From assembly GCA_003242085.1 (NCBI GenBank), contig QBML01000023.1:1-46669 (forward strand): 46,669 bases of DNA. Reading direction: 5' to 3'. Shown here one piece after another: positions 1-46,669 of this stretch (positions are counted from its first letter, which is position 1; every line of letters starts with the position of its first letter). The notes beneath the pieces are model-generated. The model searched no databases, was not told where the DNA came from, and worked only from the letters and a program-made list of their open reading frames with translations. The DNA is from Pseudanabaena frigida (GTDB lineage Bacteria > Cyanobacteriota > Cyanobacteriia > Pseudanabaenales > Pseudanabaenaceae). Position numbers and translations under genes: made by a program.

Positions 1-74
1 TGCTTAAACTCGTTATCTTTTATTTACTCATTCATCTTTCATTTGTGCAACGCCAAAGAAAGAGATGTACATTT

Positions 75-866
75 TTAACGATGCTTCACAATGTTTTTAT
101 CCGTAATAATTGAAGGGAGTTTCCACCAAGGTAGATGGGGATATAGATGATGCTCTTGGTGATAGCCGAAATGATAGCAAGTGATGAATGACCAAAGTAA
201 AGGACGATAAATACTTTGAGCACTAGAAGAATTTTGATAACCATCAATTGGTTCTCGATGAGGTAGAAAAGTCCCAAAGTAGAAAACCTGAATCGAACTT
301 AAAATCGTGGGAACTGCTGAGAATAGAATTAAATTGGCATACGCAATATTCAGAAAACTATGCATACTTTCATAGGTCATAAGTAAAAATGCCAACCGCC
401 ACCAACTCCAATACCTTTGCATAAAGCAGATATACCAAGCGATCGCATTTTTATGTGTACCGTCATGAAAGTCAGGATCGGATTCACTAGTGGGAGCATG
501 ATGATGCTGCGAATGCTTTTTTAATAGCTGCTCATAAGAGAAAAAACCATAGAGCAAGAGGGCAAGAGAACCAATAAAATCGTTAATTTGATGATGCTTC
601 GGCAAAATTGCTCCATGCATAGCATCATGGGCTGTGATAAAAAGCCCAGTACAAAGAAAAGTTTGCCATAATATCGTCACTAATACCCAAAATAAGGAAG
701 TTTGTTCCACAGATACGGAATTTAATAAGAACCAAAAACCTATTGCCCAAATCGTAATAATTAATAGAGCAATCTCTGCTCCAGTGATGCCAATTTTCGA
801 GCCATCAAATACGGTATGAACTGAAGGGACAGAATTCTCTGAGGATAAATCTATAGGGTATTTCAT
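75..866 (-). CDS. crtW: Beta-carotene ketolase CrtW-type, membrane fatty-acid-desaturase fold
   Basis: A 263-residue membrane di-iron oxygenase of the fatty acid desaturase superfamily. The three histidine boxes are visible: HDAMH (about residues 80-84), HSQHHH (118-123) and HQEHH followed by LYPHLPWWKLP near the C-terminus. The last box and its PWW(Q/K)LP tail are typical of CrtW ketolases, which add the 4-keto group to beta-carotene to give echinenone or canthaxanthin. Hydrophobic segments lie at about 28-48, 55-75 and 170-195. The ATG start leaves a normal-length CrtW. No partner gene is adjacent and the downstream side lies outside the window. A generic desaturase is the alternative, but the third box favours CrtW. 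Confidence 0.85.
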   Translation of the reverse strand: MKYPIDLSSENSVPSVHTVFDGSKIGITGAEIALLIITIWAIGFWFLLNSVSVEQTSLFWVLVTILWQTFLCTGLFITAHDAMHGAILPKHHQINDFIGSLALLLYGFFSYEQLLKKHSQHHHAPTSESDPDFHDGTHKNAIAWYICFMQRYWSWWRLAFLLMTYESMHSFLNIAYANLILFSAVPTILSSIQVFYFGTFLPHREPIDGYQNSSSAQSIYRPLLWSFITCYHFGYHQEHHLYPHLPWWKLPSIITDKNIVKHR

Positions 867-1200
867 TTATAGAAAAGGCTTGAAGTGATTGCAGAGAGAT
901 AGGCATTTACTGGGCATTTACAATGCAGTCATTATCATAATTAATTCCATAGACAAAACTGCTTTCAAATTATGGTGTTTCTTGAAAAGAACACCCACTA
1001 GGATATATATTTGGCGAATAAAAAGCTTTACCATGCTTTTGCGGTTCGGCTATTCTCCGTCTTACCTTGGGTTCAGAACTGTAATACCCGAAACTCATCG
1101 GGGAAGTAATAAAATCTTGCACTTGATAAACTTGAGCGATCACATACTCACTACCTTTACGAGGTTGATTTAGGAAGTTGATTCAGATCATTCTCAATAC
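867..1200. other. Gene-poor spacer upstream of crtW
   Basis: No convincing gene. A plus-strand frame at 889-1173 has no recognisable domain and no good ribosome site. Within it, near 1040-1075, the words YSPSYLGFRTV resemble the end of formylglycine-generating-enzyme-like (SUMF1) domains, but this is too short to call. The crtW promoter should lie at the left end. Confidence 0.4.
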
Positions 1201-1275
1201 TTAAAAATTATAGCCAAAACCAACCAAAATACCCAAATCTTTTATACGCAAAAAATCTAGATTAAAGTGCTTTAC
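1201..1275 (-). pseudogene. C-terminal remnant of an outer-membrane beta-barrel gene
   Basis: Read on the minus strand, the last 24 codons before a TAA give ...NLDFLRIKDLGILVGFGYNF. This matches the C-terminus of the intact gene at 5552-6277 (NLAFLNSTDLGIVVGIGYNF), including the terminal aromatic residue typical of outer-membrane barrels. An in-frame TAA lies just upstream and the rest of the gene is absent. A 53 nt palindrome (1288-1340) and a copy of the element found upstream of the intact gene (1401-1447) lie on the upstream side. Together they suggest a duplicated gene that lost its middle. The similarity is seen directly; the history is inferred. Confidence 0.7.
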
Positions 1276-1287
1276 TTAGAGAAAAGT

Positions 1288-1340
1288 CCTAATATCTTAT
1301 TGAGATCTTTGCAATGCAAAGATCTCAATAAGATATTAGG
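1288..1340. repeat. 53 nt near-perfect palindrome
   Basis: Two 26 nt arms, starting CCTAATATC and ending GATATTAGG, are exact inverted copies around a single central A. It lies between the barrel-gene remnant and the shared element at 1401, where a deletion seems to have happened. Confidence 0.9.
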
Positions 1341-1400
1341 TTCTGATAGCAAAGATTTGTACATACTTGTACATACCATAGTTACTAACTTGACATAGTC

Positions 1401-1447
1401 GTGTTTGACTTCGTGAATAAATTGATTGATTACAAATAAGTTTAAGA
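1401..1447 (-). repeat. Shared intergenic element, copy A
   Basis: Minus-strand text GTAATCAATCAATTTATTCA continues with CGAAGTCAAACACGAC. It closely matches copy D (6331-6394) and is related to copies B and C. It sits beyond the barrel-gene remnant, as copy D sits before the intact barrel gene. One frame reads VINQFIHEVKHD. Confidence 0.65.
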
Positions 1448-1486
1448 TTAGCTTAAGGATTATGACATGCAATCATTCTAATTGTC

Positions 1487-3208
1487 TCAAGCAGGTAAGG
1501 TATAGCGTTTTTCGATCGCTGATTTAATGCGAGCGCGACTATCTATAGGTGATAGATCTGTAGTTGTTTCAATCTCGCTGACCTCCTTTGCTAAAGATTC
1601 ATCTTTAATCGAATTTTGGAGCCAATTCGAATAATCTTGTAGATGCAAATGATGTAACCAAGTGCGATCGTCCACTCCTGCGGCAAGTTGGATAAACATA
1701 ATTAGATTTTGGGCTTTGAGATTTAATTGGTTGTCTTCGCCTCTAAAAAAGAAACAGCGATCGTTGCCCAAATTCCCTTCAGCATAGGTTCGCATATGTC
1801 GTTGTCTTTCTTGGCGAGGAGGGATTACTTGAAATTGAAATGGCTGATCCTCATTTTTTAAGAACCATGCAACTCCTTCTCCAGCAAGAATTTCTGAAGC
1901 CAGAGAGTCAGTAGGAAGCTGATGTCCAACAGCTTTGCAAAAATCTGTAATTGTTTGCGAAGGTGACTTAACGGCAATAATCGTATCAACTAAAGACAAA
2001 GCTGAAGTCGCCACGTGTTCGGGATGAACTGTAATCATCAAAGTACCACTCACAGACTGAGGCAAGGTAACCGCAGCATTCCAATCAGCATGGAACATAT
2101 GATGTACTTCATCAATGATAATCCAATGCGGTCGCCCTGTTCGCACGCGCATTTCCAAGAGAGAAGGTAATAATTGAGCAAGATATAAGGGGCGATCGTC
2201 AATTTTTACTCCCATTAAATTGACGATTAGATTCTGTTCAGGCTTACTCAAAGCAGTTAATACTTCAGCGGAATTAGGAATCTGTTGAGCATTTCCCAAG
2301 ATCACGCTTTGCTCAAACTCTTGATAGTCTCCTTCAGGATCGATAATGCAGACCTGATAGCCCTTATCAATAAACCTCTCGATTAATCCCGTCGCTAGTG
2401 TTGATTTGCCTCCGCCAGAGATACCCGCCAACAAAATATTGCGATTGAGTGGCTGAATATAGACATCGCGATCGCCATCAAGTTTACCCAATAAAATGCG
2501 ATGACGATCTGGCAAAATTGAGGATTCTCGGAGATCTTCTGTTAGATCTAGAGTTAATAATCTCTCGATTAATTCAACTACACCTTCACCTCGGCTTGCT
2601 TGAGTCACCCAATCCACTTCACTTTTGACCGATGGTAGAGCATTAGCTACAGCGACAGAAAGCTCGCATAATTTAAGAAAAGATAGATCGTTCTCCGCAT
2701 CACCAACGGCCACTGTATTACGGACAGATAATCCCATTTTGTCAAGAGCCTCACGCAGTCCTGTCGCTTTGTTCACTCCCGCTGGCAAAACCATTACTGC
2801 GCCTTTATTAAAGATTACCTGTAGATCTAGTCCTAGTTCTCGAATTGTAGTTAGTACTTCAGTTTCATTAGGTTCCCATGTTGCGACAATCACTTTGCCG
2901 ATCGAGAGAGGATTGATATTATGCGATCGCAAAGTCTGCAAAAATTTCTCAGGCGGTAAGCTACCTAGCAATAACTCTTCGCGAGTTGCGGGAAAGTAGA
3001 TTACGGCTCCATTCTCAGCAACAACACAATCAAACAAATTAACTTCAGGAAATACTCGAAGAATATCTTCCAGTTGTCTTCCTGTCACTAGAATTAGCTT
3101 TCGTCCAGATTTTTGTAATTTTTTGAGGGCAACTAGAGTCGTCTCCGAAACCTTTCCATCCTGTGCTAAGGTTCCATCATAATCTGTTGCTAATATTAAG
3201 TAGTGCAT
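1487..3208 (-). CDS. HAD-family phosphatase fused to a HerA/DUF87-like P-loop ATPase
   Basis: A 573-residue two-domain protein. Residues 1-215 are a Cof-type (HAD-IIB) phosphatase: the DYDGT nucleophile motif is at 9-13, VTGR is near residue 42, and GDAEND is near 168-174. Residues 240-480 form a P-loop ATPase with Walker A GISGGGKST (about 260-268), a following IDPEGDY segment like those in HerA/VirD4 ATPases, and Walker B WIIIDEVHH (about 360-368). The remaining ~90 residues match nothing I know. Similar fusions occur in cyanobacteria under generic HAD names; the substrate is unknown. It may couple dephosphorylation of a sugar-phosphate-like ligand to an ATP-driven motor, but that is inference. 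No operon partner is within 100 bp. Confidence 0.8.
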   Translation of the reverse strand: MHYLILATDYDGTLAQDGKVSETTLVALKKLQKSGRKLILVTGRQLEDILRVFPEVNLFDCVVAENGAVIYFPATREELLLGSLPPEKFLQTLRSHNINPLSIGKVIVATWEPNETEVLTTIRELGLDLQVIFNKGAVMVLPAGVNKATGLREALDKMGLSVRNTVAVGDAENDLSFLKLCELSVAVANALPSVKSEVDWVTQASRGEGVVELIERLLTLDLTEDLRESSILPDRHRILLGKLDGDRDVYIQPLNRNILLAGISGGGKSTLATGLIERFIDKGYQVCIIDPEGDYQEFEQSVILGNAQQIPNSAEVLTALSKPEQNLIVNLMGVKIDDRPLYLAQLLPSLLEMRVRTGRPHWIIIDEVHHMFHADWNAAVTLPQSVSGTLMITVHPEHVATSALSLVDTIIAVKSPSQTITDFCKAVGHQLPTDSLASEILAGEGVAWFLKNEDQPFQFQVIPPRQERQRHMRTYAEGNLGNDRCFFFRGEDNQLNLKAQNLIMFIQLAAGVDDRTWLHHLHLQDYSNWLQNSIKDESLAKEVSEIETTTDLSPIDSRARIKSAIEKRYTLPA

Positions 3209-3309
3209 AAGTTTTGATTGATTGCCATGCTAAAACAGTTCTATCCTTATTACCACAGATAGAATTGATACTCAGCTTTTATAGAAAAACTACAAAACTG
3301 TTGTGAAGT

Positions 3310-3774
3310 CTAAATGCATCCCAATACTGACAGAGTATAGGTATTGCCGATCGCATTAAGACCGCCAATAAATACATTCACTTGAAATGGATCTAGTTGT
3401 GGCTGAGGTGAGCCGACTAGTCTTAATGGTTTACCAACTTTAACTGCAACATTATCTTTTTTGTAAGCTCTACTAGAACTATTGTCGCTGTACTTGAGAT
3501 TTAGTTCTACATCGAAGTTGGCGTTGTTTTCGGGGATAATAGTTGCCACATAGCGGTTGAAAGAGCGATCGCTGGGCACAGCAAAGTCAGTATTCCAGTT
3601 GTTATTGGTAACCAAGGTGCTAAATGGAGAAACCGTCTTTTTTACACTAGTACCTGTAGCTCCTATTACATTGAGTGCAGTACAAGTTTCTGCTTGGGCA
3701 GAGGATACAAAAGATAAGCTTATTAGTAAACCTAAAATTCCTAATAATTTGGCGTTAACAGAATTTAGAAACAT
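3310..3774 (-). CDS. Secreted hypothetical protein
   Basis: A 154-residue protein with a clear signal peptide: a hydrophobic stretch at about 10-24 and a likely cut after AQA before ETC. The mature part has only two cysteines, one at its start (TCTAL) and one at its end (LGCI), which could form a disulfide. The remainder is beta-rich with polar strands such as NANFDVELNLKYSDNSSS. A GGGAG ribosome site precedes the ATG. I do not recognise the family. It opens the run of stress-type genes transcribed leftwards and is separated from the next gene by a hairpin. Confidence 0.75.
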   Translation of the reverse strand: MFLNSVNAKLLGILGLLISLSFVSSAQAETCTALNVIGATGTSVKKTVSPFSTLVTNNNWNTDFAVPSDRSFNRYVATIIPENNANFDVELNLKYSDNSSSRAYKKDNVAVKVGKPLRLVGSPQPQLDPFQVNVFIGGLNAIGNTYTLSVLGCI

Positions 3775-3802
3775 ATATTCTCCCTATGAATTTTAGAGTT
3801 GA

Positions 3803-3829
3803 GGTATGCAACACATTGTGTTGCATACC
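3803..3829. terminator. Perfect hairpin after the DUF1269 gene
   Basis: 13 nt arms (GGTATGCAACACA and its inverse) surround one base, directly beyond the stop codon of the gene at 3841. There is no strong T-run, so terminator function is inferred from position. Confidence 0.6.
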
Positions 3830-3840
3830 AAATAATGAAA

Positions 3841-4326
3841 TTACGCCTTTGCTAAAACTGCCTGTAACTTTGCTTCGTCTTCGTTCGATAGAGAAGTTTT
3901 GATTACTTTGCCCTTAAACTTACTAAGATCCTCTAGCACCTTATCAGAGGTGGCTCGTCTTACTAATACAAAGATGGCAGACGTACCAGGGGTAATTGTA
4001 CTGCCAACATCTCTAATAAAATTATCATCAATTCCAATGTCAGTCAATGCTCCTGAGACTCCTCCCGCTAATGCCCCGACTGCCCATCCTAAGAGAGGAT
4101 TAAAAAAGATGAAGCCAAATAGCAGCCCCCATAACCCTCCACTTAAGGCTCCACTAGCGGTTAGTTCTTGAGTCTGCTTGATCTGCACTTTCCCTTCTTT
4201 ATTTCTGATGGCGATCGCAGCATCTTCGAGATCGATTAAGTGTTCTTGCTGAAGTTTTCGGAGTTCTAGTACAACAGCGTCAGCAGTAAATTCGTCATTA
4301 AAGCCAATTGCAATCAGACTACTCAT
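3841..4326 (-). CDS. DUF1269 family membrane protein
   Basis: A 161-residue protein matching the DUF1269 pattern. The N-terminal alpha/beta part begins SSLIAIGFNDEFTADAVV. A glycine-rich hydrophobic hairpin follows at about 60-95 (SGGLWGLLFGFIFFNPLLGWAVGA). The C-terminal part contains TPGTSAIFVLVRR. The family is common near stress genes in cyanobacteria and has no settled function; association with membranes is likely. An AGGA ribosome site precedes the ATG. It stands alone between two hairpins (3803-3829 and 4366-4388). Confidence 0.85.
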   Translation of the reverse strand: MSSLIAIGFNDEFTADAVVLELRKLQQEHLIDLEDAAIAIRNKEGKVQIKQTQELTASGALSGGLWGLLFGFIFFNPLLGWAVGALAGGVSGALTDIGIDDNFIRDVGSTITPGTSAIFVLVRRATSDKVLEDLSKFKGKVIKTSLSNEDEAKLQAVLAKA

Positions 4327-4365
4327 ATATCGATCCTGTTGATAATTTTTTGTTATTTAGTCAGA

Positions 4366-4388
4366 AAAGCGGTGCAAAGCACCGCTTT
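4366..4388. terminator. Hairpin between the LEA-like and DUF1269 genes
   Basis: AAAGCGGTGC and its exact inverse flank a 3 nt AAA loop. It lies just past the stop codon of the leftward gene at 4400. Confidence 0.65.
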
Positions 4389-4399
4389 CTCTTTTTTAG

Positions 4400-4903
4400 T
4401 TAGGATTTGATCTTATTTTTAATAGACTTAGCTGTATCTGATGCTTTCTCAGTGAGTGAGTTAATTGCATCTCCAGTCTTATCTTTGATATAACTGGCGG
4501 CGTCTCCAGCTTTGTCTAAAGCCGAGTCAACCCCTTTCTTGGTATCTTCTTTAGCCAAACTCACTTTGTCTCCAACGTTACTTAGTGACTTTTCTACCTG
4601 CTTTACAATTGGAGGTGTATCTTCGTTTGAACTCCGCTTCATTTTGTCAAAATCAGCAGTTCCCTGAATTTCGTTTAAACCTTGATTTGAATTATCTTCA
4701 GATGTGTATTCTGGATTAGTATCGTAAGCAGTGGTATTTAATGACTCCTCAGCCTTCTTCTGAATGTTAGGCATAGTCAGATTGTCAGTAATTTGATTTG
4801 GGCTGTCCTGAGCTGCGATCGCTGGTACAACATTCCCAAACGTCACAAATCCCAAAATAGCAACTATGACCAGTAAACGATTTAAAAATTGAGTAAATTT
4901 CAT
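4400..4903 (-). CDS. Exported LEA-like stress protein
   Basis: A 167-residue protein with a signal peptide (hydrophobic about 10-28, AIAA before QDSPNQ). The mature part is low-complexity and strongly hydrophilic. The last 70 residues carry repeated amphipathic 11-residue-like units rich in Lys, Asp and Ala (VDSALDKAGDAASYIKDKTG and similar), the style of group 3 late-embryogenesis-abundant proteins. Such proteins are thought to protect membranes or proteins during drying or salt stress. An AGGAG site precedes the ATG. Copy B of the shared element lies 60-106 nt upstream. The gene at 10959 has the same architecture. Confidence 0.75.
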   Translation of the reverse strand: MKFTQFLNRLLVIVAILGFVTFGNVVPAIAAQDSPNQITDNLTMPNIQKKAEESLNTTAYDTNPEYTSEDNSNQGLNEIQGTADFDKMKRSSNEDTPPIVKQVEKSLSNVGDKVSLAKEDTKKGVDSALDKAGDAASYIKDKTGDAINSLTEKASDTAKSIKNKIKS

Positions 4904-4960
4904 AGAGTTTCTCCTAATCTAATTGAGCATCGCAAAGTGTTGCTAAAACTACTATGACAA

Positions 4961-5010
4961 GTGAATGTTTGATTTCTTGAATGAGTTGGTTGATTAAGAA
5001 ATAAACTGTA
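4961..5010 (-). repeat. Shared intergenic element, copy B
   Basis: Minus-strand text TTTCTTAATCAACCAACTCA then TTCAAGAAATCAAACATT. It starts about 60 nt upstream of the LEA-like ATG and just after the Hlip stop codon. One frame reads VYFLINQLIQEIKHSLV, close to copy C. It could be a promoter region or a short conserved reading frame. Confidence 0.65.
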
Positions 5011-5029
5011 ATAGCACAAAGAATCAGAT

Positions 5030-5236
5030 CTACGAAACTGGAACTACGCCAGAAGCCAAGATACCCCAAAAATGGAGAATTCCTTGATGGGTAAATAGTT
5101 CGATCGCGATCGCTGATATAAAGCCAATCATGGCTAGGCGACCATTCCATAGTTCTGCTTGCGGTGTGAATCCTGAAATCCAAGCATTACGACTCATTAC
5201 TCTTGCTGCTTCAGCCTGTGGTGTATTAGTTTGCAT
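5030..5236 (-). CDS. High-light-inducible protein (Hlip/SCP)
   Basis: A 68-residue protein with one chlorophyll-binding helix: ELWNGRLAMIGFISAIAIEL contains the ExxNGRxAMxGF signature of Hlips. The N-terminus is soluble and polar. Hlips bind chlorophyll and carotenoid in the thylakoid and protect photosystem II and chlorophyll-synthesis complexes under high light. I chose the ATG at 5234-5236 because GGAG sits 8 nt upstream; a TTG seven codons earlier would be the longer alternative. It is followed closely by copy B of the shared element and the LEA-like gene. Confidence 0.92.
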   Translation of the reverse strand: MQTNTPQAEAARVMSRNAWISGFTPQAELWNGRLAMIGFISAIAIELFTHQGILHFWGILASGVVPVS

Positions 5237-5551
5237 AGTACTTGCTCCGAAATTCAAAAATTTACTTAGTCTCTTGACTACTAATAGAATTACACATGCA
5301 TGGTGGAGATAGCGTTGCAGAAGGTCTTAGAGCGTATACTTTGTATAAGTAGCTCCCAAATATCGATCTAAGGAGATAGATGCAATCCGAAGTACTACAT
5401 TTATCTCTTTAAGAACCCATTTAAGAATTGCTCTAGAATCTCCCCATCTCGGAAGAGAATTAATCTTTCCCCCTTTTTAAGGGGGATTGAGGGGGATCTC
5501 TTAGAGTTTTTAAATACAGAAAGTAATTCTTAAATAGTTTCTAAGGCTTAA
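5237..5551. other. Spacer upstream of the Hlip gene, with a C5/G5 repeat
   Basis: No gene seen. At 5469-5485 CCCCC-TTTTTAA-GGGGG forms a small hairpin, followed by ATTGAGGGGG. This is the style of a dispersed cyanobacterial intergenic repeat. The Hlip promoter should lie at 5240-5340. Confidence 0.5.
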
Positions 5552-6277
5552 TTAGAAGTTATAGCCAATACCAACTACAATCCCGAGATCGGTACTATTC
5601 AAAAATGCTAGATTTGCTGCCACATTAATTGTAAAAACAGATGACAGTGGAATATCAACACCCCCCGTTAATAGGAGTCCATAACTATTTGTAGAACCAG
5701 TGTTAATCGCAACACCACCACCTAGATAAGGAGAGAACTTAAAATCACCAAAAGGTTCTTGAGGTGAAAAATCATAAGTTACAGGAAGTAAAACGGTTAC
5801 AAAATCTCTTAACAGCAGCAAGCTAGGACGTACCGATATAGTTTCAGTCAAGCCTAGTTTGCTAATAATAACGAGACTGCGATCGCCCACATTTCCATCA
5901 CCAGAAAGACCGAAGTTAGCGCCAACACCAAGAAAGCTTGGTCCTGAACGAGTAGCTCTAAATATTCGATTGCCGTTACTATCAGTTGGAGGTGCAATTT
6001 GGGCTACTGAGTTAGTAGAGCCTTTAAGAGTGGCGGCGCTTCCATCAGGAACAGCTGTTAAAGTAGCTACGGTTGATACTTTCCCTTCTGGTAGCTGAAT
6101 ACTACTTTCAACCTTCTTTAGACTTGTTGGAGTAGTTGTAGATTCAGCACTTTGCTTTTTGTTAGTTATAGTCTGACAATTCTTGACCCATCCACATGCA
6201 GAATTTTGTGCTTCCACTTCAGTAATAGAATTACCGAGTACTAATAGAGTAATACCAGCGAGAAGATGAAACTTCAT
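5552..6277 (-). CDS. Putative outer-membrane beta-barrel protein
   Basis: A 241-residue secreted protein. A signal peptide (about 1-23, ending EVEA) is followed by a polar linker of about 85 residues and then a glycine-rich beta domain with alternating strands (LGVGANFGLS, YLGGGVAINTG, LLTGGVDIPLS). The end VVGIGYNF has the C-terminal phenylalanine that marks outer-membrane barrels for BAM-mediated insertion. The mature N-terminus has two cysteines (SACGWVKNC), a possible disulfide. Copy D of the shared element lies 54-117 nt upstream. A decayed copy of the C-terminus is at 1201-1275. No specific family is recognised. Confidence 0.75.
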   Translation of the reverse strand: MKFHLLAGITLLVLGNSITEVEAQNSACGWVKNCQTITNKKQSAESTTTPTSLKKVESSIQLPEGKVSTVATLTAVPDGSAATLKGSTNSVAQIAPPTDSNGNRIFRATRSGPSFLGVGANFGLSGDGNVGDRSLVIISKLGLTETISVRPSLLLLRDFVTVLLPVTYDFSPQEPFGDFKFSPYLGGGVAINTGSTNSYGLLLTGGVDIPLSSVFTINVAANLAFLNSTDLGIVVGIGYNF

Positions 6278-6330
6278 CGGTTTATTCCTTTGTAAATATT
6301 TAAACTCTATTTACAAGTTTTAAACTAGTC

Positions 6331-6394
6331 ATGATTGCTTTTATGGATGACTTGATTGATTACAATTTGATTGATTGACTTAATCACAAAATGT
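6331..6394 (-). repeat. Shared intergenic element, copy D
   Basis: Minus-strand text TTGTAATCAATCAAGTCATC then CATAAAAGCAATCATGAC aligns with copy A with about three quarters of bases identical. One frame reads VINQVIHKSNHD and then a stop. It lies 54-117 nt upstream of the barrel-protein ATG. Confidence 0.65.
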
Positions 6395-6402
6395 AATATA
6401 GC

Positions 6403-6455
6403 AAATCCAAATAGGAAAAGGCGGCGCTTCGCGCCGCCTTTTCCTATTTGGATTT
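6403..6455. repeat. Family A palindrome (GGCGGCGC core)
   Basis: 25 nt perfect arms with a 3 nt TTC loop. The outer arm contains CCAAATAGG and the core is GGCGGCGC-TTC-GCGCCGCC. It sits just past the stop of the PRC-barrel gene and upstream of the barrel-protein gene. It may act as terminator, mobile repeat, or both. Confidence 0.9.
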
Positions 6456-6481
6456 TATGTCCTAGCGAAGCGCCGCTCGTT

Positions 6482-7888
6482 CTAGCTTAGAGCAGCTTTA
6501 CCAGATTCAGGAGCACGTAAATCATCTAAAGAGAGAGTAGGTGTTTCTGTATAAACGGAATCAAGTAAAACTTCTAATACATCAGCTTCACGGGAAATAG
6601 CGATCGCTTGATGTGTAATTAATTCCCCAACATTGAGGATTACTTCGTCATTGCGATCGAGAATAACGCGAGTTACGGGACGACCCAAAGCCCCCTTAAT
6701 CCTTTTATCTTCAACAGCTTGAACACCATGCTCTTGTAAATTGCTTGCAGTCTCTTTAACCTGTTCCCACAATCCCTTAGCTCCGTCCTTAACCTGTTGT
6801 CCGACATTAGAACCTGTAACTCTCAAAGCATCACCTGTTGTTAAGCCGACAGATTCTAATAGAGCTTGCTCTTGATGATGAGTTTTTGCTCTTTCAATGA
6901 CCTTTGGAGTCACAATTTGACCTTCTACAGCCACAACTGAGCCTTCAGATGTAAAAATCATCTTGTTCACTCGCCGACCTTGCGCCTGATCAATGCCAAT
7001 ATTTGCACCGATACCTGCGACGGTTCCAGATAATCTTTCGCCCAGTCTCCCTGTCACTCGTCCTCCCGTTGCATGATAGAGATCGTTGGTCATATTTAGG
7101 TTCCGAGCAGCCAAGATATGTGATGAATTTACCACCTGTCCTTCCTGAATTAAAGTTATGCCATCGGTAGTTTCTAAAGTTTTTTGAGCAACTTTTCCTA
7201 ATACAAAAGTTTCTTGTTCTTCAGGATCGACTACAGCATTTGTAAAGCTAGTACCTGCAAATGTCGTTGCTTCTTGAAACTTCTCTCCTGTAAATTGAGC
7301 AGCTTCTTGAGCTTTTTCCCCTGTAAATTGAGCCATTTCCTGCACTTTGCCGCTGGCAGTTTGCATCACGCCTCTAATTCCACCAACTTGCTCTTGCATT
7401 AGGTCAGCAGTTTCTGAAGGAACAAATGCGATATCTTCACCAATTTTAAGGGTGTCAGGAGCAGGGACAAAAGAGCGTCCAGAATAAGCGTCTGCAAAAA
7501 TTCCTCCAGACACCTCATATCCTTCGATCGCTCCAGTAATATCGTCAAAGTAAAGGTCTACCATTGTTCCAAGATCGCGACCATCAACGGTCATAATTCT
7601 CGTACCTTTCAAGATATTATCTTTCTCTAAAATACTCTGGATTTCAGGAAATTCAATGGCTGAATCTACAGTATCCCTAGAAGCGACAATTACTGCATCA
7701 GCACCGATCGCTCGAACTTTGCTCAAAGGAAGTACCAAGGCATTGCTAAACCATCCACCTTCATCTACAAGGAAACCTAATAGCTGGTTCTTTTCTTGAT
7801 CGAAAATCAAATCTGCAATTGTCTTAAACTCTTCCCCAGAGTCGTAGGCGACTATAGGCTTCCCAATCATTCCTTTGCCATTACGCAT
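6482..7888 (-). CDS. PRC-barrel domain stress protein with LEA-like middle
   Basis: A 468-residue protein. Residues 5-75 and 85-160 are two PRC-barrel-type units (GKPIVAYDSGEEFKTIADLI, then MTVDGRDLGTMVDLYFDDIT). Residues about 175-215 repeat an 11-residue unit (EMAQFTGEKAQ / EAAQFTGEKFQ), as in LEA helices. Further PRC-like strands follow at 235-345 and 395-440 (RPVTRVILDRNDEVI). PRC barrels occur in photosynthetic reaction-centre H subunits and RimM; here the role is unknown, probably stress-linked. AGGAG precedes the ATG by 10 nt. The gene upstream (7924-8115) is only 35 nt away, so the two are likely co-transcribed. Confidence 0.82.
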   Translation of the reverse strand: MRNGKGMIGKPIVAYDSGEEFKTIADLIFDQEKNQLLGFLVDEGGWFSNALVLPLSKVRAIGADAVIVASRDTVDSAIEFPEIQSILEKDNILKGTRIMTVDGRDLGTMVDLYFDDITGAIEGYEVSGGIFADAYSGRSFVPAPDTLKIGEDIAFVPSETADLMQEQVGGIRGVMQTASGKVQEMAQFTGEKAQEAAQFTGEKFQEATTFAGTSFTNAVVDPEEQETFVLGKVAQKTLETTDGITLIQEGQVVNSSHILAARNLNMTNDLYHATGGRVTGRLGERLSGTVAGIGANIGIDQAQGRRVNKMIFTSEGSVVAVEGQIVTPKVIERAKTHHQEQALLESVGLTTGDALRVTGSNVGQQVKDGAKGLWEQVKETASNLQEHGVQAVEDKRIKGALGRPVTRVILDRNDEVILNVGELITHQAIAISREADVLEVLLDSVYTETPTLSLDDLRAPESGKAALS

Positions 7889-7923
7889 TTCAGATATTCT
7901 CCTAGATTTGGTGAAAGTAAACC

Positions 7924-8115
7924 TTAATTGGCAGGTCTATCGATTTTTACAGGTTGGTTGGTAGAAGTACTCTTTACTTCAGTCTCTTTCCCAAAATTAG
8001 GAATGAAGTCAATTACTCCAAAATATTCTAGTGCTACGACTCCTACAGCAGCTATCAGCATAGCTAAGCCAGTATACAGAACAGAATTATTTTTCTTTCC
8101 TACAAGTCTAGGCAT
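7924..8115 (-). CDS. Small single-span membrane protein
   Basis: A 63-residue protein: a basic N-terminus (MPRLVGKKNN), one transmembrane helix (about 12-32), then a short polar tail ending DRPAN. I chose the ATG at 8113-8115 because GAGAAAAT precedes it. A frame open to 8232 would read through the shared element and give no plausible protein. It is upstream of, and probably co-transcribed with, the PRC-barrel gene. Family not recognised. Confidence 0.65.
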   Translation of the reverse strand: MPRLVGKKNNSVLYTGLAMLIAAVGVVALEYFGVIDFIPNFGKETEVKSTSTNQPVKIDRPAN

Positions 8116-8183
8116 ATATTTTCTCGCAGTTTCTAGTTGTCTAGAGAAATAAAAATTTCCTAGATTTCCACCTTGGCAGCATA

Positions 8184-8239
8184 GTGTTTGACTTCGTGAA
8201 TGATTTGATTCAATTGATTCATTAAGAAACAAACTGTTA
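8184..8239 (-). repeat. Shared intergenic element, copy C
   Basis: Minus-strand text AACAGTTTGTTTCTTAATGA matches copy B, and ATTCACGAAGTCAAACAC matches copy A, with a short internal duplication of AATCAA. It lies 69-124 nt upstream of the small membrane-protein ATG. One frame reads VCFLMNQLNQIIHEVKHYA. Confidence 0.65.
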
Positions 8240-8266
8240 CAAAAGCAGTGTTTGTAGAAATTACTT

Positions 8267-8307
8267 CAATAGAACAGGCGGTGTGTTTCACACCACCTGT
8301 TCTATTG
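8267..8307 (-). terminator. Hairpin after the BON lipoprotein gene
   Basis: 19 nt arms around a TTT loop. The single mismatch (C opposite A) is a G-U pair in minus-strand RNA, which fits a role in RNA from the leftward gene ending at 8308. Confidence 0.7.
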
Positions 8308-8766
8308 TTAATTGGGCTTAGAGGCTACTGCTGCCTTGATTGTGACACTTTTAACTCCTTTGATTTCCATTGCCAACTTTTGAATCTTACTAAGCTGATC
8401 TAGATTGGAAACTGTACCTGCTACCGTCACTACAGCATCCTTAGAAGCAACTGTGAGATTGCCACCAGGAATATTGGCTTCCAGTTTGCTGCGTACCTCA
8501 CTGGCAAGATCGTTATCATTGCGATTTTGCGGATTGCCCATAGCATTATTGCGCTGTTCTTTAGCGCGAATATCTGCATCTAACTGCTTAGCACGAGTGT
8601 CGCTCTGTGCGTCAGTTTTAGCTGGTTCCGTACTTTGAGCCATCGGGGTCTGAGCCTTTTGATCGGTCGAATTAGGAGCATCTGCACTAGTCCGCGCATC
8701 GGTACAAGCACCGACAGTAACTACTAAAAACCCAATCAAAAAGGAGGAAACTACTTTTCTATTCAT
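8308..8766 (-). CDS. BON-domain lipoprotein
   Basis: A 152-residue protein. The signal peptide ends in a lipobox (TVGAC, cysteine at about 21), so it should be lipid-anchored. A charged spacer with LDADIRAKEQRNNA precedes a single BON domain (about 85-148: LASEVRSKLEANIPGGNLTVASKDAVVTVAGTV...). BON domains, as in OsmY, bind membranes and are often osmotically induced. It sits alone between hairpins. Its own ribosome site is weak (GAG). Confidence 0.88.
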   Translation of the reverse strand: MNRKVVSSFLIGFLVVTVGACTDARTSADAPNSTDQKAQTPMAQSTEPAKTDAQSDTRAKQLDADIRAKEQRNNAMGNPQNRNDNDLASEVRSKLEANIPGGNLTVASKDAVVTVAGTVSNLDQLSKIQKLAMEIKGVKSVTIKAAVASKPN

Positions 8767-8822
8767 TTTATTGACTCGTTATTGGTTTGTTAACACAGTG
8801 CACAGCACTGAAGCAAAATCTA

Positions 8823-8867
8823 GATGTTTATGGAAAGTACTGTCTAGCAATACTTTCCATAAACATC
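8823..8867. terminator. Hairpin after the GSP17M-like gene
   Basis: 17 nt perfect arms (GATGTTTATGGAAAGTA and inverse) with an 11 nt loop, just past the stop of the leftward gene at 8903. Confidence 0.65.
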
Positions 8868-8902
8868 CATTGATGAATCTAATCACTGATGATCATTGAT
8901 CG

Positions 8903-9517
8903 CTATCGATTTGGATTACCATCTATAACCGAACGGCTATTATGGGTTTCGCGGTTATCGTCATAGATACCCCAATCATCGATTCCACGATGACTCAGGA
9001 TAGCCTGCGCCCTTTGGACATCATCATTGGAGCCTTCCACCATCACTAGATAGTCACCATGCTCAATGCGATCGCTATACTTTTTAGCCCGATCTTCAGG
9101 AATACCCATACCTACCAATGCACCTACGATTCCGCCTGTTGCTGCACCAATGGCTCCACCAGCTAATGTAGTTGCCAAAGTGGTTGCGGCTGCTCCTGCA
9201 AGCATGATCGGTCCCACACCTGGAATTGCGACCATACCCAAGCCCACCAGCAAGCCCGTAAGCCCACCCACAGCACCACCAGTAGCCGCACCAGTAGCCG
9301 CACCTTGATCGGCTTTATTATGTTTTTCCTCTAGATCGGAGAGGCGATTGCTTCCATCGGCTCCAGCTATATTTGAGTTACGGTCGATATCCTGCCCAAC
9401 CACAGAAACTTTATTCATGGGAAAATCACTATCTCTTAGCTCACGCAAAGCCGTCTCAGCATCAGCATGATTAGAGAAAGTACCGATCGCCCGTTTGTTT
9501 TGTTGTGCTACCGTCAT
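8903..9517 (-). CDS. General stress protein 17M-like (YflT type) with glycine zipper
   Basis: A 204-residue protein. The N-terminal 55 residues are the heat-induced stress protein YflT / GSP17M domain (AIGTFSNHADAETALRELRDSDFPMNKVSVVGQD). The middle (about 75-140) is a glycine-zipper membrane hairpin (TGGAVGGLTGLLVGLG, GGAIGAATGGIVGALVGMGI). The end returns to the same fold (YLVMVEGSNDDVQRAQAILSHRGIDDWGIY). In Bacillus the family is sigma-B dependent; here membrane-associated stress protection is a reasonable inference. Weak similarity to the shared element is seen at 9533-9572. The three genes at 17644-19215 have a related fold. Confidence 0.85.
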   Translation of the reverse strand: MTVAQQNKRAIGTFSNHADAETALRELRDSDFPMNKVSVVGQDIDRNSNIAGADGSNRLSDLEEKHNKADQGAATGAATGGAVGGLTGLLVGLGMVAIPGVGPIMLAGAAATTLATTLAGGAIGAATGGIVGALVGMGIPEDRAKKYSDRIEHGDYLVMVEGSNDDVQRAQAILSHRGIDDWGIYDDNRETHNSRSVIDGNPNR

Positions 9518-9597
9518 GACTTTTATGCCTTTTTAATACAAGTGATTAGATGATTAGTTGGTTTAGTGAGGGATACACTCGCCACTATTTAGCCCTT

Positions 9598-10305
9598 TTA
9601 GCCCTTAGTTTTTTTAGAGAGCTTACTTAAAGGGTCGGCGATATACTCAAAGTTAGGTTCTGAATTCCAAGGACCTCTTTCGTCTTTACCATCACCGTTA
9701 GTCGATAAGTTGTAATAGAGCTTGACGGTTTCGTCAGGCACAACATTACCGAAGAAGGGATCGCTTAGTTTGCCCAGAGAATCCAACGCCTTCATGAACA
9801 TCTCAGTATGAGAAATCTCTCTCGTCAGTAGATGCCGCAATGTCTTTAAAGTGCCATCATCAGTAGCAAGTTTAATTAGAGCTTCATAGGTTTGACGAGC
9901 GCCTGCCTCAGCGGCAATGTTAGCTCTGAGGTCACGTACTACATCTCCACCCTCATTCAAATAGTTTGCTGACCATGCATTTCCTTGGCTATCGAGAAAG
10001 TGTGGACCTATACCTCTCACGGCAAACAGTGTGCTTTTATAAGCTTCGGTTTGATCTATATCCTTAGTATGAATTTCGATCAACTTGCCTACCATTTCCA
10101 GATGTCCAAACTCTTCAAATGCTATGTCTTGCAACATATCTTTGATGCCTTGGTGCTCAATGTGAAATGATTGCACCCAGTACTGTAAAGCTGCGGAAAG
10201 TTCTCCAGTTGCGCCACCAAATTGTTCTAATAAAAGTTGGGCAAAACGGGGGTCTGCATTATCAACTTGCACAGTATGAATTGGCTCTTTCTTGTGAAAA
10301 AACAT
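9598..10305 (-). CDS. Manganese catalase (non-haem), KatB-like
   Basis: A 235-residue protein of the di-manganese catalase family, which breaks down hydrogen peroxide. Expected metal ligands are present with the known spacing: E35, E65, H68, then E133 and H166. These match E35, E66, H69, E148, H181 of the Lactobacillus plantarum enzyme, with 33 residues between the last two in both. It is shorter than the ~270-residue classical enzymes and like the short cyanobacterial KatB of Anabaena, which is salt- and desiccation-induced. Its place among stress genes agrees. The ribosome site is weak. Confidence 0.92.
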   Translation of the reverse strand: MFFHKKEPIHTVQVDNADPRFAQLLLEQFGGATGELSAALQYWVQSFHIEHQGIKDMLQDIAFEEFGHLEMVGKLIEIHTKDIDQTEAYKSTLFAVRGIGPHFLDSQGNAWSANYLNEGGDVVRDLRANIAAEAGARQTYEALIKLATDDGTLKTLRHLLTREISHTEMFMKALDSLGKLSDPFFGNVVPDETVKLYYNLSTNGDGKDERGPWNSEPNFEYIADPLSKLSKKTKG

Positions 10306-10958
10306 AATTTGACATTCAATTCTTTGTGTAACTTATGTAGTCGTAAGTCTTACTTAATATCAATGATTAGCTCCTATTAAGTAGTTGGGCATAATTAAAA
10401 ACCAGAGCCAAAACCCGTAGCGCACGCTGCGCATGTGCCACAGGTTTTAAGGTTTTATATTTATAATTGTGCTGAACTACTTAAATAAGCACGTCATTAA
10501 TAAGTAATCTTACTTACAAGAAACATCATGACACCTTGATGTTGGAAATCATGTATAAGCAAAAGTTGAAATCTGAATGAATTGTATAAAATAGACTAAA
10601 ACAATTTAATTCGTTATAAAAAATGTAGATATATAGCAATTCTAAATAGTTTATGGAAAAGTGCATCGAAGGACCAGCTCTTCGACAGACTTAGAAAAAT
10701 ATAAGCAGCTGGACACAATTAAAAACCAAAGCCAAGATCTTTGGCGCACGTGCAGCGTGCGCCAAAGATCTTGGGGTTTTATATTTATGATTCAGGATTG
10801 TTATATAAGTAGATATACGAGAAAGTTTATCGTCAAGTTTTATTTTGTTTTAGTACAACTCATTCAATTTATACATTTCTCAAACATGAGATCAAACATC
10901 AGGTTGTTATGTTGAACCTTGTCAACAGATTACATGTAAAATTGTTAGGTGAAACACA
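10306..10958. other. Intergenic region between Mn catalase and LEA-like gene with two related hairpins
   Basis: About 650 nt with divergent genes at its ends and no convincing gene; a plus frame at 10661-10915 runs through a hairpin and is probably spurious. An imperfect hairpin (about 10395-10470) and a perfect one (10732-10774) both begin with TAAAAACCA and AGCCAA words. At 10853-10905 the plus strand (CAACTCATTCAATTT ... GAGATCAAACAT) weakly resembles the shared element and precedes the LEA-like gene. Confidence 0.55.
10732..10774. repeat. Perfect hairpin in the catalase/LEA spacer
   Basis: 19 nt arms (CCAAGATCTTTGGCGCACG and inverse) around TGCAG. AAAAACC before and GGTTTTA after extend the pairing. 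A degenerate relative lies about 330 nt to the left. Confidence 0.85.
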
Positions 10959-11549
10959 ATGACTAAAGTTTTAAATGCTGTAACAAGTGGCTATTCTTTT
11001 AGCAATCGTGTTAATGCGATTAGAGTTACTGTACGCAATGGCATTAAAAAAAGCTTTCTATCTCTCTTTGGATTCGCATTAGTTTTACTGTTGCAAGTTG
11101 CATTTTTTAGTTCTGAGGCGATCGCATCTCCTTTAGCTGGACTGTTCGGCAACAAAGTTGACGAGATGACTCAAGGCGTGAAGACAGACATGGCGATCGA
11201 CAAAGCCGCAGGCATCACCAAGGAAATCGGTCGCGATCTTCGTGATGGTAGAACTGACAAGGTGATTGACAAACTCGCGGACACCTCTAAAGACTTTGCC
11301 AAAGAAGCAGGAAAACGCACTAAAGAATTAGCCAAAAATGTCAAGGAAGGCACTAAGGAAAATATTGGCAAAGCGAAGGATGTTGCTAAAGATGCCAAAG
11401 ACAAAATTGGTGATGGTGTTGATAAAGCCAAGGAAATGGCAAGCGATCGCACAGGTGAAGTCAAGGATGCAGCCAAAGACTTACCCGATAAAGCTGGTAA
11501 CAAAGTCGATGAAGCAATTGATTCTGTCAAAAACTTCTTAGGTCAGTAA
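10959..11549 (+). CDS. Exported or membrane-anchored LEA-like protein
   Basis: A 196-residue protein. The N-terminus is basic and then hydrophobic (LFGFALVLLLQVAFFSSEAIA, about 37-57), probably a long signal peptide or anchor. From residue 65 it is a continuous amphipathic, Lys/Asp/Ala-rich helix with 11-residue-like repeats (KAKDVAKDAKDKIGDGVDKA), as in group 3 LEA proteins. It resembles the protein at 4400-4903. The family is linked to desiccation and salt tolerance. AGGTGA precedes the ATG. A hairpin follows 7 nt after the stop, then the GlsB-like gene on the same strand. Confidence 0.78.
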   Translation: MTKVLNAVTSGYSFSNRVNAIRVTVRNGIKKSFLSLFGFALVLLLQVAFFSSEAIASPLAGLFGNKVDEMTQGVKTDMAIDKAAGITKEIGRDLRDGRTDKVIDKLADTSKDFAKEAGKRTKELAKNVKEGTKENIGKAKDVAKDAKDKIGDGVDKAKEMASDRTGEVKDAAKDLPDKAGNKVDEAIDSVKNFLGQ

Positions 11550-11556
11550 TTCCAAT

Positions 11557-11593
11557 AAGTGAATAGGTGGCACTTTATGCCGCTTATTCGCTT
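11557..11593 (+). terminator. Hairpin between LEA-like and GlsB-like genes
   Basis: 16 nt arms (AAGTGAATAGGTGGCA and its inverse) with a CTTTA loop. All three mismatches are G-U pairs in plus-strand RNA, which suggests it is selected as RNA structure in this orientation. Confidence 0.65.
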
Positions 11594-11632
11594 ATATACA
11601 AGTTCTTTAAGTCGATAAATGGAGAAAATAGT

Positions 11633-11881
11633 ATGACATTCATTTGGTTTATTTTGATCGGGCTAGTGGCGGGTGCTTTAGCTGGTCAAATAGTTCGTGG
11701 TGGTGGATTTGGCGTGCTGGGCGATATCGTTGTCGGTATTGTGGGCGCATTGTTAGGAGGTTTCCTATTCAATACCTTTGGAGTCTCTACGGGCGGTGGC
11801 TTGGTTGGCAGTTTAATTGTAGCAACCATTGGAGCTGTAGTTTTGCTGTACGGCATTCGCTTAGTCAATAGAACTAACTAA
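11633..11881 (+). CDS. GlsB/YeaQ/YmgE family stress membrane protein
   Basis: An 82-residue protein with three hydrophobic helices rich in glycine (WFILIGLVAGALAGQIVRGGG, DIVVGIVGALLGGFLF, SLIVATIGAVVLLYGIRL). This is the transglycosylase-associated (GlsB/YeaQ/YmgE) family, small inner-membrane proteins induced by general stress. The start at 11633 is chosen because GGAG lies 8 nt upstream; a frame open from 11567 would run through the hairpin. It is followed by the glycine-zipper gene on the same strand. Confidence 0.92.
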   Translation: MTFIWFILIGLVAGALAGQIVRGGGFGVLGDIVVGIVGALLGGFLFNTFGVSTGGGLVGSLIVATIGAVVLLYGIRLVNRTN

Positions 11882-11966
11882 TCTTTTCTCTTTTGATTAA
11901 GAGAACTGCTTTCAATTATTAGTTTTTGCGTAAGTTCCAAATAAATTATTTAGAGGACAATTAACA

Positions 11967-12467
11967 ATGAATACGAAGAATATTAATCCTATCGAAGACA
12001 CTGATGCCAATCGCGATCCAATCTCTGGAGAGCCTGGGGCACATCCTTTAGGTGCAGGGGTAGGAGCCGCAGGGGCTGGTACTGTCGCGACAGTGATTGG
12101 TGGTGTAGTTGGCGGGCCCGTCGGAGCTGTAGTCGGCGCTGTCATTGGATCTGTAGTTGGCGGCTTAGCTGGCAAAGATGTTGCCGAGCAAGTCAATCCT
12201 ACTTTTGAAGACAATCATTGGCGTGAGACTTATAGTTCTCGTCCCTATGTCGAAGGAGATAGAACCTACGAAGAATATCAACCTGCATATCGGACTGGTT
12301 ATGAAGGTTACGATCGCTATGGTCATAGTGGTCGGAGCTATAGTGAAATTGAGACAGATCTCCAACGCGATTACGAAGCAAATCAGACTGGAAATCTACC
12401 TTGGGAAAAAGCCAAACATGCAGTAAAAGATGCATGGGATCGAGCTTCTACATCTTTAAAGCGATAA
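11967..12467 (+). CDS. Glycine-zipper hypothetical protein
   Basis: A 166-residue protein. A polar N-terminus with PISGEPGAHPLGAGVGA leads into a glycine-zipper hydrophobic hairpin (about 28-70: TVATVIGGVVGGPVGAVVGA). A tyrosine-rich middle (YEEYQPAYRTGYEGYDRYG) and a C-terminal amphipathic helix with PWEKAKHAVKDAWDR complete it. This layout is common in cyanobacterial and proteobacterial stress clusters, but the function is unknown. GAGG lies upstream of the ATG. A Family B palindrome follows the stop codon. Confidence 0.75.
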   Translation: MNTKNINPIEDTDANRDPISGEPGAHPLGAGVGAAGAGTVATVIGGVVGGPVGAVVGAVIGSVVGGLAGKDVAEQVNPTFEDNHWRETYSSRPYVEGDRTYEEYQPAYRTGYEGYDRYGHSGRSYSEIETDLQRDYEANQTGNLPWEKAKHAVKDAWDRASTSLKR

Positions 12468-12472
12468 TATAG

Positions 12473-12523
12473 GCTTCGACTTCGCTCAGCCACCAAAGAG
12501 AGCTAGCTGAGCGAAGTCGAAGC
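12473..12523. repeat. Family B palindrome (GCTTCGACTTCGCTCAGC)
   Basis: 18 nt perfect arms GCTTCGACTTCGCTCAGC / inverse with a 15 nt loop. Relatives lie at 16701-16905, 19264-19311 and 41463-41530. It sits 5 nt past the glycine-zipper stop codon. Confidence 0.9.
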
Positions 12524-12554
12524 TTCTATTACACTTTGTTTCGTAGTCAGGCAA

Positions 12555-12593
12555 GTTAATCAAATCACCCAACTAGTTGGACATTCTAATGTG
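12555..12593 (+). repeat. Possible shared-element relative upstream of the hemerythrin gene
   Basis: Plus-strand GTTAATCAAATCACCCAACT then AGTTGGACATTCTAATGTG. One frame reads VNQITQLVGHSNV, comparable with copy B (INQLIQEIKHSLV). Similarity is weaker than among copies A-D. Confidence 0.35.
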
Positions 12594-12647
12594 ATGATTT
12601 TGTCAAGGGAATTAATAGTCTCTTAGCTTTACAAAGGAGAATCATAA

Positions 12648-13685
12648 ATGTCAGTAACACTCGAAGACAATAAACGTAAGGCGATCGCTGTCAAATTGGC
12701 AGACATGAAAGCAACTCAAAACTTGCTAATTGCCAATGAAAAAAGTTTGATTTCAGTTTGTCCAGATCGAGAAATCACTAATCGTTTAGAAGGATTTCTC
12801 AGAGATGACCAGAAGAATTTGGGGATCATCGATACTGTTATTGTTCAGTATGGAATTAAGGCCGAACCAAATCCTACAATGCAGCAAGAGATCGAAGAAG
12901 TCGAGAAGATGATGCAAGACTCAGAACTCACTTTGTTTGATAAAGTGGCAAAGCATGAACTTCTCAAACATACTCAAGCAATGGCAGGAGTTCTCGTTCA
13001 CAAAGCTGGTCAAGTGGTTGGTGCAGATATTGCCGTAGCGATCGCTCCTCTCAATACGGTTAACTTTGAGAATCGCGGACATGAGGAGCAGCTTAAAGGA
13101 ATTATGGAATCCCTGAGCACAATGGAGTTAACTGGTAAGCCCTCGGACAGTGGACTATGGTCAAGGGTACAGGATACGATCGCCGCTCTGAGTGGCATTG
13201 CTGGCAGCCTCATCAGTCGCAATGACCATGAAATCAATATTTGCGATCTAATTCGTCTCGATCACACCAAGGTATACTCTCTATTCTCTCAGATCAAGGC
13301 TACCAACGATTCTCAAAAACTAGAGGAGTATTTCGGACAACTCTATCAAGATTTGAATGCTCACGCTGAAGCTGAGGAGCAAGTTGTTTATCCAGTTGTG
13401 CGTCCTTACTTCAATGATGTTCAGAAATTGTATGACGAACAAGCAGAAATGAAGCAAACACTCGAACAGATCAAAGCGATGAACTGTGAAGATACGGTAG
13501 CTTTTAAAGCTGCGGTAGAGCTTTTAGCTGCGGCTATAACTACTCATATAAAAGAAGAAGAAGAGGAAATGTTCCCTCGTATTCACAGTAGTTTTGGCGA
13601 CGATCAACAGAAACAACTCGCGACGGATTTTAAAATCGCTAAGAGTCAGATCCAAGATCAGCGACTAGTATCTGCTTCTCACTAG
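12648..13685 (+). CDS. Hemerythrin HHE-domain protein with helical N-terminal domain
   Basis: A 345-residue protein. Residues 198-315 are a hemerythrin cation-binding domain: H206 (RLDHTKVY), H239 with E243 (NAHAEAEE) and H300 with E304 (THIKEEEEE) fit the di-iron ligand pattern, although one further histidine is not obvious. Residues 1-190 are helical and ferritin-like in appearance, with no named family. Such proteins bind O2, NO or iron, or sense redox state; here iron or oxidative stress is a likely context. A strong AGGAG site precedes the ATG. Confidence 0.82.
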   Translation: MSVTLEDNKRKAIAVKLADMKATQNLLIANEKSLISVCPDREITNRLEGFLRDDQKNLGIIDTVIVQYGIKAEPNPTMQQEIEEVEKMMQDSELTLFDKVAKHELLKHTQAMAGVLVHKAGQVVGADIAVAIAPLNTVNFENRGHEEQLKGIMESLSTMELTGKPSDSGLWSRVQDTIAALSGIAGSLISRNDHEINICDLIRLDHTKVYSLFSQIKATNDSQKLEEYFGQLYQDLNAHAEAEEQVVYPVVRPYFNDVQKLYDEQAEMKQTLEQIKAMNCEDTVAFKAAVELLAAAITTHIKEEEEEMFPRIHSSFGDDQQKQLATDFKIAKSQIQDQRLVSASH

Positions 13686-13764
13686 ATTTTCTAGGACTTG
13701 CGCTGTGCCATCGGGTTTGAGTGCAAGTCCTATGAGCTTATTTTTAATTTCAGGAGCGAAGATC

Positions 13765-13926
13765 GTGATTTACACTAACCGACCATTGGAAACTTCTATA
13801 GAAGAGCGACAAGTTGATGCTACAGAGGTTAGCGATCGCCTTCATTGGAGTTCTTTTTTAGGATTAGATGCTTCAGCAATTGGTGCAAGTGTATATACTC
13901 GCCAAGTCAACTCTAACCAAATCTAA
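13765..13926 (+). CDS. Possible small protein, GTG start
   Basis: A 53-residue frame beginning GTG with CAGGAG 8 nt upstream: VIYTNRPLETSIEERQVDATEV... and ending ASAIGASVYTRQVNSNQI. It is acidic then neutral, with no membrane segment and no known family. The good ribosome site is the main support. It lies 80 nt after the hemerythrin gene on the same strand and could share its message. It may be only a chance frame. Confidence 0.4.
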   Translation: MIYTNRPLETSIEERQVDATEVSDRLHWSSFLGLDASAIGASVYTRQVNSNQI

Positions 13927-14356
13927 ATTACGGGTTTAAATACAAACAACAGGGGCATCATCAATATGTTGTTTATATTTAATTAATCTTTCGAGCATGT
14001 TAAGATGCGCTCACAAAATTTCTTTCCTTCCTAAAAAAAGTAGGTTGCGCATTGTTTTGTTTGTTTTAATTTTAGCGATTCCTTTACATATAGCGAGATA
14101 GCTAGCAAATTCGTAGTCTTTTAGGGATTGAACTCAACCAGAATATAAACAGCAAATCGGGTTTGAGCATCAATTAATTAAAAAATTGAACTCAACCAAA
14201 ATATAAATAGATAATTAGGTTTAAATGCTCATTGGTAATTTATATGTTTATTATTGGATGCGGTCAAGTTATACAGATATCAAAATTACATATCTAATCT
14301 TTTAACTGATTTTGTATAACATAAATCATCTGAAACATATAGGAGTTTATAAACCT
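13927..14356. other. Long leader region upstream of the NACHT gene
   Basis: About 430 AT-rich bases without a gene. They hold an imperfect direct repeat of ~44 nt (14127-14170 and 14185-14229), each copy starting ATTGAACTCAACCA. The region probably carries the NACHT promoter. GGAG lies 13 nt before the chosen ATG. Confidence 0.6.
14127..14229 (+). repeat. Two ~44 nt imperfect direct repeats upstream of the NACHT gene
   Basis: Unit 1 is 14127-14170 and unit 2 is 14185-14229. Both read ATTGAACTCAACCA(G/A)AATATAAA followed by a GGTTT(G/A)A word. They could be operator sites for the NACHT gene, whose own N-terminus looks DNA-binding. Confidence 0.7.
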
Positions 14357-16687
14357 ATGGCAAAGCGATCGCTACAGGCATCTCCAACTGGAGTTAAAAG
14401 AGCTAAACAGCAATTTGCCTCCAAAGGCTGGACACAAGATTATCTTGCAATTGAAGTAGGTATTAAAACAAGACAACCGATTTGGCGGTTTTTTGCGGGG
14501 CACGCGATCGAAAGATATACATTTTTTGAGATTTGTACCAGATTGGATTTAGATTGGCGAGATATCGCCTCCAATCCACCATCAGAAAGTGCTGACGATA
14601 CAAGCCATCAAACTGGTGAAACTAATTCTGAAATAGAAGCTATTGGACTAGACGATCTAGTCCAAATGGTGCGATCGCAACGGCAGGAGAAAATCAATCA
14701 TCAATGCGGCATCTTGCAACTATTAGATGTTAATCGTCCTGTTTCCATCGACAACATCTACATTGACGTAAATATCCTAGAGCAAATTTCTAGTCAACAA
14801 GGGCTAGAGGTATCTGCCCTCAATAGTCTCGCTCCTGAAGATGTCGATCGCTTTGGCTTGGGGAAAATCGCCGAAAGTCAGATTACTGGCATGGAAGCCG
14901 TAGAGAAATGTAGCAAACTGCGAGTATTAGGAAGACCTGGCTCTGGCAAGTCTACATTTCTCAAGTATCTCGCAATTCAATGTAATCGCGAGCAGTTTAG
15001 TATGGATAAAGTGCCAATCTTTATTACATTAAGAGATTTTGCAGAAAGTTTCCATGAGAATCATCAAGCCAATCTATTAGAATACATCCATCAAGAGTTT
15101 GTTACCTCAGATATTCCGCAACTAGCGATCGTCAATAGGCTCCTGCAAGGCGGGAAAATCTTGCTTTTAATTGATGGCATGGATGAAGTCTGTCATGAAG
15201 ACGAACATGCTGTTCTGAATGAAATTCGTCGATTTTGTGAGAAATATCATCGCAATCAGTTTGTGGCAACTTGTCGCACAGCTAATCTGCGATTGTCCCT
15301 AAAAGGATTTACTGATGTGGAGATTTCACCATTTACTGAGACTCAAATCTCTACTTTTGCCCATAAATGGTTTGTTGAGTTTAGCAAAAGTAAAACGAAA
15401 AAGGGGCTATCAGATGCATCTAAGTTTATGGATAATTTAGAATTACCAGAAAATTGGAGATTTCGACAACTGACTACCACACCGCTATTTTTGCATCTTG
15501 CCTGTTCTATCTTTCATCGCCAAGACAAGTTTCCACAGAAGCAAGCAGAATTTTATAAGCAAGGTATGGATTTGCTATTGGGGAAATGGGATGAAGCGAG
15601 AGGAATTGAACGGGATCAAGTATATCGAGGTTTCTTGTTGCCGCAAAAGCTAAAGCTATTGAGTCAGATAGCCTCATCCACCTTTGAAAAAGGACAGTAC
15701 TTTTTTGAGGAAGGTGTAATCGAGCAGCATATCGCTGACTACATGCAAAACCTCCCTAATGCCAGTACCGATCCCGAAGAAATTCAACAGGCAAGTGTAG
15801 CTATGCTTAGAGCGATCGAGTCTCAGCATGGGCTTTTAGCTGAGCGGGCGCGAGGTATCTTTTCATTCTCTTATTTGGCATTACAAGAATATTTCACAGC
15901 CCGAAAGATTGTGGCTAGTCACAATCTTCAGGTCTTAGGGAAATCTCTAAGTGGACTTGTAGACCATATTACCGATCCCCATTGGCGAGAAATCTTTTTA
16001 CTGACGGCAAGTATGCTTCGCAGTGCCGATGGTTTAATGCAATTAATGAAACTAGAAATTGATGCCCTTGTCGCCCAAGATCCTTATTTACAAGAGTTTT
16101 TAACATGGGCAAGCAAAAAATCACAAGATAATTCACCTAAAAATACACCTGCTATGGAACGAGCTTTTTATATGGCGCTGAGCCGTACACCCGATCTTGT
16201 GCCAGATTTTGCTCTCGCCCGTACCTTAGATCAAGGCGTATTTTTGGATGCGGCTTTAGATGACTTGCTAAAAGAATGCTCGTTAAACCGAAGCCAAGAC
16301 TTTGCTTGTATCCAGGCCTGTAGCGAGTCCCTCAGCAATATTTTAGGGATAGTTGTAGATATAGGATTTCATAAATCCCTGCAACAACTTAGCGAGCAAA
16401 TACCCGATGACGATCACACTAAAGAAAGCTTTGAGAACTGGTGTAAAAATAACTACACAGTTTGGGTAAAGAAGTTGCAAAAGTCGATCGCTTTCCATCG
16501 AGACATTGGCAATCAATGGGAATTTAATCCTTCCCAACAGCAAGTATTGCAAAGCTATTACGATGCTAATCAACTTTTGCTCGATTGCCTCAATAGCAAT
16601 TGTGAGGTCACAAGCAATATTCGCAAAGAGATTGAAGCAACTTTACTAATGCCCCAAAAAGAGCTAGAAAAACGTGAATGGGAGTGA
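14357..16687 (+). CDS. NACHT-domain STAND NTPase (bacterial NLR-related) with N-terminal HTH-like domain
   Basis: A 776-residue protein. Residues 1-75 (MAKRSLQASPTGVKRAKQQF..., with GWTQDYLAIEVGI and RQPIWRFFAG) are an HTH-like module seen at the head of many cyanobacterial NACHT proteins. The NACHT ATPase has Walker A GRPGSGKS (192-199) and Walker B ILLLIDGMDE (about 268-277). The C-terminal ~300 residues are helical with no clear repeats. Bacterial NACHT proteins of this kind (bNACHT) give anti-phage immunity in published work; a defence role here is inferred. The ATG at 14357 is preferred over an upstream TTG because GGAG precedes it. Tandem repeats follow the stop codon. Confidence 0.85.
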   Translation: MAKRSLQASPTGVKRAKQQFASKGWTQDYLAIEVGIKTRQPIWRFFAGHAIERYTFFEICTRLDLDWRDIASNPPSESADDTSHQTGETNSEIEAIGLDDLVQMVRSQRQEKINHQCGILQLLDVNRPVSIDNIYIDVNILEQISSQQGLEVSALNSLAPEDVDRFGLGKIAESQITGMEAVEKCSKLRVLGRPGSGKSTFLKYLAIQCNREQFSMDKVPIFITLRDFAESFHENHQANLLEYIHQEFVTSDIPQLAIVNRLLQGGKILLLIDGMDEVCHEDEHAVLNEIRRFCEKYHRNQFVATCRTANLRLSLKGFTDVEISPFTETQISTFAHKWFVEFSKSKTKKGLSDASKFMDNLELPENWRFRQLTTTPLFLHLACSIFHRQDKFPQKQAEFYKQGMDLLLGKWDEARGIERDQVYRGFLLPQKLKLLSQIASSTFEKGQYFFEEGVIEQHIADYMQNLPNASTDPEEIQQASVAMLRAIESQHGLLAERARGIFSFSYLALQEYFTARKIVASHNLQVLGKSLSGLVDHITDPHWREIFLLTASMLRSADGLMQLMKLEIDALVAQDPYLQEFLTWASKKSQDNSPKNTPAMERAFYMALSRTPDLVPDFALARTLDQGVFLDAALDDLLKECSLNRSQDFACIQACSESLSNILGIVVDIGFHKSLQQLSEQIPDDDHTKESFENWCKNNYTVWVKKLQKSIAFHRDIGNQWEFNPSQQQVLQSYYDANQLLLDCLNSNCEVTSNIRKEIEATLLMPQKELEKREWE

Positions 16688-16700
16688 TGCTTCGACTACG

Positions 16701-16796
16701 CTCAGCAACCTAGCTTCATCTCTGCTCAGCAACCTAGCTTCGGCTCTGCTCAGCAACCTAGCTTCGGCTCTGCTCAGCAACCTAGCTTCGGCTATT
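16701..16796 (+). repeat. Four 24 nt tandem repeats derived from a Family B sequence
   Basis: Unit CTCAGCAACCTAGCTTCGGC+TCTG occurs four times head to tail with one or two changes. It contains the GCTTCG and GCTCAG words of Family B palindromes. There are no spacers, so this is not CRISPR. It lies directly after the NACHT stop codon. Confidence 0.9.
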
Positions 16797-16855
16797 AACC
16801 GAATTGTGGCTTTGCTCAGTTACTGAGCTTTAGCACTGTTAGACTCAAACCCACT

Positions 16856-16905
16856 AGCTTTAAATCAGTTAGCTGAGCGAAGTCGAAGCTAACTGATTTA
16901 AAGCT
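16856..16905. repeat. Perfect palindrome with Family B loop
   Basis: 19 nt arms (AGCTTTAAATCAGTTAGCT and inverse) with a 12 nt loop GAGCGAAGTCGA that is itself part of the Family B word. It lies between the convergent NACHT gene and the small gene at 16917, so it can serve as a two-way terminator. Confidence 0.85.
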
Positions 16906-16916
16906 AAGACGGAAAA

Positions 16917-17243
16917 TTATTTGCACATAATATCGTTTAGATATCTATAATCCGTTGTGCGGGACTTATCATTAATATAATTTTCTGCCAGACTACAAAT
17001 TAGGCTGTACTGCACTTCTATATCTAAAGACTCTAAATACTCTCGAGATCTTCCCATTTGCCACTGATATGAAAGCATATTGAAAGAATCGGATACAAGC
17101 CTATGATTCTCATCCTTAAAAGCTTTGTTGTACTTTTGATACTTTAAAGATTGACTAACCTTCTCATGACCAAATTCATTACACAAAATATCAAGTACCA
17201 AGCAGGTTGCCGACTTAATTGCTGTACTGGTGTTATTCCCCAC
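16917..17243 (-). CDS. Small hypothetical protein convergent with the NACHT gene
   Basis: A 108-residue cytoplasmic protein starting at GTG, with AGGAGG four bases upstream (17248-17253), the strongest ribosome site in the window. It is helical, with three cysteines and the phrases LVLDILCNEFGHEKVSQSL and LISYQWQMGRS-like segments. No family recognised. Its position next to a NACHT gene makes an accessory role possible, but convergent orientation argues against simple co-expression. Confidence 0.65.
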   Translation of the reverse strand: MGNNTSTAIKSATCLVLDILCNEFGHEKVSQSLKYQKYNKAFKDENHRLVSDSFNMLSYQWQMGRSREYLESLDIEVQYSLICSLAENYINDKSRTTDYRYLNDIMCK

Positions 17244-17253
17244 TTAGCCTCCT

Positions 17254-17643
17254 AGCTATCTCTAAATGACTTAAGCACTCAATTTAAGTAGAAACGGATA
17301 CAAAAATTATTGTTGTCTTTATCTAACCAGTTCCCCTTCCAAAGTTGTGTATTTTGCATCACATATAGTAATACAAATTTTGCTGAGGATATAGGGAAAG
17401 GCGGCGCTCCGCGCCGCCTTTCCCTATTTGGGCTTTATATTGCGATAAACCTATTTTGTTTTGATTAACGATTGAGAATTGCTGTAGTCAATGGAGTTAA
17501 GTTTTGTGATTAAATCAAACAACTCAATGATCCCGAATGTTAAATCAATCATTCCTCTGGCAAGGTAATGAGATGGAAGTTAGAGTAGAGCTATCAAAAA
17601 AGCAGTGCCCTAATCCAGTAGATAGATATTTGGGAGAAAATTT
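17254..17643. other. Regulatory spacer before the GSP17M-like triplet
   Basis: About 390 nt between divergent genes. It contains the Family A palindrome at 17391-17427 and, at 17501-17550, GTGATTAAATCAAACAACTC followed by AATGATCCCGAATG, a weak relative of the shared element in the orientation of the triplet. A frame open from 17537 overlaps the real start and is ignored. Confidence 0.5.
17391..17427. repeat. Family A palindrome (GGCGGCGC core)
   Basis: 17 nt perfect arms with a TCC loop; the core is GGCGGCGC. The right flank continues CTATTTGGGCTTTAT, the usual family border, while the left border has decayed. Confidence 0.88.
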
Positions 17644-18132
17644 ATGGCTACACCAACTGAACAAACGGCTGTTCCTATCGATCAGATCAATCAAGCAAGT
17701 GGTCATACAGTCGATGGTGAAGGATTGCTAAATAACTATGCGATCGAGCCAGAGATGTACGAAGAAGATGGTGGAGTTGTGTCTGAATTAGGCAGCGACA
17801 GGGTCACCGTAGTAGATATCTTTAATTCTGAAATAGAAGCTAAAAATGCCATCTTAGAAATGGAAAAGAAAGGCTTGCGTTCCGATCAGATTTCGGTGAT
17901 TGCGAAGGACTACGAGGAGTCTGAGAGCTCAATGAACTGGCAGAAAATTGCAGCAGGTGGTGGTTTGGCGGTAGTTCTAAAAGAATTGGGGATCAGCAAT
18001 CATGCGGCATCTCAATTTGTCGAAGCTATTGATGCAGGCAAGTTTTTAGTAATTGAGATTGGCAGCGATCGCCAAGCTAGTCAGGTACAGCATATTTTAG
18101 AAAAGGCTGGACATTCCCTTCAAAACAGTTGA
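17644..18132 (+). CDS. GSP17M-like stress protein, triplet member 1
   Basis: A 162-residue soluble protein. An unstructured acidic N-terminus (about 50 residues, with EPEMYEEDGGVVSELG) is followed by a domain like the general stress protein 17M fold: VTVVDIFNSEIEAKNAILEMEKKGLRSDQISVIAKDY, then a GGGLAVVLKELGI segment and AGKFLVIEIGSDRQASQVQHILEKAGH. It lacks the glycine-zipper membrane part of the protein at 8903. GGGAG lies 7 nt before the ATG. It is 43 nt from member 2 and on the same strand, so the three are likely one operon made by tandem duplication. Confidence 0.75.
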   Translation: MATPTEQTAVPIDQINQASGHTVDGEGLLNNYAIEPEMYEEDGGVVSELGSDRVTVVDIFNSEIEAKNAILEMEKKGLRSDQISVIAKDYEESESSMNWQKIAAGGGLAVVLKELGISNHAASQFVEAIDAGKFLVIEIGSDRQASQVQHILEKAGHSLQNS

Positions 18133-18175
18133 TTTAATACTTGTGAATATCCTTAAATACTGAGGAAGAGATCCT

Positions 18176-18658
18176 ATGACTGTGCAATCCGAGCAAGTAG
18201 TGATTGATTTTAATAATTTCAATCTGGTTTCAACAGAGCACGGCTACACTCTAGAGCCAAACCATTATGCCCCACTCAAGACGTACGTTGAGGACGGCGG
18301 TAGTTTACTTCAATCAGCAAATAGAGTCACTGCAATTGAGATCTTTGCTTCGGAGATTGAAGCGAATTGTGCTGTATTGGAAATGTGCAATCAAGGCTTG
18401 AGTTCCTCTCAGATTGTCGTGATTGCTAAAGATTATCAAGAACACGAAAATTCAATTATTTGGGAATATATTACTGCGGATGGAGGCTTGATCGTATTTT
18501 TAACAGAGTTGGGAATTAACGTTCACGATACTTTTAAATTCGTAGAAGCAGTCGAGATTGGTAAGTTTTTAGTAGTAGGAATTATTACCGATCGCTTAGC
18601 TTGTCAAGCACAGTACATCCTAGAAGACATCGGGCATAATGTGATTGCTGTTTATTGA
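18176..18658 (+). CDS. GSP17M-like stress protein, triplet member 2
   Basis: A 160-residue paralogue of its neighbours. The core reads VTAIEIFASEIEANCAVLEMCNQGLSSSQIVVIAKDY in two blocks, then WEYITADGGLIVFLTELGINVHDTFKFVEA and GKFLVVGIITDRLACQAQYILEDIGH. It is closer to member 3 than to member 1 (both have QEHENS, WEYI, TELGIN and TFKFV). Two cysteines replace residues in member 1. GAGGAAGAG precedes the ATG. Function unknown beyond stress-family membership. Confidence 0.75.
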   Translation: MTVQSEQVVIDFNNFNLVSTEHGYTLEPNHYAPLKTYVEDGGSLLQSANRVTAIEIFASEIEANCAVLEMCNQGLSSSQIVVIAKDYQEHENSIIWEYITADGGLIVFLTELGINVHDTFKFVEAVEIGKFLVVGIITDRLACQAQYILEDIGHNVIAVY

Positions 18659-18711
18659 TCTACACTATCGATCGAATTGCAATATTGAATAAACATTTGA
18701 GAAAAAAGAAG

Positions 18712-19215
18712 ATGGATATTCCAATTGTTCAACCAAATATTGATACTGATAATTTCAATGTGTTTTTGACTGATTATGTCTATTCCTCAGACAGCAACAG
18801 ATTGCTAAGTCACCAAGACCACGCGATCGCTCCAGAGTTCTATGGAGAAACGAATGGAGTTCAACCTAAATCAGGAAAAGTATTTACATCAGTAGGAATA
18901 TTTTCTTCTAGACATGAAGCTCAAACTGCTGTCTCTGAACTGCAACATCATGGTTTGCTTTCCTCTCAAATCGTGATGGTTGCTAAAAATTATCAAGAGC
19001 ATGAAAACTCAATGAACTGGGAATACATTGCTTCTGATGATGGATTGGTTGTGGTTTTAACAGAATTGGGAATAAATGTTCCTGACACGTTTAAATTCGT
19101 AGATGCCGTTGAAGACGGTAAGTTCTTAGTGGTGGCGATCGTTACCGATTGCTTAACCAGTAGGACGCATCACATTCTTAACAATATTGGCTATGAAGCG
19201 ATCGCTGCTTATTGA
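18712..19215 (+). CDS. GSP17M-like stress protein, triplet member 3
   Basis: A 167-residue paralogue with the same layout: a variable acidic N-terminus of about 60 residues and the stress domain (VGIFSSRHEAQTAVSELQHHGLLSSQIVMVAKNYQ split by motif, WEYIASDDGLVVVLTELGIN, GKFLVVAIVTDCL). The glycine pair of member 1 (AGGGLAVV) has become SDDGLVVV. The ATG at 18712 is chosen because AGAAG lies just upstream; a frame open from 18655 overlaps the previous gene. A Family B palindrome follows the stop codon. Confidence 0.72.
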   Translation: MDIPIVQPNIDTDNFNVFLTDYVYSSDSNRLLSHQDHAIAPEFYGETNGVQPKSGKVFTSVGIFSSRHEAQTAVSELQHHGLLSSQIVMVAKNYQEHENSMNWEYIASDDGLVVVLTELGINVPDTFKFVDAVEDGKFLVVAIVTDCLTSRTHHILNNIGYEAIAAY

Positions 19216-19263
19216 TTTGTTTGGATATAACGATCCTAAATAAATCATGAGAACTTCAAGTCG

Positions 19264-19311
19264 GCTTCGACTTCGCTCAGCCAACATACAACGGCTGAGC
19301 GAAGTCGAAGC
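19264..19311. repeat. Family B palindrome
   Basis: 19 nt perfect arms GCTTCGACTTCGCTCAGCC / inverse with a 10 nt loop, following the GSP17M-like triplet. Nearly identical to the copy at 12473. Confidence 0.9.
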
Positions 19312-19394
19312 TTTAGGATTGCAACATAACTAATGCAAATAATCTTTTTAGGTGTTTTTTAAGAAATCAATTTTTATTTAATTTATTAAAAGCC

Positions 19395-19640
19395 ATGCTA
19401 AACACTTACTTTCATATTTCTAATAAGATTTCCTATCACTATGCCAATCAAACTGGAAAAATTCAAATAGTACGACTACAGATTGGGATTAATGAATGTA
19501 TTGAAAGAGCGGTTTTCCCAGAGAATTATTTTGATTTTGATGCTCCGCCTAATTCTTGGCTAGAGATTCATTCCTATGAGACCGCTACGGCTGTTTTATG
19601 CGATCGGATTCCTTGTCAGCAATTAATAATTGACGCATAA
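19395..19640 (+). CDS. DUF1830 family protein
   Basis: An 81-residue protein matching the cyanobacterial DUF1830 pattern: YHYANQTGKIQIVRLQIG, ERAVFPENYFDFDAPPNSWLEIHSYE and a C-terminal LCDRIPCQQL. Family members are short, soluble and found almost only in cyanobacteria; their role is unknown. The usual leading cysteine before Y-x-N is replaced here by His/Tyr. The ribosome site is weak. Confidence 0.8.
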   Translation: MLNTYFHISNKISYHYANQTGKIQIVRLQIGINECIERAVFPENYFDFDAPPNSWLEIHSYETATAVLCDRIPCQQLIIDA

Positions 19641-19669
19641 CAATCTATAACATGGCTAGAACAAATCAA

Positions 19670-19720
19670 AACCCAAATAGACAGAGGCGGCGCAAAGCGC
19701 CGCCTCTGTCTATTTGGGTT
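19670..19720. repeat. Family A palindrome (GGCGGCGC core)
   Basis: 24 nt perfect arms with an AAA loop. It shows the full family border, AACCCAAATAG ... CTATTTGGGTT, and the GGCGGCGC core. It lies between two convergent genes. Confidence 0.92.
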
Positions 19721-19773
19721 GACTGCGTGCAACCCTATATCATAAGCTACTAGAAGGCTTGCGGTAAGCTAAT

Positions 19774-20199
19774 TTACATGACAACACAAAAATGGAACGT
19801 ATCCCCTTCATTAGCAATCTTTCCTACCTTTGATATGCAGTCATCTAACTCTTCAAGTAAATCTTCACTAAAATGTTGTAAATCCTTCTCGAAAATATTT
19901 TTTCGTTCAGTCTCATGGTTTGCTAAATAATCCCGTAAGGCATTGAGTGTTGGCAATGCTTCTATCGGAGAGAACCACATTGCTTTGTTCTTCAAGTTTT
20001 CTTCATCAAGAAATTCGTCATCATCATCCGCCATATTTGCTTCGAAATCACTCCAGTCAAGAAACGTTGATAGTTTCAATACTCCTAACCTTTCACAGAT
20101 GGGATCGAGATTTTCTACTGCATTAAACAACGCTGAATGATCCCAGTCGTCACCATCAGTCGTTCTATTTTTACCTAGCACCCACAATGTCGATCCCAT
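19774..20199 (-). CDS. Acidic hypothetical protein
   Basis: A 141-residue soluble, strongly acidic protein (STFLDWSDFEANMADDDDEF, then LLEELDDCIS). Segments such as MWFSPIEALPTLNALRDYL look like a small conserved bacterial family of unknown function, sometimes next to immunity-type genes, but I cannot name it. It lies 54 nt downstream of the DUF4259 gene on the same strand and is probably co-transcribed. Confidence 0.65.
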   Translation of the reverse strand: MGSTLWVLGKNRTTDGDDWDHSALFNAVENLDPICERLGVLKLSTFLDWSDFEANMADDDDEFLDEENLKNKAMWFSPIEALPTLNALRDYLANHETERKNIFEKDLQHFSEDLLEELDDCISKVGKIANEGDTFHFCVVM

Positions 20200-20253
20200 C
20201 GCTTACTACCTTTTGATAACCAAAGTTTTATTAACGATTAAAAATACTTTCTT

Positions 20254-20667
20254 TTAGCTGAGATTTACACGTCCCATTAATTCAGTAACAGAGGCTCTCC
20301 ACGCTTCATATTCCTCACTTTCTTGCCATAGCTCATTCAATTCAGAATCTTCCGCAAGAATCCGCTCGATCGCTAAATTAGCCTTCTGTTTTAGCGCAAC
20401 TGATGGCTGAAGGTTATTCTTTTCAACCCAATCATCAAGTCGTTCAGAATAAGCACTGCGATCGCCCCAATTGCCTTGTAAACGTGCGATAACTTCAATT
20501 GCTGCGATCGCTTCAGTTGCTTCGTAGGCTTCAACACCATCTTCCCCAGAATTAAGTACTGCATCTATAGCTTCTTCAACTGGCGTAAGGTCATTAGCTT
20601 TTGCCAGTTCATATGTCCAGTCGCAAGCATCATCATTCCCGAACGAATCAACAGACCAAGTTCCCAT
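20254..20667 (-). CDS. DUF4259 family protein
   Basis: A 137-residue soluble acidic protein. The opening MGTWSVDSFGNDDACDWTYEL is the hallmark of DUF4259. A helical body follows (AIAAIEVIARLQGNWGD, ALKQKANLAIERILAEDSEL, WRASVTELMGRV). The family occurs in many bacteria with no known function. It forms a likely two-gene unit with the acidic protein at 19774. Confidence 0.85.
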   Translation of the reverse strand: MGTWSVDSFGNDDACDWTYELAKANDLTPVEEAIDAVLNSGEDGVEAYEATEAIAAIEVIARLQGNWGDRSAYSERLDDWVEKNNLQPSVALKQKANLAIERILAEDSELNELWQESEEYEAWRASVTELMGRVNLS

Positions 20668-20761
20668 AAGTTTTCATTAAATGTAAACTATGCATTAGTT
20701 TAACGCGATGCTCATTTTCAGTAAAGCAGTTTATAAGCTCTAGTAAATATATAAGTTCTAC

Positions 20762-20774
20762 AGCGCTTTGCGCT
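20762..20774. repeat. AGCGCTTTGCGCT mini-hairpin
   Basis: AGCGC-TTT-GCGCT next to the Family A palindrome. The same word next to a CAAAACC border recurs near 45940, so this is part of a larger repeated unit. Confidence 0.6.
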
Positions 20775-20778
20775 TTCT

Positions 20779-20835
20779 CAAAACCAAAATAAATAGAGGC
20801 GGCGCTTTGCGCCACCTCTATTTATTTTGGTTTTG
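20779..20835. repeat. Family A palindrome (GGCGGCGC core)
   Basis: 27 nt arms with a TTT loop and one mismatch (C opposite A). The border is CAAAACCAAAATA. It lies between divergent genes, so it cannot be a terminator for the genes on either side. Confidence 0.9.
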
Positions 20836-20954
20836 TTTTGTTCTAGATATCTTTTTAATTGCTATAAGTTACAGAAAATGTAACGGTGACAGGCGATCGC
20901 AAGTTTTGCCCTAAGCTAAAAATATGGAAATCTAGCGGTTTAGCTGTAAGTATT

Positions 20955-22259
20955 ATGAAAACTTGTTATCGTGCGGTAATTATTAGTTTATTGGCTTTGA
21001 CCTTAATGGGATGTGTCTCCTCAGAGAATTCTAATTCTCAGGCTTCACCCATTAGTTCAACTTCAAGCCCATCGCCTTCTAATATTGCTGTTTCTCCTAA
21101 ACAAACTCCAAGCAATCGCAAAGTAAAGCTCGACTCTCAATTAGTTGAAGCATCTACTCGCTTTGGATTTAGCCTGTTCGATCGCATTGCTCAAAAAGAT
21201 GTCAATAAAAATATTTTTATATCACCGTCTAGCGTAGCGATCGCCCTATCGATGACCTATAACGGTGCGAGTGGTGAGACGCAACAGGCGATCGCCAAAG
21301 CTTTGGAATTACAAAACATCAAAATTGATGATGTAAACAACTTCAATCGCACAATTCAAAAGTTACTAGCGAATGGTGATACAAATGTTGAAGTAACTGT
21401 TGCTAATTCTCTCTGGGCAAGAAAAGATGTTACTTTAGCGCAATCTTTTTTAAATAAAGTGAAAGAGTTCTATCAAGCGGAAATTAATAATCTTGACTTT
21501 GGCGATCCTAATTCAGTAAATACGATTAATGCTTGGGTAAAGAAACAAACTAAAGACAAGATTGCAAAGATTGTCGAGCACCTCGAACCCGATAGTATGC
21601 TCTTTTTAATTAATGCAGTTTATTTTAAAGGTAAATGGGAAGCTCCCTTTGAGAAATCACTCACTAAGCCTCAGCCATTCACTCTAGCTGATGGCACAAA
21701 GATTCAGCATCCAGCCATGTCGCGATCGGGTGGATATCGCTATTACGATGCGCCGACATTTCAGGCAATTAGCCTTCCCTATGGAACTGGTCGCTTTAGC
21801 ATGGAGATTTTCTTGCCGAAGTCTACATCTAATCTAAAGGAATTTCAGAAGCAACTGACGGCTAAAAACTGGCAAGCTTGGTCAGAGAAATTGACTCGCA
21901 AACAAGGCTTAATCCAATTACCACGCTTTAAAATGGAATATGAGACTAGTCTCAAATCAGCCTTACAAAATCTAGGCATGGCGATCGCATTCAATCCAGA
22001 CAAAGCAGATTTTCGCAATCTCTCAACCGTTAAAGCTTTTATCGGTGATGTGAAGCATAAAACCTTTGTCGATGTCAATGAAGAAGGCACTGAAGCGGCG
22101 GCGGTTACTTCCGTCGAAGCGAGAACAGTTTCACTAAGACCTTTAGAAGAGCCACCATTTAAAATGATTGTCGATCGCCCATTTTTCTTTGCGATTAGCG
22201 ATCGGCAAACTGGCACGATCCTGTTTATGGGAGTAATTCAAAACCCATCAGCTAAATAA
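20955..22259 (+). CDS. Serpin lipoprotein 1
   Basis: A 434-residue serine protease inhibitor. The ATG at 20955 gives a signal peptide with lipobox LMGC (cysteine about 20), so it is probably lipid-anchored at the cell surface or in the periplasm. A Ser/Pro-rich linker precedes a complete serpin fold (FGFSLFDRIAQKD, ANSLWARKD, NAVYFKGKW). The hinge EEGTEAAAVT is of the inhibitory type, small residues at P15-P9. Aligned by length to antitrypsin, Val-Ser would be P1-P1', but Arg at P3 could serve. A second serpin follows 290 nt later. Bacterial serpins are uncommon. Confidence 0.93.
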   Translation: MKTCYRAVIISLLALTLMGCVSSENSNSQASPISSTSSPSPSNIAVSPKQTPSNRKVKLDSQLVEASTRFGFSLFDRIAQKDVNKNIFISPSSVAIALSMTYNGASGETQQAIAKALELQNIKIDDVNNFNRTIQKLLANGDTNVEVTVANSLWARKDVTLAQSFLNKVKEFYQAEINNLDFGDPNSVNTINAWVKKQTKDKIAKIVEHLEPDSMLFLINAVYFKGKWEAPFEKSLTKPQPFTLADGTKIQHPAMSRSGGYRYYDAPTFQAISLPYGTGRFSMEIFLPKSTSNLKEFQKQLTAKNWQAWSEKLTRKQGLIQLPRFKMEYETSLKSALQNLGMAIAFNPDKADFRNLSTVKAFIGDVKHKTFVDVNEEGTEAAAVTSVEARTVSLRPLEEPPFKMIVDRPFFFAISDRQTGTILFMGVIQNPSAK

Positions 22260-22297
22260 AAAGACTTTATACGGCTTGCTCGATCCTAAAAAATAAA

Positions 22298-22330
22298 CGA
22301 TAGAGGTGGTTCAAAGCGTCACCTCTATCG
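22298..22330. terminator. Hairpin after serpin 1
   Basis: CGATAGAGGTG and its exact inverse enclose an 11 nt loop, 38 nt past the stop codon. The loop keeps decayed core words (GGTTCAAAGCGTC), so it may be a worn Family A copy. Confidence 0.6.
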
Positions 22331-22356
22331 CTATAGCCAAGCAACGGTTACGATAT

Positions 22357-22411
22357 CAAATTCAAAATACAAGTGGCGGCGCTTCGCGCCGCCACTTGTA
22401 TTTTGAATTTG
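22357..22411. repeat. Family A palindrome (GGCGGCGC core)
   Basis: 26 nt perfect arms with a TTC loop. The border is CAAATTCAAAATAC and the core is GGCGGCGC. It lies between the two serpin genes on the same strand. Confidence 0.92.
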
Positions 22412-22548
22412 ATTTGTCCTAATTTTCATTGCTTTATAAACGAAAATGGAACTCCTTAAAGGATTCGGATGATTGTCGTATTGTGATAACTACCTGAAAA
22501 ATGTTAGGTTTACGAGGGGTTTATTTAAGTGTTAACAATAAAATAATT

Positions 22549-23832
22549 ATGAAAGCCAATTCCAGAAAAACTACGATTGGTTTGTTAGCTATGGCTTTGG
22601 TGGGATGCTCATTTCCAGACACTTCCAACTCTCAGAGTTTAAATTCTCCAGCCCCCCTTGTCTCAGTTACGCCTACCCAATCGAAAAAAATATTTCTCGA
22701 TTCTCGGTTAGTTGAAGCTAATGCTCGTTTTGGATTTAATTTATTCGATCGCATTGCCCAACAAGATAAAAACAAAAATATTTTCATTTCACCATTGAGT
22801 GTGTCGATCGCCTTGTCGATGGTCTACAACGGCGCGAATGGCGAAACTCAGCAGGAGATTGCTAGGACTTTAGAGTTGCAGGGTATCAAAATCTACGATG
22901 TCAATAGTTTCAATCAGAGAATCCGACAATCTTTAGAAAGTGGTGATAAGAACGTCGAGCTGAATATAGCAAATTCTCTCTGGGTAAGAAAGGATATTCC
23001 TATAGAACGGTCTTTTTTGAATATAGTGAAAGATTTTTATCAATCAGAAATTAGAAATCTTGACTTTGATAATCCTAGTTCAATAGCTACGATTAACTCT
23101 TGGGTAAAGCAACAAACTAAGGGCAAAATTGATAAAATCTTAGACCGCATCGATCGAGACCATCTATTTTTTATAATCAATACTTTGTATTTTAAGGGAA
23201 CATGGGTAAATCCTTTTCTCAAGTCAGGAACTGAGATGAAACCGTTCACTTTAGGGGATGGCACTAAAAATCAATATCCAGCCATGTCTCAATGGGGTGA
23301 ATATCTCTACTATGATGCACCAACATTCCAAGCAATTAGTCTTCCCTATGGATCTCGTTCTCGTACTAGCTCTAGACGTTTTAGCATGGAAATATTCCTG
23401 CCGAGACGCGAATCAAATCTTGCAGACTTTCAGAAACAATTAACAGCTAAGAATTGGCAAGATTGGTCATCAAAATTTGCTCTTAAAGGAGGTTTTATTC
23501 AAATACCACGCTTTGAAATTCAATACGAAATCAATCTTAATTCAGTATTACAAAAACTAGGTATGAAGATTGCTTTCTCTCCAGCAGCAGAGTTTCGCAA
23601 TCTTTTCTCAGAGAAAGCCTTTATTAATGAGGTGAAGCACAAAACCTTTATCAATGTGAATGAAGAAGGTACTGAAGCCGCAGCGGTTACTTTAGTCGGA
23701 GCTACTAGGGGAGGAGGTGTTTCCGCAGAATTTAAAATGATCGTCGATCGCCCATTTTTCTTTGCGATTAGCGATCGAGAAACTGGCACGATTCTATTTA
23801 TGGGGGCAATTCAAAACCCAGCATTAAAATAA
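22549..23832 (+). CDS. Serpin lipoprotein 2
   Basis: A 427-residue paralogue of the preceding serpin. The ATG at 22549 gives a lipobox (LVGC) and a short linker. The fold is intact (FGFNLFDRIAQQD, ANSLWVRKD, INTLYFKGTW, FKMIVDRPFFFAISDRETG). The hinge EEGTEAAAVT is kept, but the reactive loop differs and is shorter (LVGATRGGGVSAEF against SVEARTVSLRPLEEPPF), so the two should inhibit different proteases. Arg-Gly is one possible scissile bond. The last codons and the stop lie inside a perfect palindrome. Confidence 0.93.
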   Translation: MKANSRKTTIGLLAMALVGCSFPDTSNSQSLNSPAPLVSVTPTQSKKIFLDSRLVEANARFGFNLFDRIAQQDKNKNIFISPLSVSIALSMVYNGANGETQQEIARTLELQGIKIYDVNSFNQRIRQSLESGDKNVELNIANSLWVRKDIPIERSFLNIVKDFYQSEIRNLDFDNPSSIATINSWVKQQTKGKIDKILDRIDRDHLFFIINTLYFKGTWVNPFLKSGTEMKPFTLGDGTKNQYPAMSQWGEYLYYDAPTFQAISLPYGSRSRTSSRRFSMEIFLPRRESNLADFQKQLTAKNWQDWSSKFALKGGFIQIPRFEIQYEINLNSVLQKLGMKIAFSPAAEFRNLFSEKAFINEVKHKTFINVNEEGTEAAAVTLVGATRGGGVSAEFKMIVDRPFFFAISDRETGTILFMGAIQNPALK

Positions 23833-23861
23833 GCCGTGCGAAGCACGGCTTATTTTAATGC
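23821..23861. terminator. Two-way terminator hairpin, serpin 2 / BioU-like
   Basis: 19 nt perfect arms GCATTAAAATAAGCCGTGC / inverse with a GAA loop. The left arm encodes the last serpin 2 residues and stop. The hairpin ends 2 nt before the convergent gene's stop, and A/T-rich outer arms supply U-runs on both strands. Confidence 0.85.
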
Positions 23862-23863
23862 TC

Positions 23864-24847
23864 TTAACGCACAAAGGCAGGCATCACTTCGGCGGCGGTC
23901 ATCAGACCGTAAATGCCGCGCTGATGGAATTGTTTGCCAGCTTTGAGATATCCAAAGGCTGGGCCGCAAACATTTGCTGCCATGCTGGTTTCATCGCCAA
24001 GGGTGAAGGTGTGGGTGGAGATTTTGCCTTCAAAGGTACGTCCTGTTAGCTTCATATTTGTACTGAGGGGCTTTTTAGGATTGCGGGTATCGACTACGCC
24101 ACCAACAGTGACCCGATCGCGATCGCAGATACCGATGCGCTCTAGCATGATGTCATCGGCATGTTCCATATTTTCAAGCGTAATTAAGCCATTGGTCTTT
24201 TCGAGCAATGCTTCCACTTCTGCATCGGTCATTGCTTGAGCCATATCAACGGTATAGCCTGACATGTGAGCGATATCTTCGCGGATAGTAGCGCGGTAGG
24301 CGTTCCAGTTAGCGATGCCGACTCCGAAGGTAATCTCGACCTTATGGACTTCAGCAAAACTCTGAGCAGCGATCGCCGCCGCCGCCGTCAATAATCCTGG
24401 GGTTGCACCACATCCAGACATATAGGTGATTCCTGCGGCTTCTAGTTCGGGAGCAAGGGCAATCATTTGCTCGACAGCACTAGTACGCTTGATCGCGTCA
24501 ACTAATACGCCTTTCCAGCCTGAAGCAATAAATTGCTTGGCAACGCTTGCCATGAAGGTATTGGGCAAGTTTGGTAATGCTAAGAAATAGCCATCGACAT
24601 CTTTTGCCGTAGCGATCGCTTCAGCGATACTGTCGTGAGTAAGAATGCCCGATCCTTCGTGATAACCGAGTGAACCTTTGTTCTGATAGGTAGCGATCGC
24701 TTCTGATGCATTTAGTCCATTGCGATCGTAGGCAAATCCTTCTTTATCGGCGGCTACAACTAGTTGCATTTCTTGCTTTGCGCTTAAAAGCTTCGCCGCT
24801 GCCTGACCCAATCCACCAAATCCTAAAATTCCAACTTTTAATGTCAT
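23864..24847 (-). CDS. bioU: BioU-like suicide enzyme of biotin synthesis (saccharopine-dehydrogenase-like fold)
   Basis: A 327-residue NAD(P)-binding protein with a Rossmann motif GFGGLG at 9-14, long annotated in cyanobacteria as saccharopine dehydrogenase-like. The pattern fits BioU, which in Synechocystis makes the 8-amino-7-oxononanoate-to-diaminopelargonate step by giving up the amino group of its own lysine (Lys124). Here K120 in VDAIKRTS is the likely equivalent. A cysteine-bearing SGCGATPG turn follows at about 149-156. It is convergent with serpin 2 and has no biotin neighbours. The identification rests on remembered family features and not on an alignment. Confidence 0.7.
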
Positions 24848-25127
24848 TAAATTTAACTTCGTTTATCTAGACGTAGTTTGCAATTCTGATGCGATCCATT
24901 AATGTGCCATATTTTTGGACTCATTAGCACAACTCAAAGCGCTTTCCACTGAAGCAAAATCTAAAATTTTTGTTGAAAGTGTTAAAAGCAGCCATTTTAA
25001 TAAAAATATTAGTTTTTTAGAGGCAAATATTTATAATTTGCGATCGCCTGATTTCAAAAGCATATCAACTAATTTGGATATACCGCTACAGCAGGGATTT
25101 ACATATTCCAGTAACCTTTAAAATCGG

Positions 25128-26084
25128 CTATTCTCCCTCACTACACTTAGCTTTATATGCTTCTACGAGTAAAACTATATTTGATGCAGTAAGGTGTAAA
25201 ACGTAAGCTGCTATGTATTCAGGTACTTCTTTTGTTTCTGATCCTTGACCATGACCCGACGTTTTATTGCGAACAGTTGGCACACCAGCCTTAAGAACAT
25301 TTGTTAAACCTGTTAAATGTTCTTGAAGGTACTTAGGAATAAGTTCTTCTTTTAAGACAACATCAATAAGTTTTGAAGCAGTAGCAGTCTTGTCATAAGC
25401 CCAACTAAATTTGTCACAGATAGTTTTCATTGCGCTTTCAAAAGCCTTGAGAGCTTCAACAATTGCTGCTTTATAATCTTGATTTCGATAATGTTCATGA
25501 GCGCTTCGGAATTCTTGTTCAGCACCACTAAACCCTTCACTAGAGATTAGAGTGAGTGCTGGCACAACTGCTTCTGCATGAAGAAAAACTGAATCAATAC
25601 GAATAATTTGACCATTGTTGTACTGATATCCAATTCCATGCTCAAGAAAACGATGATTTAGCTCTTCAATTGCTTCCTCAGATGTTTGTGGCAATAGTTT
25701 ATCTGCGTATTTATACTCCTCAAATAGTTTTGGAACAGAATACTCAATGCAGTTGAAAGTAAGCTCGATTAGATCAAGAAGATTATCAGTATGCGTGGCT
25801 TGATTAAGAAAAAAAGATCTGCATTGCTCAAAGCTACTATCAGGAAGCTGGTCTGGCGCTAGAATAAGCAAACCTAGTTCTCTTGTTAATGACTTATAAA
25901 CTGATGCCCACACATTTCTGGCTAGTGATGAAATCTGACCATTGTAAATTCCAATAGCAGTTTCCCATATGTATATGACCTGTCTTCTAAATGGAATCGG
26001 CAAGTCTGTATATTGGTAAACTTCTGGCTGGGTGATACGCTCACTAGCCTTTTTTCTCTTGGAATATAAGTTAACAATTGCCAT
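25128..26084 (-). CDS. AbiJ-NTD4 / STM4504-CBY_0614 family protein with HEPN-like C-terminus
   Basis: A 318-residue protein. The start MAIVNLYSKRKKASERITQPEVYQY and the helical N-terminal half match the STM4504/CBY_0614 family, whose N-terminal domain is AbiJ-NTD4. The C-terminal half (about 190-318) looks like the abortive-infection/HEPN domain: AHEHYRNQDYKAAIVEALKAFESAMK, then RNKTSGHGQG, an R-x5-H motif that is the HEPN RNase signature. A role as an RNase in phage defence is a fair inference. No partner gene adjoins it; the next gene on the strand is about 97 nt away. Confidence 0.75.
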   Translation of the reverse strand: MAIVNLYSKRKKASERITQPEVYQYTDLPIPFRRQVIYIWETAIGIYNGQISSLARNVWASVYKSLTRELGLLILAPDQLPDSSFEQCRSFFLNQATHTDNLLDLIELTFNCIEYSVPKLFEEYKYADKLLPQTSEEAIEELNHRFLEHGIGYQYNNGQIIRIDSVFLHAEAVVPALTLISSEGFSGAEQEFRSAHEHYRNQDYKAAIVEALKAFESAMKTICDKFSWAYDKTATASKLIDVVLKEELIPKYLQEHLTGLTNVLKAGVPTVRNKTSGHGQGSETKEVPEYIAAYVLHLTASNIVLLVEAYKAKCSEGE

Positions 26085-26180
26085 TTTTTAATAAGGGTCT
26101 AATTTAAGTAATTGAATAAGCAGTTTGGGTTACGCAAGTTTGTGATTTTTCTCTAATTTTATAGAATTTGTGAATAGTGT

Positions 26181-26441
26181 TTATCTTCCTCCTAAAACTT
26201 CAGCAAAAGATAGCCTTCCGTTAATTGGCTCAAATTCATCTTCTAGCAACCATAACTGCGCTTCTTCATAGCTTTGACTAGTTAGCACAACTTTGTAATT
26301 TTCAACTGGATCGCAAACACGACACACACCCATGCGATCGCTCAGCAGCATTAACAAATAAGGTGGCGACTGCATTGGATCGATCCAAACCTCAACAAAA
26401 TTCCACTCATCCTTCACTGGGTCGAGTGCGGGGGATAACAT
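26181..26441 (-). CDS. Small protein overlapping the upstream gene
   Basis: About 86 residues from the second ATG (26441) or 92 from the first (26459). Acidic, soluble, aromatic-rich (WNFVEVWIDPMQSPPYLLMLL, EEAQLWLLEDEFEPI), with cysteines in GVCRVCDP. Either start overlaps the end of the gene at 26407 by 35-53 nt, which suggests coupled translation. An immunity or antitoxin role is possible. No family recognised. Confidence 0.6.
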   Translation of the reverse strand: MLSPALDPVKDEWNFVEVWIDPMQSPPYLLMLLSDRMGVCRVCDPVENYKVVLTSQSYEEAQLWLLEDEFEPINGRLSFAEVLGGR

Positions 26442-26745
26442 GGTATCGATTGTCTGCATCTACTTTAACCTCGCCATAAAATAACGGAATAGTGGAACCA
26501 TCTACTGCAATCCTGTAGCCAATAGGTTCTGCAAAAAATAGCCCATAACGTTCATAGTTACGGATTTTTCCAGTATACTCACCCGCTTCAATAATAGCCT
26601 GAGCAACTCTTAGCATAGTAGCCTCATCGTTAAAAACATGAGCAGAGCGCCCTAGCCTGAGTAAACGTTGAGATTGGAACGTATTTGGTAAATGCTTAGG
26701 AACATGTCGTTGATCGAGAATAACCTCACGAGTTATTCCACTCAT
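26407..26745 (-). CDS. Small basic protein, possible toxin-like domain
   Basis: 112 residues, rich in Arg and His (HVPKHLPNTFQSQRLLRLGRSAHVF). The end reads YGEVKVDADNRYHVIPRTRPSEG, and the centre has EYTGKIRNYERYGLFF. The style recalls short C-terminal domains of polymorphic toxins that work as RNases, but I cannot name a family. A free-standing gene of this kind overlapping an acidic partner fits a toxin-immunity or toxin-antitoxin pair. This is inference only. Confidence 0.6.
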   Translation of the reverse strand: MSGITREVILDQRHVPKHLPNTFQSQRLLRLGRSAHVFNDEATMLRVAQAIIEAGEYTGKIRNYERYGLFFAEPIGYRIAVDGSTIPLFYGEVKVDADNRYHVIPRTRPSEG

Positions 26746-26934
26746 CTCAATAATACCTGAAGAAATAGTTGGTGCTTAAAGTTAGCATGATTTTACTTTG
26801 CCCTCTCAGATCTTACAAACTGCGATCGCCATTTGATTTCGCAGGATTGGGTAAATGGCAAATACTACCCGACTTAAACCGCTATAATTGGGCTGATATT
26901 TATAATTTCTAAAACTTTTATATAACTCGATCGC

Positions 26935-28983
26935 ATGGTATCTTCGCCGCCCATCAACCTAACTACAAACATCTCTAACACCCCTATCACATTTCCCCTT
27001 GCGGCTGTAGTCGGTCAAGAAGCGATTAAAACCGCTTTACTGCTAGCAGCGATCGATCCTGCGATCGGTGGCATCGCCCTCGCAGGTAGACGCGGCACTG
27101 CAAAATCCGTCCTTGCTCGTGGGATTCATGCTCTCTTACCTCCTATCGAAGTCGCCGTTGAGTCTCTTAGTAATTGCGATCCAACTAAGCCCGACACATG
27201 GGACGATGCTCTAGTCAAGGCAATGAAGGATAAAGACAAGAGCGAAATTGTCACCAAAGTTATTCCAGCGCCATTCATCCAAATTCCGTTGGGAATTACT
27301 GAAGATCGGCTGATTGGTTCGGTGGATGTGAGTCGTTCGGTGCGCGAAGGTCAGACTGTATTTCAACCAGGGATTTTAGCAGAAGCCCATCGAGGTGTTC
27401 TCTATATTGACGAAATCAATCTCCTCGATCCTCAGATTTCTAATTTATTGCTTTCCGTTCTCTCCACAGGCTATAACCAAATCGAACGCGAAGGCATTAG
27501 CTACCAACATCCTTGTCAGCCTTTGCTGATTGCCACCTATAACCCTGAAGAAGGCATCTTAGGCGAGCATCTGATGGATCGGATTGCGATTAATCTTTCG
27601 GCTGATGGAGTTCTCTCTCTCGATCAACGAGTGGAAGCAGTGGATATGGTGTTGGGCTATGCCAATTCTCCTGAAGCATTTTTGAGTGGTTATGACTCGG
27701 ATATTGACGATCTGCGGACACAGATTATTTTGGCGAGAGAATGGCTCACTGATGTGACGATTTCTAGGGCGCAGATTCAGTATCTCGTTGCCGAAGCGGT
27801 ACGTGGTGGAGTACAGGGGCATCGTGCTGAGTTATTTGCTTTGCGGGTAGCAAAAGCGGCGGCGGCGTTGGAAAGTCGCACCCAAGTTAATGCCGATGAT
27901 TTGCGTCAAGCGGTAGAACTAGTCATTGTGCCGCGATCGCCTCTTTCTCCTGAGCAACAGCAACCCGAACAGCAACAGCAGCAACAAGCACCGCCGCCGC
28001 CCAATCAGGACGATGGCGAACAGGAGCAGGATGATAATCAAGATGATCAGGAACAAGATCAAGAGCAGGAAGATGAATCTCCTGAAATTCCTGAAGAGTT
28101 TATCTTCGATCCCGAAGGGGTAATTCTCGATCCTGAAGTTCTTTTCTTTGCTCAGTCAATGCAAAAGCAAGGGCGATCGGGTACGCGCAACGTGATCTAT
28201 TCCCAAGAGCGTGGTCGCTACATCAAGCCAGTTTTACCTCAAGGAAAGAGCGATCGCATAGCAGTAGATGCCACCCTCCGCGCTTCGGCTCCCTATCAAA
28301 AGGCGCGAAGATTGCGTCAACCCCATCGCAAAGTTATCGTTGAGGATGTGGATATCAGAGCGAAGAAGCTAGCACGTAAGGCGGGAGCGCTGACAATTTT
28401 CTTGGTAGATGCATCTGGCTCAATGGCGCTCAATCGGATGCAGTCGGCTAAGGGTGCGGCTTTACGGATGTTGACCGATAGCTATCAGAACCGCGACCAA
28501 ATTTCTCTGATTCCCTTCCGAGGCGAAAAAGCCGATGTATTGTTACCGCCCACCCGTTCTATTGAGGCGGCGCGTCGTCGTCTCGATACGATGCCTTGCG
28601 GTGGTGGTTCGCCGCTAGCACATGGCTTGACTCAGGCGGTGCGGGTAGCGATGAATGCCAGACAGTCGGGCGATGTTGGCTCGGTGACGATTGTGGCGAT
28701 TACTGATGGACGCGGGAATGTACCACTGGCGCGATCGATGGGTGAACCCATCGATCCAGAAAATAAACCTGATATTAAAGCCGAATTGATCGATATTTGT
28801 CGTAAGATTCGGGCTTTGAATTTGGGGCTGTTGGTCATTGATACGGAAAACAAATTTGTTTCCACAGGCTTTGCCAAGGAACTCGCCGCCGCAGGTGGTG
28901 GCAAGTATTATCATTTGCCCAAGGCTACCGATCAAGCGATCGCAAATGTTGCTCTCAGTGCGATCTCCGATCTGCGTAACTAA
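26935..28983 (+). CDS. chlD: Magnesium chelatase subunit D
   Basis: A 682-residue subunit of the ATP-driven complex (ChlH, ChlI, ChlD) that inserts Mg into protoporphyrin IX, the first committed step of chlorophyll synthesis. The N-terminal AAA+ module has GRRGTAKS (51-58) at the Walker A site and [10 protein letters not shown] near 160. A Gln/Pro/Asp/Glu-rich linker (about 340-385) joins it to a C-terminal von Willebrand A domain with the MIDAS motif DASGSM (492-497). Length is normal. It stands alone with a strong hairpin after the stop codon. Confidence 0.97.
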
Positions 28984-29014
28984 AAAGAAAGGGTGCAAAG
29001 CACCCTTTCTTTTT
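28982..29014. terminator. Two-way terminator, chlD / Uma2
   Basis: 15 nt arms AAAAAGAAAGGGTGC / inverse with an AAA loop and T-run. It begins inside the chlD stop codon and ends against the stop of the convergent gene at 29015. Confidence 0.9.
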
Positions 29015-29713
29015 TTATGGCTCAATTCCCAATTCTCTAAGTTTTGCCGCAAGGCGATCGGCACGTTGTTTTTCAGCTTCAGCGCGTTGTATTGCTGAGT
29101 CAGCGCGTTCTCGTTCTTTTACTAGTAAATCTTGAATTTCGGCATAACTTAAAAAAGCAGTACCATCAGCATGAAACATTTTTAAAGTTTCATCAGTAAG
29201 TTCAAATTGCATTCCCAATCTAGGGCTTTGCCACTTGCGATCAATGAAAATTGGAGATAGTCCACCATCATGCTCTCTTAGCCATACACCTAAGTTATTC
29301 GCTTCATAGTTATAAATGTAATATTCTTCTACACCATAGCGATCATAAAAAAGAAGTTTCTTATCCATCTCTTCCCGCGTATTTGTAGGAGAGAGAATCT
29401 CAAATACGACTTGTGGCGGAATATTATCTTCTAACCATTGTTTGTAAGAGCCTCGATGTCCTCTTGGTCTACCGATCGCTACCATGACATCAGGAGCAGT
29501 CGAGAGATCATTGCGTCCTTGGACGGGATACCATAACAAATCGCCTGCAACAAAAATCTTCAGATCGCTATTTTGATTTTGAGTAAAAAACCAGTCAAGA
29601 TTTTCTTTGATTGTAACAATCCAAATAAAATGGGTTGTATTGCTTGCCATCGGCTGACCATCGCTTTCGGGATAAACAATTTCAGTTGATGAGATGGTTA
29701 GCTGCGAAACCAT
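29015..29713 (-). CDS. Uma2 family (DUF820) endonuclease-like protein
   Basis: A 232-residue protein with the Uma2/DUF820 restriction-endonuclease-like fold. DLSTAPDVMVAIG (the PD motif), VVFEILSPTNTREEMDKKLLFYDRYGVEEYYIYN (E and K of the core split across motifs) and LGVWLRE match the family. The C-terminus is a charged coiled coil (KERERADSAIQRAEAEKQRA). Uma2 genes are hugely expanded in cyanobacteria and their role is unknown. Convergent with chlD. A second, shorter Uma2 gene is at 36938. Confidence 0.9.
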   Translation of the reverse strand: MVSQLTISSTEIVYPESDGQPMASNTTHFIWIVTIKENLDWFFTQNQNSDLKIFVAGDLLWYPVQGRNDLSTAPDVMVAIGRPRGHRGSYKQWLEDNIPPQVVFEILSPTNTREEMDKKLLFYDRYGVEEYYIYNYEANNLGVWLREHDGGLSPIFIDRKWQSPRLGMQFELTDETLKMFHADGTAFLSYAEIQDLLVKERERADSAIQRAEAEKQRADRLAAKLRELGIEP

Positions 29714-29793
29714 AGCACAACTCCATAAGAAATAATTTGGTTTATTTTAACATTATGATAATTGGGGCGTAGACAATATTTTTAAAATTGCTC

Positions 29794-30471
29794 ATGACCC
29801 GTAAGCAGAAAATCGCGATAGGCTTAGGAATATTATTGGGAATTGCGATCGCGATCGCTAGTTATTTTCTCTATTGCCCTAATCCAACTGCGGGTTTATT
29901 TCCGCCTGCGCCCAATGCAAAAACTCGCACGATTTATTTTGTCCAACATGAATGGCATTCGGGTTTAGCATGGGTGCAACAGCGAGGAGAAAACTTTGGT
30001 GTAGAAGAATGGAAAGACGCTCCCTATGTGGAAGTAGGATGGGGCGATCGCCAGTTTTATTTTGCGGGAGATAAATCCATTCCTTCGATGCTTCGAGCTG
30101 TGTTTATTCCATCGGATAGTGTCATGCATGTAACAAGTTTTGCAGAAGCACCTGAGAAGTTTTTTAAGTTTCCTGTTTTGCCGATAGAGATATCGGAAGC
30201 GGGATTTCAAAATTTATTTGCTTATGTGAAGCAAACCTTTGCGGTTAATGAGAAAGGCGATCGCTTAGCGGCGATCGGCAAAGGTCAATATGGCGTGAGT
30301 AACTTCTATGCGGCTGTGCCGAGATATTTCTCGGCATTTAACTGTAATACATGGGCGGCTGAGGCGTTACGCAATGGAGGAGTTTCCGTTTGTCCCAATC
30401 GCGCCGTATTAGCTAAAAATCTTGGCGAGCAAATAAAATCCTTACAAAACGCAGGTAAGGGCAATTCATGA
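29794..30471 (+). CDS. DUF2459 (TIGR02117) family membrane-anchored protein
   Basis: A 225-residue protein. One N-terminal transmembrane helix (about 7-25) anchors an exported domain. The family motifs are visible: FVQHEWHSGLAW, VEVGWGDRQFYF, and near the end CNTWAAEALRNGGVSV. The His and Cys pattern is compatible with a hydrolase-like fold, but no activity is established for the family. The ATG at 29794 is used; a TTG two codons earlier is the alternative. The stop codon lies at the centre of a 48 nt palindrome. Confidence 0.85.
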   Translation: MTRKQKIAIGLGILLGIAIAIASYFLYCPNPTAGLFPPAPNAKTRTIYFVQHEWHSGLAWVQQRGENFGVEEWKDAPYVEVGWGDRQFYFAGDKSIPSMLRAVFIPSDSVMHVTSFAEAPEKFFKFPVLPIEISEAGFQNLFAYVKQTFAVNEKGDRLAAIGKGQYGVSNFYAAVPRYFSAFNCNTWAAEALRNGGVSVCPNRAVLAKNLGEQIKSLQNAGKGNS

Positions 30472-30492
30472 ATTGCCCTTACCTGCGTTTTG
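30445..30492. terminator. 48 nt loop-less perfect palindrome
   Basis: CAAAACGCAGGTAAGGGCAA leads into TTCA|TGAA at the centre, and the second half is the exact inverse, with no unpaired loop. It contains the stop of the DUF2459 gene and ends 3 nt before the convergent GT2 gene, so it probably terminates both. Confidence 0.88.
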
Positions 30493-30495
30493 CCC

Positions 30496-31755
30496 TTAAG
30501 TGAATTCTTTTAATGCCGATCGCAAGATTTCCGCAGTTTCATAGTTCTGTTGTTGCTCATGGAGTTGGATTGCTCTTGTGAAAGAGGCGATCGCTTCTGG
30601 GAAATAGCCGACTTTCATCAGCACAACACCTAGATTTTGATGGGCATCGGCGTAGTTAGGTTCGAGTGTAATTGCTTGTTGGTAAGCGGCGATCGCATCG
30701 GTAAAACGTCCTGATGTTTTTAGCGCAATTCCGTAATTAAAATGTCCTTGGGCGAAATTGGGAGCGATTTGAGTTACCTTTTCAAAATAGGCGATCGCTT
30801 CTTTTTGATGGAGTTCTTGATAGATATTTCCTAAATTGAGATAAGCAGAGAGTTTGACAAGATTAGGAACATCTAGGGCAATTACTTGCTCATAGGCATT
30901 CTTGGCTAGTTCCCAATCTGCGTTCTGGTGATAGGCAAGCCCTAAATGGTAATGTAACTCGCAGTAAATTAGATTTGGTTCTTCGGCATCGTCAAGTAAG
31001 GCTAATCCTTTTTGTAATAGCTCAATCCCCAAATGGCGATCGCGATCTTGAGTACTACTGATATACAAAGCACCCAATTTATTGAGCATATAACTATCAT
31101 CAGGAAATGCTTCCAAATGCTTGTGCATCAATTGTTTGGCAAACTCATACTTATGCTTAAGTTGAATTTCGCTATCCGTATAGCCGTAATGTAGTAAAAC
31201 TGGAACTTCTACATTTAGCACTTGCCAATGAGGTTCTTGCGCTTGTAAAGCTACCACCGATTGATCGATTGATTCGTGATAGATACCTGCAAATGCGATC
31301 GCTGGATGATTGCGAAATAGACGTAGTACTAAGGAATAGGGGGCTTGCTTTGCATCTATTTCCGATCGCAAAAGATTGACGGCTAGACAATCATCTCGTT
31401 GCATCACCTCTTGCAAAGTAGCGATCGCGTTTTGCTCTAAAACTTCATCGGCATCAATGACTAAAATCCATTTGCCTTTAGCCTGTGCGATCGCATAGTT
31501 CCGCGCCTGCGAGAAGTTATCACACCACTCAAAATGAAATACTCTTGCTTGATATTTTTTGGCAATGGAAACCGTGCGATCGCTCGATCCTGTATCGACG
31601 ACAATGATTTCATCGGCAAGCGATCGCAGGCTCTCTAAGCATTGTGGTAAGCGTTGTTCTTCGTTTTTGACAATTAAGCAAGCGCTTAAAACGATCGGAG
31701 AATGCGATCGGGAAAATCCTTTATTACCAGATTTAGCTGTTTTAGGACGAGGCAT
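30496..31755 (-). CDS. Family 2 glycosyltransferase with TPR repeats
   Basis: A 419-residue protein. Residues 18-220 are a GT-A glycosyltransferase domain (SACLIVKNEEQRLPQCLESL, VVDTGSSD at 52-59, VIDADE at 99-104, the metal-binding DxD-like site). From about 225 to 415 there are five or more TPR units (LGLAYHQNADWELAKNAYEQ, YGIALKTSGRFTDAIAAYQQ, LGVVLMKVGYFPEAIASFTR). Such fusions are common in cyanobacteria; the acceptor is unknown. It lies 15 nt downstream of thyX on the same strand, probably co-transcribed. Confidence 0.92.
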   Translation of the reverse strand: MPRPKTAKSGNKGFSRSHSPIVLSACLIVKNEEQRLPQCLESLRSLADEIIVVDTGSSDRTVSIAKKYQARVFHFEWCDNFSQARNYAIAQAKGKWILVIDADEVLEQNAIATLQEVMQRDDCLAVNLLRSEIDAKQAPYSLVLRLFRNHPAIAFAGIYHESIDQSVVALQAQEPHWQVLNVEVPVLLHYGYTDSEIQLKHKYEFAKQLMHKHLEAFPDDSYMLNKLGALYISSTQDRDRHLGIELLQKGLALLDDAEEPNLIYCELHYHLGLAYHQNADWELAKNAYEQVIALDVPNLVKLSAYLNLGNIYQELHQKEAIAYFEKVTQIAPNFAQGHFNYGIALKTSGRFTDAIAAYQQAITLEPNYADAHQNLGVVLMKVGYFPEAIASFTRAIQLHEQQQNYETAEILRSALKEFT

Positions 31756-31770
31756 AAATAATTTTGGTGT

Positions 31771-32592
31771 TTATTTACTGAGCCGATTGCGTTCTAGATC
31801 GAATCGATAGGCTTGGAAGCCAGTAAAATTGGCACGTTTCTCGGAATTAGGAAGCGCCATTGCTACATGCTCAAAGGGTGACAGGTGAGCGGGTTTAGAA
31901 GTTAATAGGCGATCGTGCAGTTTCACGTCGTCGGCGAGACTCCGCACACCATCATGATTGAGATAACTGACTCGCGCACAGCGTCCTACCGCCACTTTGA
32001 CCAATTCGTTAATATCGCTAATTTCGTCAATATCTTCTTGTTTAATTAATGGTAAGTGCCATTCCCCTGCGGCTAATTGCTGCGGTTGACTCGCATCATA
32101 GGCAGCTTTCATTTTATTAGCGAGAGCTTGGATTTCAGGCTGAGCATCGGGATGACAGCGCTGTTCAAAAAAGTTTTGAAATTCGGTTCCCGAACAAATT
32201 ACGGTAATCGTGGAGAATGGTTCCAACAAGCGATTGACAACTTGTTTGTGAATACCAATATGCACTAATTGTTTGGCATGACGGATCGCATCAAGTCTGG
32301 CTTCTTGCCACACTGCTGATGCTGCTTGCATCTCGTCTTCGGTTACTTCTGTTTGGGCGGACATTCCCTTTTGATTTTTGCCCCAATGTAATGGATAGAC
32401 TTCTTGACTCTCGACGAGTTTGATCATTTTCTCGACGGGAATGGCGCGACTGCTGCTGCTATTTTTGCTGAGCATTCGATGGGTCATGAATTCTGAGTGA
32501 ATCATGCGGTGGTAGGTCAGCACAAAGGTGGTCAGGCGATCGCCTGTTAAGTTAATGCTGTCAGCGATGATTGCGGCTTGGGGTTGAAACAT
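31771..32592 (-). CDS. thyX: FAD-dependent thymidylate synthase ThyX
   Basis: A 273-residue flavoenzyme that makes dTMP from dUMP with methylene-tetrahydrofolate and NADPH. The signature RHRxxSxNxxSxR appears as THRMLSKNSSSSR (37-49). FQNFFEQRC and HLSPFEHVAMAL complete the nucleotide and flavin sites. The Thr in place of the first Arg of the signature is seen in the longer, divergent ThyX forms. It is upstream of the GT2-TPR gene. The dut gene at 41587 feeds the same pathway. Confidence 0.93.
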   Translation of the reverse strand: MFQPQAAIIADSINLTGDRLTTFVLTYHRMIHSEFMTHRMLSKNSSSSRAIPVEKMIKLVESQEVYPLHWGKNQKGMSAQTEVTEDEMQAASAVWQEARLDAIRHAKQLVHIGIHKQVVNRLLEPFSTITVICSGTEFQNFFEQRCHPDAQPEIQALANKMKAAYDASQPQQLAAGEWHLPLIKQEDIDEISDINELVKVAVGRCARVSYLNHDGVRSLADDVKLHDRLLTSKPAHLSPFEHVAMALPNSEKRANFTGFQAYRFDLERNRLSK

Positions 32593-32680
32593 GATGCTTA
32601 AATTCTTAATTCATCTATGATTGTAGTCTTGATTGGCTTTGGGGTATAACAAGTTAGTTGAGGCAGTGAGCGTCGATCAA

Positions 32681-35600
32681 TCATGACGTTGCACCCTCGC
32701 TAGCTCTCAAGGCTTCTAGTTCTTCGTGTGTAAATGGGTTAATTCCAGATTTTAAAGCCTCAAGCCAACGTTGTCGCTTTTCTAGTATTTCTTCCTCAAG
32801 TTCACCACTGTTGATTGCTGCTTCAAAGTCCTCAATTGCACCAGTCAAATTGCCAGTTAATGCTCTTGCGAGACCACGAGTATCTTGACACACCCCAGAT
32901 TCCTCTAACTCAACAGCTTTGTCACATGCAAATAGAACATCAGTAGCACGATTATGCAGACTACCAAACCAGCATAATTGATTGTAGAAAGATACAGATG
33001 TTTCCAATTGAGGATCAATATTTTGAGCTTGTTTATAGTTTGTAAGTACATTCTCCACATTCCCAGAGATTAATAGCTCATTACTCTCACACAGTAAAAC
33101 TGCTGCTCTGAATTGTAAGGAATTAGATAAATTATTGGGTATATTAACTACTTGTTTTAAACCTTGAGCAGACCATTTTGTGAATTCATCCCACAAAATA
33201 TTATTAAGGTTCGCATTACTGAGGTTTGCCCCACTTAAATCTGCCCCACTTAAGTCTGCATTGCTTAAGTCTGTATCACTCAAGTCTGCATCACTCAAGT
33301 TCGCGTTACAGAGAGATGACTCCCAAAGAATTACGTTACTTAGATCTGCTCGACTGAGATTTGCATGTCTAAAATTCGTTCTACTGAGGTTTGCACAACT
33401 GAATTCTGCATCACTAAGATCTGCTCGTTCAAGATTTCCATCACTCAGATCTACACGGCTGAGATCTGCGCGACTTAAGTTTGCATCATTAAGGAATGTG
33501 TCACCAAGATAAGCACCTCTAAGGTAGGCATCACTGAGGTTTACCCCATTGAGATTAGCACTCCCTAGAAACACTCCATAAAGTTCTACATGACGGAGAT
33601 CTACTTTACTCATAAACCCGCCAACTTTTGCTGTAAAGTCAATATCTGCGTAACATTGACTGTAGTTAATAATTCGAGACAATCGGGAAGAATCTAATTC
33701 ATCTGTATTAGTATCTATACAGGGATGAAATACAACTTCATCTTTTAATTCCGAGTTGGTTTGAGCATAACGATAAAGTGTAAATAGTAAGATTAAAATA
33801 TTCAATCCTGTATACACATCAACCTTTCGTTGTCCAATCTTGGAAATGTCTAGCTTCTGCATTTGACGTGCTTTTTTGAATGGCAAAATCTCTGTTTCTA
33901 AATCAATTGCCTCAATAAAAGTACCATTGCTCCAAGATGAATAAAACTTGCTTAACCTCTCAAAAAGTCTTATAAATTCAGGCTCGTGATGTTTAAAATT
34001 TTGTTTAATTAATTCTGCTAAGTATTCTACAATTTCAGGTGTAAGCGATCCAAAGCCAAATAAATCATAAATCTGCCACTCTAAATCTTTCTTATCTACT
34101 GTCCAAACTGGAAGATGAGAATCACTTGAATTCGGCTTTTGCTGTGACCATTCCATTAAGCTATCAACAAATCTCTCTGCACAAAGAAACTCACTAAAAC
34201 TCTTATGCAGAAATTCCATTGAGTTATCTTTGACATCTGATGATTTTAAATAGAAGGTTGCTAATGCTACAGGCAATCTACCTTCTTCATTTTCAGTATT
34301 AGCTTTAGCTTTCAGTTTAGTAACTAGATTGGGCGCTAACCTGTCCTTTAGAGCGTCTAAGGTAGTAAATATCCCTCCAGACTGTACAACACATAACCCA
34401 GCCTCTTTCAAGATATAGCGAAGTTCTTCTTTATCTAATTTTGTCAAAGCTTGATTGAGATTTTTTCTGCCTTCAGAGCGTTGCTTATCTAAAACCCAAT
34501 CCAATGTCTGTTCATAAATCAAAATTTTGTTACTATTTCCCGCATTTTGAAAGTTTTCAATCTTAAGGTTTCCGTCTGTGTGCATTGCTGCCAAAAAGTA
34601 CATTAACATCGGCTCTTTCGCTAATGTTTTAACTTGTTCAGGACAATTTAGATTGCTTAGAAAATCCTTAAATTCTTGAGCTTTGTCTGTACCTTTGAGC
34701 TTTGCCCACTTCTGTAACCACTGCTCCTGCAATTCTGCTCTCATATCGAGAATTTTCACCCGTTCCAAATTTTTTGGCATATCCTTGTCCTCAATGCCGA
34801 ATAGTGCGAATGGTCTACCTGTAATAATTACTCTATGTCCACGCTCACTATTGCCCTGACATTTAGTTTGAAACTCAGATACCCGATCCAGAAAGTTTTT
34901 GAGATTGAGATCTCTAACATGCTCTAATAGAAGTTCGTCAAATCCATCTAATACAAACAAAAAACGAGTATTACGATTTCTGAGCCAGTTATCACTAGTT
35001 GCAAAAGATTGATCTACTGCCCTACCTAGCAGTGTATCAAAATCATCCGCAAAGTTATTAGTTATATAACGTAATCTAATCAAAATCGGAATCCAGATTG
35101 GATATAGCTCACGTCTTACGCGATCAACAAACATACGACAAAACACACTCTTCCCTCGCGCTGGTTCCCCTTGAATAAATAGAACCTGTCTCGACTTGCT
35201 CTCATCATTAAGCAACCCTAGCGCCCATTCTTCGATGAACTGAGGTTGACTATTGCTAGTGTTTTCTGAGATCTCTTCAACCTGTAGCTCCACATAGATA
35301 TCTTCAAAGTCAAAATTATCGTCAAAAACTTGCTCACTAGGTTGCTTTGCAATGAAATCTTCTAAATATTTGTCAATGCTGTAATAGGTTTCTAGCTCTC
35401 GCTGCCACTCACTACCGAAAATCGCATTTAGCTTATTCACCTTGTCCTTAATTTCCGCCAACGCAGGTTTAATTTCCCGATGCGTCATTCGCGCAATCCT
35501 TTCGACAATAATCTTCGCTTGCCCCTCCTTGATCCCCGCCTCAACCAACCGCTCTAAAACAATAGGATTCAACCCTTTCGCCAACTTTGACTCATGGAAG

Positions 35601-36088
35601 CAAAGTAAAACCGTCCAAGCCTCAGCCTCAGTTAAAGTCAGACTCTTGCTCAATTTTGAAATTTCTTTCTGAAGGCGATCAGATGCTTTTGCTTTGTTTA
35701 ACTTCTCCAATAAATGCTTATTAGCATCATCACTAAAGAACTTCTTCAAGCTCTCCAAATAAGCCGCCTGTCCCACCAGTTCCACACAATCTTCTAAGGA
35801 TAGATCTTCTCTAGTGCTATCCAGACAAACCTGCAACAACTTACTAGCGATCGAAACAAATGGCAACGCTGAACCCGCTAATTGCACTATCGGCAGATTC
35901 AAAACATCCAGTATTGAAGAAAGATGTCCAAGCAGGGGAGTTAGTTCAGGAAGAGTTTTGTTTTCATTTATCGCTTTGGATAAATCCAAAACGGCTTTCG
36001 TCGTATCAACACCACCCTGTATCGTTTCTCCAACAGAAATATTTGTATTGAGAAACTCCCACGAACTTTGCCATAGTCCCTTGAACAT
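32681..36088 (-). CDS. Large NACHT NTPase with pentapeptide and TPR-like repeats
   Basis: A 1135-residue STAND protein. Residues 1-270 are helical with no family I know. The NACHT ATPase has Walker A GEPARGKS (307-314) and Walker B FLFVLDGFDEL (376-386). A helical region follows to about 800. Pentapeptide repeats of the A(N/D)LS type run from about 830 to 965 (ANLSRADLSRVDLSDGNLER and similar). The end, about 1005-1110, resembles two or three TPR units (TRGLARALTGNLTGAIEDFE). The architecture suggests a ligand-sensing switch, plausibly immune, but this is inference. It stands alone; its start has no strong ribosome site. Confidence 0.87.
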   Translation of the reverse strand: MFKGLWQSSWEFLNTNISVGETIQGGVDTTKAVLDLSKAINENKTLPELTPLLGHLSSILDVLNLPIVQLAGSALPFVSIASKLLQVCLDSTREDLSLEDCVELVGQAAYLESLKKFFSDDANKHLLEKLNKAKASDRLQKEISKLSKSLTLTEAEAWTVLLCFHESKLAKGLNPIVLERLVEAGIKEGQAKIIVERIARMTHREIKPALAEIKDKVNKLNAIFGSEWQRELETYYSIDKYLEDFIAKQPSEQVFDDNFDFEDIYVELQVEEISENTSNSQPQFIEEWALGLLNDESKSRQVLFIQGEPARGKSVFCRMFVDRVRRELYPIWIPILIRLRYITNNFADDFDTLLGRAVDQSFATSDNWLRNRNTRFLFVLDGFDELLLEHVRDLNLKNFLDRVSEFQTKCQGNSERGHRVIITGRPFALFGIEDKDMPKNLERVKILDMRAELQEQWLQKWAKLKGTDKAQEFKDFLSNLNCPEQVKTLAKEPMLMYFLAAMHTDGNLKIENFQNAGNSNKILIYEQTLDWVLDKQRSEGRKNLNQALTKLDKEELRYILKEAGLCVVQSGGIFTTLDALKDRLAPNLVTKLKAKANTENEEGRLPVALATFYLKSSDVKDNSMEFLHKSFSEFLCAERFVDSLMEWSQQKPNSSDSHLPVWTVDKKDLEWQIYDLFGFGSLTPEIVEYLAELIKQNFKHHEPEFIRLFERLSKFYSSWSNGTFIEAIDLETEILPFKKARQMQKLDISKIGQRKVDVYTGLNILILLFTLYRYAQTNSELKDEVVFHPCIDTNTDELDSSRLSRIINYSQCYADIDFTAKVGGFMSKVDLRHVELYGVFLGSANLNGVNLSDAYLRGAYLGDTFLNDANLSRADLSRVDLSDGNLERADLSDAEFSCANLSRTNFRHANLSRADLSNVILWESSLCNANLSDADLSDTDLSNADLSGADLSGANLSNANLNNILWDEFTKWSAQGLKQVVNIPNNLSNSLQFRAAVLLCESNELLISGNVENVLTNYKQAQNIDPQLETSVSFYNQLCWFGSLHNRATDVLFACDKAVELEESGVCQDTRGLARALTGNLTGAIEDFEAAINSGELEEEILEKRQRWLEALKSGINPFTHEELEALRASEGATS

Positions 36089-36225
36089 ACTGCACCAACT
36101 CTAAAAAAGCTCTTGCTATTTTAGCCCAAGTTTCATCATCATTTCAGGATTTAGCAGTCTACATAGAGTTGATTCTACGGTGCTATACTCAAATCACAGT
36201 TAACCTTCAAACTGCTGCCAAACCA

Positions 36226-36357
36226 ATGACCCAAGTAATTATTGAAGACATAGATCGAAAAACTAAAGCAGCAAGCAGTCCTTCGTGGGCGATCCGAGTA
36301 GAGCTAAGATACATACCTGAATCCACAGCTTTATCCCCCTCTCCTCCCAAATATTAA
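36226..36357 (+). pseudogene. Possible remnant of an antitoxin gene
   Basis: A short frame starting MTQVIIEDIDRKTKAASSPS. The opening is like those of VapB/FitA-type antitoxins (M-x-Q-h-h-h-x-D-h-D), but the rest (WAIRVELRYIPESTAL) does not continue the family. It may be the first codons of a lost gene, or chance. It lies just before an intact toxin-antitoxin pair. Confidence 0.25.
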
Positions 36358-36370
36358 TTAGATAAAGATA

Positions 36371-36586
36371 ATGATAGTCGAAACACCCTTTGCAAAAATT
36401 TTAGATGCAGCAGATCAACTTCTACTTGAAGATCAAGAAGACTTGATTCATATTTTACAAAATCGCCTACGCGATCGCCGTAGAGTCGAATTGCTTAAAG
36501 ATGTTCAAGAAGCTCAACAAGAATTTGCTCTTGGTCAATGTAAGCCCGTTACCCCTGAGCAACTGATGGAGGAACTTCTTGCGTGA
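36371..36586 (+). CDS. Antitoxin-like protein (RelB-type addiction module)
   Basis: A 71-residue acidic helical protein (MIVETPFAKILDAADQLLLE, QEDLIHILQNRLRDRRR, ending VTPEQLMEELLA). This is the form of small antitoxins placed before RelE-like toxins in cyanobacteria. Its TGA overlaps the GTG start of the next gene by four bases (GTGA), which implies coupled translation. The pair is likely autoregulated, but no operator was identified. Confidence 0.78.
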   Translation: MIVETPFAKILDAADQLLLEDQEDLIHILQNRLRDRRRVELLKDVQEAQQEFALGQCKPVTPEQLMEELLA

Positions 36587-36864
36587 AGTTTGTATTATTA
36601 CGTTCTAATGCTTTTGTTAGATCTGCTCGGAAGCTCCTAAAAAAGCACCCAGAAACAGCTTCAAGTATTCAAGGCACTCTTGAACCATTATCCCTTGATC
36701 CATTTCATCCTCGACTAAGAACGCATAAGTTAAAAGGAGAACTTCAAGAATCTTGGGCTTGTAGTGGTGGCTATGATTTGAGAATTATTTTTAAGTTTGT
36801 AGAACATGAAGAATCACAGGCAATTCTTTTAGAATCAATTGGGACTCATGACGAAGTGTACTAA
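36583..36864 (+). CDS. RelE/YafQ-like mRNA interferase toxin
   Basis: A 93-residue basic protein starting at GTG. It fits the RelE/ParE fold: FVRSARKLLKKHPETASSIQ, then PFHPRLRTHKLKGELQESWAC, SGGYDLRIIFKF and a C-terminal LESIGTHDEVY. The HKLKG...ESW...DLRIIF...GTHDEVY series is typical of the YafQ/RelE branch, ribosome-dependent RNases. It is paired with the antitoxin-like gene by a 4 nt overlap. Confidence 0.85.
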   Translation: MKFVLLRSNAFVRSARKLLKKHPETASSIQGTLEPLSLDPFHPRLRTHKLKGELQESWACSGGYDLRIIFKFVEHEESQAILLESIGTHDEVY

Positions 36865-36937
36865 CTGATTTTAACTTCATCCCATTCTTTCACTAGATAT
36901 AATAAAAGTCAGCGTCAATGATTAAAGTAGATTAACC

Positions 36938-37525
36938 ATGACCCTCGCCACAAAAAATATTCCCTCAATAACGCTCGATCTCTTTCTGGCTGAGCCAGAA
37001 ACGAAGCCCGCTAGTGAGTATATTGACGGTTCGATTTATCAGAAACCTATGCCCCAAGGTCAACATTCTCGACTTCAGCTTAAATTTTGTAATACCGTTA
37101 ATGCTGTAACCGAAGACAAACAAATAGCTTTAGCTTTACCAGAATTGCGTTGTACTTTTGGAGAAAGGTCAATTGTGCCAGATGTGGCAGTATTTCAATG
37201 GGAGAGATTGCCTGTTAATGCGGAAGGAGAAATTGAGAATGTATTTCCCATTTATCCAGATTGGGTAATTGAGATTCTATCGCCAGAACAAGCACCGATG
37301 CGAGTGATCAGTAATATTTTGCACTGCCTCAAACATGGCACAGAAATGGGATGGTTGCTATTTCCTAAGGAGAGATCGCTATTAATATTTCAGCGCGATC
37401 GCCAACCCATCGAAATCAATAGTGAAATAAATGCTGCTCAGAAATTACTTGTACCTAATTTTTTGGAAACAGAATTAAATTTAACTGTAGATCAGTTGTT
37501 TGGCTGGTTAAAAGTGAAAAAGTAG
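36938..37525 (+). CDS. Uma2 family (DUF820) endonuclease-like protein, second copy
   Basis: A 195-residue Uma2 protein. The core motifs are present: SEYIDGSIYQKPMPQGQHSRL, RCTFGERSIVPDVAVFQW (PD) and DWVIEILSPEQAP (E), then LLFPKERSLLIF. It lacks the C-terminal coiled coil of the copy at 29015. The family is of unknown function and very frequent in cyanobacteria. Its end is followed within 10 nt by one copy of a ~60 nt direct repeat. Confidence 0.88.
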   Translation: MTLATKNIPSITLDLFLAEPETKPASEYIDGSIYQKPMPQGQHSRLQLKFCNTVNAVTEDKQIALALPELRCTFGERSIVPDVAVFQWERLPVNAEGEIENVFPIYPDWVIEILSPEQAPMRVISNILHCLKHGTEMGWLLFPKERSLLIFQRDRQPIEINSEINAAQKLLVPNFLETELNLTVDQLFGWLKVKK

Positions 37526-37532
37526 AATGAAC

Positions 37533-37594
37533 TTATCCATTAGTTTAACTTTCCAAGAGATTTTAGGATTTGGAGAACAGGATAGAGTTCATTG
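37533..37594 (+). repeat. Direct repeat, left copy, flanking the winged-helix/NTase module
   Basis: Begins TTATCCATTAGTTTAACTTT. The first 45 nt match 38635-38679 with three changes, and similarity continues to about 62 nt (ending ATTGTG in both). The two copies bracket the gene pair at 37645-38509. Confidence 0.85.
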
Positions 37595-37644
37595 TGCGAT
37601 CGCTTTAACATTCCTGCTAATCACATGCAAGACTTACTGAAAGT

Positions 37645-38184
37645 TTAACTGCTAGATTCGAGACTATCTATAAACTCTTGATACTTCTCAATTTTCCCTT
37701 CTTTCTTCGACCATGCCTTTACCTTATCCAGATCAATTGGATGCCGCTTAGCAACCATCACAGCCTGATCGAGATTTTGGCGATCGCTCCAATGGTAAAA
37801 ACCAGCTAATCTATCCATCACACACAGAGTCGGCGTAAGAATGTGAAGCTCCAATTCTCCTACCTTCTGCACAGTACATTCTCGATAGTCAACATACTGC
37901 TCACCAATCATCAAGGGTGATGGTGGAAACTCTACTAAATAATAGGTATTTGGATGTTCAAAATGTCTACCCTGTTTACTAAACCCTAGTTTAGCCATAG
38001 TTTCTGTCAAACGCTTAGAATCAGCAGGAGAAATAAAATCAAGATCGTCCGATTGATACTCATTCTCTGAATAGATTGTCACCACACTACCACCCGACAG
38101 CACAGCCGTTATACCCGCTGTAGTGAGCGCATCAGACACAATTGCTGCAATCTCAACTAGGGTTAAGTCTTCGTGGATTAACAA
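37645..38184 (-). CDS. Nucleotidyltransferase, AbiEii/MNT-like
   Basis: A 179-residue protein with the minimal nucleotidyltransferase signature: GGS at 31-33 and DDLDF at 46-50. The body reads YRECTVQKVGELELHILTPTLCVMDRLAGFYHWSDRQNLDQA, split between substrate and helical parts, like AbiEii or MNT toxins. Its start overlaps the end of the winged-helix gene by 32 nt. In AbiE systems a winged-helix antitoxin controls a nucleotidyltransferase toxin that modifies tRNA; the same arrangement here supports a toxin-antitoxin or phage-defence role, not proven. Confidence 0.78.
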   Translation of the reverse strand: MLIHEDLTLVEIAAIVSDALTTAGITAVLSGGSVVTIYSENEYQSDDLDFISPADSKRLTETMAKLGFSKQGRHFEHPNTYYLVEFPPSPLMIGEQYVDYRECTVQKVGELELHILTPTLCVMDRLAGFYHWSDRQNLDQAVMVAKRHPIDLDKVKAWSKKEGKIEKYQEFIDSLESSS

Positions 38185-38509
38185 GGGGTTTATCTGCTCG
38201 GCGAGGACGACGACGTTGACGGTAATAGGCTTTTATTTCTTCTTCAGGTGTTAACTTGAGACGCTGAGCTAACAGCAGTTTGACCTGTTCGACAAATGGC
38301 GATCGCGGATTCCATGTATAGAGGCGGGTTTTTCCTACCGAACGGCTCACCAGCAGTCCTGAATCTTCAAACTTTTGGAGTTGTTTTTGTACAGTACTTA
38401 AAGCAATACCATAGGTATCAGCGATCGCCTTTCCATACCCTTCGTCATAATTGGCAAGATATAACAAAACCTGCTCAGGTGCTTTACCACCAAAAAGTTC
38501 TTTCAGCAT
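38153..38509 (-). CDS. Winged-helix regulator, putative antitoxin partner
   Basis: A 118-residue protein from the ATG at 38507-38509. Residues 1-60 form a winged helix (LFGGKAPEQVLLYLANYDEG, IALSTVQKQLQKFEDSGLL) with a wing VSRSVGKTRLYTWN. The tail is very basic (YYRQRRRPRRADKPLVNPRR), suited to DNA or RNA contact. A frame open to 38572 would run through the operator-like palindrome, so the shorter start is chosen. It is translationally overlapped with the nucleotidyltransferase. Confidence 0.78.
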   Translation of the reverse strand: MLKELFGGKAPEQVLLYLANYDEGYGKAIADTYGIALSTVQKQLQKFEDSGLLVSRSVGKTRLYTWNPRSPFVEQVKLLLAQRLKLTPEEEIKAYYRQRRRPRRADKPLVNPRRLNPS

Positions 38510-38525
38510 GTCTTTCAGCTTAAAT

Positions 38526-38569
38526 ATATACCTACTATAGAGCTTATCTAACCTATATAATAGGTATAT
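38526..38569 (-). promoter_or_regulatory. Operator-like inverted repeat upstream of the winged-helix gene
   Basis: ATATACCTACTATAG (38526-38540) pairs imperfectly with CTATATAATAGGTATAT (38553-38569). It ends 17 nt before the chosen ATG and overlaps the expected promoter, so binding by the winged-helix protein would give autoregulation. Confidence 0.6.
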
Positions 38570-38634
38570 CATAGGTTTTGTTATATAGAAATTTGATCGC
38601 TTTATTTATCTTTACTTCAGTCAGGTTATACTCA

Positions 38635-38698
38635 TTATCCATTAGTTTAACTTTCCAATAGATTTCAGGATTTTGAGAAATGCATAGGCTGGATTGTG
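38635..38698 (+). repeat. Direct repeat, right copy, flanking the winged-helix/NTase module
   Basis: Same orientation as 37533-37594, beginning TTATCCATTAGTTTAACTTT. It ends about 55 nt before uvrC. Confidence 0.85.
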
Positions 38699-38753
38699 AC
38701 AATCTCAGCACCCATCTGCATCATACATCACAAGGATTTGGTATGATTGGGGC

Positions 38754-40655
38754 ATGACTGAGCCGTTACTGCAAAATTCTGAAAAATTACAGGCGCGATT
38801 GAAAGAGATACCTCTCGAAGCAGGGGTTTATTTTATGCGCGATCGCCATGATGGAGTGATCTACATTGGCAAATCAAAAGCCCTAAGAAATCGGGTGCGA
38901 TCTTACTTTCGCAGTAGTCAGGAACTATCACCACGCATAGCGATGATGGTGCAGTTGGTTTATGAGATAGAGTTTATCGTTACTGACTCCGAAGCCGAAG
39001 CCCTTGCGCTTGAAGCAAATTTGATCAAGCAATATCAACCTTATTACAATGTTTTGCTGAAGGATGATAAGAAATATCCTTATGTCTGCATCACTTGGTC
39101 TGAGGATTATCCACGAATTTTTATTACCCGCAAACGCCGTATGGGCGGCACTAAGGACAAATATTATGGGCCGTATGTTGATGTATTTAATCTCAAGCGA
39201 ACTTTAGGAATCATTAAACGCGCTTTTCCATTACGCCAACGCCCAATACCCATTTTCAAAGATCGTCCTTGCCTTAATTACGATATGGGGCTTTGCCCTG
39301 GCGTATGTCAGGAGAAGATTTCACCAGAGGAATATCGCAAGACGATGTTAAAAGTAGCGATGATCTTTCAGGGGCGATCGAGTGAGTTAGTAGAAACCTT
39401 TACCGAGAAGATGGAAGCGGCAGCGGAAAATTTGGATTTTGAGAAAGCAGCCGATCTGCGCGATCGCATTCAAGTATTGCAAAATCTAGGAGCCAATCAA
39501 AAAGTATCCTTACCTGATGATACGGTTTCTCGCGATGCGATCGCCTTGGCTTATGATGAGCAGCATACTTGTATTCAGCTATTTCAGATCAGAGCAGGAC
39601 GCTTAGTAGGAAGGTTAGCGTTTGTTGCTGATAGTCAGAGCAATACCCCAGAGACAATCTTACAGAGTACTTTAGAGGCTCATTACCAAAATTGTGACCC
39701 CGTCGAAATTCCTAATGAAGTACATACACAATTAGAGCTACCTGAAGTAGAAATTTTGCAAGCATGGCTGAGCGATCGCAAGGGGCGCAAAGTGGCGATC
39801 GCGACTCCCCAGAGACAGCTCAAGGCTGAACTGATCGAAATGGTGGAGCGTAATGCTCAGTACGAGTTAGCAAGAATTCAGAAACAAAGCGATCGGAACT
39901 TACAAGGATTAGAAGACTTAGCGGAGATTCTCAATCTAGATAGTTTGCCTCATCGTATTGAAGGCTATGATATCTCACATATTCAAGGTTCTGATGCAGT
40001 CGCCAGCCAAGTTGTGTTTATCGATGGTATTCCCGCTAAGCAACATTATCGTCATTATAAAATCCGTAATCCTGATATTCAAACTGGACATTCCGATGAC
40101 TTTGCAAGTTTAGCAGAAGTAATTGCCCGAAGATTTAGGAAATATTCGGCGTTTGAAATGGATGCCCTCACCCTAAGTTCCTCTCCTATGGGAGAAGGCA
40201 AGAGTGAAGATTTCCCCGATGTGGTGATGATCGATGGAGGTAAGGGACAGCTTTCTTCGGTGATGAAAATAATTGATAAGTTGGGATTACGCGATCGCCT
40301 AACTGTGATTAGCCTAGCCAAAAAACGTGAAGAAATTTTCTTGCCCGAGCAGTCAGAGCCATTAGTAGGTGGCGATCCAGAACGTGCAGGGGTACAACTG
40401 TTACGACGTTTACGGGATGAAGCGCATCGTTTCGCGATTACTTTTCATCGTCAAAAGCGCAGTCAGAGAATGCAGCGATCGCACCTCGATCAAATTACAG
40501 GTTTGGGACATCATCGTCAAAAAGTTTTACTTGAGAAGTTCCATTCTGTCGAGTATATTCGCCAAGCAACAGTCGAACAGATTGCCGAAACCGATGGTAT
40601 CGGCAGAAAGTTAGCTCAACATATTTACAATCATTTTCATTCCACAGCTAATTAG
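38754..40655 (+). CDS. uvrC: UvrABC excinuclease subunit C
   Basis: A 633-residue nucleotide-excision-repair nuclease. It has an N-terminal GIY-YIG domain ([25 protein letters not shown]), a UVR motif (about 215-240, [15 protein letters not shown]), a C-terminal RNase H-like domain ([33 protein letters not shown]) and tandem HhH motifs at the end. Between about residues 469 and 486, just before the DVVMIDGG motif, an odd low-complexity segment ([15 protein letters not shown]) matches a translated intergenic-type repeat. The frame stays open, so the protein is probably active. A Family A hairpin follows. Confidence 0.97.
40162..40211 (+). repeat. In-frame intergenic-type repeat inside uvrC
   Basis: The text CCCTCACCCTAAGTTCCTCT then CCTATGGGAGAAGGCAAGAG recalls the CCCTCACCCTAA(C)CCCTCTCCC-type dispersed repeats of cyanobacteria, and has a CTCC-TAT-GGGAG stem. 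It encodes residues not expected in UvrC. Confidence 0.5.
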
Positions 40656-40675
40656 TGTCACTTCATTTAGACAAC

Positions 40676-40706
40676 ATAAAAGGCGGCGCTTCGCGCCGCC
40701 TTTTAT
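40676..40706. terminator. Family A hairpin between uvrC and D27-like gene
   Basis: 14 nt perfect arms ATAAAAGGCGGCGC / inverse with a TTC loop. It lies between convergent genes, and T-rich arms on both strands suit a two-way terminator. Confidence 0.88.
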
Positions 40707-40708
40707 AT

Positions 40709-41374
40709 TTAGTTTAGCTTAGGACAAGCGGATGAACTCATACTTGCTGTTGGGCATTGTAGCTGTAAACATGATTGGTGATAGTCGGGGTCATCTTCTG
40801 GAGCGAGAGGAGCCTGACCAAAAATCATTTCGCAACTGAGATCTTCAAAGTTCGGTTTCATAGTGAGAGGAATGCCAAACTTCTCGGTGAAAAATGTTTG
40901 AGTCGGAACTTTACACATATTGACGCACATGCCAACACAGCCACTATCGACGAGATAGCGACATTTTTTAATATGGACACCAGAAGGTTGCGATCGCACC
41001 GTTCCATCGGCAAGATTTATCTCCGCTTCAGCCACCTCACAAGGTCCCACTAACCACTCAAACATTTGCGCCGCAAACCATGCATTGAGAACGCATACTA
41101 GCCTCGTGGGAGATACAAATGTGCGGACTACCCAGAGCGCTGGTGAAGGTATTAGAGATTGTAGTACTTTCGCCACAATTACTTGCTGCTCTTGAGCATT
41201 ACGCCCCTGCATAATTTGTTTCGACAACTCAACAAAGCCATCGTAGCCGCCAATTTCGGTTCCCTTTCCCAAAGCCTGCGCCATCTTGCTAGAAAATAGC
41301 CCGATAAACAAGCGATCGATTAAGTTGTCATTGTATTCATCTTTGACAATAGGTTGTTCGGCTTTAGACTGCAT
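40709..41374 (-). CDS. D27-like (DUF4033) carotenoid isomerase family protein
   Basis: A 221-residue protein of the DUF4033 family, which includes plant D27, a beta-carotene 9-isomerase that acts in strigolactone synthesis. The hallmark is the cysteine-rich C-terminal part: KKCRYLVDSGCVGMCVNMCK, VPTQTFFTEKFGIPLTM, then FEDLSCEMIFGQAP and a Cys-rich tail. Cyanobacterial members have no settled reaction; carotenoid isomerisation is the best guess. AAGGA precedes the ATG. Confidence 0.85.
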   Translation of the reverse strand: MQSKAEQPIVKDEYNDNLIDRLFIGLFSSKMAQALGKGTEIGGYDGFVELSKQIMQGRNAQEQQVIVAKVLQSLIPSPALWVVRTFVSPTRLVCVLNAWFAAQMFEWLVGPCEVAEAEINLADGTVRSQPSGVHIKKCRYLVDSGCVGMCVNMCKVPTQTFFTEKFGIPLTMKPNFEDLSCEMIFGQAPLAPEDDPDYHQSCLQLQCPTASMSSSACPKLN

Positions 41375-41462
41375 AAATCCTTATAAATCAGACTACCAAG
41401 ATTTGCTAATAACGATCTTAACTGAATTCTTAATCATATGGTATTCGTAAACAATACTTGAG

Positions 41463-41530
41463 GCTTCGGCTTCGCTCAGGCTTCGGCTTCGCTCAGCTAA
41501 CAGTATCCGTTGGCTGAGCGAAGCCGAAGC
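41463..41530. repeat. Family B palindrome with duplicated left arm
   Basis: GCTTCGGCTTCGCTCAG occurs twice in tandem (41463 and 41480), then GCTGAGCGAAGCCGAAGC (41513-41530) pairs with the second copy. This is a G-for-A variant of the copies at 12473 and 19264. Confidence 0.88.
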
Positions 41531-41586
41531 CCGTAGCATTTCCATAAATAAATTAGGAATGCTATATATGATCGCCTGAATTTTGA

Positions 41587-42024
41587 TTAAGTTAGTCCAG
41601 TACTGCCAAAACCACCGACACCGCGATCGCTAGTTCCTAGTTCGCCTTCAATATATTGAGCTTGAATGACAGGTTTTAAAACTAATTGAGCTACCTTTTG
41701 ACCTTTGGTGAAGGTATAGGCTTCTGAGCCCAGATTAATCACAATTACTTGAATCTCGCCGCGATACCCTGCATCGACCGTACCAGGAGAATTAAGAACT
41801 GTAATTCCATGTTTGAGAGCTAATCCACTTTTGGGACGAACTTGTATTTCATACCCAATAGGAATATCGACAGCTAAACCAGTGGGAATTGCCGCGCGAT
41901 TTTGTGGTTGGAGAGTGACTTCTGTAACAGAATAGACATCGGCTCCAGCATCGCCAATATGTGCATAGCTTGGGACTTGAGCCTCAGGATGAAGCTTTTG
42001 AAACTTGATTTCTACTGATTGCAT
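41587..42024 (-). CDS. dut: dUTP diphosphatase
   Basis: A 145-residue trimeric dUTPase that removes dUTP and supplies dUMP for thymidylate synthesis. The five motifs are present: GDAGADVYS (I), RPKSGLALKHG (II), NSPGTVDAGYRGEI (III), GQKVAQLVL (IV) and the C-terminal RGVGGFGSTG (V). It lies 9 nt downstream of the kinase gene on the same strand, probably co-transcribed. Confidence 0.97.
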   Translation of the reverse strand: MQSVEIKFQKLHPEAQVPSYAHIGDAGADVYSVTEVTLQPQNRAAIPTGLAVDIPIGYEIQVRPKSGLALKHGITVLNSPGTVDAGYRGEIQVIVINLGSEAYTFTKGQKVAQLVLKPVIQAQYIEGELGTSDRGVGGFGSTGLT

Positions 42025-42033
42025 TAAGCTTGT

Positions 42034-43764
42034 CTAAAAGGTTAAGTTAGGACTAGGAGAAGGTGGGCGTGTAGGTTCAACTGGTGTTGCAGTTGGGTTG
42101 GATGATGGCGATCGCGTTGGCTCGGTAGGAGTCGGAGATGGATCAGGTGATCGCGTTGGTTCGGGTTGTCCTGATGTTGGAGTAGGTAAGGGCGTAGTTG
42201 TTGGTCTTTCAGTTGGTATGGCTGTAGCGCTTGGAGTAGCGGTAGGTGAGGCGGATTTAGTTGGTGTTGGTTGAGGTTTAAATGGCGCTTTTAGTTGGAC
42301 ATCAAGCTTGTAGTTGGTTTCATTAGTACCAGTAGTTTTGATTCTGATGTAATAAATCCCGCTTTTTCTTAATGGTCCTTCCCAATATCCCGAAGAATTA
42401 TCGATCGCTTTGCGGTCTAGACCGATCTGATCGTCAGTCTGAATGGTCATTTGTAAATCAGCACCTGTCAGAGACACGGTAAGCACGTCATCTTTTTCGC
42501 CATTAAACCGCACATTAACTACTTCACCCGCCTTAATCTTATTGCTGACAGATCCGCTACTTAGATTGTCGTTTACAGACTTAAGATCGAGAATGGTATT
42601 GATGTTGGTCACATTTGCGGTGCTGGGTGTCGCTGAAGGTGAGGCGATCGCCGTATCTGTAGGATTAGTCGTAATCCGATTACGGCTGAAGAATATTGAG
42701 GTGACAGCCCACGAGCCAACACCTGCAACCAAAATAATTAAAATGCCAACAAACCAGTTAATACCACCGTTATTTGAATTATTGGAGCTATTGGGGCTGC
42801 TATTTGGATAATTTGCAGGATTGCGATTACTTGAGCCAGCTACTACAGTTCGCTGCGGGATATTTGCCGCTAGATTAGAAGGAACTTGTCGCCCAACGGC
42901 ATAGGTTTTTGCGCCAGAAAATGAGGCTTGAGCAACTTGGAGAGCTTGCATTACCTCATCCGCCGAACGATAGCGATTAGTGGGTTTATAGCTCAGCATT
43001 TGGTTAATCACCCTTGCGAAGGCTGGATTCACATTGGTGAATTGTTGCCAGTTCCAAGCGAGATTAATGCTGTCAAATAGTTCTGCTGGCTCTCTCCCAG
43101 TCATTAACACAATTGAAGTCACCGCGAGGGCATAGAGGTCGCTATTGGCATAGGCATTGCCCGACTGAAGCTGCTCAGGTGGCGCATAGCCTGCTTTGCC
43201 TGCCACCGTTGACGCGGGAATGCCCATCTGTGAGTTGAGTTTGGCGTTGGTTTCTTGGACAACACCAAAGTCAATGAGAACGGGCAAATTATCCTGCGAT
43301 CGCAACATCAGGTTTTCAGGCGATATATCGCGGTGAATGATATTATGACCGTGCAAATAGCTCAGCACTGGCAAAAGCTGCTGCATCAGTGCAAAAATTT
43401 CATTCTCCGAAAAAGTTTGTCCAGCTTTGAGGCGATCGAGCAACAGATTGCGATAGTTTTTGCCTTCTACATAGTCCTGAACCAGCAGCAACCTACCGTC
43501 TGACTCAAAGGTAGCCCGAAATTCTGGTACTTGCGGATGGCGGATTTGATAGAGTACCGAGGCTTCACGGCGAAACAGCTCCTTTGCTTTTTCCGATACC
43601 TCAAAAGAATCTTGAGGCGGGATAAATTCTTTAAGTACGCAAGTTTCGTTAAAGCGCTCTAGGTCTTGCGCCAAGTAAGTACGCCCCATGCCACCCTGTC
43701 CAATCGTCGATCGGATAGCATAGCGACCTTTAAGAACAAAACCTTGGGGGAATGGGGATTGCAT
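42034..43764 (-). CDS. Membrane Ser/Thr protein kinase with PPC-like sensor domain
   Basis: A 576-residue kinase of the bacterial PknB/Hanks class. The glycine loop GQGGMGRTY is near 18-26, the catalytic loop HRDISPEN at about 143-150 and DFG (LIDFGVV) near 166. One transmembrane helix is at about 338-358. The outer part holds a domain like bacterial pre-peptidase C-terminal domains (KIKAGEVVNVRFNGEKDDVL, SGIYYIRIKTTG). It ends in an ~80-residue Pro/Ser/Thr-rich tail with TPTEPTRSP-type repeats. Substrate unknown. Upstream of dut. Confidence 0.93.
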   Translation of the reverse strand: MQSPFPQGFVLKGRYAIRSTIGQGGMGRTYLAQDLERFNETCVLKEFIPPQDSFEVSEKAKELFRREASVLYQIRHPQVPEFRATFESDGRLLLVQDYVEGKNYRNLLLDRLKAGQTFSENEIFALMQQLLPVLSYLHGHNIIHRDISPENLMLRSQDNLPVLIDFGVVQETNAKLNSQMGIPASTVAGKAGYAPPEQLQSGNAYANSDLYALAVTSIVLMTGREPAELFDSINLAWNWQQFTNVNPAFARVINQMLSYKPTNRYRSADEVMQALQVAQASFSGAKTYAVGRQVPSNLAANIPQRTVVAGSSNRNPANYPNSSPNSSNNSNNGGINWFVGILIILVAGVGSWAVTSIFFSRNRITTNPTDTAIASPSATPSTANVTNINTILDLKSVNDNLSSGSVSNKIKAGEVVNVRFNGEKDDVLTVSLTGADLQMTIQTDDQIGLDRKAIDNSSGYWEGPLRKSGIYYIRIKTTGTNETNYKLDVQLKAPFKPQPTPTKSASPTATPSATAIPTERPTTTPLPTPTSGQPEPTRSPDPSPTPTEPTRSPSSNPTATPVEPTRPPSPSPNLTF

Positions 43765-43820
43765 AAAACATTAACTAAATAAACAAATAGACGGCTTTAA
43801 CTAGAACGACCAACTAAAAC

Positions 43821-44342
43821 CTAATACCTAACCGCCATCGCACTACCGCGAATCAGGTATTTTGAGCCTTCGATATCGATCGAAGTACCGACTTTGACCT
43901 TTTCATTACCAAAGACAACACCGTCATTTGTGACTCTGGCAGTTGCTTCGAGCGTAAGGGCTAAATCGGACTGAGAAGTGGATACAGCGCGGGGATCGTC
44001 AAAAAAGACGGCTGTCCCATCGGCTTTGGCGGCGACAACTTTAGGTATGGCAATCTCGACTTTTTTGATCGTAACTTCGCCACGTGGCTGATTGCGGATA
44101 ATGATGTTGACTTTGTCTCCGACTTTGATCAGGTTTTGAGGATTAGTCGCACTTAAACCGCGCACATTCATCTCTACTTGAACGGTTTTATTTTCGGCTG
44201 ATATCATTTGGGCGATCGAACTGCCGCTATTGCCTGGGACGATGAGTAAGCCAATTAGGACAATCAGGATCGTGGCGATCGCTCCGATGTCCAGAATGCT
44301 AAATTTGCCAAATAAACGACCCTGCCGATCTAAAAGTGCCAT
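43821..44342 (-). CDS. DUF4330 family membrane protein
   Basis: A 173-residue protein: the opening MALLDRQGRLFGKFSILDIG is a DUF4330 hallmark, followed by one transmembrane helix (about 20-40) and an exported beta-rich domain (VGDKVNIIIRNQPRGEVTIKK split by motif, ending GSKYLIRGSAMAVRY). The family is widespread in cyanobacteria without a known role. It lies about 56 nt upstream of the kinase gene on the same strand. Confidence 0.88.
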   Translation of the reverse strand: MALLDRQGRLFGKFSILDIGAIATILIVLIGLLIVPGNSGSSIAQMISAENKTVQVEMNVRGLSATNPQNLIKVGDKVNIIIRNQPRGEVTIKKVEIAIPKVVAAKADGTAVFFDDPRAVSTSQSDLALTLEATARVTNDGVVFGNEKVKVGTSIDIEGSKYLIRGSAMAVRY

Positions 44343-44405
44343 GCGTATTTGCTGTATGTAACGGTTGAGATGTTGTTCGAGTTTATAGCTGTCACCACTT
44401 TAGTT

Positions 44406-44434
44406 AGAGTTGCGGTGCCTAGCGCCGCAACTCT
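44406..44434. terminator. Hairpin upstream of DUF4330, downstream of DUF2059
   Basis: 13 nt arms AGAGTTGCGGTGC / near-inverse with a CTA loop; the one mismatch is a G-U pair in plus-strand RNA. The right flank TTTTGGGTTTTGA is the Family A border. Confidence 0.65.
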
Positions 44435-44615
44435 CTTTTGGGTTTTGATAGTGCCTAACATGACTGGCGATCGCTATAAAAGTTTGATGAAGCGATTAAT
44501 CGCTGTCAGCATTACAGTATAAAGGCAAATTGAATCGGTAAAGACAAGCAAAGGTCGTTTACTAAACTTCATCTTGTGTCGTAATCTGCATTACATAGCA
44601 CTGCAAATTCAGACT

Positions 44616-45248
44616 TTACTTTACTGATTTTGGCTTAGGTAAAGCATTCAATAGCTCTTCAGCAATGATCTCGGTCATGATGCTAGACATTTTGGGCAGC
44701 AAAATCTCGTTGGTACGACTGATCGAGTCACTAAAAATTTGGGGCATCATCGCGATCGCTTTTTTGCCTGTCGATGATTTATAAAATCCGATGATGTCGC
44801 GCAGTTCATCTTCGTTAAAGTACTTGTCGTAAATGGGATAAGAAACTTGCTCGATCAGTTGATTGACATCAATTTTTTTGATCACGCGATCACGGTATTT
44901 AGAAGCCATGCGGGACAAGACTTCACTAAATTGCTTTTGCACCTCAGGACGATCGCTATCCAGAAAAGGTGCGCCTTTTAAAACTGCTGAGGCTAGCTTA
45001 GGAAACTCTGAGCGAACCATCGAGTCCATAATTTGCTGAGCGTTCTTGCTAGCTTCAGTAATTTCTAGCAATTCTTTGATCAAAGCCTTCTTTTCTGGAG
45101 AAATTACTGGTGAGCTTGGCTTTACTGGTTGCTTAGTATCACTGCTTTCTTGCGGAACTTGGGCGATCGCTTGATTGGATGTAGGTAAGACTAAGGCAGT
45201 AGTGAGCAGCGAGGACAGCGCAACGGTTGTAAAAATGCGGTTCAGCAT
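44616..45248 (-). CDS. DUF2059 family exported protein
   Basis: A 210-residue protein with a signal peptide (hydrophobic about 6-22, ending NQAIAQ). A disordered Ser/Pro linker leads to the DUF2059 helical domain: IKELLEITEASKNAQQIMDS, then YPIYDKYFNEDELRDIIGFY and SSTGKKAIAMMPQI. The family is periplasmic and of unknown function. It starts 4 nt after the stop of the CCB gene and is probably in its operon. Confidence 0.9.
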   Translation of the reverse strand: MLNRIFTTVALSSLLTTALVLPTSNQAIAQVPQESSDTKQPVKPSSPVISPEKKALIKELLEITEASKNAQQIMDSMVRSEFPKLASAVLKGAPFLDSDRPEVQKQFSEVLSRMASKYRDRVIKKIDVNQLIEQVSYPIYDKYFNEDELRDIIGFYKSSTGKKAIAMMPQIFSDSISRTNEILLPKMSSIMTEIIAEELLNALPKPKSVK

Positions 45249-45252
45249 AATT

Positions 45253-45891
45253 TTATGAGGATATTTTTTCGAGATTATAGGTGAGTTTGTCAGCGATCGC
45301 CGTTATCCAGTTTTCATCTTGCTTAGTATAGCTACGCGGGATATTTGCACCTAAAACTATGACTCCTTTTTCGCCCAGAGGTTGCACGATCGCCCCCTGA
45401 GTATTTTCAGGCAGATAGTCAAATTCAATGCGTCCGGGATAAAGCTCTAATTTGACTAGGTAAACTGGTTTTTGGGTTTTCATCACCCGCTCGGCGATCG
45501 TCCCTATGTTTACCTGACTGCTCTTACCCAAAATCCCCCGCCGCAAAATCGTTTTGCGATCGTAATAAATTGCTACTGCCTTAGTCACTGTATTGGTCAG
45601 CAAAATATGTGAAGCCCAAGCTAATTCAGTTTTGATAGCATCAGGTAAAGAGTCATCAATTTCAAAACCTTCTGCGCCGACTAAAGTCACGGCATCAGGT
45701 GGTTTTGGTTGCACTTGCTGCCACAGTAAACCAACTAAAATCAACACAGCACTCAATAAAACCCCTAGAGCATCAGCGCGAGATTGGCTAGCCGTGAGAT
45801 TGAACGTTACCATACGATTAGCTAGTAAGGCAAAACCTCCCAACGTTCCTACCACAAGGGGCAAATATCGAATCATCATATCTAAACCCAT
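45253..45891 (-). CDS. Cofactor assembly of complex C subunit B (CCB2/CCB4-like)
   Basis: A 212-residue protein with two N-terminal transmembrane helices (about 8-24 and 40-58), then a soluble domain of about 140 residues (TELAWASHILLTNTVTKAVAIYYD, GIVLGANIPRSYTKQDENW-like end). This matches the cyanobacterial CCB2/CCB4 family, needed for covalent attachment of haem ci to cytochrome b6 on the stromal side. It heads a two-gene unit with the DUF2059 gene. Confidence 0.87.
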   Translation of the reverse strand: MGLDMMIRYLPLVVGTLGGFALLANRMVTFNLTASQSRADALGVLLSAVLILVGLLWQQVQPKPPDAVTLVGAEGFEIDDSLPDAIKTELAWASHILLTNTVTKAVAIYYDRKTILRRGILGKSSQVNIGTIAERVMKTQKPVYLVKLELYPGRIEFDYLPENTQGAIVQPLGEKGVIVLGANIPRSYTKQDENWITAIADKLTYNLEKISS

Positions 45892-45964
45892 TTACAACCA
45901 ATAAGACTCAGAGTATTGCCTCTGATTTTATTGGTTTTACAGCGCTTTGCGCTCAAAACCCAAC

Positions 45965-46013
45965 CAATAATTTTTTGAAAGTGTTGCTAAGCAACACTTT
46001 CAAAAAATTATTG
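45965..46013. repeat. Perfect palindrome before hsdR
   Basis: 23 nt arms around TAA, starting CAATAATTTTTTGAAAGTGT. To its left lie AGCGCTTTGCGCT and CAAAACCCAA, as near 20762. It lies between divergent genes, so it is not placed as a terminator. Confidence 0.88.
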
Positions 46014-46061
46014 TAGTTCGTTCTAAGGATATAATTTAGGTGTTATTTGACTAAAAATATA

Positions 46062-46669
46062 ATGTCAAACCAAAATCCTGAACAAATCGCGAGAGATAAA
46101 ATCGACAGTATGTTGATTCTGGCTGGGTGGGTGGTGCAGTCAAAGAACAAAGTGAATTTAGCGGCGAATAAAGGGGTGGCGGTTCGGGAATATCAGACTG
46201 ATGCGGGAATTGCGGATTATGCGTTGTTTGTGGATAAGAAACCCGTTGGTATCATCGAGGCTAAGCGTGAAGAAGCAGGGGAACAACTCACCGCCCATGA
46301 GGAACAGTCGAAATATTACGCGGTCAGCAAACTCAAGTATTTAAAAAACGATCCTTTGCCGTTTGTTTATGAAAGTACGGGCGCTTTAACAAGGTTTACA
46401 GATTATCGAGATCCCAAGCCGCGATCGCGTCCAGTTTTTCACTTTCATCGTCCTGAAACCTTAGCAGAGTGGTTTGCTCAGCCTGAGACTTTGCGATCGC
46501 GGTTAAGCAAAATCCCTGAATTAAATGCAGAAGGTTTACGTCCTGCCCAGATTAAGGCGATCGCTAATCTGGAAGCATCATTTAGAGCCAATCGCCCCAG
46601 AGCTTTGATCCAAATGGCAACAGGGGCGGGTAAAACTTTTACGGCTTTTAATTTTTTGTTTTGGGTGGT
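46062..46669 (+). CDS. hsdR: Type I restriction enzyme subunit R (HsdR), 5' part
   Basis: The first ~202 codons, cut by the window edge. The N-terminal nuclease domain shows YQTDAGIADYALFVDKKPVG and IIEAKRE, the D...ExK core of HsdR. The start of the helicase domain follows (LRPAQIKAIANLEASF, then Walker A MATGAGKTFTA). The subunit drives ATP-dependent DNA translocation and cutting of unmodified DNA. HsdM and HsdS are not in the window; they should be to the right if the system is complete. Confidence 0.93.
   Translation, partial: MSNQNPEQIARDKIDSMLILAGWVVQSKNKVNLAANKGVAVREYQTDAGIADYALFVDKKPVGIIEAKREEAGEQLTAHEEQSKYYAVSKLKYLKNDPLPFVYESTGALTRFTDYRDPKPRSRPVFHFHRPETLAEWFAQPETLRSRLSKIPELNAEGLRPAQIKAIANLEASFRANRPRALIQMATGAGKTFTAFNFLFWV

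Follow-up and report, generated by a model that had tools for sequence, protein, structure and literature searches.

A repeat-containing putative promoter element shared by cyanobacterial stress genes and its probable activation by an HTH-NACHT STAND ATPase

Why should several stress-type genes in one region of the Pseudanabaena frigida genome be preceded by the same short block of DNA? The window (the whole 46,669-nt stretch of contig QBML01000023.1 that was analysed) had been described in a first-pass annotation made from its sequence alone, which left three options for the block: a common regulatory site, a leader or a mobile spacer. To our knowledge, the master control of cyanobacterial general stress genes is largely open. 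The comparative evidence presented here points to the first option. We consider it probable (roughly 0.78) that the element is an operator combined with the activator-dependent promoter of a stress regulon, and that the activator is the STAND ATPase encoded at 14357-16687. No earlier description of the element or the regulator was found in searches of the open-licence PMC literature.

The window was scored with a model built from 24 elements of other genomes and containing no window sequence. Similar blocks were present, all on the minus strand, at the four positions (A to D) that the first-pass annotation had proposed, and each scored above the best of 100 dinucleotide-shuffled windows (21.3 bits); copies A, B and D, together with element E, lay far above chance at 41-68 bits (see table). 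Element E had been rated a weaker relative, at 12555-12593, but the full copy proved to be strong. Two other proposed relatives, at 10853-10905 and 17501-17550, were recovered as weak copies, the second of which was beaten by one of the 100 shuffles. Weak-to-moderate matches were also found elsewhere before LEA-like genes (L002, E = 4e-4; L090, E = 0.0014) and before YflT-type genes (L003, E = 0.003; L010, E = 3e-6). The remaining candidate, at 9533-9572, was recovered by no model and was discarded. Two of the sequence words said to be common to the four copies, ATTCA(C/A)GAA and TCAAACA, occurred in A, B and D and were absent from C; the literal TTAATCAA(C/T)CAA occurred in B only and was absent from A, C and D. 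The decayed gene reported beside one copy, copy A, is a remnant related to the 5552-6277 gene, with 74% identity between 1198-1263 and 5549-5614. The mean identity of copy A to the elements of the orthologues of the 5552-6277 gene was 76%, compared to 52-59% for other groups. When copy D alone was used in a DNA search, only copy D itself and copy A were found below E = 0.4.

Table. Positions of the element copies, the candidate regulator and associated features in the window
Feature	Position	Strand	Score (bits)	Putative -10 hexamer or 3' end	Downstream gene or description
Copy A, short form, diverged 5' box	1380-1441	minus	41.5	1392-1387	Decayed paralogue of the 5552-6277 gene
Remnant of decayed paralogue, C-terminal end	1198-1263	minus			Lies downstream of copy A
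Copy B, short form	4944-5014	minus	59.2	4956-4951	Gene for 167-aa protein, 4903-4400
Copy C, longer and diverged	6326-6398	minus	25.2		241-aa gene, 6277-5552
Copy D, long form with extra 9-nt unit	8162-8242	minus	68.3	8175-8170 (TG at 8178-8177)	63-aa protein, about 8115-7924; element also precedes the orthologue in L001-L010
Weak copy	10837-10916	plus	23.1 (genome scan, E 0.011)	TGTTATGTT at 10905-10913, fits TGnTAnnnT	LEA-like gene, 10959-11549
Element E, long form	12526-12606	plus	57.8	12593-12598	Hemerythrin/HHE gene, 12648-13685
Candidate regulator	14357-16687	plus			Predicted Cro/HipB-like HTH, NACHT and NCH2 STAND ATPase
Weak copy	17502-17575	plus	18.9 (genome scan, E 0.018)	TGGCAAGGT at 17558-17566	YflT-type stress gene, 17644-18132

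Sequence comparison defined the element as a block of approximately 65-75 nt located 5' of stress-type genes, longer than the 40-60 nt first estimated, with a TTACAnTTT box at one end and a TGnCAnnnT box at the other. It consists of a 5' box, TTACnTTTTGTnTCGTA, followed by two or three 9-bp TCAnTCAnn units, AAATCAAACA, a constant gap and TGnCAnnnT; in copy C the last of these was not seen on inspection by eye. The main alignment (A5) was derived from 103 matches at E ≤ 2e-4, which were reduced to 69 by the removal of similar ones and of which 67 were aligned (L005:14913 and L010:6585 were omitted). Alignment A3 comprised 28 matches with E ≤ 7.1e-9. The first seed was built without the 167-aa gene of L006; small62 of L005 was not caught, and aa167_L010 was removed. 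The 67 aligned copies fell into two length classes, 23 with exactly 9 extra nucleotides and 44 without, and there was no third length. The length varied by one whole unit and upstream only; the stretch from the repeats to TGnCAnnnT was gapless in every aligned copy. An array of six SWNWCR hexamers at 9-12 nt spacing, a hint of an OmpR-type site, was rejected when the autocorrelation of column information showed no 10-nt period, and the exact 9-nt length steps favour the TCAnTCAnn units over these hexamers.

The extended -10 promoter consensus is TGnTAnnnT. In the TGnCAnnnT box the A and the T were invariant in 67/67 aligned copies, a count that is possibly inflated, as the profile may miss elements that score poorly at these positions. 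The leading bases were T in 53 and G in 52 of the 67, and position -12 was C in 50, hence usually not the T of the consensus. These features suggest that the box is an extended -10 element, with the invariant bases as -11A and -7T. Transcription would then start about 7 nt beyond the box, and the repeats would lie at roughly -50 to -30, substituting for a -35 box in the manner of class II activator promoters.

A scan of the same genome, the check called for by the first-pass annotation, revealed 12 further sites outside the window (E ≤ 0.01). A gene start, taken as the ATG of a same-strand ORF of 55 aa or more lying no further than 90 nt downstream, followed 9 of the 11 testable sites, compared to 8.4% of random positions. 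The single pattern TCAWACAN{6,8}GYCA was too loose for a genome scan (38 matches, against 18 for the reversed control). In an even draw of 388 genomes of the class, the element was present in 101, about a quarter. It also precedes orthologous genes in Pseudanabaena-type islands whose gene order has been reshuffled; this placement, together with the sites before gene starts, supported the reading as a common regulatory site.

The candidate regulator is 776 aa long when translated from 14357, where the ATG is conserved; the mechanical ORF starts at 14312. It contains NACHT (PF05729, E = 8.7e-17) and NCH2 (PF22727, E = 2.2e-33) domains by Pfam. An N-terminal helix-turn-helix domain is predicted. 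The AlphaFold2 model of this region has a mean pLDDT of 68.5, with blocks of residues 1-70 at 75-90, and in Foldseek it resembled HipB, C.AhdI, SinR, 434 Cro and ribosome-bound EDF1/Mbf1-type chains with a probability of 1.00 and a best E of 0.03, there being no match at E ≤ 0.001. Pfam HTH_31 was detected in one of three N-termini, at E = 0.033, and a sequence search for solved homologues returned none at E ≤ 1. The protein shares 33% identity with XssQ over 99% of its length. Matches to defence NACHT profiles were weak (PDC-S60, 44.8 bits, a partial match to part of the protein; EruA, 31 bits against a cut-off of 1000), and in database records the HTH-NACHT clade is labelled only as NACHT NTPase or hypothetical protein.

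The element and this candidate regulator were strongly associated. Scoring in the HTH-NACHT search covered the top two matches of each genome, and orthologues were defined by a best E < 1e-200, a cut-off chosen after the match list was known; the counts that follow refer to the matches listed. Of the 91 genomes with an orthologue, 75 carried the element, compared to 26 of the 297 without, the latter comprising 16 of 87 genomes with weaker matches and 10 of 210 with none. Counting G262 and G288, which have partial matches of 57-58% identity below the cut-off and no element, as orthologue-bearing changed the figures to 75/93 and 26/295 and the odds ratio to 43. Outside the window's own family the element was present in 53/69 genomes with an orthologue and 19/281 without, and at the genus level in 37/44 and 10/116, respectively. 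A second model, R2, was applied to orthologue-bearing genomes that were negative with the first and detected the element in 11 of 16 at E ≤ 0.01, compared to 1 of 17 controls; five of the 16 stayed negative, and the positive G344 had short partial matches only. Coordinates were available for 34 of the 69 orthologue-bearing genomes outside the family, and in 21 of these 34 an element lay within 10 kb of the orthologue (0.32 expected); in four genomes it lay 19-62 bp past the end of the orthologue match, on the same strand. Co-occurrence and linkage could in part reflect a single inherited island; kinship was addressed by the family and genus counts.

The same data bear on a second reading, which we regard as unlikely, in which the element is a genuine stress promoter and operator served by another activator, either an OmpR-family response regulator or an alternative sigma factor, and the HTH-NACHT protein is island cargo. 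Direct repeats of about 9-11 bp would also suit OmpR/PhoB-type regulators, and genes of the island move as a group, in several strains on plasmids. In Pseudanabaena sp. ABRG5-3, for instance, plasmid ABRG53c bears both the orthologue (ABRG53_RS23715) and several elements. Among the matches listed, 26 of the 101 element-bearing genomes had no orthologue, six of them from the window's own genus (G002, G014, G015 and G018, with 2-7 elements, and G188 and G219, with one each); another regulator or paralogue may serve such genomes. However, cargo status fits poorly with the comparison to HHE, a gene that is also part of the island and is itself an element target here. The element was present in 64/149 genomes with HHE and 37/239 without, an odds ratio of 4, far below the 49 obtained among the matches listed for the HTH-NACHT orthologue, which was the one candidate regulator profiled for co-occurrence. 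Furthermore, the association persisted in HHE-negative genomes, 22 of 26 with an orthologue and 15 of 213 without carrying the element (among the matches listed). Known sites of two other regulators were also not matched. The RpaB site HLR1, (G/T)TTACA(T/A)(T/A)NN(G/T)TTACA(T/A)(T/A), was present in 0/67 elements when exact matches were sought. The J-box of Nostoc punctiforme SigJ promoters, given as GGGaAtacT in the available text of PMC6495340, was found in 0/67 within two mismatches on the forward strand. A motif for OrrA was sought in a 2026 paper, in the available part of which the sole "motif" is a CRISPR PAM.

It is very improbable that the element instead encodes a tiny conserved peptide (ITVYFxxNQxxxQ..), whether as an upstream ORF, a small protein or decayed copies. 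One forward frame was open more often than the others, in 37 of 59 registered copies, and the 9-nt length steps preserve the frame, but the same frame was closed in the other 22 and invariance is confined to two single positions, separated by 4 nt. A search of the genome with the copy D peptide returned itself and two matches at E = 0.66, among them 12528-12587 (45% identity). Of the four gene groups, two showed slightly more change at the third position than at the others (0.314 compared to 0.243 and 0.255; 0.234 compared to 0.205 and 0.193), but the first position changed most in the other two (first to third, 0.235/0.132/0.209 and 0.254/0.130/0.188), so there was no consistent codon signal.

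A transcribed leader, acting as a riboswitch, an attenuator or an RNA-binding-protein site, would suit a location upstream of start codons; nevertheless, this second option of the first-pass annotation has very little to recommend it, as RNAalifold predicted 0 pairs over 28 sequences, there was no Rfam match at the gathering score in positions 1-20000, and the element, whose conserved part includes the -10-like box at its 3' end, lies mostly upstream of that putative box. The third option, a MITE-like mobile or repeated spacer beside genes by chance, is hardly credible: the copies in a genome are multiple and clustered, but they are gene-specific orthologues across species that follow their genes through changes of gene order with rigid internal spacing, and their ends are unpaired (no structure in 28 sequences).

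Under the preferred reading, a stress signal would switch the XssQ-type HTH-NACHT-NCH2 ATPase encoded at 14357-16687 to an oligomeric ATP form, which would occupy the tandem repeats in a cooperative manner and bring in RNA polymerase, leading to joint induction of CsbD, hemerythrin, Dps-like, PRC-barrel-type, high-light-inducible and efflux genes. In some relatives the signal is perhaps relayed by a receiver-only response regulator, as by XssR for XssQ. MalT and other STAND activators oligomerise and bind repeated direct sites before a weak promoter, and similar behaviour is expected of the window protein; unlike MalT, it has a putative N-terminal Cro/HipB-type HTH and a NACHT instead of a MalT-type ATPase.

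A wider proposition, to which we give slightly better than even credence, is that a cyanobacterial general stress regulon is controlled by this NLR-like (HTH-NACHT-NCH2) STAND activator with no sigma factor, through arrays of 9-bp units at -10-only promoters, and that it is modular, occurs on chromosomes and plasmids in many families and has from 1 to more than 20 sites per genome. Sigma-B and EcfG control the general stress regulons of other bacteria. The likeness to these systems is that a single site serves stress-type genes such as those for CsbD and Dps; the difference would be a STAND activator at a -10-only promoter in place of a dedicated sigma factor. SigJ J-box promoters have a conserved extended -10 common to many cyanobacterial promoters, to which the TGnCAnnnT box may correspond, but the element also has a conserved long upstream repeat block. 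The analysis offers a promoter signature, a model with which genomes can be scanned, a list of member genes and a single candidate regulator, whose ATPase class is also that of immune receptors in animals and plants, which together make the regulon experimentally testable. The HTH-NACHT clade, weak on phage-defence profiles, also gains a probable role in transcription.

The closest known system is XssQ of Synechocystis sp. PCC 6803, encoded on pSYSM, which activates the synechan cluster with XssR and XssS and, like the window protein, has an N-terminal HTH followed by a STAND ATPase. According to the available text of PMC8205485, XssQ binds and activates its target promoters, which have single or tandem AAGTTXXAC sites upstream. 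The two differ in their recognition-helix residues, the XssQ operator AAGTTNNAC was matched in 1/67 elements, and XssQ controls one polysaccharide cluster, whereas the window regulator would control a dispersed stress regulon. The partner response regulator of XssQ has no DNA-binding domain, as described in the available part of PMC13125312, where Synechococcus elongatus PCC 7942 is given as having no xssQ homologues. No receiver gene was noticed beside the regulator in the window, but a short receiver-type gene lies near it in L139, L141, L144 and L151, from other families; that of L139, the one gene scanned, scored 28.9 bits for Response_reg, just below the Pfam cut-off of 30.2. A short receiver-type gene resembling this partner was also found downstream of elements in L139, L141, L144, L146, L151 and L096.

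Copies A to D of the element, a block of about 65-75 nt repeated before stress-type genes, had already been grouped by a repeat search of the window (families D3 and D6). When the window was scored with a profile built from 24 elements of other genomes and none of its own, these copies gave 25.2-68.3 bits, compared to a top score of 21.3 bits (second, 15.2) among 100 dinucleotide-shuffled versions of it, confirming that they are related blocks, as the first-pass annotation had stated. The copy at 12526-12606, listed there as a weak relative, had the third-highest score of the window copies. Among the other proposed weak relatives, 10837-10916 scored above the shuffle maximum, 17502-17575 fell below it, and the one at 9533 was not found with this profile. 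A variant element with CAATTTATACA blocks gave weak matches at 10832-10915 of the window and in two loci from other genomes (L091, 5257-5339; L086, 1118-1201); these precede genes judged by eye to be BON-like and LEA-like, and the variant may represent a second operator type.

Features of the window, with element scores from the outside-window profile
Feature	Position	Strand	Score or basis
Element copy A	1380-1441	minus	41.5 bits
Element copy B	4944-5014	minus	59.2 bits
Element copy C	6326-6398	minus	25.2 bits
Element copy D	8162-8242	minus	68.3 bits
Element copy	10837-10916	plus	23.1 bits
Element copy	12526-12606		57.8 bits
Element copy	17502-17575	plus	18.9 bits
PRC-barrel gene	6482-7888		Pfam
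BON gene	8308-8766		Pfam
Hemerythrin/HHE gene	12648-13685		Pfam
YflT-type gene	17644-18132		Pfam
HTH-NACHT gene	14357-16687	plus	Pfam
38-nt direct repeats (D18)	14127-14164, 14185-14222		
Serpin-like genes	20886-22259, 22501-23832		by eye
GC-rich palindromes	6403-6455, 17391-17440, 19668-19720		
GCTTCGACTTCGCTCAGC-type repeats	12472-12531, 16688-16784, 16867-16890, 19263-19312		

The element stayed with particular genes. Orthologous genes were present, in shuffled order, in ten loci from other genomes (L001-L010), and in the upstream stretches examined there the element preceded the orthologues of the 63-aa gene (10/10), the 241-aa gene (4/4), the HHE gene (3/3) and the 167-aa gene (6/8; L006 lacked it and L010 gave a weak score). 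Further matches, outside the set from which the first profile was built, lie in front of HLIP, DUF1269, PRC-type and other genes, with names assigned partly by eye. A search of the own genome (5.39 Mb, with the window at the start of contig C15) with R1, a sequence-only covariance model of 28 elements, gave 16 sites at E≤0.01; 12 of these lay outside the window, clustered on contigs C13 and C38 and were absent from every training set. This genome scan, the check proposed in the first-pass annotation, bore out the motif: 9 of the 11 testable outside sites (the twelfth runs into a contig end) were followed on the same strand, at a distance of 90 nt or less, by the start of an ORF that opens with ATG and has 55 aa or more, compared to 8.4% of 18,000 random positions. 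Genes after own-genome sites encode a CsbD-like protein (Pfam PF05532) and, by eye, FAD oxidoreductases and an EmrA-type protein. The broader model R2 (67 elements, some from the own genome) gave 20 sites there at E≤0.01.

R1 matches at E≤0.01 were found in 22 of the 23 genomes searched within the genus and in 3/15 others; at E≤0.001 they occurred in 101/388 genomes and 47/160 genera of the class, with about 0.4 genomes expected by E-value alone. The recurrent target outside the genus was a short receiver-type response regulator (loci L139, L141, L144, L146, L151 and L096); in L142 the targets were a Dps-like gene and an HHE gene. An element at 16114-16168 of L090 (G016:C1; nhmmer E 2e-8) lies 30 nt before a gene resembling gas-vesicle GvpA by eye, suggesting that the regulon can take in buoyancy genes. 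In L095 (4871-4934; G029:C35) an element lies 34 nt before a gene whose 988-aa product looks like a hybrid histidine kinase; together with the receiver-type genes that follow elements in several families, it indicates that signalling genes may themselves be targets.

Alignment of 67 non-redundant elements gave the promoter-like block consensus TTACAnTTTnTnTCGTA-nTCAATCAAnTCATTCAnGAAATCAAACA-nTnnnCTGTCAnAGTA, with rigid spacing and a length that changed by whole units. The stretch from repeat block to end box was gapless in all 67 rows, and exactly 9 extra nt (by eye, one further TCAnTCAnn-like unit) were present upstream in 23 rows and absent from 44, with no other lengths. In the end box an A and a T four positions apart were invariant (67/67, an upper estimate, since the profile favours copies bearing them); ahead of them stood T in 53/67 and G in 52/67, and the first hexamer position was C in 50/67. 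Such a pattern is typical of extended -10 boxes in bacterial promoters, here with constant -11A and -7T. No -35 consensus was apparent in the 67 aligned elements, where repeats occupy its place. The element is very probably a common promoter/operator (probability about 0.95).

An encoded peptide was also considered: 37 of 59 copies were open in the best registered frame, and the most-changing codon position was the third, slightly, in two of four gene groups. It was the first in the other two, so there was no consistent codon signal and the peptide was rejected. The first-pass annotation had also offered a mobile spacer or a leader. The former, or a transposon, was discarded because gene identity and spacing were constant among the copies; the latter gave no consensus RNA fold (28 sequences) and no Rfam match in window 1-20000.

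The main activator of this promoter/operator is likely to be the HTH-NACHT protein, through putative binding. Six of the twelve listed neighbourhoods of distant elements (L139, L141, L144, L151, L142 and L136, with L139 and L136 from one genome) encode one and the same protein, about 770 aa long, and its window relative, with NACHT and NCH2 domains, is encoded between the elements at 12526 and 17502. Conservation was best in residues 1-75 (alignment of the first 140 residues). AlphaFold2 modelled residues 1-70 as a helical domain, with a pLDDT of 75-90 by block there and 68.5 over the whole model, and Foldseek matched the N-terminal domain to ribosome-bound EDF1, HipB, C.AhdI, SinR and 434 Cro (probability 1.00, best E 0.03). 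A tblastn search of named plasmids revealed a homologue (33% identity over 99%) on pSYSM of Synechocystis sp. PCC 6803, beside response-regulator genes; this gene was assigned as xssQ because of its neighbours and because it lies where the xss cluster (sll5042-60) is described. According to PMC8205485, XssQ belongs to the STAND proteins, carries an HTH at its N-terminus, binds AAGTTXXAC sites and activates the xss genes; PMC13125312 describes its helper XssR as a response regulator without a DNA-binding domain. The two 38-nt direct repeats, 84% identical and 135-230 nt before the HTH-NACHT start, had no element matches above 5.1 bits with the outside-window profile, and are possibly the gene's own regulatory sites. 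A second HTH-NACHT relative in the own genome (G000:C1:95519-97333; 65% identical) matches residues 16-617 only.

Element and regulator co-occurred and were linked. Orthologues were defined by E<1e-200; nearly all such matches were 53% identical or more, and those below the cut that spanned the full length reached 48% at most. The element was present in 75/91 genomes with an orthologue, in 16/87 whose matches were all weaker and in 10/210 with no match (orthologue genomes versus the rest, odds ratio 49, p 2e-41), genomes being treated as independent here and in the prediction and linkage counts, but not in the tables by family and by genus. Moving G262 and G288 (partial matches of 57-58%, below the cut, no element) over the cut gave 75/93 versus 26/295 (odds ratio 43). 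Outside the window's family the element was present in 53/69 genomes with the orthologue versus 19/281, and by genus in 37/44 versus 10/116. For the control HHE, an island gene and element target, the counts were 64/149 versus 37/239 (odds ratio 4), and the HTH-NACHT effect persisted in both HHE strata (22/26 versus 15/213; 53/65 versus 11/84). As predicted, R2 (E≤0.01) detected the element in 11 of 16 R1-negative orthologue genomes, compared to 1 of 17 controls (Fisher p 2e-4), one of the 11 (G344) and the single positive control being short partial matches only. Of the 34 genomes from other families for which coordinates were known, 21 had an element no more than 10 kb away from the orthologue, with 0.32 expected (the count was 19/31 before three genomes were added); in G144, G374, G267 and G271 it was 19-62 bp beyond the match end, on the same strand. 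G001, of the window's genus, fits: it lacks the orthologue, and no element was found in it with R1 or R2. Counting against the link were 26 genomes with the element and no orthologue, including G002, G014, G015, G018, G188 and G219 of the window's genus, and five with the orthologue and no element, R2 included.

The element may act as an activator-dependent, -10-only promoter, on whose repeats the STAND protein would form an ATP-driven oligomer; a stress signal could act on this system, perhaps through a receiver-type partner. No description of the promoter signature, stress regulon or regulator clade was found in the literature searched (open-licence PMC); the HTH-STAND kind of activator is already known from XssQ. 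In Pseudanabaena sp. ABRG5-3 (L169, NZ_AP017563.1), Nostoc sp. UHCC 0870 (L170, NZ_CP091915.1) and Chroococcidiopsis sp. CCNUC1 (L171, NZ_CP097482.1), plasmids carry both elements and the HTH-NACHT gene close to genes of stress type, which raises the possibility that the regulon spreads as a module.

Stress-type genes populate the first 19 kb of the window. Relatives of its PRC-barrel protein were found in nine close records, L001-L009 (Pseudanabaena, Phormidium tenue and an Oscillatoriales MAG), in a Microcoleus MAG (L010) and, more distantly, in Rhizonema and Scytonema MAGs. The Pfam scan assigned no family to the 167-aa and 241-aa proteins; the names manganese catalase, HLIP, LEA-like and DUF1269 were read by eye from translations, as were those of the two neighbouring serpin-like genes. 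The near-perfect palindromes between genes, with copies 80-83% complementary, are a repeated palindrome or terminator family. The GCTTCGACTTCGCTCAGC-type repeats, also between genes and both direct and inverted, partly form a 24-nt tandem array.
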